Assembly (NCBI RefSeq): GCF_020520425.1
Contig: NC_079492.1
Location: 1,736,001 to 1,800,000, forward strand
DNA length: 64,000 bases
From: Spinacia oleracea
Lineage: Eukaryota > Streptophyta > Magnoliopsida > Caryophyllales > Amaranthaceae
Direction of reading: 5' to 3'
Program-made: the position numbers and the translations under genes
Part shown: positions 1-64,000 of the stretch, piece by piece
How the letters are laid out: the number at the start of each line of letters is the position of its first letter
Numbering within the stretch: the stretch's first letter is position 1
The notes under the pieces: generated by a model
What the model saw: the letters and a program-made list of their open reading frames with translations, nothing else
Told to the model about the DNA's origin: nothing
Databases searched by the model: none

Positions 1-338
1 CAGGTCGCTATCTAACCACAAGGGACCTACCAGATCGTACCCTTGGATTGGTCTATATAAGGAGCACCTCATTTATTGCTATGAGGTACACAAACACTTA
101 AACACACTTCTTTCTTACTCCCTAATCATCTCTTAATCTCTCAGTAATCTTACTTAAGCATCGGAGGGGGAATCCTCGAACCACCCCGAGGCTAGTTAAT
201 CCATTCTGTTGTGCAGATATCAACCGGCAATCTCGACAGGAATCCAGTATCCCACAGTCAACTGTTCTCATTCCACACCCGGAACAATTAGGAATCCAGT
301 ATCCCACAGTCAACTGTTCTCATTCCACACCCGGAACA
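1..338 (+). repeat. Left LTR of the Tat/Retand-like gypsy element (3' part only)
   Basis: This stretch matches the last 349 bases of the right LTR (22585-22933) almost base for base. I count three substitutions and one 11-bp indel (an extra copy of a TCATCTCTTA-type unit in the right LTR). It ends in ACA just before the primer-binding site. A TATA-like TATATAAGGAG lies near 54-64, so the promoter and R-U5 are present while the U3 start is outside the window. A 52-bp unit at 238-289 is repeated at 290-340, and the same duplication is in the right LTR, so it predates insertion. Confidence 0.93.
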
Positions 339-340
339 AT

Positions 341-358
341 TGGCGCTAGAAGGAGGGG
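341..358 (+). other. Primer-binding site of the gypsy element
   Basis: TGGCGCTAGAAGGAGGGG lies two bases after the LTR end. A TGG start directly downstream of the 5' LTR is the usual complement of a tRNA CCA tail priming minus-strand synthesis. I do not assign the tRNA species. Confidence 0.8.
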
Positions 359-392
359 CCTTCTTATCCCTTGAAACGGTAGAACAGTCAGC

Positions 393-3209
393 ATGGATTT
401 CTCACAGAAAGACGGTAAAAAATCAAAGAAAAGTCAAGAAAAAGCAACAACCCCGCAACCGGCGACAACCTCCAAGTTCCAACCCTCACTTCTAAACCCC
501 GTCCATCCGTCACAAGCACAATCAGTTATCAGCCCAATAACAAAAAACACCTCGATACCGGCACAAAGGGAATTTACAGTGGAGGACGATGATGAGTTAG
601 AAATAGAAAGCCCTGCCAGAGAGCAACCGAAAACTCCGCTGGAACAGACGCTGCAGGAGCGCCTGTCTCCCCTGTCGGAAGTATTCACGGGAGAGCAATT
701 GAAAACACTGTCAGCGGTGATGGCCGCTTTGTCATAGCTACCAGCCTCGCAGCAGCCAGGGTCAGTCGGCAGTCTAAGAAAGACCAGGTCGGCGGTTCCC
801 CAGTTACCTGTTAGGGATCTCCTAACCGCCCTGAATCAAGAAAACACCCCAGAAAAAAGAAAGCGCTCGAATCTGGCGGAAACAGAATGGCCTGAAACAG
901 AGCAAGTCCCCATCACGGAATACGAACGAAGAGCGCCGGTTCTACAGATAGCTAGACGGCAGACAATCCAGCCAAAGGATTCTCCCCTGTGCCGAGAAAT
1001 CCTAGAAGAAAGGATGGAAAGGATAAAAATCCCGACAGGGAGATACGATGGGACGACAGATCCGGAGGATCACTGCACCACATTCGAACAGCACATGATG
1101 CTGTACACTGATTCTGATGCCATGTGGTGCAAGGTATTCCCATCCACACTCCTAGGAGTTGCAGCGAGCTGGTATAAGGGCATAGAGGCACACTCCATAT
1201 ACAGTTTCCGACAGCTGCAGGCGTCGTTTTTGTCACGATTTGTGAGCAAACAAAAGAGAAAGAAATCATCGGGAGAGTTGATGTCGTTCGCTCAAAGAGA
1301 TAGAGAGCCGTTAAGGGATTATCTCACCCGCTTTAACAACGAGTCAATCACTATTCCCAATTTGCAGCAGGAGGTTGCCGTTCTGGCTCTTATGAGGGGA
1401 ATGCAAGAGTGCGAATTCAAGAAATATCTCAGCCGGAAGTCATACACCAATCTGGGTGACGTCCTGCACAAGGCCAACGAGTACATCAGGGGGGATGAAA
1501 TGATGAAGATCTCCAATGTGGTAGTGGCAACCGGCGGAAATGTCGGGTACAATCCAAGCTATAACCCACAGACGGGAAAAGGAGGAAACAATTTTCATCA
1601 GAGCAATAATCAGCAAGGGGCAGGCCAGAGAAACCAGAATAACAGAAATGCCAATCCACAAGGGCAGAGAAGCCGGCAAGACAGAAGGGAGTCCAGAGGA
1701 CTCTTTGGTAACTACACTCCGCTGAACACACCGCGGACGGCAATTTATAATATAAACAACAAGATGGATGGCTGGAGAAGGCCGCCACCAATGCAGAGTA
1801 GGGAAAGGAATGTCAAGAAATTCTGTGACTTCCATAATGAGCACGGCCACCTAACAGAGGACTGCAGAGACCTCAAAGACAACATTGAGGATATGGTCAG
1901 AAAGGGGTATTTTTCACAGTATAGGGCAAGGCAGGGAAATGGTAACAACAACTCGGTGGGAGGAAACCCTACCAATTCATACCGGCCACAACAGCAAAAT
2001 CAACAACAATACCCTAGAATCGAGCAACCATATCAGCCGCCTAGAATCGAGCAAAAACAGCCGGAAACCAGTGCCAGAGCAGAACAGAGGGATGGCGGGA
2101 AAAAACCACCCGTGTATGTAATTTCTGGCGGCCCAGTCCACGGAGGGACAATAAGCGGCGCCAGTAGAAGCTTGGAGGAACACAGGCACATGGTAAACTT
2201 TCATAACACAAGAGTATGGCCTAACCCACCCAGCATACCAGTGATGACGTTCTCGGAATCGGATTGCAGAGGCATCATTTTCCCGCATGATGACCCACTA
2301 GTTCTTACAATTGATATAGCAAATGCCGATGTGAACAGAGTACTGGTAGACGGCGGCAGCTCAGCAAACATCATCTTCTGGGAAGCTTTCAAGCAATTGC
2401 ACATACCAGAGGACGAACTTCAAAGGGTAAACTACCCAGTAATCGGTTTCTCAGGATCTACAGTGTACCCAGAGGGTAGTATAAGGCTACCGGTGAAAAT
2501 CGGAGAAGGATCCGAAATGCGAGATCTCATGGTGGATTTCCTAATCATTAAAGTGCCAGCGGCCTATAATGTGATCATCGGTCGCCCATTCATACATGAC
2601 GTGCAGGCGGTAGTCTCCACCTATCACTTGACAATGATATATATGTCGAACCTGGAAAGGCCGGCAAAGATAAGGGGAAGTCAGTTGGCGGCAAGGTCCT
2701 GTTACTTGACTGCTTTGAGAACACCGGGAAGAATGGTCCCAGAAGTGAACCTGACTACTGAGCCGGCAAGGCAAGAGATACACTTGACTACTAAGCCGGC
2801 AAGACAAGAACAACTGTCAAAAAGGAAGAGCTGCACAAAAAGGGGTCGAACCGACCTAAACATGGAACACTTTGATGAAAGGCCGGCATCAGCACCAAGA
2901 CCAATGCCAGATGATCTGACAGAAAATATCGAGCTGGAGGCTGGAAACACGGATAGAACAGTCGTGATCGGTACGGAAATGGGGAGTGACATGAAGGTTA
3001 ACCTCATAAGCTTGCTGAGAGAGCACGCGGACATCTTCGCATTCTCGGCGGATGAGATGCCTGGTATCGATCCAGAGATAATGGTTCACCGATTAAACGC
3101 CGACAGAAATGTTAGGCCTGTACGGCAGAAAAAACGTAATTTCTCCACGGAAAAAATGACAGCAATACAAGAAGAGGTGGATAAAACTTCTGGCGGCAGG
3201 TTTCATTGA
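393..3209 (+). pseudogene. Gypsy gag-protease, one in-frame stop, then frameshift into pol
   Basis: The frame opens at ATG 393 and runs to the end at 3209, broken only by a TAG at 735-737; the bases between 738 and 1013 are open in the same frame. Residues after about 1040 resemble the Retrotrans_gag capsid domain (DPEDHCTTFEQHM, ASWYKG, LTRFNNE). A C-x2-H-x3-GH-x4-C knuckle (CDFHNEHGHLTEDC) follows at about 1824-1865, then a retropepsin-like site VLVDGGSSANII with its Asp codon at 2349. The C-terminal part leads toward RT (RPVRQKKRNFS). At about 3183-3188 a run of A shifts the frame; the next frame continues as LLAAGFIEP, the expected entry into RT. The element is of the Tat lineage because of this knuckle, the protease motif and the extra RNase H downstream. 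Confidence 0.88.
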
Positions 3210-5040
3210 GCCATGTGACTACCCCGAATGGCTGGCAAACGTGGTAATGGTAAAAAAGTCAAGTGGGTCATGGAGAATGTGCGTAGATTTCACCAACCTT
3301 AACAGAGCATGTCCGAAAGATTTCTACCCACTGCCACGGATTGATAGACTGGTAGACTCCACTAGCGGTCATGCAATGCTCAGTTTCCTAGATGCTTTCT
3401 CAGGGTATCATCAGGTCAGCCTGCATAAATCAGACAGGAAGAAGGCGGCCTTTATCACAGATGCAGGAGTTTTCTGTTATAAGGCGATGCCGTTCGGGTT
3501 GAAAAATGCAGGGGCAACATATCAAAGGCTGGTTGACAAGGTGTTTGCCGACCAAAAAGGCAGAAACGTGGAGGTCTATGTAGATGACTCTATCGTAAAA
3601 AGCCGGAAGGAGGAGGATCATGTTAGCGACCTCCGAGAAACTTTTGAAACTTTGAGAAAATACAGGATGAAATTAAACCCAAAAAAATGCGTCTTCGGAG
3701 TAAGATCGGGAAAATTCCTGGGTTTCTTGGTCAGCGAGCGTGGCATAGACGCTAACCCTGAAAAAGTAGAAGCAATCATCAGTCTGCCGCAACCCAAGAG
3801 CGTAAAAGACATACAGCGGCTGACAGGAAAAATGGCCGCCTTAAACAGATTTGTGAGCAAATCGGCAGATAAGCAAATGCCCTTCTTCACAACCCTGAGG
3901 CAAAACAAGAAGTTCAAATGGGGGCCGGCAGAGCAAGAGGCCTTTGAAGCTCTAAAAAGTCACTTAAAGAACCTGCCAACAATAGCAAGGGCAAAAGAGG
4001 GCGGCAAATTACAACTGTACATATCGGCGTCGCCAAAGACTGTTGCAGCAGTACTGGTAGCCGAAACAGAGAACAAAGGGCAGCAGCCGGTATATTTTGT
4101 GAGCCATGTGCTAAACGGCCCAGAAACAAGGTACACGTTGGTGGAAAAAATGGCATATGCAGTCCTCATCGCGGCTAGAAAGTTAAGACCATACTTTGAT
4201 GCGCATACAATCGAAGTGCTAACAAACTTTCCACTCGAAAAAGCCATCAGCAAGCTAGATACATCAGGCCGGTTGCTAAAATGGGCAATAGAGTTGTCCG
4301 AGTTTGACTTGGAATTCCGGCCAAGAACTGCAATCAAAGCCCAGGCATTGGCGGACTTCATAGTTGAAGCGTCATACCAAGAAGATGAAGTACAAGCTGA
4401 AGTATGGGATGTGTCAGTGGATGGTTCAGCTGCACAGACAGGCAGTGGGGCTGGAATAATCATGAAATCGCCAGCAGGAGACATTTTTGAGTATGCTATA
4501 AAGTTTACGTTCAACGCGTCAAATAACGAGGCAGAATACGAGGCAGCAATTGCCGGCATCCAAATGTGCCTCGCAGCAGATGCCAAAAGAGTAATACTGA
4601 CAACAGACTCCCAGCTGGTAGCAAGTCAATTCAGCGGAGAATATGAGGCCAAAGAACCTTCGATGGTCAAATACCTGGAGAAGTTGAGGTCGGTGTCGGC
4701 TCAGCTAGAGAAATTCAGCATTAATCTGGTACCCCGAGCAGAGAACACACTGGCAGACGCCCTATCAAAGTTAGCAAGTTCAAATGTCGCCGACTTGAAA
4801 AGAACAGTCATGATGGAAGTCATGAATAAGCGAAGTACGGAGTCGGAGATAATACGGGTCATGGCCATCACAACCACCTCAGAATGGTACGATAATATCC
4901 AAACATACATACAGACTGGAGCCCTACCAGCAGATTTTGCAGAGGCCAAAAAGACAAGAAGGGACTCGGTTTGGTACATCATCCTGTGGGGACGGTTGTA
5001 CAAAAAGTCATTTAGACAGCATTCGAGTCAGCAAGGCTGA
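3187..5040 (+). pseudogene. Gypsy pol: reverse transcriptase, RNase H and archaeal-type RNase H
   Basis: The reading frame enters at about 3187 by frameshift from gag-pro, and an ATG at 3241 is internal to the domain. RT motifs are clear: WRMCVDFTNLNRACPKD, FSGYHQV, MPFGLKNAGATYQ and the catalytic YVDD at about 3577. A decayed first RNase H (AAVLVAE, KLRPYFDAH) follows. From about 4400 there is a second RNase H with four acidic positions: VDGSAAQTGSGAGI, NNEAEYEA, TTDSQLVASQF and ADALSKLAS. This additional archaeal-type RNase H is the hallmark of the Tat/Ogre/Retand lineage. A second frameshift near 5010-5025 separates it from integrase, so as read this copy cannot make a full polyprotein. 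Confidence 0.9.
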
Positions 5041-6098
5041 TCGAAGAGATGCACGAAGGAACATGTGGGAACCATGCCGGTGGAAAACCCCTTGCCATCA
5101 TCTGTCAAAGGCAAGGCTATTACTGGCCAACAATGTTAGAAGATTGTCGAGCTTATGTAAAAAAGTGCGAGAAATGTCAAAAGTTTTCAGCTGTGATAAA
5201 CTTGCCGGCCAATGATTTGATGCCCATTCTGAACCCAATCCCATTCGCACAATGGGGAATGGATATTGTTGGACCATTCCCAATGGCGGCTGGAGGGCGC
5301 AAGTTCTTGATAGTAGCAGTGGACTACTTCACCAAGTGGATAGAAGCAGAGCCGGTAGCAAAAATAACGGCAAACCAGGTGAAAAAATTCATATGGAAAA
5401 ATATAATAACGAGATTCGGGCTGCCGCAGGCAATAGTTTTTGATCATGGATCACAGTTTGATTGTGCACCCATACAATGCTTCCTGGGATTATACAGAGT
5501 AAAGTTAGCTCACTCATCAGTATGTCACCCACAGAGCAATGGGCAAGCAGAGGCGGCGAATAAGCAAATCCTGGCTGCTCTGAAAAAGAAACTAGAAGAC
5601 TGTAAAGGCAAATGGGCAGATCTTATGCCAGAAATTCTGTGGTGCAACAGAACTGCTATCAAGGAGGCTACCGGCGAGAGTCCGTTCAAATTGAGCTTCG
5701 GGTCTGAGGCTGTCATACCGGCAGAAATGGCTCTGCCAACCATGCGAATCCAGCACTACGATGAGGAGAGAAACGATCAGCTGCTGCGACACCAGTTGGA
5801 TTTCATGCCAGAAATCCGCATGAAAGCAGAAGTAAGTTCGGCAGCATACAAAAGCAGAATGAGCAGAGCATACAACAAGAAAGTGAAGCATCGGCCTCTA
5901 GGAGTGGGAGACCTGGTACTGCGGAGAACGGCGGCAACAGGAAAAGGAAATGCTCAAGGAAAGCTGACAGCCAATTGGGAAGGACCATACCAGATATGGG
6001 AGGAAATAGTTCCTGGATCATACCGGTTAATGCAAATGGATGGTACCGCGCTCAAAAACTCCTGGAACGCCAGTACTCTGAGAAAGTACTATGTTTGA
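5022..6098 (+). pseudogene. Gypsy integrase
   Basis: The frame is open from about 5022 (upstream of the ATG at 5049). The N-terminal zinc-binding HHCC unit is visible (MHEGTCGNH, then CEKCQKF). The catalytic core has the first Asp in WGMDIVGPFP, the second in IVFDHGSQFD and the Glu in CHPQSNGQAEAANKQ. The C-terminal part (GDLVLRR, ANWEGPYQI, LRKYYV) is typical of plant gypsy integrases. It ends at a TGA at 6096-6098, well ahead of the tandem array. The domain is complete but cut off from RT by a one-base frame loss. Confidence 0.9.
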
Positions 6099-6256
6099 AA
6101 AACTATAATGATTATGTATGAGCAGACTGATTGCAATAGCAGTCTGCATTTTGCTGTTATGTATAATTAGGGCGGTCCTCAAATACGGCCAGTCCATAAA
6201 TGAAGGAAGAAAAAAGCAAAAAACAAACGCGGCACAAATCAACACACAAAGGTAAT

Positions 6257-7370
6257 GTATGGATGTGATCAGTAGCAGTAAAGAAAATAAATGCCGTCTG
6301 GGCACTTTACTGTGAAGCGTAGCAGTCCATAATAAAGTTGTTGTGATTAGTAGCTTTGGAGAAAATAAATGCCGTTAAGGGGCACTCCATTGTGAAGCGT
6401 AGCATTCAACGAAGTGTATGGATGTGATCAGTAGCAGTAAAGAAAATAAATGTCGTCTGGGCACTTTACTGTGAAGCGTAGCAGTCCATAATAAAGTTGT
6501 TGTGATTAGTAGCTTTGGAGAAAATAAATGCCGTTAAGGGACACTCCATTGTGAAGCGTAGCATTCAACGAAGTGTATGGATGTGATCAGTAGCAGTAAA
6601 GAAAATAAATGCCGTCTGGGCACTTTACTGTGAAGCGTAGCAGTCCATAATAAAGTTGTTGTGATTAGTAGCTTTGGAGAAAATAAATGCCGTTAAGGGG
6701 CACTCCATTGTGAAGCGTAGCATTCAACGAAGTGTATGGATGTGATCAGTAGCAGTAAAGAAAATAAATGCCGTCTGGGCACTTTACTGTGAAGCGTAGC
6801 AGTCCATAATAAAGTTGTTGTGATTAGTAGCTTTGGAGAAAATAAATGCCGTTAAGGGGCACTCCATTGTGAAGCGTAGCATTCAACGAAGTGTATGGAT
6901 GTGATCAGTAGCAGTAAAGAAAATAAATGCCGTCTGGGCACTTTACTGTGAAGCGTAGCAGTCCATAATAAAGTTGTTGTGATTAGTAACTTTGGAGAAA
7001 ATAAATGCCGTTAAGGGGCACTCCATTGTGAAGCGTAGCATTCAACGAAGTGTATGGATGTGATCAGTAGCAGTAAAGAAAATAAATGCCGTTTGGGCAC
7101 TTTACTGTGAAGCGTAGCAGTCCATAATAAAGTTGTTGTGATTAGTAACTTTGGAGAAAATAAATGCCGTTAAGGGGCACTCCATTGTGAAGCGTAGCAT
7201 TCAACGAAGTGTATGGATGTGATCAGTAGCAGTAAAGAAAATAAATGCCGTTTGGGCACTTTACTGTGAAGCGTAGCAGTCCATAATAAAGTTGTTGTGA
7301 TTAGTAACTTTGGAGAAAATAAATGCCGTTAAGGGGCACTCCACTGTGAAGCGTAGCATTCAACAAAGTG
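6257..7370 (+). repeat. Seven 159-bp tandem repeats inside the gypsy element
   Basis: Copies start at 6257, 6416, 6575, 6734, 6893, 7052 and 7211, so the period is exactly 159 in every step. Copies differ by only a few substitutions (for example GTCTGGG versus GTTTGGG, and TAGCTTT versus TAACTTT in later copies). Each unit is itself a diverged dimer: both halves share GAAAATAAATGCCGT and TGTGAAGCGTAGCA about 80 bases apart. The array lies in the untranslated region between integrase and the antisense gene. An amplified tandem repeat in this position is known from Retand of Silene. Confidence 0.95.
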
Positions 7371-7791
7371 ATATCAGTAGAAGGAACATTCATTTCGAAA
7401 TATAACATTCAAACAAGCTGGCAAGATAGTAATACCGGCATAATCGGAAGTATCATACGCAAAAAGAAGGAAATATGAAATCGAAAAATTACTTGTCATA
7501 AATACATGGCCACAAAAGGGAGTACACGAAAAACCGACAGCCATCACCCAAAAAACTTGCGAAGTGATTAGCTGATAACAAGGCACAAAGGGATGCCGAA
7601 TAAAACCAACACCGCCACAATAATACGATGTTATAAATTAAAATTACATCAACATTGAAGTGCCCTAACAGCATTTGCCAAAAAATCTAAAGCCAACCGC
7701 CAAAATAAAAATAAAAATCCTAACAAGTATGAGGCCGGCTGGGAAAAGAAGAAGATCCGCAAGAGGAGGAAGGTGATGACTGCCGAAACCG
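7371..7791. other. Gypsy internal spacer
   Basis: AT-rich non-coding stretch between the 159-bp array and the 3' end of the antisense gene. It probably contains the 3' untranslated region of that antisense gene. I see no domain, repeat or conserved motif in it. Confidence 0.4.
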
Positions 7792-8339
7792 TCAAACGGC
7801 AGGCTCATCATCAGACCAATAAGCTGCTTCCGGGACATCCAAAGGAGGCAGGGTCCTCTGATTAGCATTGCAAATCACCGCCTCGGGTAGCTCCTGAGGC
7901 TCAAAGCCGGTTGCAACCTTGTACAGCTCTTTCTCCTCATAGCCATCTTCAAACTCTTGCCAGCCATCCTCGTCCAGCTTCTTCACATGGCAAACGACTC
8001 GATGTGCAGCACACCAACCGCCGTTATGGCGCAAAGTCAGAATGTCGTTAAACCAGTCAGACTGGAGAAGTTTATCAACGGCTTTCTTGGCGGCAGATTT
8101 CTTTACGCCCGGCAAGCTTGCATTAATACTTGCCAGCTGTTGATCCAAACCGTCTGCTCTCTCAGCCTCAGCCTGCAGCTTTGGCTCAATATCACTGAGC
8201 CGTTTATTAGCCGCCTCCAAATCAGAAGCCGCAGCATCCAACTTCTTCTTGCTGTCTTCCAGCAAAGACTCAACATCCTCAGCCCGCTTCCTCAAATCGG
8301 CCATATCAATGTTATTCTGAGTCAGCTGCAGCTGGTTCC
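7792..8339 (-). pseudogene. Antisense gypsy gene, 3' coding part cut off by copia insertion
   Basis: Open reading frame on the minus strand ending at 7792. The first 105 or so residues are a strong coiled coil rich in Leu, Glu, Lys and Ala (DLRKRAEDVESLLEDSKKKL and onward). They are followed by a short globular part (SDWFNDILTLRHNGGWCAAH) and an acidic tail ending in DDEPAV. It is the downstream part of the antisense gene whose upstream exons are at 18847-21424. The copia element lies between them. Directly joining exon 3 to this part in the phase of exon 2 gives an early stop, so the original splice phase or a frameshift remains open. Confidence 0.7.
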
Positions 8340-9753
8340 TGAAGGAAATAATGCCCTTGGTCCAAGTATGCATTCTATGTTAAGTCTAATAAATGCGGTT
8401 CAGTATTAATTAACAAGTTAATAATTCAGTGAGATCAAGTGAGCTGAATGCCTAGCTAGAGGCCGCTTCAGTTCAAGTGGAATTAATAATATTAATCCAC
8501 AGCTTACTCTTGACTGAACCCGTAGGGTCACACAAATAGTACGTAAACGGATCAAGTATTTAATGGCATTAAATACTCCATCTATGAATATTCGGAACCG
8601 ACGGATCTTGGTTTCAGTGGGAGCTAAGATCGTCACAGGCAAGAAATGAATACTCCGGAAACGATGATATTGCCGGAAACGAAAATATGGATCGTATCGG
8701 AAATATAAATATTATCCAAGTCGTAGATGTTGCCGGAAACGGAAACATGGTACGTATCGGAAAATATTATCGGAAATGGAAATATTGCCAGAATCGGAAA
8801 TATTGCCGGAAACGGAAATATTGTCAGAATCGGAAATATTACCGGAATCGGAAAATAATTCCGGAAACGGAAATATTAAATATTTGTTCGAAACGGAAAT
8901 TAATTCCGGAATCGGAAATATTAAATATTGTTCGTATCGGAAATGAATTCCGGAATCGGAAAATTTAATCGGAAGCGCATCGTACGAATAAGCATCGGAC
9001 GAGGCCTGCCGGACGAGGCCCAGCACGAAGCCAGGCCATCGCCCAGCAAGCCAAGTGCGCCGCACAAACAGCCACGCCAGGCCCAGCGCAAGGCCAGGCC
9101 CAGCAGGCTGCGCAGCGCGCACAGCACGCACAGCACGCGCAGCGCGCAGCGCGCGCGGGCGCTGCGTGGGCTGCTGCTCGCGCGCACGCATGGGGGCCCA
9201 TCGTGGCTGCCGTGCGTGTGTGTGCAAGTGTTTGTGTTCGTGCACGTTTCCTAAAACATGCACAGTTCGGTTAATGATTAAATTCCTAATTCTATTTGAT
9301 AAATTAATTAAATTAGAGTTCTTGTAGGATTCTAGGTTTAATTAATTTGTATCTAAATAGGATTTCGATTCCCTTTCCATACCCCTATAAATATGAGGCT
9401 AGGGCTCACAATTTATAATAAGTTTAAAAGTATTCAAAAGTGAGTTTTTTTGAGAGAAAATTAAAACACACATCTTGCTCATAAAAGTGCCGAAATTTTC
9501 TAGTACCTTAAGGGCGATTCTAGTTGGTCAATCTTAAGGCGGATCCGGACGTGCTGTGGACTATCTACGGAGGGACGACACTTGGAGTCCTAAAGACTTG
9601 TTCTTGTTCGGTTCGGGCGCAGCTAGGGAGGGCACGCAACAAAGAGTATGCATCTAAATTATGCTATATGATTATGTGTAAATAATATGTTGTCCTGGGT
9701 TAATGGTTGTTTCCGCATGATCTATGTAATGTCATATGTATCATAACCTAACA
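8340..9753 (+). repeat. Copia 5' LTR
   Basis: Starts TGAAGGAAATAATGCCC and ends CCTAACA. About 8640-8970 is a cluster of CGGAAA/CCGGAA motifs with a loose 11-18 base spacing. About 9000-9240 is a GC-rich block of GCGCGC, CAGCACGC and GCCAGGCC words. A TATA box CTATAAATAT lies at 9385-9394, so transcription probably starts about 30 bases later. No protein is credible here, although the GC-rich block is open in several frames. Confidence 0.93.
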
Positions 9754-9754
9754 G

Positions 9755-9770
9755 TGGTATCACGAGCCCC
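9755..9770 (+). other. Copia primer-binding site
   Basis: TGGTATCACGAGCCCC follows the LTR end after one base. It resembles TGGTATCAGAGC, the site complementary to initiator tRNA-Met used by most plant copia elements, with a change after TGGTATCA. Confidence 0.8.
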
Positions 9771-12581
9771 TTATTATTTTCATAATCTAAATTGCATGAA
9801 CATGGTTAAATATTACAAATTTGCAAGAATTAAAAGGGGTGATTAATTTTCGTAATTGTTAATTAATTGCAAATTGCGTTTATTTAATTATACGTACGCA
9901 GTTTTTCGGCAGTTTCTTCGTTACTCATCCGAATTGAGTGATTTTTGTGTCAATTCCGCATGTAAAAGGCATTCTAAAATTTTGACAAAAATAGTATTTT
10001 TCTGCCGAACCCAGAATTCTCAAATTCGAAGCTTAACTATGACTTTTCGAAGGTTTTAGTTTTTCGAATGCAAAATTTCGTAAATTTAAGATGTTAAATT
10101 AAATATTTGCGATTCTTGTTGATAAATCTTGAATTTTTGATTGACCTACTGCATATGTTTAACAAGTTTGAATGCCTAGTCTTGTTAATTATGCAATCTA
10201 ATTTGTAATTATGATTAATTTGTTGAAAATTAGAATAATTTAGAATAAATTTGATTTTCATAATTAATTGTAATTTAATTAGAAACCTATGATTAAAAAC
10301 CACCATAAAAATTGTAAATTTATGATAAATTTTAAATTTTTATGACCTAGACTTGAATCCATAACAATCGGAAATCAATTGGATAATAAATTTTCGATTT
10401 TTCGCCCTAAAATTATGAAATTAATATTATTTATTAATTTGTCATTAATTTTAAATATAAATTTTAAATTTTTATGCGATTCGTTCATAAAACTTGCACG
10501 CACGAAGCAATGGACGCTTCGTGTTACCCTTAAGGGGTGTTGTATAATGCGGGCATGCGACGACGAGCAAGGGAGCTCGTCGCCCGTGCGGCACGAATGC
10601 AATGAGCAAGGGCGTAGTGCACGAGCACAAGGCAGCAGCCCTGCCTTGTGTCGTGTGCCACGAGCAATGGACGAATGGGCATGGGCGAAGGGCGAGCCAA
10701 GGCAGTCGCGTGTGGGCAGCAAGCGAGCTGCGCCACAACGCGCGCTGCCTCGCACAAGAGCGCGCAGCCTCGCGCGCAGCGAGCGCAAGCTCGCGTGCCA
10801 CGAGCGCTGCGCCCAGCATTGCTCGCGCGCACAACGAGCGAGGACTCGCGCGCACAGCCAGCATTGCTCGCGCGCACAACGAGCGATGTCGTGCGCCCAG
10901 CGAGCGATGGCTCGCGCGCCCAGCGAGCGATGTCGCGCGCCCAGCGAGCGATGTCGCGCGCGCACTGCGAGCGATAGCTCGCGTGCGATGAGCGCTGGCG
11001 CGCGCAGCGAGCACCAATGCGTGCGGAGGCTTGCGATGGGGATGCAGCAGCTATGCGACGAGCGCATGGGCTGCGCGCACATGGCCAGCAATGGTTGTGT
11101 GCGTGCGGCCCATGGGCGTGCAATGTGTAGGGTGTTTGCGTTACGATTAAAGATCGTTTTGAATGTTTAATTTGAAAATTTCAGTTCACGTAATTTTAAT
11201 TAATTTTAAAATTAATAATTTAAATTATTTTCTTGGATTTTAATTTTGAATATTGTAATTATAATAAATGTTATTTATTCTAATTATTTTACTAAAATTA
11301 AAATCATGAATTAATTTAAATACGACTGAAATTAAATTAAACTTTTTGGATTCAATTATAAATTGATATGAGCTTTAAATTTTAATTAAATTTGTATGTT
11401 TCCGGTTGGACTAGAAATACATTTTTATGTTTAAAATTAGTAAAGCATATAAATTTATTGGTTTAAGTGGGAGCGCTTTTAGTCATAAACTCTTGATTAG
11501 GTCTACAAATCCTTAAGGTTAAAACAACTTGATTAGAATTTAATAAGGACTGAATAATTGGTAGATTATTGGTGCCCTTGATTAATTGCTGCAAATGTTT
11601 ACGTGATGCATAATGTGTTTTACTAACCAGCTATGTGGGCCATTCATGATAATGAATGGGTGAATGGTATATATTGTATATGTATTGTTTTGCAGGTTAT
11701 GAAGTGACTAGTATGGCCCAAATAGGATAGAAAATATGGTCTGCGTACCATTAATTTGAATGTAATTGGTCTAAAGTACCAAAGTTATTTTTCAATTCAA
11801 ATATGGTCTGCGTACCATCAAATAGTTGTAATTAGTTATAACTTATCCTATTTGAAGAAAATGGAACCTCCCACGGAGATTTTCAAGACGGACTTTGAAG
11901 TCAAAGCTTCAAGATGAAGTCGGGCCATACTAGATCACATTTATCTTATGCATGTTTTAAGTTATTTATTGTTTTAAATATGTCTTAAAATGCATGAGAT
12001 CAAAAGCTTGATTATGTTGCATGATTAAGGATTTTAGTTCACTTAAAATCTAACCAACATAGTAAGAGCCTTAAGTTCCAAACTTAAAAATTGAGTTAAA
12101 AGGTGCCATGCCAAAATATACACTTGCTTGGATATCCTTTACATCAATCTAGTAATAGTTTTCGCTCAGCGAGGTGTTACTTATTGGTCCTAAAGGGGCA
12201 AGGTACACAAATAATTGTGAGTACATGTTAGTTTTGGTGAAACTCAACGATATAAGTAAGGAGTCCTTTTATGTCGTGGCAAATTCGATAGGTTTACCTA
12301 ATAAGTTCTTAGACGTACCTATCAACCAAGAATAGTTTCTAGACTATTAGCAAAAGGCTTTTGCTTACCTAAGATGTTCTAGGATTAAGTCGACAAACTG
12401 TGCTTAGTTCTTCAATGATTTTAGGATCTTGGAATCATTTTATTCACACCTGCCGGAACACATAATTTGAATAAAATGCTTAATAAACATTGAATTATGC
12501 ATGTATGCTAGAATTTAAGTTTATTAAGAGAAACTGTGAATGGTTATTTATTTGTTTATTCTTTTCAATTGTAGTTTTAAT
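9771..12581 (+). other. Copia 5' leader with internal GC-rich repeat island
   Basis: This 2.8-kb leader between primer-binding site and gag is strongly AT-rich except for about 10540-11120. That island consists of imperfect repeats around GCGAGCGATG and GCGCGCACAACGAGC. Open frames occur there on both strands (10375-11170), but their proteins are low-complexity Ala/Arg/Ser/Cys strings that change wholesale with frame, so I treat it as non-coding. Positions 11740 and 11802 repeat ATATGGTCTGCGTACCAT. Confidence 0.75.
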
Positions 12582-15500
12582 ATGGCAAACAACAATCAAA
12601 ACATCATCATGGGTTCTGAGCTTATGGTCAAGCTGAACCTGACAAATTTTCTTGAATGGGAAGCTAAGCTAGTTGAAATAGTCAAACTCAATGGACTTGA
12701 GTATGTACTGTCACATCCCATGCCAAGCTACTATGCCAGAGACATGACCCCTGAGAGATTTTACGCCTGGGATGCGGATCTCAAAAAGGTTATGAGTCTC
12801 ATGCTGAACAATATCCCTGATGATTGGGCTAAAAGGTTTGTAGCCTATGAACCTTTTACGCTCATCAAGAATCTGAGGGATATCTGTCGTGGAAGTACGG
12901 AGGACAGGGACCTGAACGTCCATGAGTTGATTGAATCAATGTCTGGTCTAAAGGTTAGTTCTCCCAACAGGTGTTATAGGATGGAGGTCCAAGAAACACA
13001 TGTTCAGCTCCTTCGCACTAAACAGAGGGTAGGCGTCCCACTGAGGTTCCATGTGGATCTTATGTGTTCATATTTTGATCGCCTAAGTCTACTAGGAACA
13101 CCAATAAGCGAAAGGATGGCAGTCTCTGTCTTGCTCAATTCACTACACAGTGGGTTTGGTCGCTTCAAGCAACTATACCTAAGTGAACCAAGAGAAGAAA
13201 CAGTTGCAGAATTTATTCACCTTGTCAGAAAGGCTGAAATAGTACTGGACTGTGAAGCCAAAGATTTACTCAAGGCTAGAAAGAGACCATTCAAGAAAGG
13301 TGGAAAGTCCAAGGGCAATGCTAAATCAAAGCAGGACAAGTCCACATCAAGCTGTCTTTATTGTGATGGAATAGGCCATTACAAAAGAGAATGTCCAAAG
13401 CTAAAGGAAGATCAGAAGAACGGAACAGTCGTTCCATCTTCAGGTATTTTCGTTATAGACTGTATACTTGCTAATTCAACTTCTTGGGTATTAGATACAG
13501 GTTGTGGCTCACACTTATGTTCCAATCCACAGGGACTAAGAAGAAGTAGAAAGTTAAGCAAGGGTGAAGTCGACCTACGAGTGGGAAATGGAGCACGGAT
13601 TGCTGCATTAGCTGTAGGAACTTACTATTTGTCGTTGCCCTCCGGGCTAGTTTTGGAACTGGAAGAATGTTTCCATGTTCCAAATCTTACTAAAAACATC
13701 ATTTCAGTTTCTTGCTTAGATGCTAAGGGATTTTCCTTTTTAATAAAAGACAATAGTTGTTCGTTTTATTTTAAAGAGATGTTTTATGGATCTGCTAGAT
13801 TAGTCAATGGACTTTATTTATTAGATCACGACAAACAAGTATATAACATAAATACCAAAAAGGCCAAAAAGGATGATTCAGATCTCACCTATCTGTGGCA
13901 TTGTCGATTAGGCCATATAAACTTGAAACGCTTAGAAAGACTTCAAAGGGAAGGAATTCTAGAACCATTTGACTTAGAGGATTATGGTAAATGCGAATCA
14001 TGTTTACTTGGCAAAATGACAAAGCAACCTTTCTCTAAAGTTGGAGAAAGAGCAAATGAACTATTGGGTTTAATCCATACAGATGTATGTGGACCAATGA
14101 GTACAAATGCTAGAGGTGGTTTCAGCTACTTTATCACTTTCACTGATGACTTCAGTAGGTATGGTTATGTCTACCTAATGAAGCATAAGTCTGAATCCTT
14201 TGACAAATTCAAGGAATTTCAGAGTGAAGTAGAGAATCAATTAGGCAAGAAGATTAAGGCACTGCGGTCTGATAGAGGCGGTGAATATCTGAGCTATGAA
14301 TTTGATGACCATCTGAAAGAATGTGGAATTCTATCAGAATTGACTCCTCCTGGAACACCACAATGGAACGGTGTGTCAGAACGGAGGAACAGAACCTTGC
14401 TAGACATGGTCAGGTCAATGATGGGTCAGGCCGAACTTCCATTAGAATTTTGGGGACATGCACTAAATACAGCTGCACTCACTATAAATAGAGCTCCGTC
14501 TAAAGCTGTCGAAAAGACTCCATACGAATTATGGTTTGGAAAGCCTCCAAATGTGTCTTTTCTTAAGATTTGGGGATGTGAAGTATACGTCAAACGATTA
14601 ATTTCAGACAAACTTCATCCAAAATCTGACAAATGTATCCTTGTGGGCTATCCAAAGGAAACAAAGGGGTATTACTTCTACAATACATCTGAGAACAAAG
14701 TGTTTGTTGCTCGAGATGGTGTCTTTTTGGAGAAGGATCACATTTCCAAAATGACAAGTGGGAGAAAAGTAGACCTCGAAGAAATTCGAGTCGAACAACA
14801 AACTCTAGAGAATGCTCAAGATGACATTCAGGATGAAACTCAGAGATCTTTAGAAGAATCTGGTGAGAATCATGGTCAATCTAGAAATGTTACCCCGCGT
14901 AGATCGCAAAGATACAGATCTCAACCGGAAAGGTACTTAGGTATTTTGACGAACGAGAGCTATGACGTTCTATTACTTGAAAGTGATGAACCTGCGACTT
15001 ACAAGCAAGCTATGACGAGCCCTAGCTCCAAGCAGTGGCAAGAAGCCATGCAATCTGAATTAGACTCCATGTCTGAAAACCAAGTATGGGAGTTGGTCGA
15101 TTTGCCAGATGGCTACCAAGCCATTGGAAGCAAATGGGTTTTCAAACTGAAAAAGGACAAGGATGGGAAACTTGAAGTTTTCAAAGCTAGATTGGTCGCA
15201 AAAGGTTACAGGCAAGTCCACGGTGTGGATTACGATGAAACCTTTTCACCAGTTGCAATGCTAAAGTCTATTCGAATAATGTTAGCAATCGCTGCATATT
15301 ACGATTACGAAATATGGCAGATGGATGTCAAAACTGCTTTCTTAAATGGCGTTTTAACAGAAACTGTGTTTATGACACAGCCTGAAGGTTTTGAGGATCC
15401 AAAGAATGCTAAAAAGGTATGCAAGCTAAAGAAGTCAATCTACGGTTTGAAGCAGGCATCCAGGAGCTGGAATATACGTTTTGATGAAGCAGTCAGTGAC

Positions 15501-16568
15501 TTTGGTTTCATCAAGAACGCAGACGAATCTTGTGTATACAAGAAGGTCAGTGGGAGCAAAATTGCTTTCCTAGTATTATATGTCGACGACATATTGCTTA
15601 TCGGAAATGACATTCCTATGTTGAACTCTGTCAAGATTTGGCTTGGGAAATGTTTTTCGATGAAGGATCTAGGAGAAGCACAGTACATATTGGGCATCAA
15701 GATTTACAGAGATAGATCTAAAAAGATGATTGGACTTAGTCAAAGCACTTATATCAATAAGGTGCTTGATAGGTTCAAGATGGCGGACTCCAAGCGAGGC
15801 TACCTACCCATGTCTCATGGAATGACTCTAAGCAAGACTCAGTGCCCAAAAACACTTGATGAGCGTAGACGAATGAATGGGATTCCATATGCATCATTGA
15901 TTGGTTCAATAATGTATGCTATGATATGTACACGCCCGGATGTTGCGTACGCACTCAGTGCTACGAGCAGATACCAGTCAGACCCAGGAGAGGCGCATTG
16001 GAGTGCTGCCAAGAATATTCTGAAGTACCTGAAAAGGCACAAAGATGACTTCCTGGTCTATGGTGGAGATGATGAATTAATTGTTAAAGGCTATACGGAC
16101 GCAAGTTTCCAAACCGACAAAGATGATTTTAGATCACAGTCTGGGTTTGTCTTCTGCCTCAACGGAGGAGCAGTAAGCTGGAAAAGTGCTAAGCAAAGCA
16201 CCATTGCGGATTCTACAACTGAAGCGGAGTACATTGCTGCACATGAAGCAGCAAAGGAAGCTATATGGCTAAGGAAGTTCATAGGAGAACTTGGTGTAGT
16301 CCCCTCCATTAAAGGACCAATAGCCCTGTATTGTGATAATAATGGAGCTATTGCACAGGCAAAAGAGCCTAGACACCACCAGAGAGTCAAGCATGTACTT
16401 CGTAGATTTCACCTTCTACGAGAGTTCGTTGAAAGAAAAGAAGTCGAGATAAGCAAAATTGGAACTGATGACAACATATCAGATCCATTAACTAAACCTC
16501 TGCCGCAGGCGAAGCACAACTCGCACACTGCAGCTATGGGAATCAAGCATATTGGAGAATGGCTTTGA
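12582..16568 (+). CDS. Copia gag-pol polyprotein, uninterrupted
   Basis: The longest frame starts at 12540, but the ATG at 12582 (MANNNQNIIMGSEL) is the likelier start because the preceding residues look like translated leader. It gives 1328 aa. Order: gag; CCHC knuckle CLYCDGIGHYKREC from residue 258; protease WVLDTGCGSHLC with Asp at 305; GAG-pre-integrase (LWHCRLGHIN); integrase with first Asp in HTDVCGP at 501, then RSDRGGEY and PQWNGVSERRNR supplying the second Asp and the Glu; RT with KARLVAKGY, MDVKTAFLNG and YVDD from residue 1000; RNase H with STTEAEYIAA and LYCDNNGAI. All catalytic residues I can check are present and there is no stop or frameshift, so this copy may be autonomous. 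Confidence 0.95.
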   Translation: MANNNQNIIMGSELMVKLNLTNFLEWEAKLVEIVKLNGLEYVLSHPMPSYYARDMTPERFYAWDADLKKVMSLMLNNIPDDWAKRFVAYEPFTLIKNLRDICRGSTEDRDLNVHELIESMSGLKVSSPNRCYRMEVQETHVQLLRTKQRVGVPLRFHVDLMCSYFDRLSLLGTPISERMAVSVLLNSLHSGFGRFKQLYLSEPREETVAEFIHLVRKAEIVLDCEAKDLLKARKRPFKKGGKSKGNAKSKQDKSTSSCLYCDGIGHYKRECPKLKEDQKNGTVVPSSGIFVIDCILANSTSWVLDTGCGSHLCSNPQGLRRSRKLSKGEVDLRVGNGARIAALAVGTYYLSLPSGLVLELEECFHVPNLTKNIISVSCLDAKGFSFLIKDNSCSFYFKEMFYGSARLVNGLYLLDHDKQVYNINTKKAKKDDSDLTYLWHCRLGHINLKRLERLQREGILEPFDLEDYGKCESCLLGKMTKQPFSKVGERANELLGLIHTDVCGPMSTNARGGFSYFITFTDDFSRYGYVYLMKHKSESFDKFKEFQSEVENQLGKKIKALRSDRGGEYLSYEFDDHLKECGILSELTPPGTPQWNGVSERRNRTLLDMVRSMMGQAELPLEFWGHALNTAALTINRAPSKAVEKTPYELWFGKPPNVSFLKIWGCEVYVKRLISDKLHPKSDKCILVGYPKETKGYYFYNTSENKVFVARDGVFLEKDHISKMTSGRKVDLEEIRVEQQTLENAQDDIQDETQRSLEESGENHGQSRNVTPRRSQRYRSQPERYLGILTNESYDVLLLESDEPATYKQAMTSPSSKQWQEAMQSELDSMSENQVWELVDLPDGYQAIGSKWVFKLKKDKDGKLEVFKARLVAKGYRQVHGVDYDETFSPVAMLKSIRIMLAIAAYYDYEIWQMDVKTAFLNGVLTETVFMTQPEGFEDPKNAKKVCKLKKSIYGLKQASRSWNIRFDEAVSDFGFIKNADESCVYKKVSGSKIAFLVLYVDDILLIGNDIPMLNSVKIWLGKCFSMKDLGEAQYILGIKIYRDRSKKMIGLSQSTYINKVLDRFKMADSKRGYLPMSHGMTLSKTQCPKTLDERRRMNGIPYASLIGSIMYAMICTRPDVAYALSATSRYQSDPGEAHWSAAKNILKYLKRHKDDFLVYGGDDELIVKGYTDASFQTDKDDFRSQSGFVFCLNGGAVSWKSAKQSTIADSTTEAEYIAAHEAAKEAIWLRKFIGELGVVPSIKGPIALYCDNNGAIAQAKEPRHHQRVKHVLRRFHLLREFVERKEVEISKIGTDDNISDPLTKPLPQAKHNSHTAAMGIKHIGEWL

Positions 16569-17432
16569 TGTCTCTGTTTAATGTTTTAAAGTTTTAGAGT
16601 TTAAATCTTTGTAAAACATTATTGGTTAATCATTCACAATAAATGAAAAGAATTCATTTTTCCATTTAATTTGTGGTTTATTAAATGATGAGTCCCTTCA
16701 ATTTGACGATATATTCAAGATAGACTGTCAGGACCAGTCCTGTGACTAAGAAATGTCTATCAAGTGAACTTGAATGTCAAAGGTTGAAAATGGTCCCTAA
16801 TCTAAGTTTTCTATAAAATTGGACGCATAGAAAACGTTAAACGATTAGAATGCAAGATGACTAGTAGTTCTGTTTCTTGAACTATGTGGACATGGCAATG
16901 TCATAATCATTTGCATAGATACTTACTTTGGGAAGACTAGTATCGGACAAGACCTATGAAACTTTACTGTAAGAGATGAAAATCTGTCATGAGTAAATTT
17001 CATTAAATTATTAGACACTAAATCCTCAATACCTGAGTGATTTGAGATTACTTGTTTGAGAACTGGTTGCTTTGACGTTGACCAACCGTCGCACCGTAAA
17101 AGGAGGCTATAAAGGCAACGCTCAGGTAATCACCTATCAAACGAAGTCTAATCTCAAGATCGCAAGATTGGGATTGTCCTCCCATAAATCGGGATGAGAT
17201 GCTTAAAAGTTGTACAAGGCCACTCGGAGAGCTAGAAACTGTGAAATGCATGGCCGTGCTCGGATGAATCATAGGCTATGATTATCTGTTTATTTGATCA
17301 GTTGAACTCTGAAACCGAGGAACACCTCTGGACGTAATAAGGATGACAACTCTTACCTTATGTTCAAGAGCAAGCACCGAGCGACAAAGGAATTAGGAAA
17401 TGCACACTTGTCCCTAAGGACAAGTGGGAGAC
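16569..17432 (+). other. Copia 3' untranslated region and polypurine tract
   Basis: About 860 bases without a coding frame between the gag-pol stop and the 3' LTR. The final purine-rich AAGTGGGAGAC directly before 17433 is the expected plus-strand primer. No other feature is seen. Confidence 0.7.
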
Positions 17433-18846
17433 TGAAGGAAATAATGCCCTTGGTCCAAGTATGCATTCTATGTTAAGTCTAATAAATGCGGTTCAGTATT
17501 AATTAACAAGTTAATAATTCAGTGAGATCAAGTGAGCTGAATGCCTAGCTAGAGGCCGCTTCAGTTCAAGTGGAATTAATAATATTAATCCACAGCTTAC
17601 TCTTGACTGAACCCGTAGGGTCACACAAATAGTACGTAAACGGATCAAGTATTTAATGGCATTAAATACTCCATCTATGAATATTCGGAACCGACGGATC
17701 TTGGTTTCAGTGGGAGCTAAGATCGTCACAGGCAAGAAATGAATACTCCGGAAACGATGATATTGCCGGAAACGGAAATATGGATCGTATCGGAAATATA
17801 AATATTATCCAAGTCGTAGATGTTGCCGGAAACGGAAACATGGTACGTATCGGAAAATATTATCGGAAATGGAAATATTGCCAGAATCGGAAATATTGCC
17901 GGAAACGGAAATATTGTCAGAATCGGAAATATTACCGGAATCGGAAAATAATTCCGGAAACGGAAATATTAAATATTTGTTCGAAACGGAAATTAATTCC
18001 GGAATCAGAAATATTAAATATTGTTCGTATCGGAAATGAATTCCGGAATCGGAAAATTTAATCGGAAGCGCATCGTACGAATAAGCATCGGACGAGGCCT
18101 GCCGGACGAGGCCCAGCACGAAGCCAGGCCATCGCCCAGCAAGCCAAGTGCGCCGCACAAACAGCCACGCCAGGCCCAGCGCAAGGCCAGGCCCAGCAGG
18201 CTGCGCAGCGCGCACAGCACGCACAGCACGCGCAGCGCGCAGCGCGCGCGGGCGCTGCGTGGGCTGCTGCTCGCGCGCACGCATGGGGGCCCATCGTGGC
18301 TGCCGTGCGTGTGTGTGCAAGTGTTTGTGTTCGTGCACGTTTCCTAAAACATGCAGAGTTCGGTTAATGATTAAATTCCTAATTCTATTTGATAAATTAA
18401 TTAAATTAGAGTTCTTGTAGGATTCTAGGTTTAATTAATTTGTATCTAAATAGGATTTCGATTCCCTTTCCATACCCCTATAAATATGAGGCTAGGGCTC
18501 ACAATTTATAATAAGTTTAAAAGTATTCAAAAGTGAGTTTTTTTGAGAGAAAATTAAAACACACATCTTGCTCATAAAAGTGCCGAAATTTTCTAGTACC
18601 TTAAGGGCGATTCTAGTTGGTCAATCTTAAGGCGGATCCGGACGTGCTGTGGACTATCTACGGAGGGACGACACTTGGAGTCCTAAAGACTTGTTCTTGT
18701 TCGGTTCGGGCGCAGCTAGGGAGGGCACGCAACAAAGAGTATGCATCTAAATTATGCTATATGATTATGTGTAAATAATATGTTGTCCTGGGTTAATGGT
18801 TGTTTCCGCATGATCTATGTAATGTCATATGTATCATAACCTAACA
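17433..18846 (+). repeat. Copia 3' LTR
   Basis: Same length as the 5' LTR, with three differences seen on reading through. It carries the same CGGAAA motif cluster, GC-rich block and TATA box (about 18478-18487). It is followed directly by the interrupted antisense gypsy gene. Confidence 0.94.
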
Positions 18847-21424
18847 GCAGCGGTAAACGTAGTACAGATCCATGCTGGACTGAACGGCCTGAAAATAAAA
18901 CAAGGAAGGGAATCAAAATAGCCCTCAACCGGAAAAACATATTGCAAATAAAAAATATATGCGTATAATAAATGTATACACAAGATAACATACCTTGTAG
19001 AGGTCATTAAAGTGTTGAGCAGCAGGGGCATCAATCTGACCTTGTGGCCTGTCAGCAGGCGTAATCAAATCTTTAAAGGCACGGTAGCCTAAGTCGCCAC
19101 CGTCCTTAGCTGAATCAGTAGCCACCGACTCCCCACACAACAGGTCAATGGTGGGATAAAACTGGTCGGTAGGTTCGCCGCCAGGAGTCTCGAACCATGG
19201 CTTCATTTGCGGTGGAATCTTGAAAGGAGTATCCTCGATCCAACCACCGGTGCGGAGGGGTAGGTGATAATTCAGCCTAGAATCCCCAGACTTGTTCTCG
19301 CTGCGACTGACGGGAGGCATACTAGAATTACCACCGGTAACAGCAGCAGAAGTAGCTTGCCGGTGGAAGTCCTCAATAAAACCGCCGACAGGACCCTCGT
19401 CCAAAATCTCAATAGACGCTGGTGGAGACGGCTGCGCCTGAAGGGCGGTTTCAGTAGTTTTCTTGGCAGCAGACTCCAAGACCGGCTCATTTGCCTCGTG
19501 ATCGGCGTAAGCATCATCCTCACCAGTGCCCCTTGCCCTCTTAGTCGGATTAGACCGACTGGAATTAAGAGACGACCTTTTCCGGCGGGTTCCACCTCGG
19601 CCTGTGGGATTGGACTGCATTGTGGATGAAGGCGGAGCTTGAGAAACAACGACAGAGGAGGATTTGGATTTGCAGGCGGCACTCACACGATTCTTTGCAA
19701 CAGTGGTAGTAGAGCGACGAGAGGAAGCTCGGGTCGAATACGTTGCTATTGTGTCGTATTTAGCTTTAGGTTGAGGAGGCTGCGTGCACACAGGTCTCCA
19801 ATTCTCGTCAAAACCAAGAAGGTCCCTATCCAAGGTTTTCGTACCTGAAAAAGACGACAAAGGAATTAATACCGGAAAGACACTTGTACAAAATAAAAAA
19901 ATTGATTATTTTCAGGCGGGCAAATCAACTAATGATGTGTTTACCAAAGCAATGAGTATTGCATAAGCCGACAGCAGACAACGGTTGGCTACCCAAAATA
20001 TAATAGGCATTAGGAAGCCAATTTCTATTTACAGCCTGCTTCTTGCTGAGGCCGACTTCAAGAATGTCGCACTCTAAATAATCAAATGCTTTTCTCTCCC
20101 GGCGGCCCAAACCACGCTGGTTATACTGCTCCATTCGAGGCCTAGGTTTGGTAAAAGTCCGCCGAAGAAGAAAAGTGTCGGGAACTTGAACAAAATAAAA
20201 ACGATCCTGCCAGTCTTTACAACTCGACAGCGGCGGATGCACAGTCTTCCTTTTTGTTGCACTATAGGCCGACATCCACCCCGTCTCACCGTCCTTCTTT
20301 AGCCACAGCAATCGCTTGAATAAATTTAATGTCAGCGGCCATTGCTTAAACAGACACAGCCAGACGAAAGAAATAACGGTTCTGATAGTAGTAGGTGTAA
20401 CCTGGGCCAAACAAACATTCCAGGCGCGAAATATCTTCTCAACGAAAGGATGCAAAGGAAAGCGAAGCCCAAAATCAAAATGCTTCGCATAAACAGCAAT
20501 ATGGCCGGGAGGGCAATCAAAAATTGTAGCACCTTCAGCCGGCACTACCAATTTATATTCAGCAGGTAAGCCAAGAAAAACCCCCCCATGTACTACATGA
20601 TTCTTCTTAATAATCAAATCGCGCCATGTCGTCAAAATCTTTGTCGTGCGAGGAAGAGTCTCTAAAGGGGGAAGCTCTTCTTTCCTGTGAACGTCCGTGG
20701 AGTCGTCGGTAAAATAAGGCTGCTCCTTACCCTCATCCGCGAGAACTTCGGCCACTATAATATCGGCAGGGTCATCATCATCTGAGCCAATACCCTCATC
20801 GTTGGCTTCCACACCCTCATCGTTGATTTCCATACCGTCTCCACCAGACACGCCGGCTTCATCGCCACCACCACTTCTGTGTTCGTCAACACCCTTACCG
20901 GCGGAATCCTCAAAAATGGAATCACCATCAGAATATTCCCCAATAGCAATACCAACGTCGTCAGTAGCAGGCTCTTTACCAGGGCGGCGACCGCTAGTGC
21001 TAGCCGGTTGTTCTGGTGCCATCCTATCAGCCTGACCAAAAGAAACACCGAGGTTGCCAGTATTAGTTCCATACTGTCCATGGCCACTACCGGCGGAATC
21101 CAAAAATTCGCGATAAGAGCGAATGTGATACCGCACTGAAATAGGGGAGACATCTAAAGCGGCCTCGGTAGCCGGAGTAGGGCGTTCTTTAGATCGCGTT
21201 TCCCTTATCATTCGAGACCGCAGTTGATGTAGGGCAAAGCAACGCTCTCTCTCAGCCTGACTCAAACCCTCGTCATACACCTCACGAATGGCGGTTCGTC
21301 TTAAATTAGATTGAAAGTACGGCTCCTCCCGGGCCCAACTACAATTACTCTCTCGAGGAACACTCCAACCAGAAAACCCAGAAGGTTGAGAAGAAGGATT
21401 GTCCCCGCCCAAAGTTTTGGTCAT
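18847..21424 (-). pseudogene. Antisense spliced gene of the gypsy element (5' exons)
   Basis: Read on the minus strand, exon 1 starts at ATG 21424 (MTKTLGGDNPSSQPSG; an earlier ATG at 21472 is possible) and ends at 19993. A 148-bp GT-AG intron (19992-19845) joins in phase to exon 2 (19844-18994), and a second GT-AG intron (18993-18889) leads to a 42-base exon 3 cut by the copia element. Exon 1 has a Ser/Gly/Asp-rich N-terminus and then a domain around residues 275-430 (PPGHIAVYAKHFDFGLRFPL, LWLKKDGETGW) that resembles the plant family called putative gypsy-type transposon (Transposase_28). Exon 2 is basic and Ser-rich (SRSNPTKRARGTG). Its function is unknown. Antisense extra genes are known in some Tat-type elements. 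Confidence 0.7.
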
Positions 21425-21472
21425 TTTCGAGGCGGCGGGTAGTAAAAAGTAAAACACAACAAAGAAAAGCAA

Positions 21473-22026
21473 AAGCTAAGTAATCAAAGAGGAGCAGAAA
21501 AGAGGGGGGGGATACCTACGAATTTTCTGAAGTTTGAAATACAATGAACCACGTCAAAGAGAAACACAGAAAAAACCTACAAAAAACACAGAAACAAAGA
21601 AAAATCAACCACAAGGATAAGAGAGGGGAAGGAAAACCCAGAATTCAGCAACGAAAGGAAAAGAGGCTAAGAACCTTAGCAAGTACAAATCACCACAACA
21701 GCAAAGACTGGGTAAAACAGCAACGGAGTTCAACGCAAAACCGCAAGGGAAGAAAGAGAAATCGAAAATTCAAACGAAGTAAAAGTGGTTAAAAAAGTAA
21801 AGTCTCGAAGAAGTTTTGGGGTCTTATAGGTCAAAGAAGGGGGATGTGAAAGGTCATGCCCCTTAAGTCGAGCAGTTGAAGAGACAGTTACGATCGAAAT
21901 CAACGGCCCAAAATAAGCACAAAAAATAAGGCACAGGATGAAGGCCACGTGGAGGAACGTGGCTAGCAATCTCCCGCCACTTGTAGGGAAAAAATTCGAA
22001 AAGCGGTAGTCATCTGAAGTATTCCC
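21473..22026. other. Gypsy spacer upstream of the antisense gene
   Basis: Purine-rich on the + strand and without a convincing coding frame. By position it should hold the promoter and 5' untranslated region of the antisense gene, but I see no clear TATA box. It ends where the 28-30-bp repeat array begins. Confidence 0.4.
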
Positions 22027-22200
22027 AAGGGGGCTAGTCGTCAGAATCTTTTACAAGGGGGCTAGTCGTCCAAACGGCAATTTCAAGGGGGCTAGTCGTC
22101 CAAACCTTTTACAAGGGGGCTAGTCGTCCAACCCTTTTTCAAGGGGGCTAGTCGTCAAAATCTTTTTCCAAGGGGGCCAGTCGTCCAAATATTTTTTCCA
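22027..22200 (+). repeat. Six-copy 28-30-bp array carrying the PPT core
   Basis: Units begin AAGGGGGCTAGTCGTC at 22027, 22055, 22085, 22113 and 22141, with a variant AAGGGGGCCAGTCGTCC at 22170. The spacing is 28-30 bases. The core GGGGGCTAGT is the same word as in the polypurine tract right next to the LTR at 22410-22418. The array is unrelated to the 159-bp array. Confidence 0.92.
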
Positions 22201-22365
22201 AAAGGACCTAGCAACAAAGTTATTCATTCAGAGCGAAGGCAGTCGTCAAACTGTTCGCGGTCTTTTCTCATAAACACTCGCAACACAGTCAGCACCTGCG
22301 CTTCACTCTGAGGGGGCTAGTTGTACCACCAGGTATCAAAATAATACTTATTTTTTCCCATTAAA

Positions 22366-22418
22366 CTCAGAGCAAGCGCAACAATGGTCATATATGCGCT
22401 TACTCTGAGGGGGCTAGT
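22366..22418 (+). promoter_or_regulatory. Hairpin and polypurine tract before the right LTR
   Basis: Arms 22366-22380 and 22395-22409 pair at 14 of 15 positions around a 14-base loop. The second arm runs into GGGGGCTAGT and then the LTR (TGTACGGGG at 22419). A similar, looser module with arms near 22229-22242 and 22295-22311 ends in the same CTCTGAGGGGGCTAGTTGTAC at about 22309-22326. The G-rich tract is the expected plus-strand primer. Confidence 0.75.
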
Positions 22419-22933
22419 TGTACGGGGTGTCCTACCGGCACCACCTGGTACCGGCAGAACTCCCCGTATGTAAACTTAACCTGCAGGTAACCTGGTCATC
22501 TTAGGTAAATATCCTCTACCGGCATTTTTGCAAGACAGCCTACCGGCATTATCATGAAGACAACCAACCAAGGGTCACTATCAACAGGTCGCTATCTAAC
22601 TACAAGGGACCTACCAGATCGTACCCTTGGATTGGTCTATATAAGGAGCACCTCATTTATTGTTATGAGGTACACAAACACTTAAACACACTTCTTTCTT
22701 ACTCCCTAATCATCTCTTAATCATCTCTTAATCTCTCAGTAATCTTACTTAAGCATCGGAGGGGGAATCCTCGAACCACCCCGAGGCTAGTTAATCCATT
22801 CTGTTGTGCAGATATCAACCGGCAATCTCGACAGGAATCCAGTATCCCACAGTCAACTGTTCTCATTCCACACCCGGGACAATTAGGAATCCAGTATCCC
22901 ACAGTCAACTGTTCTCATTCCACACCCGGAACA
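22419..22933 (+). repeat. Right LTR of the gypsy element
   Basis: 515 bases from TGTACGGGG to CGGAACA, with short inverted ends TGT...ACA. Its last 349 bases match the left LTR at 1-338 with about 1% substitutions. The bases after it, ACTAC, are the presumed target duplication, but the matching left copy is outside the window. The TATA-like TATATAAGGAG is at about 22638-22648. The LTR ends about 0.7 kb before the likely transcription start of the OSCA gene, in the same orientation. Confidence 0.93.
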
Positions 22934-23640
22934 ACTACCTTTTGTTTGGAGTATGTAATTTGCTTCCTAATCATTTAATAATATTTTTTCCTTAAGTTTT
23001 TAAGATTGTATCAATTCAATATGTATGCTTTATATTTGTGAGACGAATGTGCTACGTATTTTGTTCATAAACCAAAAAATAGATTTTGCCACAAAATATG
23101 TAGGCAATTAAATAAAAAGATTGTTTATTTTCATTTTTACGCAAACCTTCTTATTTCTACATTATTTTTTTATTTTTAATAATTCTAAAAAGATTGTTTA
23201 TTTACATTTCTAAGCAAACCTTCTTCTTATTGCATGCTAAATAAAAAAAATAAAAAATAATACCTTGTGAATTGTAATACTCCGTAGGTTAGAATCCTTT
23301 TAAATCTATTTTTTATGGGTTCTTTTAAAACGTTAATTGTACATCGTTTTTTCAAATTTAAAACAAAATCACATACATTTAGATTTAGTACTCCACTACT
23401 CTGTATCATGTTCGCTCACGAGTCACGAGGAGATATGTTATCTTTTTATTACCAAAACTCAAACTATTTTTTGCATTTTTTCATCTTCTAGCAGTTCTAG
23501 GGAACTATGGACGTAGTTATAAAAGGAAATAAATAAATACCGTATTTATTAAATTGTAAATATATACCGAGTAACTAATACGGAGTACTCCATACTTTAT
23601 ACACTTATACGTTCTCCCCACCAAAAATCAGTTATTCTTC
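22934..23640 (+). promoter_or_regulatory. Upstream region of the OSCA-type gene
   Basis: AT-rich, no gene. It contains a direct repeat (AAAAAGATTGTTTATTT at 23116 and 23189 regions). A CT-rich stretch typical of a plant 5' untranslated region starts near 23640. TATATACC near 23563 is a possible TATA box. The start site is inferred, not seen. Confidence 0.4.
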
Positions 23641-24027
23641 TGCACATTTCGTCCGTTTCATCTCTCTCAATCAATTTTCTCTCTCCTCTCTCAAATCTGT
23701 CACACTCTTCCTGTGTGAGAGAGGGGGGAAGTTCTATTATTCTTCCCCTTTAACTTCCTTATTAAATAAGATTAAATTAAATAGGATTAACTCAAAATAA
23801 TTAAGTTTTTTTCATAAATTTAAAGTGGGGGTTTTGCTTTTAGAAGAGGAGGAATAATTTTCTTTGCCTTGATTGAGCATTTAAGGCAATCCAAACATGC
23901 CCTTGTGAACAAAGATTCTATCTTTGTCTGCCTTACTATATACTCTACAGTCTAGATCATTCTTCTGGGAATTTCTTTTTAATTTTGGGGATTTTGAGGT
24001 CAATATTTCAGGGGAATTCACCCACAA

Positions 24028-24906
24028 GTAAGTTCACTTTACCCTTTATTTTTTGTTAATTTAGTATTTTATTTTTGTAGATGTTATAAAGATGCAGTAT
24101 TTCAGCTGAATTTTGGAATTATTATGTGAGAAATGAAGAGATTTTGGAATTGTTTTTTAAATCTTCAACTTTTAATATGATTATATCTGCTGAAGTTTGG
24201 AAATTTTCTGTGGAATGATGAACTATTGATCCATAAATTTGCAGCAATAGTGTCTTTTTTTTCTCTTTTTTTATAATTTACTTGAAATGTGCAGAATTTG
24301 TGAAGAAATGGCACTTTTATATTTCTATTAGTTATTAGTTTGAATTATGCTTTTTTTGTTGTTGAAGTTTTTGTGTATTATTATGGTAAGTGCGGGGCCA
24401 TGGGGGAACCCTAGATTTTGTAATTTGATGGGTAACTAAAAATATTCCGTATAATTTTGAAATTATTGTAAAACAACGAAAATTGTATGACTATTTGTGC
24501 AATTTGGCTTGAATTGATCAATTGGTCAGTTTATATTGGTTGTTAACCAAAATTTTGTTTCTCACTACTGCTGAAGTGCTGATTGATGATACGAAGAGAA
24601 TGAAATTTATGCCAAAGGGTTTTAGATTGTTAGAATTATTTCGGGTGTATAGATAGCCACTAACGGAAGTGATGTAGACGGGATTTGAGATCAACATGAC
24701 CTCCTTTTACAGGATGTGTTTTCATCCTTTCTGTTCTGTCTGATTTTGAGCACGAAATAGCTTTATTGTATGAATCAATACAATGACTAGTAGTATAGGA
24801 ATTGGTTTCTGCAGATTTCATGTCACACACTTACATAATTTTGTTGGTTTTGAAGTGTACTTCTAGTTTAAGTATTAACAATTTTCTTTGAACTTTTGTT
24901 GATGTA
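24028..24906 (+). other. Probable 5'UTR intron of the OSCA-type gene
   Basis: A donor CACAA|GTAAGTTC at 24028 follows a CT-rich presumed leader. Possible acceptors are GATGTAG at 24907 or ATTCAG at 24912, 75-80 bases before the ATG. A leader intron is inferred; no transcript is available here. Confidence 0.55.
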
Positions 24907-24986
24907 GATTCAGTTATCGTGGGTGATATTTTCTAAAACACGCAGAGGAACATTTGTAGGAAGTGTCGAACGTTTGAAGGAAAAGA

Positions 24987-27900
24987 ATGGCTTCTGTTCG
25001 TGATATAGGAGTTTCTGCTGGTTTCAATCTATTAAGTGCATTTGTGTTCTTGTTGGCATTCGCACTTTTGAGGATTCAACCTTTCAACGATAGAGTTTAC
25101 TTTCCAAAATGGTACCTCAGGGGTTTAAGAAGCAGCCCGCTTCACACAGGAGCTTTTGTGAGCAAATTTGTCAACTTGGATTTCAAGTCATACTTGAATT
25201 TCTTAAATTGGATGCCAGATGCCATCAAGATGCCTGAATCCGAGCTCATTGAGCATGCTGGGTTGGATTCGGTGGTTTACTTGCGGATTTATTTGATAGG
25301 GTATGCACCAACTTTCACATTGACGATCTCCTATGACGATTCATGTTAGCTAACCCCAAATCATTTTGGGACTAAGCCTTTGTTGATGTTGTTGTTGTTG
25401 TATTTGTTGGTATTCACCAACTTATAGACATGTGTTTTCTCTGCATTCTGTTGTTCGTTGTAGCAGTATACCCAAGTGATATGGTTTGTCCAAGATGCGA
25501 TGCAAGGGGGGGGGGGGGATTGATTTTATTTATCAGCTACTTTAAGTTAACTTTAGGTTTAATTCCGTTATATCCAAGAGTTCTGAAACAAATGTTGGGT
25601 AGGAGGTTGTATGAGATGGAGACAACATGTCTGTTTTTAACAAATCTTTTAAAAAAATTCCTTCTTTCTTGCATTTGAGCTGAATAAGAATGTTTAGATG
25701 GGTTTGAAGTCTCCTTAGAGGATATAAGTTCCTTGAAGTCAAAATGATTTAAAGTGAGCAATAGAACTTGATGTTTATGAGAGGTATATAGGATTTATAA
25801 GGAAGAAAGTGTCATTCATATATGTTCAAGATGATAGATGTTAACCAGTGGGTGAAGTTATCTAGGGTATTGAATTCTTGTTTTATGTAAACCTGCGTCT
25901 GTATTAATTTCTGTATTATTGCTAGTTTGAAGCAAAATTTACTTATTTTTTGCAGACTGAAGATTTTTGTCCCTGTTGCTGTGCTTTCTATGGTGGTTTT
26001 GTTTCCTGTCAATTATACAAATGATACGTTAGTATTATCCAAAGCAGTTTTCAGCGGCATTGATAAGCTGTCAGTTTCAAATATACCGCTTAAATCACCA
26101 AGGTTTGGATTTGGACCTCTCTTAAAAAGTTGGATTTTTTTGCTCCTTAAGATTAACTTTTTTTGTTAAATTACTTTGTAATTTTTCTTTGGCTACTTTC
26201 TATTATATTCCCTTGTTCTCAAATAAACTTTCTATTTGATTTTGACCTTTTGGGGGTCTCCAAGAACTACATATTATTGTTATTTATTTAAGTACTTGTG
26301 AAGACAAATTTAGGTGTACAGTTTTACTTTATAAACTGTAACTTGTAACATATTTATCAAACTTTGACCACAATAAGTTGAAGAGGAACTTTATTTGAGA
26401 CACAGGAGTAGTATTCTATAATTAGGTTATAGAATGATGTATAATTATGTTGGACAGCGATCCATGCAATGAATCGATGATTTGGAATGGCTAACCTCTG
26501 CCAAATCATTCGATTCCAATTCCAACTAACAGTAGAGTTGCCCAACAGTTCCTAAGATTGTTAACAAAAACAGTCTGCGTACTGTCTTTGTTCACCACGC
26601 CGTTGGTTGTTTTAATTTTCAGGTTTTGGGCTCATATATTGGTGCAATATGCCGTTACTTTTTGGTCATGCTATGTTCTGTTTAAGGAGTATGCAAGGGT
26701 TACAGCAATGCGGCTGCAATTTATGGCATCAGAAAGACGTCGTCCTGATCAATTTACTGTAAGATCATTTTTTGTTTAGATAAATTTTTTAGCTGTTGGC
26801 CTTTTTTACTGTGTGCCATGATGTGGATTATATAGATGTGTACCATGTATATGATGGTAAAGGATTAGACTATTATGTTTAGCAAATTTCAGTTTCTTGC
26901 AATTCAATTCCAAGTTTTTAACTTATGTTAATAATACACCCCTGTGCCCAGTTCTCTACAGTTGTAGTGAGGCTTCTGTCACTATGAAGCTTAAATTGGG
27001 AATTAATTCGACATTTGATTATTTGATATAGTTACTGTAGACTTCTGTAGTTGACCCTTTTTTTTGTTTTCATATATATATATATATATATGGTAAGAAA
27101 TACCCTCACCCAAGGGAAAAGAACCAAGGGGAAGCATACTGTCTAGGAAGGGCTTCCTACCCTTAGCCTCCATAAAACTATTTGAAACCAAAACAAACAG
27201 TACAAAACCAACTTACAAAAGAAATAACCAATCATTATCCTTCCTTGACATAGACCGATAATCAATGCACTTGACTTTCGTCGTCACCTCAAACTTCACT
27301 AGTTTAATGATCGCCTCAATAATAGGAATTCTGCAGTTCCACAATGCATCATTTCTGGACAGCCAAACTCTATAACAGCAAGCAAGAGCACCAAATATAG
27401 TTTTATTCTGGAATCTAGAAAGCAAGTTATGCTTGTCAAACCATTTCCAAATTCTGAAATACTCCAAGTGTGGGTAGTCAACCTTAACCAATGTAAAACC
27501 TGCCTCAAACAATTCATACTAAAACAACTCTCAAAGAAATCGTGCAGTTATTATCACTACTAACACCAAAAGAAGCTAAACGAGATCTCGTGCTAAGCTT
27601 CTGGTGCATAACTAACCAACAACTAAAAGCATGTTTAGGAACAATAGTTGAACTAGTTGTAAACTAAAATTTGTGTAACGGTGATTCTTTGAGCATTGAA
27701 TAAAATGGATGATAGATGTAATGTTAATACTGTAGACTGTATTGTGATTCTAATGGATTACTAATTTCCATTTTGAAAGAAAAAGAAAAGAAAAGGACTG
27801 TAGAACATTATGTTAATAGTGTATGCTTGCATTATGAAAGGAAATGTAAAGGAAGATACAGGGAAATAAATGATTTAACTATTAGACGTGAGATGACTGT

Positions 27901-30900
27901 TGATCATTCAAGCACAATCCGTGTATTTGACTATGTAACTTGAACTACTTATTCCATCAATCTTCCTTTTCTGCTGATAATATCTTGATTGATTTTTTCA
28001 CAGGTCCTTGCACGAAATATTCCCCCAGATGCTGATGAATCAATTAGTGAGCTTGTGGAGCACTTTTTCCTAGTCAATCACCCCGATCATTATCTCACAC
28101 ATCAGGTCAGGCATCCTTAATATCAGGTTTCCTTCTATTTTTATTGAACTAAGGTGTGTGGCCTAGGCGATTCCCTGGGTTTTGTACTTATATTGTAGTT
28201 GTACACATGTTGATTAGGCGAGTTTGACTTGTATATTTTTTTTTATATTTATCTTGAAATACTTTATACATTTCATACAATTCCAAGAGGAGTAGGCTTT
28301 TATGTTTTGGGTTGAGTCACTTTGAGTGAAAGAACATGAAGCCGATAATGTAGGAAATTTTCTGAAATCGATAGTTTAGTCTAGTCAATGGGCACTAATT
28401 ATGCTTCGGTTTTGAGCCGGCTAATTTGAGTATGGTTTTATACTTTTGTATGTTGAAGACTTGAAGTATTGGTCCTTCTTTGGGAATAAGACTTCAATCT
28501 CCATGATCATCAATCATTATTGACTATGAAATTTCTGACCCCTTTTGTTTGTTGGTTTTATAGAGGTGTTAACTTCGTGTATTTATTAGGTGTTTTAGAC
28601 TAGCAAGAGTGCTTGGACTTTTTGGTAGTGTACAGAAACTTGGTTTTATGAATCTTATCACCCTATTGTTTAGTGACTGAAGTTTGATCCGTCAAAGTTA
28701 ATTATCAATGCTCATAAGGAGACATTTATGCAATTTCAGGTGGTTCATAATGCAAATAAGCTGTCAGATTTGGTTGAAGAGAAGAAAAAGAAGCAAAATT
28801 CGTTGGTTTACTACGAACTGAAGTTTTCTAGAAACCAAAATCAACGGCCCACGACGAAGGTACTTATTCTGCAACATGTTATACTTTAAAAGTTTTTTTT
28901 TATATAGAAATTCTTTCAAAGACTAATATTTTTGATACAAAAGTGAAGGCGGACAGCAGCCTGCAGGGGTTTCTATAGCACACGTCTAATGCAAACTCTT
29001 TTCCTGATATCGCAGACTGGATTTCTTGGCCTATGTGGACAACGAGTTGATGCCATAGAATATTATACTGCTGAAATTGAGAGACTAAACAAAGAAGTGC
29101 GTTCCCCTTTTTTTCTTTTTCTGGTCTTTTTGTTTGTCTAATATGTATTACACAGATATTGATTTTAACTCAAGCTCTTCATTATCTACAAGAAGAAATA
29201 ATCTTAACTAAGGATTAGTGTTTACCTAATTGCCTTTTCCATTATATATCTGGTAACTTGAACAGAATTCTCATTGTGCTCGTCCATGTTTTATTTTGTA
29301 GCATAAGTTTTTATAAGTCGGTTTAAAATGATAAAAGTGTCCTATATTTTCATGGAGTTGACTGATTATAATCTCTTCATGCCAGATTGCTGAAGAAAGA
29401 GAGAGAGCTGAACACGATCCAAAGTCTATCATGCCAGCTGCTTTTGTCTCCTTTAAGACTCGATGGGGTGCTGCTGTTTGTGCACAGACGCATCAAACCA
29501 GAAATCCAACAATTTGGTTGACTGATTGGGCCCCAGAGCCACGCGATGTGTACTGGCCCAACCTAGCTATTCCGTACGTTCATCTCAGCGTCCGAAGGCT
29601 GATGATGTCTGTTGCGTTTTTCTTTCTGACATTTTTCTTCATGGTTCCAATTGCCATAGTACAATCACTGGCAAGCATTGAGGGGATTCAGAAATATGCT
29701 CCATTTTTAAACTTTATTGTAGAGAAGTAAGTCTGTTTGGTCTTGGATTCAATTATTTCTGTAAATATATTTTATTTGATTTAAAGCATATTGAAAGAAG
29801 AGATTACATCTGTTTTAAAAGAAAACAGTTTCTTAATTCAAACTAGCTTGACGCCTTGACATAGATGCAGTCACTGATGAAAAGAGCTTAGAAAATAAGG
29901 GAAGTTTCCTTGACAACGTTGGTCTGTTGCTACTTGCTCATTGTGAAGTGTGTAATCTTAGAATTTCCTTGTATACTTCTCTTGTTGGGTTTCTAAATTT
30001 TATTGCTGGAATTGCAGGATAAATTGTTTCTAGCTAATCTAGTTTGTTTTTGAAACTCTGCATCAGTCAACATTTCTTTTCTTCTTATAGTAGTTTTCTC
30101 TTGAACACTCAATAAAATGAATGGTACCATGCATGATGCATAGTGAATTAATGTCAAAGATCTTTGATTTTGTATCTTTGATTAAGAAAGAATGTTGATT
30201 TTGTATCCTTTATTTCTTCCTCACTGATTAGTCAAAGTATTCACCATGCAGCCCTTTTATTAAGGCATTCCTTTCAGGCTTCCTACCTGGACTTGTTTTG
30301 AAGCTTTTCCTGATCTTCCTGCCAGCAATATTAATGATGATGTCCAAATTTGAAGGCTATGAAGCATTGTCAATTCTAGAACGAAGATCAGCTTCAAGAT
30401 ATTATATGTTCAATTTTGTCAATGTTTTCCTTGTTAGTGTTGTAGCTGGGTCGGCAATGACGCAACTTGATACATTCCTTAAATCGCCACCAAACAAGTA
30501 TGTCACTTCCACTCTATGCTTTGACCTACTTGTTTATATGTTGTACCTTGTGCAGGATATCATGACTAATTTAAGTTTCTGGATTGCTGAGTCTGTTTAG
30601 AATCATGATAGAAATCTCAAGTCTGTTTGTGGATCTAACAGTTTCTGTTTTGAAATCATTGAGTATTCATGCTCAAATATTTCAATAAGTACCTGATTTT
30701 TGAAGTGTAAATATTGATGACTTGAGGTGAACTTTGCTGTTCAGTTAAATTGAAAATTGGGCTTAGTGTTGTTTGGTTGGCATACAAAAAATATGGTAAG
30801 TTAGAATTCCTAGGAATTGCAAAGTATGTGAGTTGTTTGGTTGACGAAATTTTGGTGAAATGGGGGGAGTGAAACCTCCCACAAAAGGGGGGAATTTCAA

Positions 30901-33560
30901 TGGGAAGTTACTTCCCACATTATTAACCAAACAAGTTTTGGAAATTATCATGAATTTAAACTCATTTCCTATGATTTTATATTTCATGGGAAATTCTACT
31001 TCCTATGTGAACCAAACTACACCTTAGTCTGTTCTGCAAATAAGGAAAGGCATTCCACGTACAAGCCCATATGATTTTTTTTTTCTTTCCCAAAACCAAT
31101 TGGCAACTGGAGTATTTCATTAGTAGTTTAGTAACACTTGTGCATTGAGTGACTAACTAACACTTGTGCTCGTAGTGGAATCTCGATCTTAAAACCTTTT
31201 GCTTTTGGTTTGTTCTGGTGCATTTATGCCTTTTCCAGTTTGTATTAACTTTTTTAAAATCTTTTTCTAAAATAGGGTTGTCTAAATACTTGGAAAAGCA
31301 GGGAACACGTCTTTCTAGCAGTCTTTTCCTCTTTATTTTTTTTTGACACAAAATAGGAGATTACATTACATTAGGCCTAAAAGCCGCAAAAAGTGGCACA
31401 AAGCCAAAGTTTATGGATGAACAGCAGAGTTCCTATAGGACCATAAATGCGTTTATGGATGAACAGCAGAGTTCCTATAGGACCATAAATGCTTTGGCAA
31501 TTTTATTATTGAAACTTCCTATGATTGTTACAGATTTCTGATTGCTTTATGTGGTTTGTTTTTAATAATAGTCATGCAGTTTGTGCCTTGAGATTATGTG
31601 ATAAAGTTTTATACTTTTGAATTGACAGGATCTTTGAGATAATTGGTATAGCAATTCCGTTGAAAGCAACTTTCTTTATAACTTACGTTATGATTGATGG
31701 ATGGGCTGGTGTTGCTGGTGAGATCCTGAGATTGAAACCTTTGATTATATACCACTTGAAGAATTGGTTTATGGTGAAAACTGAGAAGGACAGGGAAGAA
31801 GCCATGGATGCAGGAAGCATCGGGTTTAACACGGGAGAACCTCAAATACAATTATACATATTGTTGGCCTTTGTTTATGCTGTCGTTACTCCAATTATAC
31901 TTCCTTTCATTTTGGTCTTCTTCGGCTTCTCTTATCTTGTCTACAGACATCAGGTAACTAATTTTAATTAATTTTTAAATGAGATAGGAAGAACAACAAT
32001 CCAAATCAAAATAATAAAAAGGACAAATTGTTTTTTACCCCCTAAAAACTAAAACTTGTATTTTACCACCTAAAAGAAAATTAAAATTTGTTTTTTACCA
32101 CTTGAAAACGGGAAAAAGATGAAATCATTATGTAAGGCTTACTAATTCAATTTCCCTCCAATTTTATACACTCCCTCTGCGATTTTCTTTAACTCCTTCA
32201 CCCTCCTCTCTTCATTTCAATTGAGTTTTGTTAATTTTGTGAATTAATCATTAATGAGAGAAAAAATCATGTGAATTCATAAAAAGAATGAAGTAGGGTA
32301 AGAGAAGGGAGTTAAATACATGAAATCGTGGAAAAAGATAAAATATTAGATATATCACCGTTATTGTGGCCCTCCATATAACGGTTTTATCAATTTTTTC
32401 CATTTTTAGGTGGTAAAAAACAAGGTTTAAACAAAAATAATAAAAATATTTCTACATATTTCTTCAGATTTATTGTTTTTCTACAGATTTCCATAGTTTT
32501 ACTTTTCCTCACATTTTTCCAAGTTAACTTGGTTCCCGAACACAACAGTGTAATTGTAATTTATTTGTAAATGAGATAGGAAGAACAAGTATCCAAATCA
32601 AAAATAATAAAAAATAATAATCTTGTTTTTTGGTTGCAGATCATAAACGTTTACAACCAAGAGTATGAAAGTGCTGCTGCATTCTGGCCTGCTGTCCATG
32701 GAAGAATTGTTACAGCAATGGTTTTCTCTCAGTTGCTTCTGATGGGATTGATGAGCACAAAGGAAGCTGCTTCATCAACACCGTTTCTCATTATACTTCC
32801 AATTATTACTATATGGTTTCATAAGTTCTGCAAGGGTCGATTTGAGCCTGCATTCAAGACTTATCCTCTACAGGTCAGTCACAGAACGTACAACCTGATA
32901 ATCATCATTTAATCAATTACACTAGTTTCTCTTAGGCTCCGTTTGGAAGGGTGTAAAACGTTTTCATGAAAAACGATTTTCCCCTTTTCAATCATTTTAC
33001 GGTGTTTGGTTTGACAAGGGTTGGAAAACAATTTTCCATAACTCCCTCTAAGGTGGAAAACATTTCCTCCTTACCTCCCTCTCCCTTCTTCCCCTTAATC
33101 TTTACCATCTTCTCCCATTTTCTTTCAAGGAATCAAACAAAGGAAAACTAGTTTGGATTTGTGTTTTCTGCTGGAAAATGTTTTCCATGGAAACTCATTT
33201 TGCACTGCAAACGTTTTACACCAAACCAAACGGAGCCTTAATGTACTTGGATGTTTGGAGTCAGCATTTATCACCTCTTCTTATTGTAACATGTTCTTGG
33301 ATTTTCAGGAAGCAATGATGAAAGACACTCTAGAACGTGCAAGGGATCCGAACTTCAACTTGAAAGGATACCTTCAGAGTGCGTACATACATCCCGTGTT
33401 TAAAGATGATGATGAAGATGACAACGATGTGCAGAACAAGTTGGAGATGGAAACGGAGCTTGTTCCAACTAGACGCCAGTCAAGAAGAAACACTCCAGTG
33501 CCAAGCAAAATGAGCTACGCGTCTTCACCTTCTCCATCATCTAAACATATGGACCTATGA
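24987..33560 (+). CDS. OSCA1-like: CSC1-like hyperosmolality-gated calcium-permeable channel (OSCA clade 1)
   Basis: Eleven coding exons join in phase: 24987-25300, 25956-26102, 26623-26758, 28004-28105, 28740-28859, 29016-29096, 29386-29726, 30252-30497, 31629-31953, 32640-32873 and 33309-33560, all GT-AG, giving 765 aa. That length suits the family (about 770). A 5'UTR intron probably spans 24028 to about 24906. The protein begins MASVRDIGVSAGFNLL with an N-terminal membrane helix. Then come the cytosolic domain (RRPDQFTVLARNIPPD, LTHQVVHNANKL) and the DUF221/RSN1 seven-helix channel core with FFLTFFFMVPIA, KFEGYEALS, ERRSASRYYMFN, GWAGVAGEIL and NVYNQEYESAAAFWP. The tail is acidic and Ser-rich. 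Family members are plasma-membrane channels opened by membrane tension or osmotic stress. No break is seen. Introns carry several transposon pieces. Confidence 0.96.
25344..25405 (+). repeat. RTE-LINE 3' tail in OSCA intron 1
   Basis: CCCAAATCATTTTGGGACTAAG followed by (TTG)n is the typical 3' end of plant RTE LINEs. Only the tail is recognisable. A run of 13 G follows at 25506-25518 in the same intron. Confidence 0.6.
27054..27625 (-). mobile_element. 5'-truncated L1 LINE fragment in OSCA intron 3
   Basis: Minus-strand coding residue of the zinc-binding and C-terminal region of L1 ORF2: HQKLSTRSRLASFGV near 27600, then WKWFDKHNLLSRFQ and LACCYRVWLSRNDALWN with frameshifts. It ends, in its own orientation, with a T-rich run on the + strand (27054-27062) and a (TA)n tract at 27073-27091, consistent with a poly(A) tail. 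No endonuclease or RT palm is left. Confidence 0.7.
30766..31023. mobile_element. Tourist-like MITE in OSCA intron 8
   Basis: Inverted ends GTGTTGTTTGGTT and AACCAAACTACACC flank 258 bases, with TTA on both sides (30763-30765 and 31024-31026). The 3-bp TTA duplication points to the PIF/Harbinger superfamily. It is non-coding. Confidence 0.7.
31333..31409 (-). repeat. Retroposon 3' end (LINE- or SINE-like) in OSCA intron 8
   Basis: A T-run is followed by GACACAAAATAGGAGATTAC and CCTAAAAGCCGC, which looks like the poly(A)-proximal end of a minus-strand plant retroposon. There is no coding residue to classify it. A 42-bp unit is duplicated directly after it (31411-31493). Confidence 0.4.
32023..32430. 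repeat. Inverted-repeat element in OSCA intron 9
   Basis: The ends TTGTTTTTTACCCCCTAAAA and, inverted, TTTTAGGTGGTAAAAAACAA form a terminal inverted repeat of about 24 bases around a non-coding core. The element sits between two direct repeats of about 45 bases (AATGAGATAGGAAGAACAA near 31977 and 32571), which is too long for a normal target duplication. Confidence 0.5.
32935..33237. mobile_element. Tourist-like MITE in OSCA intron 10
   Basis: 303 bases with inverted ends GGCTCCGTTTGG and CCAAACGGAGCC, flanked by TTA on both sides (32932-32934, 33238-33240). It shares internal sequence (GGTGTAAAACG, TTTTCCCCTTTTCAATCATTTTAC) with the copy in the eL15 gene at 37274-37560. The intact ends and TTA duplication support PIF/Harbinger origin. 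Confidence 0.88.
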
Positions 33561-35330
33561 ATTAAGATTGCAAAAATTGAATCATAGCATTTTAGGGAAA
33601 TTAATTTGTGCAGGCAAATAGCAGGTCTATATATGTCTCTTTAAAGAGAGAATGTAGTATGATAGATCAATGTTTATGGTTCTATATCGTTGTTACTTGT
33701 TCCCTCGTGTATAAAGCACCGACTTTTTTTTGCATGTAAATTGTTTTCAGGTGTTTTATTCTATGAATGTCAAAGGCTCAAAGCCTACTTCTTAATTCAA
33801 CCTGGTATTTTTGTACTTTCTGGAATTGAATTTATTTACAGGTTTGCTCAACATTGAGCCCTTACCCTTTTTCAGAGGCATCCAATGCCTTTTGTAGCAT
33901 TGATAATAAGTAGGTTGTCGCCTTCCATCAAAAGTTTCCTTATATTATTTCGGTTATGAAAACTTGGGAGGTGCTAAGGTTGAAATTACAAGAGGAAATC
34001 ACACTGCCATAGCTATCTCCCTTATGATAATTCCAGAACTAGCTGAAGTAGTCTTGTAGGAGCCGTTGAAATTGCGTTTGAAGGTGCCCGGAGCAGGAGG
34101 GTACCAATGAACTACCAAAGGTGGAGATTGAGGGTGAGATGTGTAACAATGTAAGTGTGTAAGGTGAAAGGGGTGCCTTTAAGCCGATGGAAGTCTATCT
34201 GAAGGTGGAGTTGCCATTCCTGATAGTTGAAGTTAGCCTTGTACACTTTGTATGGATTGAAAGACGCATTTGTTGAAAATGCGGTCATTTCTTTCTTTCC
34301 ATAGCGCCCAAGTGGCAGAAATGAATTTGCAAATTGCTAATGGGTGTTTTCTAAGTACTTTGATGGAATCAAAGAAGTCATGAGAGACTGAAGAGTAGTC
34401 AAGCCAGATTTTGGTTATGTGAATCCCAAAATTTAGAAGTAGTTGGACATGACATTGTAGAAAAAGGTGGTTGATTGTTTCGATGTATATATTGCATAAG
34501 AGACATACATCAAAAGGTTAATGTTTCTTTTAAACAAGGTATGAACTGTATTTGTACTTCGTATTAATTATCAAACTAGTATGGGCCCATGCTAATGCAC
34601 GCGATTTCTACAAAATTAGAAAGTAAATAAAATAGTGCATTATATTTGAAACTCTTACTCTTTACATTATAATGGTAATAACACAAATATAGAGTAGTTA
34701 TGAAATTAATAAATCAGGATATATCTATGTTGGTCTATATGAGATTTTTTTTTTTACTGGTGTTAGACAATTGAAATGTTGTTAGATGCCTAAGATAAAT
34801 TGTCAATTAGTTATAATAATATTTTTTTTTCCATTCTTGATTGAAGCATTAAAGTTGTGAATTGATTAGTTGCCTTTTGAGTAGGTATGACAAGGCCATT
34901 GACGTGGCATGGGTGAGAAAAAAGTATTGGGGGGTTTGCTCACCTCTCATTAACCATCACTTTGCTTTAATTATATACATAAGCAAATGTATATTGTTAG
35001 GTGCACAATAGAAATTCTACGTCCTAACTTCTTTCTTTAGTATTCATGGATTAATAATTATGATTCTATCCGGCCCTATTTCTGATCGGTTAGAGATGTT
35101 TGATTTATTTTATAATTCTTTAAAAGATGTGATGAAAGTTATGCACAAAAATTCTCCTATAAACATAAAAACAGAATTATTATGTGCCTCCAAGGTATTT
35201 TACTGCCCATTTACATTCCCTCTTATATTTTCTCCTCACATAATTATTTTTTTGTTAATATTTTCTCGAAAACCCACTGTTAAAAATTCTTGGAAAGTAA
35301 TTCCGAACAAATAAAAAACACTTAATAAAA
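33561..35330. other. Intergenic region between OSCA and eL15 genes
   Basis: Contains the 3' untranslated region of the OSCA gene (to about 33850) and, on the minus strand, an L1 fragment described separately. The rest is AT-rich. A short open frame at 35060-35314 has no recognisable domain. Confidence 0.5.
34225..34508 (-). mobile_element. L1 LINE fragment (zinc-binding C-terminal region)
   Basis: On the minus strand one frame reads CLLCNIYIETINHLFLQC, then WLDYSS and ATWALWKERNDRIFN. The C-x2-C...H-x4-C array and the W-x2-W-x-x-RND-x-x-FN motif are those of the zf-RVT region near the end of plant L1 ORF2. Nothing else of the element is recognisable with confidence. Confidence 0.75.
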
Positions 35331-35373
35331 GTTACATGCATGACCCTTGTACGGAATAGTTACATTTTAGTTC

Positions 35374-35471
35374 AGCCCAAATCAATGAATGGGCTGAAAC
35401 TCCGGCCCATTTTCACAGAACCCAAACAACATTATTAATATAACACCATCATCAACAACAACAAACCCTAA
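35374..35471 (+). promoter_or_regulatory. Promoter motifs of the eL15 gene: site II and telo-box
   Basis: AGCCCA at 35374-35379, TGGGCT at 35390-35395 and GGCCCA at 35404-35409 are site II-type elements (TGGGCY, TCP-factor targets). AAACCCTAA at 35463-35471 is a telo-box. This pairing, site II upstream of a telo-box near the start site, is usual in plant ribosomal protein genes, which fits the gene starting at 35540. Confidence 0.75.
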
Positions 35472-35539
35472 CCTCCCAAAACCCCAACCCTAGTCTCCTC
35501 ATTCTCCGCAGAGCAACAGCGGCAACAGCAGCAGCAACC

Positions 35540-37985
<2,446 letters not shown>

Positions 37986-39284
37986 ATTTTATCATCTCTT
38001 CACCTTTTGTTATCAGATACTACTGGTCATTTGGAGTACTGCTTAGTTGTGTTGAATTTAATCTTATTGAGGCTTAAGACTTATCAATGGTTTTGGAAAT
38101 TTTGTTTCAGGAAATATGTTTGATATCTTTCTTAATCTAGTGTCTGCACTCTGCATTATCTTATTCGAGTAATGGATTTTTACTATTTTACTGTCTTTTA
38201 TGGTAAAAGATGCACTTAATATGTTCAGAGAGATTACTTCGTATCTAATTTGAAGTTTAGGTGTTGATTGAAATTATTTAATTTTCCGAATTACAGATGT
38301 TGCCGGTTTGAGAAGTTGGTATTGTTCATGCCAAACACCCGTAAACAACAAAATGAGTAGGAAAACCAAGATAAATGTGATCTGATCAAAATATTCAAAA
38401 GAATAGAGCTTTGGTTTATCAAACCGTGTATATGTCCTTGCAATTGCATGGTTTAATTAAGAACAAAGTATAATACTGCCGTAAATGAGAACTGACTGAG
38501 GAGGATTTTATGTGTGTCCAACCTTGTAATAGTCATCTGTTAAATTCGATTGAACCGTGGTTATTTAGGAGTTACCTTTGAGTGAATGTCCTAATATATT
38601 TTTTTTCGTAAGGTAAGGAAAAAAGGAGAGACTCTTATTTAGGAGTTACCTTTGAGTGAATGTCCTAATATATTTCTCTTTTTTTTTTGTAAGGTAAGGA
38701 AAAAGGATAGACTTTGAGTCTCTCCGCTCGATGGTTACACCTAAGTGTTTATTTATTTTTTGATAAGGAAACCGTAGGTGAAATTACAATGACTTTGAGC
38801 TAATAAAATACCTGTAGAACAGACCGTAGTTTCGATGGTTACACCCAAGTAATCATCAGATACAATCTTTTTTAAGGACCTGACTACTACTGTTCTGAAT
38901 GTACATTGAATCTTGGACAACCTATTCTACACTAGCAATACAATACGCCGCTCTGTTTACTACTCTGTATATATGCTTGATGTTGACAGAGAAAAAATAC
39001 AGCAAAAGTGTCTTGATATCTTCCTTGATATAATCCAAAAAAAAAATTAGTTAACCATACAATTGTACAGGTACTATACATTACTCTGTATGTTGTAAAA
39101 TTTAACTCAAAACAACTTGGGCTTTGTTTATTAGTGTTCATGGGTTAGATTCCAACTCAACATCAATTTCTTTTTGGGCTGGCTTACCAATTACTAGCTT
39201 ACCACTAGTTTTGGGCTTCTGGCAGCCTCATGCGCAACACGTGACAAAACAATCGGAAATTGACACGTCACGAATACAAAAGTA
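37986..39284. other. Intergenic region downstream of eL15
   Basis: Holds the eL15 3' untranslated region and no further gene. A 69-bp unit (GGAGTTACCTTTGAGTGAATG) is duplicated in tandem at about 38569 and 38640. A T-rich stretch near 38750 followed by GGAAACCGTAGGTGAAATTAC may be a retroposon end. CACGTG occurs at about 39238. Confidence 0.4.
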
Positions 39285-39590
39285 CTCCCTCCGTCCCTTA
39301 ATACTCGCACCGCTTTTCTTTTCGGGCCGTCCCTTAATACTTGCACCGCTTCTATAAAAAGAAATATTTACCAATATTATATTATTTCTCACACTTACCT
39401 ACTCTCTACAAAAAATCATTTAAAAATCCACACCCCTCACTCATCACTCCCCACCCCTTATACGTTTCCCACTAACTATATTAAAAAAAATACCCCACTA
39501 TCAACTAACACCCATTAAATTAATAAGTCAATTCAATGTCTTAAACTCCGCACCGGTCAAACCGGTGCGAGTATTAAGGGACGGAGGGAG
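39285..39590. mobile_element. Stowaway MITE 1
   Basis: 306 bases with nearly perfect inverted ends of at least 28 bases beginning CTCCCTCCGTCCCTTAATAC, flanked by the dinucleotide TA on both sides. The ends and TA duplication identify a Tc1/mariner-derived Stowaway. It is non-coding. Confidence 0.93.
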
Positions 39591-39874
39591 TATTGAACAA
39601 CAAAGATGTTGAACTGACAAGAAACTGACCTGAACATGCTATTTTAGATCAATTTGTTATAGTATAATCTACACATCGTAAACTGTGGTGGAATCCTTAA
39701 ATCGGAATGTCATTATTTAATCCTTGTTATTTACTTTTTCTAATAAATACAAGGCATGAACGCAAATTGGTTGGTAAGTTGACCACCCTTTTCTCATAGT
39801 GGCATTGCTAATGGTCGTAAACCACACGAAATGAAACTAAACACGACATATTTGTAAGCTCTAGACTCTAATTA

Positions 39875-40202
39875 CTCCCTCCGTCCCGGAATACTTGACT
39901 TATTTTCCTTATCGGGTCGTCCCTTAATACTTGACCTGTTTCTAAAAATGGAAATATTCTAACAATATTATATTATTTCTCACTCCACCCCTATTAACCC
40001 ACCTACCCCCTACTCCATACAAAAAATAATTAAAAATTCAACCTCTACTCTCCCCCAACCCCACCTCTTAACCCACCTTCCACTAACTACATTAAAATAA
40101 TACCCCACTATCAACTACTACCTATTAAATTAAATAAGTCAATTCAAGTACCTTAAACTCTGTACCGGTCAAACCGGGTCGAGTATTCCGAGACGGAGGG
40201 AG
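39875..40202. mobile_element. Stowaway MITE 2
   Basis: 328 bases with inverted ends beginning CTCCCTCCGTCCCGGAATAC at left and, inverted, CTCCCTCCGTCTCGGAATAC at right, flanked by TA. Internal similarity to MITE 1 (CGGGTCGTCCCTTAATACTTG, TAATATTATATTATTTCTCAC) shows a related subfamily. Confidence 0.92.
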
Positions 40203-40204
40203 TA

Positions 40205-43200
40205 CCACTTACAAGCTTACCACCACACACAAGATTTCATGTTGGTATAAAATCAATCGGATACTTCGTTGTTCGATCCTAAACTATATTTAAGGCTACA
40301 GAATCATGAAATATTATGACCTTTAAATAGTGTACTACAGAGTATATTTTTATTTTTTGACGTAAAAATTGCGTACTATAGATACAATCTGGAAATATGC
40401 AAGATCAACAGTTTACATAGAATATTTTTGTAATATAAAGTAATGTTATAAGTGGAAGTATTCTTATTCTTTGGACTTGCAAACGATATTGCGAATTCTT
40501 CTTTAAAATATTCCAAATGCCCCCTCTTAAAACTTGATATTATATGAAGAAAAAAAGTATACTCTAATTTTAGGCATCCCCGTAAATCAAACTCTAATTA
40601 AATATAAGTATTAAAATTCTGTTAGGTTTACAATTACTACATTGATTTCATAATGATTTGCCATTATAATCTTTCAACTTGGACGATTTATTTTCGGAGC
40701 CTAAATTTGCTCCATTTATTTCATTGATCCTAGCCAAAAGGTTGAATATGCACCATTTATTTAGTCCATTATATATCAAACTTGAAATAATTCCTATTAT
40801 TAGAAAATAAAATAAAAATCGCATTACTTTCCATCAAAAAATAAAATAAAAAAAAAAAAAATTGCCTTTTTTAAAACGGCAAGTTCTTGGAAAATTACAA
40901 TTTGGACCTAAGAGTAGAATTTTCTTATGTGTGATAATGTTGATTATTGAGTTGTTGACCATAAATATAGGCCACTTTGTCCAAGTCAATTCTTTGTCTT
41001 TAGAAAATACGGAGTAAATGTTTTGCTCCAATGTGCAACTTGAATAATAATAATAAAAAAAAAAAAAAAAAAAATACGTGCAACTTGAATAAAGTTGTGG
41101 AATATGATTGCTAGTCTCGAAGTTGAGGGGGAAGGTGATAATTACTCATCAAATTAAATATTCCAACTTGCTTAGTCTTTTAATTATATTAATCGTGATC
41201 ATGTTTTTAGAGAAGCTAATGAATTAACTCATGTGATCGCTTACTAAAGTCTTACTCCGTATAAAATACTCTAATAAAGTGTGGGTGAGGGCTATCACTA
41301 TCATAATACGATTGAGATATTCAGATTTTGTTTGACATTTAATAAGAAATAAACTTGTTGGCTTTCTATCATAAAATTAAATTAAATTTTGGTTTACCCC
41401 TAACCAAAATCCTTAACAATTAAGAGTAACATTTAACTTTTATTTTTTCGAATTATATAGGTTGTGTTTTGTTCACGTTATAAAATAAATTCATACAGTG
41501 ATATATTCTCACTAATAATTTCTTTATTTTAATCAATACGGTACAAATATTATTCGGGTCTGAATTTCTTTCTTTCTTTTTAAAGGGAAAAGTACACAAA
41601 CATAATGATAGTTTTCTCTTAACACTATGTATAATTTATCTAAAGAAATAAAATAAGAAGTTTTACTATTTACATGTGGGTCTATACCTTGGTGGGTCAG
41701 AATGTAGTGATCAGTAGATGCGACATAGTCTGCTGCATGATTAATTTCTCGATAGTTATTGCATTTCCTATTTTGTACTCCTTGATATGCTCCCAAAATC
41801 CAACACAACTTTAAGTCACTCTTTCCAAAAATAAACAAGGCAAAAAAATATTCTTCTTTTTTCCATTATAAGCAATTGACAATAAATCTTAAACTTTCTC
41901 GATCTAAACTCACTCCAAAAATAACTCAACCTAGATACTGCCTCCGTTCTTTGTTATATATCCACTTTTCAAACAGAGGTGTTTATTTATTTTATTTTTA
42001 TACATTCACTTCTATTTTATTCTATTTTTGTCAATTAACTTTTACCATTTACCTATTTTCTCCATAAAAATCACTCTCATACTTTACCCACTATTTATCC
42101 ATCAATTTATCACACATCTTTTACCTTTTCTAACCTTTTGTTACATTTAATCACCACTCCTCGAAACAAGAATTTGCAGTAAATGAGAACAAAAAAAAAT
42201 GAAGGTTCTGTATTTATTTAAAAGATACACTTACTTTATTCGGCCGTATTTAATTATGTAAAAGATACACTTTCTATTTTTGGTATATAATGGTCCCCAC
42301 TTCAAATTATATTTTATTTTTCTCCCCCTTTTGTACCCTCCCACACTTACTCACTACTTTTCTTTACTACACTAAATAATTCATTCACCATTAATTTCTT
42401 ACAATAAATAATAACTCAATATCCCACTTTTATCTTATTTTAATAAATTTAACACTCTCTCAAAATTTTGTACCGATAAATATGTATCTTTTAAATAAAT
42501 ACGGAGAAAGTACATCGATACCGAACAATCTGATTGTTACCTCTATCACGTGATCCACGCGCATGAACACAAGGAAAACGTAAGCAACTTCCTAGTTCCC
42601 GCGCATCAGCCAACACATGCAACACTATGGCGCACACAGGAATCATGTTTGGCAAATGGCAGGTCCACCAACACCCTGCAAATACGGGTACAATTTAGGA
42701 TAACTAATCCAATGTGCCTTTTTATTTTTCCCGAATCTAAATATTTTTTTCATTTCCGATTTAGAATCTTGACACTATTCCCAATTTAAGAGAATCTTAT
42801 GAGTTACGTTTAATATATAAGAAAAAACATAGTTATGTGGTGGTCTTGTTTGATTCGTCTCACCGAATACTTTAACAATATGAAAATTTTATAATTTTTA
42901 ATAACACGTAACTAGAGATATTAACGATATAAAATATACATTGGTGTGTGTGCCATAGAAAATGAAAAAAATAATTAGATTCAGAGGGAGTACATTTAAA
43001 GATAATTAAAAAAATAGAAAAAAATCTAATGTGCGTTTCTTTTGTCAGTGGGTTCAAACTCTCAACACTTTGAAAGACTTTCGGGTCAGGTTTTCCTTTT
43101 TGACATGTTCTCATAATTCTATTTAATTTCGGATTTACTCAACTTTATGCGACTTCAGATTCTATTAAAATCACATTTATGGCAATTTTTTGTTCTCAAT

Positions 43201-43240
43201 TAAAGATTACGCCAAACCAAATCCTTTCATAAATATATAT
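40205..43240. other. Intergenic region upstream of the JmjC gene
   Basis: AT-rich, no gene recognised. Two decayed Stowaway-like pieces are listed separately or can be traced at 41937-42182 (TACTGCCTCCGTTC end). A 27-base A run lies at about 41047-41073. A G-box CACGTG is at 42547-42552. Confidence 0.45.
42192..42512. mobile_element. Decayed Stowaway-like MITE
   Basis: GTATTTATTTAAAAGATACA at left and its inverse TATCTTTTAAATAAATACGG with AGAAAGTA at right are inverted ends. Internal repeats of the end (CGGCCGTATTTAATTATG) are typical of Stowaways. The left CTCCGT end has mutated to GTTCTGT. A related piece lies at 51884-52130. Confidence 0.6.
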
Positions 43241-44044
43241 TTACTCCTTATTCTCTCTGTATTACTCAATTTCCACCTACCCTTATTTCTAAACACCCAA
43301 TATTTCTCCACCACCGTGCGCCACCAATCAAGTCGTCGGATTCTGGCCAACGCCGCCTCAAAACAACAGTAAACTCTGTGCGATTCTCATTATAGGAAGG
43401 TAATATTATTCTTCAATTGCAAATTTGTTGATTAGAAATTAGAATTCATATCCTTTTTTCCTTTTGTTAATGCTGCTAGATTAATTTGTCAAATTGGAAT
43501 TAAAGTTGTTTATCGGATTAATATTTGGATAGAATTTGAGGTTTAAATGTAGACGATCGAATTTGTCGATTGAAGAGTAAGGTATTGAAATTATACAGCT
43601 GAATTAGTTATGACTTTTGAGTAAAAACGAATCAATTATAGATCATCATCATCTTTAGAGTCTGTTTGTTGATTGAAATTCAGAACTTGTTGATTGAAGA
43701 TTAAGGTATTGAAACTTATTAACAACTGAATTAGATTTTAGTAAAAACGAATCAATTGTAGATCATCATCATCATCTTTAGAGTCTGAAGCTAGTCTTTT
43801 AGATTCATTGGACTCTAATTTATTTGTTTATCTGACTCTTTTTAAATCCGGAAGGATTAATTTAGGTAGTCCGCATCGTCCAGAAACAAAAACACACCTC
43901 AAGAATCGATCCTTAATTAAATCATAACGTTTTTAATCCATGCATGTTGATGTATTATTCGTGATTTTACAACGATTGCAGTAAAACCATATTCAGCGTA
44001 TTCAAGTGATTGACGATTGGTAATTTTGTTTTGGATTTGTTCAG
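43240..44044 (+). promoter_or_regulatory. 5' leader and leader intron of the JmjC gene
   Basis: A CT- and C-rich presumed leader (about 43240-43399) ends in a donor GGAAG|GTAATA. The acceptor TTGTTCAG lies at 44044, five bases before the ATG. The intron contains a 120-base direct repeat of ATCAATTNTAGATCATCATCAT. The start site is inferred. Confidence 0.55.
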
Positions 44045-44049
44045 CGAAA

Positions 44050-47000
44050 ATGCAGGTAATGGTTGCGAACGAAAGGCAGATGAATGGGATGAAAAGGAGG
44101 ATGGAAGGAAGCTTTGATGAAGAAATAGACAAGGCTGTTTCTGAATTGAAACGACGTCGTCTTGGTGAAACAATTGGGAACTATTTGTTTGGTGACTGTG
44201 CAAGTGATGAGGCAGAAGAAGAGAGGGTTGACTTAGAAGAAGAGGCAGATACAACTGATGAGGATTTCGTGATCTCAATGTGTAGAAGTAGAAGATCAAA
44301 TACTAGTGCAGTGAAGCGAAAATCAGTTCGAGCAGTGGTTAAGAAAACTCGTTCTACTGTTAGAACTAGGCACTCCGAGCCTAACGATTGGGGAAGGAAC
44401 ATAATTGATTTGAGTAATACTTCGTCTGAGAGTTCAGATTCGAATACTTCCCCTCATTCTTCGCTCACATTCAACTCCCACTCCTCACCTAATTCAACTT
44501 TATGCGCGAATTATGATGGAAAGAGTGTCGTACGATCACTCAATAATACAATGGTGAGAATCTGACTTATTCTTTGTATGAATTTGTATCAGTTGTTAAA
44601 TATGGGAGTTTGTCTGACTTGTTAGTTTTTACCTATGACAGGAAAAACGAGAAAAGCATTTGACATGTCATCAGTGCAAAAAATCTGACAGACGAGCAGT
44701 TGTTCCGTGCATCAAGTGCAACGAAAAGCAATACTGTGTGCGATGTATCAGACAATGGTAAGCAGCTACTGCTATGCAGTTTCCTGTACTCAAATATGAA
44801 CTCGATTATCATAATACACCGGTGTTTCTGTTTTTTTAATCGAGGTGTTCTTTTAGGTATCCTCAAGCTTCTGAAGTGGAACTTGCACAAGCATGTCCCT
44901 TTTGTCGGAAAATTTGTAATTGTAATGAATGTCTACACTCCATAAATTCAATCGAGGTGAGTGTTATTGGCTATGTGAACTTTTCTTGAATTTTCGACAT
45001 TATAAATGAAGTCATTTATATAATAATTCTCGTCATATTGATACCAACAGACATCAAGTGGAGAAACCCTTGACCAAGAAAAGGCACAACATCTCACATA
45101 TCTTGTCACAACACTGTTGCCATTCATAAGACAAATTCAGTACGAGCAGTCTCTAGAAATAATGTTGGAGTCTAAGATATTAGGTATGCAAATGTGCAAT
45201 CTCGAATCTTGTATGCAGTTTTTCTCTCACGTACTATAACTTTGAAGGTTGTTAACTGTAATATCTGTTATCATCATGTATAGGTGCTACTGTGAGTGAA
45301 GAAGACATACAGGAGACTTCGAGTTTTGATGATGAGCGAATTTACTGGTACATTTTTCACTTTAGTGATCAACAAAAAAGTAAAATCACTTGCTTTATTT
45401 TGGGAAACCATTTCTAATCTGTTTTTCCTCTTCCGTTTTTTGTTGTTTTTTTCAGCAACCAATGTGCAACTTCAATTTTTGATCTTCACCGAAGTTGCAA
45501 AAACTGTTCTTTTGAACTTTGTTTGAGCTGTTGTCGAGAGATCCGCCAAGGAAGCCTCTTTGGAGGCCCTGAAATAGTTTCACACGAATACATTCACCAG
45601 GGATATGAATATTTACATGGCGGCGATCCTTTGCTAAGTTGTCTACCTCAATCCCACACTGTACCTACATTGACTACATGGGTTGTTAACAATGACAACA
45701 CTATTCCTTGCCCTTCGAAAGATCGAGGAGGATGTGGTGTTGGATCTTTGGAGTTGAGGAGAATTCTTCCTTTACATTGGATACGGAACTTGGAAACAAG
45801 GGTAGAAAATGTGGTAAAAGACAAGGCTGTAAACGGCAATGGGGTAAAAGCAACGGGTATTGTACCGGGTCCTGGTCCCCGAAAGAGGCAAGCAGCTTAC
45901 CGGAAAAATTTCAATGATAACTTTTTGTATTGTCCGGATGCCAATCAGATTCACACAGTTGACGGGATGATACAGTTTAAGAAACATTGGGGAAAGGGAC
46001 AACCTGTGATTGTCCGAGACACTTTGTCTCAGACACTCGGTTTGAGTTGGGAGCCGATGGTAATGTCGCGTGCACTTTGTGAAAATGTCGACTCGAACAT
46101 CAAAGCTGTGGACTGCCTAGCTAACTGTGAGGTAAAGTTTCTCATCATCCTTTCCTTCCTTCACTTTTTGTTGGACATTATAAAAGTTCTTATAAATCAT
46201 GTTAGTGCCCCTAATTTTGTGATTTCATTTAATTTTGTGATAGTTGCTCATCAATGATGTTTAACACCCTTGCATTTATCTTGTTCCATTCCCTATTGGA
46301 TTGTTATTAAACACATGAGTTCAAAGGATTTTAATTGTTTTTAACTAAATATTGCTTTTAAAGTTGACTTAAACAGGGTTTAAGTTGACTTAAACAGGGT
46401 TTAAGTTGACTTAAACAGGGTCTAAGTTATCCAATGAGGGTCTAAGTTATCCGATGACGGTCATACAAGAAAATGATGCCTATGTGGGATTGAATTAGAA
46501 AAGATTCACTTGATAGGCTCAAAAACTAACGAAAGACCAAGGCGGGAGCCGAATTGTTGGCGTGATCATGGATTATGGATTATCTCTTTCCTTTCGGCAT
46601 ACAAGTCCCCTAATCGGTGCTTTAAACAAAGTGGGGGGCTCAATCAGACCTTGATTTCGATATACACCTTGTTTATTAACATATTGTTTTTATCATCATC
46701 TTGTATAATTATTGTACATTTAGGGTATTGGGTTGTTAGCCAACGCCAACATAAAGCCCTTCTGAATATACATAATTTCTAACCGTACTCTAAATTTTAA
46801 TGCATGTAGGTTGAAATTAGCACTAGAGAATTTTTCAAAGGATACACAAAAGGTAGAAGTTATGATAACTTATGGCCTGAGATGTTGAAGCTAAAAGACT
46901 GGCCTCCATCAGACAAGTTCGAAAATCTTTTGCCACGTCATTGTGATGAATTTATTAGCGCATTGCCATTTCAAGATTACACGGATCCGAGAAACGGCAT

Positions 47001-48401
47001 ATTAAACATTGCTACTCTTTTACCTTCGAACATCCTCAAACCGGACTTGGGACCGAAGACGTATATAGCTTACGGGACTTCTCAAGAGCTCGGAAGAGGA
47101 GATTCCGTGACTAAGCTTCATTGTGATATGTCAGATGCGGTATGTCTCAGTCTGTTCACTTTTCTGAAAGAAAACAAAGCACAACATTAGCTTATTTTTA
47201 ATCTCCAAAAACATAAACTTCACCCGTATATTGTGTAGGTTTAGAGGAACTCTTAATCTCTTATAATTCCATATTGTTGAATTCCAAAATCCTTTCCACT
47301 GATACAGGTAAATATCTTGATGCATACGGCTGATGTTTCTTTGAGTGTCGATCAAGTGTCGGAGATTGACACACTAAAAAAGAAACACAAAGCTCAAGAT
47401 CGAAGAGAATTGCAGTGCTCAGTTTCCGGTCAGGAAGAACTCGATCTTCATCAGCCGCGTGGTATAACAGCAAAGGGTGCAGCTCTTTGGGACATTTTCA
47501 GGAGGGAAGATGTATCTTTGTTAGAAAAATATTTGAGGGAACACTCCAAAGAATTCAGACATGCTTATTGCTCTCCTGTAGAACAGGTAATAATCAAACC
47601 TCTTGTAATTCTCTTTAATCTCGAGCTTTATGTTCCTTTTTTAGCATGATAATCGTAAACTTAATCACTCAAAACACAACACCAAATCTGCATTATGTTT
47701 ACCGGCTTCAGTGAGTAGGACGCTTTGGAAATAACACCTTTATTTTTTTTCATATGATCAGGTAATCCATCCCATTCATGATCAGTCCTTCTACTTGACC
47801 TCAGAGCACAAGCGAAAGCTGAAGGAGGAATATGGTTAGTATGCCGCACAAATTATCATTAGTAGATTCTTTTTCGAAGAAATATAAAGTTAGCTAACTG
47901 TTCGTAAGCTAACTTTTCATTTACTTTTCTAGGTATTGAACCCTGGACATTTGAGCAGAAGCTAGGAGAGGCAGTGTTCATACCTGCTGGTTGTCCACAT
48001 CAGGTTCGAAATCTCAAGGTAAAAAATACCAACCAAACTGTGATTATTATTACCCCCATTTCTTTACTCGAAATCTCAGGGGATTTTTGTTGATGTATGT
48101 ACCTGATAATGTGCTCGATTTGCAGTCATGCACAAAGGTAGCTGTGGATTTCGTCTCACCAGAAAACATTGCAGAGTGTTTTCGACTGACAGAAGAGTTC
48201 CGAAAACTCCCAAAATTCCACAAGGCTCGAGAAGATAAACTCGAGGTAACAAAGTCGAGTCTCTTCTAATTGCATGCATATATGAATTCACTTTGTAATA
48301 CAAATGAATGATCTTCTTCCAACATTGAACAGATCAAGAAGATGATTCTTCATGCAGCTAATCGAGCAGTAAAACATTTAGAGGAGATGAAATCAGACTA
48401 G
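44050..48401 (+). CDS. JmjC-domain lysine demethylase, KDM3/JMJ25-like
   Basis: Twelve exons join in phase: 44050-44553, 44642-44757, 44857-44956, 45051-45183, 45284-45347, 45456-46131, 46810-47139, 47308-47586, 47762-47834, 47933-48018, 48126-48245 and 48333-48401, giving 849 aa. The ATG at 44050 is chosen because a splice acceptor lies just before it. Residues 1-168 are charged and Ser-rich with basic KRRR patches. A RING-like zinc region ([15 protein letters not shown] ... [14 protein letters not shown]) spans about 175-235, with a second Cys cluster (CNQCATS ... [13 protein letters not shown]) near 305-335. The JmjC domain carries the iron ligands His635 and Asp637 ([11 protein letters not shown]) and His781 (PAGCPHQV). 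This layout is that of nuclear H3K9 demethylases of the IBM1/JMJ25 group. The exact orthologue among JMJ25/26/27/29 is not decided. Confidence 0.95.
46361..46460 (+). repeat. Short tandem repeats in JmjC intron 6
   Basis: AAGTTGACTTAAACAGGGTT is repeated about three times at a 22-base period. It is followed by two 20-base units of GGGTCTAAGTTATCC. Both arrays share the AAGTT and CAGGGT words. Confidence 0.85.
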
Positions 48402-49424
48402 GACCCGAAGTTGATTCTCCCAGTAAATTCAAAAGTGTACCCTGCATTCGAGCCGCCATTTTGTATAGCAGAAAATAAGGAGCAGTGTTCTGAGGAGTCT
48501 TTTTTTTTGCTGGTAAACTGAACAGTACATGAAAAAAGTTATGTAAACATGAGATCCATGAAGCGAAACAGACACATACATGTAATAAGAATACTGGGAA
48601 CCCTGAATGAAATCAAGCAAATCTTTGTACATGTACAGTATTCTACTTGTAAGTTGTAAATTCATCTGTTGAAATGCCAAGTCCCTACAGTTAATAAAAC
48701 GAGCAGAGAGGGGGACTTCTTTTGCACAAACACGATCGCACCTTTCTTAAATTCTTTGTTTATTTTCCGAAAAACTAGACATACTCTCTCCGAATCGGAA
48801 TACGTTCCATTTTTTATACTTTGTACTCCATTTTACTTTATAACATTGACTATCAATTTTTTTTTATTTTTTTTCCCGTTCACCCTTAGGGCTAATTCGG
48901 ATTCGGGGCGAATATTGTGGGTGGATAGGTTCTAGCCCCCTCCCAAGTTGCTGCGGGGATCGAACTTGTCGTCCTCCCTACCAAGATCAGCCCATAAGTA
49001 CTTTCCGAAATGCCTTCGGAGTTCTAGAGTGTTTTTGAGCATTCTAACTTGGATTACTCTAGATGATCGTAGAACCTACTTATACAGATTTGTTAAGAGT
49101 CATCTAGCTAGAAACCTTCTTGTAGGTACTCGTTCCTTTACAGGTGGAGATATAAGTAGGCTTTAACATTCATTTGTACAGATCATCAAAACACTTGTTC
49201 ACTTCACTTAAGCAATACCAACATTCTTAAGACTCCTTAAACACTTCCTTTAGTACTAGAATAATTGATTGATAAGCGTAGAACCAACTTGTACAGATTC
49301 ATTAAGAGTAATCGAGAAACCTCCTTGTACATGATCATTCATTTGTACATGATCATCAAAACACTTTTTACTACACGAGCAATACAAGCATTCTTAAAAA
49401 TTCTTAAACACTTTTAAACACTTT
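48402..49424. other. Region downstream of the JmjC gene
   Basis: 3' untranslated region, then no gene. It contains the SINE-like unit listed separately and repeated words (TTGTACAGATTCATTAAGAGT and TTGTACATGATCAT) at 49080-49340. Confidence 0.4.
48858..48990 (-). mobile_element. tRNA-derived SINE-like unit
   Basis: On the minus strand TGGGCTGATCTTGG resembles an RNA polymerase III A box, followed by AAGTTCGATCCCC, which fits the B box (GTTCRANNC). In that orientation the unit ends in an A-rich tail, seen as T-runs at 48858-48877. Target duplications are not clear. Spacing between the boxes is shorter than usual, so the 5' end may be cut. Confidence 0.5.
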
Positions 49425-50280
49425 CATAAACCAAACAAGACAAATAGAACATATGCTTACTTGTACCTATTAGAGGGATTTAATACTAAAATACTAGAAT
49501 AATTGATTGATCAATGGAAATTTGTTTTTATCTTATCCACCCAACTCCAAATCCCTTGTTTGTTTTCACCATGCTTAATACTTACTCTCCCTTCAATGGA
49601 GAGGTTTCTTTTATCTCGTCTGTCGTAACTATTCATCATTTTTTAATAGTTTACCCGAGACGGTCTATAGTTCACTTTGAAACATATTCTCTTTAAAGTG
49701 TAAGATAGATTATCTCCACCCTTTGATTATTTCTTTTTAGGAATGAAAAATTATCTTGAAAAATTATCGGTATACAATGGAGAACAAAATTACATCACGT
49801 TTCATCATAAACCAAACAAGACAAATAGAACATATGCTTACTTGTATCTATTAGAGGGATTTAATACTAAAATACTAGAATAATTGATTGATCAATGGAA
49901 ATTTGTTTTTATCTTATCCACCCAACTTCAAATCCCTTGTTTGTTTTCACTACTTAAGCTCCCTTCAATGGAGAGGTTTCTTTTATCTCGTCTGTCGTAA
50001 CTATTCATCATTTTTTAATAGTTTACCCGAGACGGTCTATAGTTCACTTTAAAACCTATTCTCTTTAAAGTGTAACATAGATTATCTCCACCCTTTTCTT
50101 TTTAGGAATGAAAAATTATCTTGAAAAATTATCGGTATACAATGGAGAACAAAATTACATCAAGTTTAGATAAGTCCAAATAAATTCAGATACTTGATTA
50201 TTTCTTTTTAGGAATGAAAAATTATCTTGAAAAATTATCGGTATACAATGGAGAACAAAATTACATCACGTTTCATCAAG
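49425..50280 (+). repeat. 381-bp tandem duplication with partial third copy
   Basis: CATAAACCAAACAAGACAAA begins copies at 49425 and 49806 (period 381). The copies are nearly identical apart from small indels. A third, partial copy (CTTTTTAGGAATGAAAAATT) lies at about 50193-50280. No coding frame is kept. Confidence 0.85.
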
Positions 50281-51883
50281 TCTTTTAAGTTGAGATAAGT
50301 AAATTCAAATAAATTCAAATGAGTTCAGGTACTATAAGTGGAAAAGAAACACATAAATAAGTAAGAAAGTTGTAAGAAAATTAAAAGGACCTTTGTGATG
50401 CAACTGAACCTTTTTTTGATTCTTGTGTGAGTTTTCAAAATCAACATGATCACAATGGATATGATTAATGTTTAACTTTATCAAAATCAACATAATGTAC
50501 TTCCTGTGTTCATAAATACTCGCAACTCGCAACGAATCTTGTTCGATTCGTCTCAATACGTATTTTCAAAATATCAAGTGACTTTTTCAAAATCAACATA
50601 ATCAACATGAATACTAATTAAATACTAATTAAGTTTTGAACTTTAATTAAATTTTGAACTTTGTAAGGTTAGATGAATCTATTTAATACTTTTTAGAATC
50701 GGAATTCTACTTTGAATTGGAAGGACACTAAGAATCGGATCGTAAATCGAATTTAGATTTTATTGTTTGTGAATATGTTTTATAGTTGTTTAATTGTGAA
50801 GCCTAAATATACAATAATTAACGATATTTATCTATTAATAACTTTATCAATAGTATTGAAATTTACAGGTTTTCGCTAGTAAAAAAGTACAGAATCGTGT
50901 AGAATCATATTTTATTTGAACCGCGATTTTAATAACCATGTGCCATAGAAAATCATATGATCAAATTTTATTTACATCATAATTGTTTGTGATCATGTAA
51001 CTCATCTTGTTCTCCTTGTATACACCACCAAATAAAATTAATTTGTTTTATGATAACATGATTGGGTACTTAAAATCTATTTCCATATCAACTTTTAAGA
51101 AAATTATTTAGATAATATGTCTAGTTCATCATAGTCTTCCCCCACAATCAAATCTACTTTCAATTGAAAACAAAGTTTCATATCTAGATTAATTTTATTT
51201 CCCATCTATCAACAAAACAAGAGATGATTTCTCAAAATCAAAAGCAATACTATATAAAATAGTCATATTTACACATACAAAAATCAATATTAATATATAG
51301 ATCTCTTTCAAAATTAAAGAAATTAAACTAATCTAGATCTTGGATGAAATAAGGAGAAAAAACTTACAATCATAAGAAAAATCCACCCAAATCAATTGCT
51401 TTTTCATTCTCTCTCTAATCTCCATAGATCTAGCCACCTTCAATCTCTCTCTTCAAACCTTTGAAAAAAAACTATGTCAAGCTATTTATACTCCCCAAAA
51501 AAAACTAATTTTAGGGTTTTAAGTGAAAAGACAAAAACGCCCTTGTGATCATGTGATTTATTCCTTAAATAAGGAAAGCATTTGGCGCACCCACAAATGC
51601 TTTTTAGACTTTTTGTATGGCTCAAATACTAAGCGATAAGCATCCAATGCTCAAAGTAGAGTTTAATAATGCGAAGCAACCCCATATCTCACATTTTGAA
51701 GGAATCTCACCGACTTCAAGGTATTACAATTGCGGAGATATTGATAGAGGTGACGTGTAATTGGTAGCCATCTACTCCTCGAGATTGAATTATTCACGTA
51801 TGAATAAGACCACGTGACTACATTATTTTTCGGTAAAATTGTCAAAAAAAATATCTTATTTTGCATCAACCTGTGAACTACTC
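50281..51883. other. Intergenic, no gene seen
   Basis: AT-rich. A fragment resembling a Stowaway end (GTACTTCCTGTGTTCATAAATACTC) lies near 50497. I see no conserved protein on either strand. Confidence 0.4.
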
Positions 51884-52130
51884 CCTCCGTATTTATTTAA
51901 GGGATACACTTGTTTTTTTCGGCTGTATTTATTTAAGAGATTCACTTGCTATTTTTAGTAACTTATCAACCCACCATCTAATTAAATAATACATCTAATT
52001 TACCCTATGACCCACTATCCTATTAAATAAATAATTTCATAAACCCAGCTCACCTCCCACCCACCAAAATGACATGGTCCCTACTTGTTTAATTATTAAA
52101 CTGAAATAAAGTGAATAAAGATTTAGAAGT
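51884..52130 (+). mobile_element. Truncated Stowaway-like MITE
   Basis: Begins CTCCCTCCGTATTTATTTAA after TA and repeats the end internally (CGGCTGTATTTATTTAAGAG). It is related to the copy at 42192-42512. The expected inverted right end is absent before the leucyl-tRNA synthetase relic starts. Confidence 0.6.
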
Positions 52131-52184
52131 AGGTGTACATGAAGTTGTTCATATATTGGTAAAAAAAATGACTTGGTAAATCTA

Positions 52185-53092
52185 GCACTAGATGCATCCG
52201 GGAGCAATATAAAGGTTATCAAAACTTTCCGAACCCCAGATGATTTTGATACTTCTAAACCTAAGTTCTACGTTGTTGACATGTTTCCTTACCCCAGGTT
52301 TTTCCCTTTAATTTCTCTTTTTGCGAGTGAATTTTTCAGAAATTTATGTAATTTTTCGTTTTTTTGGGAGTACTGTATAAACGCTTTGGTAACTGCAATG
52401 ATCATGCATAATGTACACTGTTCTAATAGATTGTTTGGAGGTTGTAATTGGAAATTTAAACTGTTAATTGAAGAATTTTGATTGTTTTACTATTTTGTTT
52501 CACATTTGCTGCCTGTTTGTTATTTGAAATGGGGGTTAGACGACCTTTTGATAATTCCAATTCACTTTTGGGATAATGTGGAAACAAATTAGGAAGATTG
52601 ATGCTGATGATATTTCTGGTGCAGCAGTTGTCAATTTTAGCTGTTAATCAAGTTCTTTTGGGTAGTGATTGAATGTTTTTTTTGACTAAGTGTTTTCAAG
52701 TATTAATTTACATTGTGGTACCGTCCTTCGAGTTCGACTGGCTGTATCACCTGTATGGATCTTTGCTTTGCCCAGAGTAATAGTGCATTGTTATTGTCAA
52801 GTGTCAACCAACAAATGATAGGATGGATATTTTGAATGAGTGTTAATAAGGAATGGGAAAAGTTAGTCAAGTGGTCAGGTTATAGCCGAAGGAATACTGT
52901 TTACTCTCTACGTGTAGCTTCCACTGTTTCCTGATTTGATGAGTGCTTATATGACAATGGTTAGTAGACTTGTACATTCTTATGAGATTGAGCAATGTCG
53001 ATTGGGTTTCATGTAGGTCAATGAGGAAATTGAAGCAACACGGTTTAACACTGGTATATCAGCAATGACGGAGTTATTAATGCAGCATATAA
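52185..53092 (+). pseudogene. Leucyl-tRNA synthetase relic, two exons
   Basis: At about 52224-52297 one frame reads KTFRTPDDFDTSKPKFYVVD then MFPYP and a donor-like GTTTTT. This is the start of bacterial/organellar-type LeuRS just before its HIGH motif. At 53017-53092, after an acceptor-like CATGTAG, a second exon reads VNEEIEATRFNTGISAMTEL and then AAT GCA GCA TAT AAG one base out of frame. This segment belongs to the tRNA-binding part some 600 residues later in the protein. The intervening exons are missing and only intron-like DNA (about 720 bp) remains. Retained splice borders mean it derives from genomic DNA, not a processed mRNA. Confidence 0.75.
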
Positions 53093-53566
53093 GGTTTGAC
53101 ACTTTGACCTTCTCACTCTCCTTGCTCTTCCCTTCTCTGAAGCATGTTTCTGCATCTTTTTGGACCTTTGGAACATCTTTGAGTTTTACCGTTGAGCTTA
53201 TTGTTTTGAACCCAAATTTGTCTTACCTAACCCTAAAAAGGTGGTTATGTCGTGAAGTTCCATCCAATGTCAAAAAGTATAACCTGAAGCTTTTTTATAT
53301 TAATTGAGTTTAAATTTTTGTGACTTATATTGCCTCTTCTTGACATTGTTGTTTCTTAGTGGGATCAACATCCAAGGTCAATCTTTGACTAGGTAGACAC
53401 CAAACTCTTGATTTTGTTGCTTATGGGTAAAATTATCTATTCAATGAAGTTTTTTTTTTTCAAATATAAGTTTGCATGGGGAGGATATAATGCTCTATTC
53501 GATTTGTCAAGCTTTCTTGAAATGCAAATGCTTTTTTCGAGGTTTTTGGCTCGTGCCTGAATTGCT

Positions 53567-54085
53567 GAAGTATTTTTTTTTTTGACGGGAATGATTTATG
53601 TGCTCATTCAACTAAAGCTTTGTCCTCAATGACAAAAGGGGCTACATCGGGGGTAGTCCTCCATCCATACCAGTACCTCTTCAAAGTTAAGAGAGGCCTT
53701 GGCCATGATATGTGCAACTCGATTACAAGCACGATTAGCAAAATTAAAAATGCAAGTATCAAATTGTTTTAGAAAACTAAGAATATCATTCACTAAAATC
53801 TCCACAAGATGAAGGCACTCTGATTCCGTTTCCACCTTCCTGTAGCCTGCTTCATATGCATACTTCAGCCCAAACAGAACTGCTGTAGCCTCTGCTTGCA
53901 GGGCTGTCTAGCTCGCCCTCATTCTTTCACCTGCAGTCATCAAAACATCACCAGTATCATCTCTAACTACAATACCCAGCCCTGCCATGTCTTCCCTTAC
54001 CGCAGCATCGGTGTTTTGCTTTTTTCTAATGTGTTGTGTGTTTGCTCATTATCCATCTCACGCAGCCTAGCTGCCTCAATTGCTT
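53567..54085 (-). mobile_element. L1 LINE 3' fragment (RNase H domain)
   Basis: The minus strand reads TALQAEATAVLFGLKYAYEA then ESECLHLVEIL and FANRACNRVAHIMAKASL, the RNase H motifs found at the C-terminus of plant L1 ORF2, with frame breaks near 53910. A T-run at 53571-53582 on the + strand is its poly(A) tail. The 5' part is gone. Confidence 0.78.
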
Positions 54086-54406
54086 AAGTTATTGTGCTTA
54101 AGAGTAAAGGAGACGAAAGCAATGATGTTTTGTCTAATACAAGTTGCTCAGGAAGGATGTAATGGGGTGATATTTATCAAATTTTGGTGAGTTATTTTGA
54201 TTATGAACAATCTGGACCATTATACATTGACATGGTACAACCAAGGTTATTTTTTTTATTCATGCCGTAACACATGTGTCTACAAATAGCCTTGGAGGTG
54301 CAGCCGGTTGTACGACAAGTGAAAGTTTTCATTACACGAACAAAGCTTCAAACACCATTCGGGATGGGGAGTCGATGAAGAAGAAAAAGAAAGGAACGTG
54401 GACTTG

Positions 54407-54974
54407 TGATAAACTCACCGGGCCATACACAAGCCCACACATGAGAAGAGACTGACCACATATAAGCTTGACGGAGTTTCATCCTAAAACCAATTGGTGA
54501 TAAGTGGAGTAGCCCATCAATCTTATATGTTAGTCAATCTCTCTTTGTTTCTTCCATGTGGGACAATTAGTCCTAACTCACATGTGGGTTAATCTTCTCA
54601 ACACTCCCCTTCACCTGTGAGCCCATCTATTTCTCTTGCAATTTGGATAGGTCATCACTTCCTCGTTGGGTCTTCTTTGGTCTTCCAACATGAGGTTAAG
54701 TTCCCCTACTTGGGGAAATCAATTCTGTTGGGCTTCTTGCTTCAAACAGATCTCCAAATCCTTTCCATCTTGCATTCTTCAATTCATTAGGCCCTCTCTT
54801 CTCGGGTGTTGATAATGGGCCAGGAACGTCGGCTCTGATACCATGATAAACTCACCGGGCTACACAAGCCCACACATTAGAAGAGACTGACCACATATAA
54901 GCCTGACGGGGTTCCATCTTAAAACCAATTGGTGATAAGTGGAGTAGCCCATCAATCTTATATAGTCAATCTCT
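54407..54974 (-). mobile_element. TRIM-like mini LTR retrotransposon, 5' LTR truncated
   Basis: In minus orientation a complete 197-bp LTR (54603-54407, TGTTGAGAAG...TTTATCA) is preceded by a purine tract (GGTGAAGGGGAG). A 240-bp internal region follows upstream, starting with TGGTATCAGAGC at 54843-54832, a perfect initiator tRNA-Met primer site. Before it lies a 131-base piece of the second LTR (54974-54844). There is no coding sequence. LTRs under 250 bp, PBS and PPT without genes are the definition of a TRIM. Its 5' LTR is cut and fused to copia pol sequence. Confidence 0.75.
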
Positions 54975-56405
54975 TCCCCAACGCTTTGATGAAAATATCC
55001 TCTTGATACATACGAAGGATAGATGATCCCCTCCTCGTTTGCATCACGAATAAAATGACAATGTGACTCAATATGCTTTGTTCGCTCATGAAATACTGGA
55101 TTCTGCGCAATATGCAACGCAGACTGACTATCACAGAACATGTCATACCTTGCTTGTGCGATACTCCCAAATCCTGTAGTAGTTGATTCAACCACTTTAA
55201 TTCACACATTAATTCGGCCATCGAACGATATTCCGCCTGTGCAGACGAACGAGAGACAATATGCTGTTTCTTGGTCTTCCAAGACACCGGAGACAGACAA
55301 GTAACACAAAAAAACCAGTCAAGGAACGATGAGTCAACGGACAACTCGCCCAATTCGAGTCACACTATCCCTCCAACTGTAAAGCACTGCAGAGACTCAG
55401 AGCTAAGTAGAATACCTTGACTGGGGCACTTTCTCAAGTACCTTAACACTCACAGAGCCGCCTCCCAATGTTCCTCTTCCGGTGACTGCATGAACTATGA
55501 AAGTATATGGACCGAGTATGCCAAATCCAGTCTTGTAACTGCCAAATAAATCAGACGCCCAATCAAACGCCTATATTTCTCACCATCTGCCAAGTCTGCC
55601 CCTTCTGCAATGCTAGTTTATGATCCTGCTCCATAGGAAAATCCGCAGGCTTTGCACCCAATAACCCAGTCTCTGGAATTATATCCAGAGCATATTTTCT
55701 CAGACATAAAAACCATGACTACTACGAGCCATCTACAACCCTAAGAAGTATTTTAAGATCTTTCATTTCAAAACATTCACTCAAATATGCTTTAAAACTC
55801 TCCGGTGCAAATGTACTAATTCCTACGATAATCATGTCACCCACATAAATAAGCACACTTAATTGCAACGTACCCTTGGAAAGTGTGATCAAGGAGTAAT
55901 CAGAACACGACTATTGAAAGTCGTAGTGTTTAAGTGTCGTGGACAATTTCTCAAACCAACACCGGGGAGCTTGTTTCAAGCCATACAACGACTTTGTCAT
56001 TCTGTTTGTCCGAGTTATTCCTCTGAAAGCCAGGTGATGATTGCCAGACAAACTAAGCGCACCTTTAAGCGTAACAAATTCCCATCTTCGTCCCGCTTCT
56101 CAGTGTGTACACCCATTTACTTCCGAGTGCTTTTTCCCCTTCCGGAAAATTTTCCAATGTCCAAGTACCCTAATCTTCTAGCGCAGAAATCTCAGCTGCC
56201 ATAACTTCACCCCACCCCTCTTGTTGCATTGCCTATTTAAATGTTTTAGGTGCCTTTTCTTCCTGTAATGCTACAATAAAATTTCTGTGTTTTGACAAAA
56301 AACGTTCATAATTAACTAAATAAGTGATGGGATAAGGAGTACCGGAAGACGATGACATTGGTGGACTTTCATAAGTATTATACTTATTCCGGATTGTATG
56401 CGTTG
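54975..56405 (-). pseudogene. Decayed Ty1/copia pol (RT and RNase H)
   Basis: Minus-strand remains with many stops, in order from high to low coordinates: the linker SGTPYPITYLVNYERFLSKH, EEGWGEVMAAEISALE, TKSLYGLKQAPRCWFEKL, a decayed catalytic YVGD in place of YVDD, then SWKTKKQHIVSRSSAQAEYR and [20 protein letters not shown] of RNase H. It stops at IKALG and joins directly to the interior of an LTR. Integrase and gag are absent. Confidence 0.82.
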
Positions 56406-56418
56406 TATAAGCACGTAA
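56406..56418 (+). repeat. Target-site duplication of the L1 element, left copy
   Basis: TATAAGCACGTAA here is identical to 59458-59470 and brackets the L1 at 56419-59457. The oligo-T run (L1 poly(A) on the other strand) starts directly after it. Confidence 0.9.
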
Positions 56419-59400
56419 GTTTTTTTTTTTTTTTTTTGACAGTTGATACAAACAGAGAAGAGAAATTACAGCACATTTCTTTTAGCCATACAGGCCAGAT
56501 CATGAGCTCTAGCTACCCTATTCCTATCACATTTGGCTACCACAACATAATTCATACAACTAGCTGTCTAGCTGTCTTAAGTATGTCACTACATATAGAA
56601 GGTACTTCAAAAGGGCAATTAGGATATTGGCGTATTGCTGTAACCAGATTAACACAATCAGTAAGTATAGTCTCATCCATAAAACCTCTTCGTTTTGCTT
56701 CTGTAATTCCTTGCAGTAGTGCCAACTGCCAAGGCTTCAGTAGCTAGAGTATTACAGCTGAAGACCCGAGCAGCTCCTTCCCCAACAATTCTTCCATCAG
56801 CAGCTACACTCCAGCCGATTGCCTCATCAATACGTGCTTTCTTCTTATTCCTCTTCCATGCACCATCCACTGTGACTGTCACTGGGCAATTATTTCCACT
56901 ACCCTTGATGCATACAATGCTTTGTCCATGGGCTCTTGGGTTGGCCAAGTTATTGTCACATCCATTCCCTACGAACCTTTTCCTGTCCTCAATGGCTTTA
57001 AATGCCACACGTTTCAGCTCAACTATATTTTGCATATATTATTTGGGTGTATGCGTGCTCCTCTAAATACCAAACTATTCCTGTAAATCCACAAAGCCCA
57101 AAGTGTTATCGAGAATTCCATTGCTCTACTGCTATCTAGACCATCCTCTTCCACAAGTAACAGAGCCAATTCAATATCCATTGCTTGCAACTAAGCGTCT
57201 CAATATCCTGTATTCTGATCCCCAAGGGACTTGCTTTCCAAACATGGCGGGCAATGCAACAGTCTCTAAACATATGTTCTTTAGTTTCTCGTTTACTATT
57301 GCAAGAAGGGCAATTCGGATCAACTTGTATTCCTCTATGTTTCATCCTTTCTCTCAGAAGGAGTGCTTTACACATTATTTTCTAGACAAATATTTTCCAC
57401 TTTGGCAATAAAGGGGAGTGCCACAGTTTTTTCCAGAACTTATTTTCTTGCGTTGTGCCTGCTCTGGTTCCATGATTTCCAACTAAGTTGGCATAAACAG
57501 CTTTAACCGTGAGCCGTGCAGACGGGCTACCAGTCCAGTGATATTGATCGTCCTTGTCTCCCTCAGCTATATGAGTGCTGAGTATTTCATAAGCTGTTTC
57601 TTTTTTAAACATATTCCAAACCATACTAGGATTCCATGCTCTATCTCCTTGTTTAAAAAGGGTCTTCACAGGGTGTTGCAAACACACAGGTACATCATTT
57701 TGCCTGTATTGTATTTTCCCTGATTGTGTCCACCTTTCTTTCTGTATTATAGTATCTCCACTATATATAATCTTACTAAACCCTCCTCTAACTTGAGCTA
57801 CTCTTGCACAAGAAGCCCTGTAGTGAATATTTCCCGTTAATCCGGCCTCCAGCGGAGTGGTATTGTATGCTGTCTTGTATACACGGGAGAGGAGTGTGTT
57901 TGGAGCGTGATATAGCCGCATAGCTTGCTTTACCAAGAGTGCCTTGTTGTATGCCTCAATGTTACGTAATCCTATTCCACCCATGCCCTTAGGTAATTCC
58001 AACTGAGAGCGTTTAATCCAACACATTCCTCTGGTGGTGCTATTTGTTTTCCACCAATACCACATTAGCATAGGAGTTATCTTTTCCGTAATTACCTTCG
58101 GGAGTAAGAAAATTGATAAAATATTGGAGCACAATGCAGCTAGGATCCCATTGACTAAGAGTAGTCGTCCTACAGGTGATAGAGTTAAATGCTGCCAGGA
58201 GGTGATTTTCCTTTGCAATTTTTCTACCAACTGTGAGTAAACTTGTGAGGAACGACCATCAACTTCTACATTACAGCCCAAATATTTCCCCAATGTGTCC
58301 GTACATGGAGTTCCAATAATTTCTTTCAACTCTTGCTTAACTCGGTGTGGCGTGTTAGGGCTAAACATAATACTTAATTTTTCAAAATTGATTGCTTCAC
58401 CCGATACTTCACTGAATAAATCTATTGTACTTCTGACATACCTGCATGCCCTTGAATCAGCTTTAAAACAGAAGAGAGAATCGTCCGCAAAAAACAAGTG
58501 GGATGTAGGTGGTGAAGTTCTTGTGATCTTAACTCCTTTAATTTTTCCTTGTTCTTCTAGCCTAAGCATCATCTTAGAAAGGACTTCCATTACCAAGATA
58601 AAGAGATACGGTGATAACGGGTCCCCTTGCCGCAGTCCACATCATGGCTTGAACACTCCAGTTGGCTCGCCATTAACTAGTATGGAGTATGAGATTGTGG
58701 TAATACATTGCTGCACCCAGTGTCTCCATTTAGGTGGAAATCCCATGCTACCAAGTAGCCAATCAATAAACTGCCAGCTTATCCTGTCGTATGCCTTGTT
58801 CATATCTACTTTAAGCACTGCTATTCTCTGCAATCCTTTCTTTCTCCTTTTCAGAAACGTCAAGAGTTCATGAGCAAGCAGACAGTTATCACCCATACTA
58901 CGTTTAGGAACAAACGCATTCTGAAACGGCCCAACCAGATCTTGCAGGATGGCTTACTTAGAAATGATTTTGTAAATCACATTACATAGACTGATTGGTC
59001 TAAACTGTGATTGAGTATCAGGACACTCCACCTTTGGAATCAATGCAATAAGAGTGTGATTCCACTCTCGCAAGATGTATCCAGAATTAAAAAGTGAAGA
59101 ACAGCATCTGTGATGTCTTTTCCCACTACATCCCATGCCTTATGATAAAACACCGCTGGAATTCCATCAGGACCAGGAGCTTTTAGTCCACCTAGTTGGA
59201 AGACCGCTTTGTGGACATCTGCAGGTGTGAAGTCTTGTTGCAGAATCTGTCTGTGTTCTTGTGAAAGTTTCGCCGTAAGATCATGCAGCTGACTTAGGTT
59301 TTCCCACCAGCTAACGGGATCTTCATCACACTTGAAAATCTGCTTAAAATGGGTGACAATGATATTTTTTATTTCATCAGTGTCTGTTGTCCATTTACCT

Positions 59401-59457
59401 CCCTGTGTCTGTAGAAGCTTAATCTCATTCCTCGACTTCCTCGCCTTTGCACATCGA
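56419..59457 (-). mobile_element. 5'-truncated L1 LINE with 13-bp target duplication
   Basis: Minus-strand ORF2 remains run from about 59457 down to the poly(A), seen as 20-odd T at 56420-56440. Domains in order: RT start with [20 protein letters not shown] (about 59180); AVLKVDMNKAYDRISWQFID (about 58790); SHLFFADDSLFC with catalytic FADD (about 58490); thumb and connection GRLLLVNGILAAL to PLLPKWKIFV (57382-58200); zinc-binding CPSCNSKRETKEHMFRDC (about 57310); and RNase H with VTVDGAWKRNKKK (about 56870). Several stops and frameshifts split it. The endonuclease ORF and 5' end are missing, as usual for L1 target-primed insertion. Confidence 0.93.
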
Positions 59458-59470
59458 TATAAGCACGTAA

Positions 59471-60475
59471 TTAGGATGTAGCTCATAGAATAAAGTCTAG
59501 GTGGCTAAAATGGAGAGCGGTCACTTAAGATCTTAGTTTACAGTGTACTGCAAGACACCCACCGGTCATCCGTACATATGCAAGAAGACAACCAGGACAA
59601 CAGGGACCTGTGAGTACAGCAGCAGCAGCCCCTTTATCAGAAGCAAGGAACCACCTCAACTAGTGGAGGCAATGGTTTTATGCGTTAAGACTTTTTGTCT
59701 GGTATAAGTTACCATTTTGTCTGTAGTACTATTCTTAATTAGTTTTGTCTTATGTTGTGTTGTGTGGGATTAAAAGGGAAGGGAAGGGAAAACAAATGGC
59801 ATCTCAAGTATTGTAATAGTTTTGGGAGAGACAGAACCTCTCGAATCGAATGTCCTTGGTGTAACCTAAGCTTTATGCTCTATCAATATACAAACAACCA
59901 TCCTTTCCATAATTATGTGAGTTCACTGTGTGTGAGTTGTGAGCAAGAATTGAGTTCTTTGCATGTACCTTTAAGGTTAAAAGGAATTTCTATAGGATGC
60001 CAATTCAACCGACATTATTATATGGATTAGAATGTTTGGTATTTAGGAAGGAGCATATTAAAAATATTGTAGCAGAGATATGTATGTTGGGATGGATTTG
60101 TACGGGCACCTTGAGGGATATAATTAAGAATTTAGATATTTTGGGGAAGTTGGGGATGTGGATATTAAGGATAAGATAAGAGAGAATCGGCGACGTTGGT
60201 TTAGGCATGTAAGACGCAAGAAGATGCACTCGTAAGGAAGGTGGAGATCTCAAATGCAATCGAGGAGGCCAAAGATGATTTGGATAGAGGGAGTTAAAAA
60301 GGATATGGAGAAAGTGGGGTTGCAAGATGATATACCATTAGATGGAAGCTAATGGAGGTGGAGGATATTTGTGGATGACCACACATGTGACAGACTCTCG
60401 GTTCATGCAACCGACCCATGTCTTTGGGAATTAGGCTATGATTTTGTTGTTGTTGATATGCAACAACCTTGCGGA
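59471..60475 (+). mobile_element. RTE-type LINE 3' fragment, split by a solo LTR
   Basis: The coding relic before the LTR (GCSS, NKV, VAKMESGHLRS) and after it (LRLKGISIGCQF, PTLLYGLECLVFRKEH, EICMLGWICTGTLRDIIKNL, then RRRWFRHVRRKK out of frame) matches the C-terminal region of plant RTE RT proteins. It ends with the RTE-type tail CATGCAACCGACCCATGTC and GATTTTGTTGTTGTTG. Stops and frameshifts show it is dead. A second copy begins at about 63524. Confidence 0.83.
59549..59963. repeat. Solo LTR with 5-bp target duplication
   Basis: 415 bases starting TGCAAGAC and ending CTTTGCA, flanked on both sides by TGTAC (59544-59548 and 59964-59968). Removing it with one TGTAC restores the RTE sequence as seen in the other RTE copy (CTTAAGATCGTAGTGTACCTTTAAGG at 63897-63922 region). 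TG...CA ends and a 5-bp duplication fit a solo LTR left by recombination. The parent family is not identified. Confidence 0.85.
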
Positions 60476-63400
60476 AGCATTTTAGCGAGCCATTATAATT
60501 ATAACGGTATAACCGAAAGTCAAATTAGTGAATCTTTGACTCCGTCAGAGCTGTTTCCAACTTTCGTTAGAACCCTTAAATAGAAAGCATGGAATTGGTT
60601 TGATTTTAGTTTTTGGTGACTTAAATTTTGTCTAAAGAACATTGATGGATAGAGATGAACATAACCCAGTTTATCAAAAAAAAATTCAGTTCAGTGGACA
60701 AAAAAAGAAGGAATATTTGGAATTACACCACCATGTTCGGAATTACATTTCTAAAAAAAGCCCCAATGTTTCAACAAGAAATTAGGTAATCTTCAACCCC
60801 AATTAACAGATCTAGGGTTTGAAAATTGCAAAAAAATATAAAAAATTAAATTGAATTGCTTCTTCCTCTTCCTTTTAGCCCGCCGTGTCCGACTGACCGT
60901 ACAAGGACCCGGTCTTCTTCTTGGGTAGTTAGATACTAATATGAAAAACTTCATTTTGTAACAGAAAGAGTAACAATTTCTGTAAAACGGCCATATAGTT
61001 GTGTTCAAGTATCTTCTGCAGATATATTTTTGTGCTTCCTTTCTCTGGAATCTGGATATCCAAGTTCCAGGAGAATATGTCTCTTGGGACTTTTTTCTAT
61101 TACTTTAAACCAAGACACGGAGTTATATCAAAAGTTCTGGTGCGGCCGTGCGGAGAATAAGAACTAAAACCTCTATTTTGCTGATAATGATACTCCTTAG
61201 TAGCCCTGGAAAAGGGGGAGGGATTTGTTGCTGTGAACATGATGTTTGGTGCATCATGGATGGGTGGGATGGGAACTCTAGTTGCAGAACTAGCAGAACT
61301 GCAGAAGTAATCATACGTTGTGACTGTTTAACATATGTGAATGATCAGCTATATGTCTCTATTTTTTGGAGTGATTTAACAGCTAGTGTTTTTGAGTAGT
61401 ATGGAAAGAAGCTGAAAAAATAAATCAAGGAAGGGAACATTAAGCATGAAATCCCACTGTGTAAAGGTCGAGCGAAAGTGTGAGATAACTCAGAGGAGGC
61501 GGGTAAAAGTTTATTAAACTATGCTAACTTCCAAAGTTGACTTTTAAACTAGGCAGACCTTGAAATTTTATCGAAAGTTGATGTATTTTTTGTTTTACCT
61601 TTCAGTCATTCAAGGAAAGTAGTACTGACATTACTGATATACAGGCTTTCTTCAACAAGTATATTGCATAGAGTAGCTCTGTTCATGCTCTTGATACTCT
61701 TTATCTTGTAATCTTTCTACCTGACATTGCATGATAGATTGTAGGTACTGTACTCTGAAGGTTTACATAATTCTTGGTATTATTCAATGAAAGGAATTCT
61801 TACCTTAGTACAATTATTTTGAATGGGATAAAAACATTCTGACGAGGTGCAACACCAAGTCACCAAGTAGAAAGTGCCTCCACATACCTTGAAGTTTGAG
61901 CTAGATTTTGTTTCCTTGTAAACAATATATCTTTTGTGTTTTTTTTTATTATCTAAAAAGGAAATATTTTTACATTTTGCAGGTTATAGAGTTTGTCAAG
62001 AAACATGTTGGTACATATACACACCCCTTCTTGCAGGAAACTCACTTTATACAGATTTTATATTCCTCAAGGTATTTTGATATTGTACATTTGTAACTAC
62101 ATGCCTGTTGTTCTGTTTCTTTAAGGAATTGATATGAATCATACTGTTATTTTCATCAATGTTTCTTTTACCATCGGCTATTTTTGACAATCATAGTTAA
62201 GCATGTGTACCCTTTTTCATATCTGTCTTTCTCAATATTGTCGATCTACAGTGGTAATGTTTTAGACTGTAGAGCATGTACCTATATGTCCACTGATTAT
62301 TATTGATAGTAACACAGGGTTATTTCTGTGGATTTTATGGCTTAAATTTCCCTATCTAACAAGGAAAGAGATTTCAGTAAGAGGAGAATTGAGCCTAGAT
62401 GTGAAAACCTCAAAATGAAACAAAATCTGTGCAAAACCAACTGTCATAACAATTTGTTGAATGTCTGAAAGGTAGATGCTGGATATGGAAAGTATGTTTG
62501 GAACCTTTTGTTCTTGTTGACAAATGGCTCATCCCACTGGTTGACTAAAGGTGATGGACTTACTGGACGAACCCAGTTTTTACCGCAAAGCTCAAAGCGC
62601 TAATTCCAAATATTCTAGGAAAGGGACACAAAGCTAGGGTATTGAGATTTTTTAAGGCTCAATTGCTGCTGAAGGTTGTAAATAGTTTTCTGTTGGTATA
62701 GACATTTACCTTGAAGTGAACCATTCCTTTCCAATAAGTAATTAAGGGAGTCAAGTGTAGAATGCTGGATGTAAACTAACTGGATGTGGCGAACCTGTTT
62801 CTCAACAATCCTAATTCTCTTGTAGAGTTGTAGTAGGCAAAGGAAGTAATAGGCACGCCAAAAGTTTGGTGGAGAGAACTGTCTCTTTCTTTCCCACTTT
62901 CCTGATGATCAAGGATAATAAGTACCGAAAACTGAATATCCTCAATCAAAAGTTTGATGGAGAGAACTGTCTCTTTCTTTCCCACTTTCCTGATGATCGA
63001 GTATAATAAGTTCCGAAAACTGAATATCCTCAAAGTCAAGGTTTGTCTTCTCAATTCCAGATCCACCTTGTACTTCGACAAAAGGAAGTGAAGAACATAG
63101 GAAATGCATGTGGATAAACTTTCCTGGACTCACAAAAGGGACTTTAGCTGCGCCTTATTGTTAAGACCATACTTGTTCAGTTTTTTTTTTTTTGGCGTCA
63201 TGAAATAGACTTGTGGGCCATTTTTTCTTGACATGGATATTGTCCCCTCAATAAATGGATTGGTTTTTGTTATGCCAATGCCTAAAGGTGATGATAGAAT
63301 GTATGATGCAACTCCTATGCTGGTCATTCCATCTTAAGTACTATCTTTTCTTTATAGAGTGAAAGAGGATCAAAAGAGGATCCTTTTGGCTGTGGGAAAA

Positions 63401-63523
63401 ATTATAGGAAGAGAACATGAAGAGGATCTAGATAGTGGGAACTGGGGTATAAGAAAGAGAGAGTGTGGTGTCAGAAGGAGGAGAGAAGTGAGAGAAAGTC
63501 ATAGGATGAGGATGTTGTTTATG
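60476..63523. other. Region without a recognised gene
   Basis: Open frames here are short. Two exon-like stretches with splice-like borders (61607-61670, FKESSTDITDIQAFFNKYIA; and 61982-62070, VIEFVKKHVGTYTHPFLQE) could be relics of a host gene I do not recognise. The end of a short frame at 60467-60583 is also unassigned. An 88-bp tandem duplication is at 62860-63034. A T-run at 63181-63193 may mark a retroposon end, and 63360-63500 is rich in GA. Confidence 0.4.
62860..63034 (+). repeat. 88-bp tandem duplication
   Basis: AAAAGTTTGGTGGAGAGAAC starts at 62860 and AAAAGTTTGATGGAGAGAAC at 62948. Both copies run to GAATATCCTCAA with only a few substitutions. No function is apparent. Confidence 0.9.
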
Positions 63524-64000
63524 GTGATCTAAGCCCTTTCCTCTTCGCAACAGTTTTAGACGAAGTAACAAGGTCTATCCAAGATGAGGTACTGACAGTA
63601 CTGTTGTGTTTGCTGTTTGAGGGTGATATCAATTGGTGGATGAGTTAATGCTAAGTCAGAGCGATGGAGAAAAAACGTAGAATGTAGGGGGTTTAGGCTT
63701 AGTGGAGTATAACACATTGCATGGAGTGCCGTACTAGCATTGGGAGGAGGCCAGGTGATGTTATGACTTTGAACGGTAAGTAGTTACCTGTTAGTGGACG
63801 TTTCAAGTACCTCTGATCGATTCTATGGAGAAATGGGGACATCGGTTAGGATGTAACTCATAAAATAAAGTCTAGGTGGCTAAAATGGAGAGAGGTCACT
63901 TAAGATCGTAGTGTACCTTTAAGGTTAAAAGGAATTTCTATAGGATGCCAATTCAACCGACATTATTATATAGATTAGAATGTTTGGTGTTTAGGAAGGA
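63524..64000 (+). mobile_element. Second RTE-type LINE copy, cut by the window edge
   Basis: One frame reads LSPFLFATVLDEVTRSIQDE, the RT segment just before the catalytic block, which is decayed (CLLFEGDINWW where LFADD is expected). From about 63846 it matches the RTE copy at 59471 onward (TTAGGATGTARCTCATA) and, without the solo LTR, continues into CTTTAAGGTTAAAAGGAATT. It runs past 64000. Confidence 0.8.

Follow-up and report, generated by a model that had tools for sequence, protein, structure and literature searches.

Antisense open reading frames (ORFs) with a TRP28 domain are characteristic of Retand elements; 97% of Retand clusters have them, and their products are predicted to bind DNA (Vicient 2025, PMC11963269). 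The sequence-only reading of the locus described here, which had called an antisense gene in a retrotransposon unusual, therefore put it too strongly, at least by the figures in the parts of that survey covered here. Its Table 1 includes a cluster from Spinacia oleracea. Two described systems resemble our locus, in a comparison by description only: gene23 of maize Grande is an antisense gene in a long 3' region, and the Retand element of Silene latifolia combines an antisense TRP28 ORF (ORF4, with Transposase_28) with an amplified tandem repeat in that region (both PMC7264820). An own promoter and nuclear localization have been reported for the antisense gene of Grande, and the same 2020 review calls for attention to spliced antisense transcripts (PMC7264820). 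HBZ of HTLV-1 (PMC11963269) can be added as an analogy in mode of action, as an antisense nuclear factor of a retroelement, with no homology claimed. The Retand survey relied on ORF Finder and, in the parts covered, mentions no introns and treats TRP28 and Smc-like ORFs as separate, whereas in our locus both look like exons of one gene. The kind of gene is already known, but we did not find its intron structure, or the exchange of old gene versions reported below, described in the covered parts of the literature (PMC11963269, PMC7264820, PMC6317226, PMC12786077, PMC11728184, PMC9289625, PMC7840529). Splicing may be described in the original accounts of Grande, RIRE2, Silene Retand and plant extra ORFs (Steinbauerova 2011).

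The window is a stretch of 64,000 nucleotides of S. oleracea DNA, and its first 22.9 kb are filled by one Ty3/gypsy element. The window starts inside the 5' LTR, the tail of which (1-341, plus strand) pairs with 22585-22934 at 336 identical sites of 339 aligned, plus one 11-nt indel; the 3' LTR lies at about 22419-22934 (plus), its start having been read by eye. The ORF at 3160-5040 (plus) encodes reverse transcriptase (RT), RNase H and a second, archaeal-type RNase H (Pfam RVT_1, RT_RNaseH and RVT_3, in that order), and the integrase (Integrase_H2C2, rve) lies in another frame in this copy, at 5016-6098 (plus). The gag-pol frame is broken in the window copy, with 626 amino acids open around the RT compared to up to 1914 elsewhere. 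The second RNase H sits between RNase H and integrase (RT_RNaseH at 283-382 and RVT_3 at 420-538 of the 3160-5040 ORF), which is a feature of Ogre and Retand (PMC6317226). Without a nested copia element, the region between pol and the 3' LTR measures ∼5.8 kb and the 3' LTR ∼515 bp, both inside the ranges given for Retand (2.9-6.6 kb and 315-1194 bp; PMC11963269). As in Retand elements, this region contains an antisense TRP28 ORF. It also contains two tandem arrays, seven copies of a 159-bp unit at 6256-7370 (plus) and about six copies of a 28-bp polypurine-like unit at 22026-22196 (plus); such arrays are found there in about half of the Retand elements, although the 159-bp unit exceeds the 8-100 bp reported (PMC11963269). 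Another genomic copy, L074, has the same array with a 158-bp unit. By domain order and layout of this region, we classify the outer element as a Retand-like Ty3/gypsy element. The 28-bp array resembles a polypurine tract plus LTR border in repeated form (AAGGGGGCTAGTCGTC) and is longer in a copy with a diverged gene version (L075:772-1334).

The copia element occupies 8340-18846 (plus), with LTRs at 8340-9753 and 17433-18846 and a polyprotein ORF at 12540-16568. The insertion, whose LTRs differ at 3 of 1414 sites, is young. No 5-bp target duplication was seen around it, despite the nearly identical LTRs.

The antisense gene lies between pol and the 3' LTR and comprises three exons and two introns, with the copia element splitting exon 3. 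An open frame of 499 codons starts on the minus strand with an ATG at 21424 and is part of a 516-codon stop-to-stop frame. None of 500 dinucleotide shuffles of 18849-22418 reached this length (the largest frame had 265 codons). Exon 1 (19945-21424, minus) matches Transposase_28 (PF04195) at residues 311-376 with 35.3 bits (curated cut-off 26.2, E 1.3e-8). The Pfam check proposed in the sequence-only reading was thus positive, but the domain, which had been placed at the N-terminus, sits in the second half of exon 1. Four of the six positions conserved in TRP28 (G21, P25, L34, P46, N47, F55; PMC11963269) fit in an alignment anchored by a spacing search that was itself set for G, P, P and F and matched at residue 319; at the other two positions, 34 and 47, the protein has F and T, respectively. 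A chance open frame is refuted by the shuffles, the PF04195 match and the dN/dS values given below; we found no point in its favor and give it next to no credence.

Exon 2 (18994-19844, minus) starts basic and Ser-rich, as had been read from the sequence: its first 110 residues have a pI of 10.94 and 16% Ser and contain Arg/Lys clusters, which could serve as a nuclear signal. Exon 3 consists of an upstream piece (18847-18888, minus) and a downstream piece with the stop codon (7792-8339, minus). In genomic copies without the copia element the two are continuous, and 44 of the 47 aligned copies have an unbroken exon 3 of 588 nt, so that the assignment of 7792-8339 to the same gene holds. The coiled coil proposed for it is likely, if tentatively so: exon 3 matches 17 Pfam families, mostly coiled-coil ones, none above its cut-off (best E 0.003). 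According to this gene model, surveys that count TRP28 and Smc-like antisense ORFs separately may be counting exons of a single gene. By position, 21425-21992 (minus) would contain the leader and promoter region; the T content of the antisense strand is 0.497 in 21425-21800.

A codon model trained on the copia element ranked the proposed frame first in all three exons and was correct on both of its controls. The gypsy-trained model favored the proposed frame in exon 3 but not in exons 1 and 2, and failed its own control too. No relatives were confirmed in viral contigs or GTDB genomes, and a PDB sequence search gave two weak matches (E 0.041 and 0.16). An AlphaFold model of the second half of exon 1 (238 residues), made without an alignment, reached a pLDDT of 33 and was discarded.

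To study the introns, we collected the gene stretch from 53 copies in this genome (894 Mb, 242 contigs) and aligned 47 of them; the other six (L017, L034, L046, L048, L053, L058) were truncated, interrupted or wrong-ended. Intron 2 (18889-18993, minus), which the sequence-only reading had overlooked, has the borders AAG|GTATGT...TTTTCAG, with GT and AG in 47/47 copies and a length of 77 to 128 nt. For intron 1, the acceptor at 19845 is AG in all 46 copies that contain the region (it is missing in L060). Two candidate donors are in phase with this acceptor, one at 19992 (GT in 45/46 copies) and one at 19944 (46/46). Pairing with U1 is about equal (−5.9 and −5.3 kcal/mol, respectively) and does not decide between them. 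Within the exons, GT is kept in all copies at 52 of 151 places and AG at 62 of 192. Therefore, conservation of the borders alone is modest evidence, and indels say more. Relative to copy L009, indels occur in 38/45 copies within the last 100 nt of intron 1 and in 39/45 within intron 2, compared to 3/45 in exon 3. They are found in 25/45 copies in exon 1 and 18/45 in exon 2, both far longer stretches; per 100 nt, the indel density is 0.04-0.06 in these two exons versus 1.7 and 3.2 in the introns.

The 48 nt (16 codons) between the two donors show no indel in any of the 45 copies and 8-9 synonymous versus 2 replacement differences (Fisher p 2e-6 to 2e-5, in 4/4 pairs). Because this stretch evolves as codons and without indels, intron 1 is most likely the 100-nt GT-AG intron at 19845-19944 (minus). 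The earlier proposal of an intron from 19992 to 19845 was right in phase, border type and acceptor, but its donor is the less likely one.

We then compared the copies for selection on the protein. They form a group A (window-like), a group B (diverged) and a group C of two intermediates (L043, L061). The main comparison included 29 A and 13 B copies; the mosaics L019 and L020 as well as L060 were left out and the two intermediates kept apart. Of the 47 copies, 21 have an unbroken joined frame; an earlier run took 18 of them, with L014, L016 and L024 omitted for no stated reason, and the mosaic L019 was also missing from its A × B tables. The smaller and larger A × B runs gave the same picture. 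Between A and B, dN/dS was 0.09 in exon 1 (first 477 codons), 0.04 for residues 241-477, 0.16 in exon 2 and 0.13 in exon 3, at a dS of 0.68-0.95. The pairs, having a single long branch in common, do not count as independent. The corresponding A × C values were 0.18, 0.11, 0.20 and 0.17. The proposed frame had the lowest dN/dS of the six in 12/12 comparisons; one reverse frame came second each time, as expected where third positions coincide.

Since the A × B values are far below 1, they indicate that purifying selection acted on the protein across all three exons. The sequence-only reading had named dN/dS near 1 between copies, alongside an absence of antisense spliced reads, as what would speak against the gene; the dN/dS values obtained, together with the kept GT-AG introns, the long frame and the PF04195 match, support its central claim that a gypsy element carries an antisense gene that codes for a protein and is spliced. 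The RT/RNase H ORF has a dN/dS of 0.12 (35 pairs). Whether Retand antisense ORFs do anything is thereby answered at the level of selection, with values close to those of the element's own RT/RNase H. Within the groups, dN/dS is high: 0.69 in exon 3 and 0.64 in the N-terminal half of exon 1 within B, and 0.53 in that half within A. This is as expected if recent copies drift, and suggests that the lineage is selected, not each copy.

These values also bear on the possibility, raised in PMC7264820, that the protein is incidental and the useful product is the antisense RNA, acting as dsRNA, as siRNA or through transcriptional interference. We consider this improbable and the RNA unlikely as the sole function, as dN/dS ranges from 0.04 to 0.20 in eight A × B and A × C comparisons whereas the introns differ between A and B by 0.40-0.43 per site.

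Having introns, as host genes do, the gene could alternatively have been captured from the host, as the sequence-only reading had suggested. Against such an origin, at least 150 places in the genome give a PF04195 score (150 of 2698 first-look candidates scored), and the gene occupies one fixed place relative to pol. Among gene-RT pairs within 25 kb, drawn from the best-scoring candidates of two hit lists (best 89 of 3203 and best 70 of 15658), gene and RT lie on opposite strands in 62/62 and the gene is downstream of the RT in 61; the remaining pair joins two neighboring elements. Moreover, PMC11963269 states that its survey met with no similarity to TRP28 outside transposable elements. On these genomic and published data, a captured host gene is very unlikely.

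We instead favor, with some confidence in the explanation as a whole, an antisense accessory gene of a Retand-like Ty3/gypsy element, most likely with a nuclear, nucleic-acid-binding role. The gene would have a promoter of its own close to the 3' LTR, and its transcript would be spliced; separate antisense transcription would be needed because the GT-AG polarity of the borders exists only on the antisense strand. In the genomic RNA the introns read CT-AC, so they would remain unspliced there and, the gene being antisense to this RNA, survive retrotransposition. The product of ∼970 amino acids would combine the TRP28 domain, a basic stretch possibly targeting the nucleus and a coiled coil for self-association. 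Its most likely job would be that of an accessory protein acting in the nucleus on the element's own DNA or chromatin. As suggested earlier, the gene may regulate the element.

The divergence between groups A and B is far greater in the gene than in pol: dS is ∼0.7 in exon 1 but 0.065 in RT/RNase H (7 × 5 copies, 35 pairs). At a substitution rate of 1.3e-8 per site per year, these divergences would date, very roughly, to ∼26 and ∼2.5 million years, respectively. In 12 copies with both pieces, the trees of exon 1 and exon 3 each separate A from B with support of 100/100. The RT tree of the same copies mixes A and B and needs five version changes, at least four of which are imposed by well-supported branches; B as a single clade is rejected (log-likelihood lower by 171.6, p-AU 2.6e-122). 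Over 61 gene-RT pairs from the best-scoring candidates, RT identity and gene identity showed no significant link (Spearman 0.17, p 0.18). Because the RT tree mixes the versions and rejects one origin for B, these trees show that two or more old versions of the gene share a single pool of near-identical pol sequences and that the cassette has been exchanged repeatedly. No report of old antisense gene versions on one pol was found in the covered parts of the literature listed above. In our opinion, this exchange is the part most worth the attention of specialists. Recurring as it did on a single pol background, it offers a natural experiment in what this gene specifies.

On the pol side, one B element (L074 on this flank) is 95-100% identical to the window in all 100-bp bins between 5015 and 7300. 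The 159-bp array ends in the bin that starts at 7301, and the six bins from there on show 75, 80, 82, 82, 90 and 81%. On the far side (L075), the same element is 77-85% identical at 21451-21975, 87-93% at 21976-22500 and 84-98% at 22501-22777, where the middle range spans the 28-bp array and contains long gaps, the array being longer in B. In this profile of one B copy, the greatest A/B difference falls between the two tandem arrays, and identity climbs at or near the array on each side. Other copies are mosaic. L019 and L020 are 99-100% identical to L009 up to gene position ∼2074 and B-like beyond, and L054-L057 are A-like (91-97%) from ∼1624 to 2074 and B-like on either side. Recombination therefore also hits within the gene, and the A/B joins inside it fall mostly in exon 2. 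Exchange probably proceeded by template switching during reverse transcription.

The same data fit two old element families in which recombination or gene conversion has homogenized pol, the antisense gene being in no way special, given that gene and pol histories alone are known to differ; in L019-L020 and L054-L057, moreover, the exchange falls inside the gene too. The at least four forced version changes of the RT tree mean that exchange was repeated, yet a neutral reading is still compatible with this, and we lean towards it. A more far-reaching idea, which we regard as rather doubtful, is that the gene is an exchangeable specificity module, in which at least two old versions would be kept together in one element pool while template switching, frequently at the arrays on either side, reshuffled them, and the carrier of the rarer version would gain, e.g., by escape from host silencing or by non-interference with sibling elements. 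If true, the module would be the retrotransposon counterpart of a balanced allele system.

Outside the outer element, two 89-nt stretches of the window (59964-60052 and 63912-64000) are 98% alike; they lie 3948 bases apart, and the second reaches the window end.
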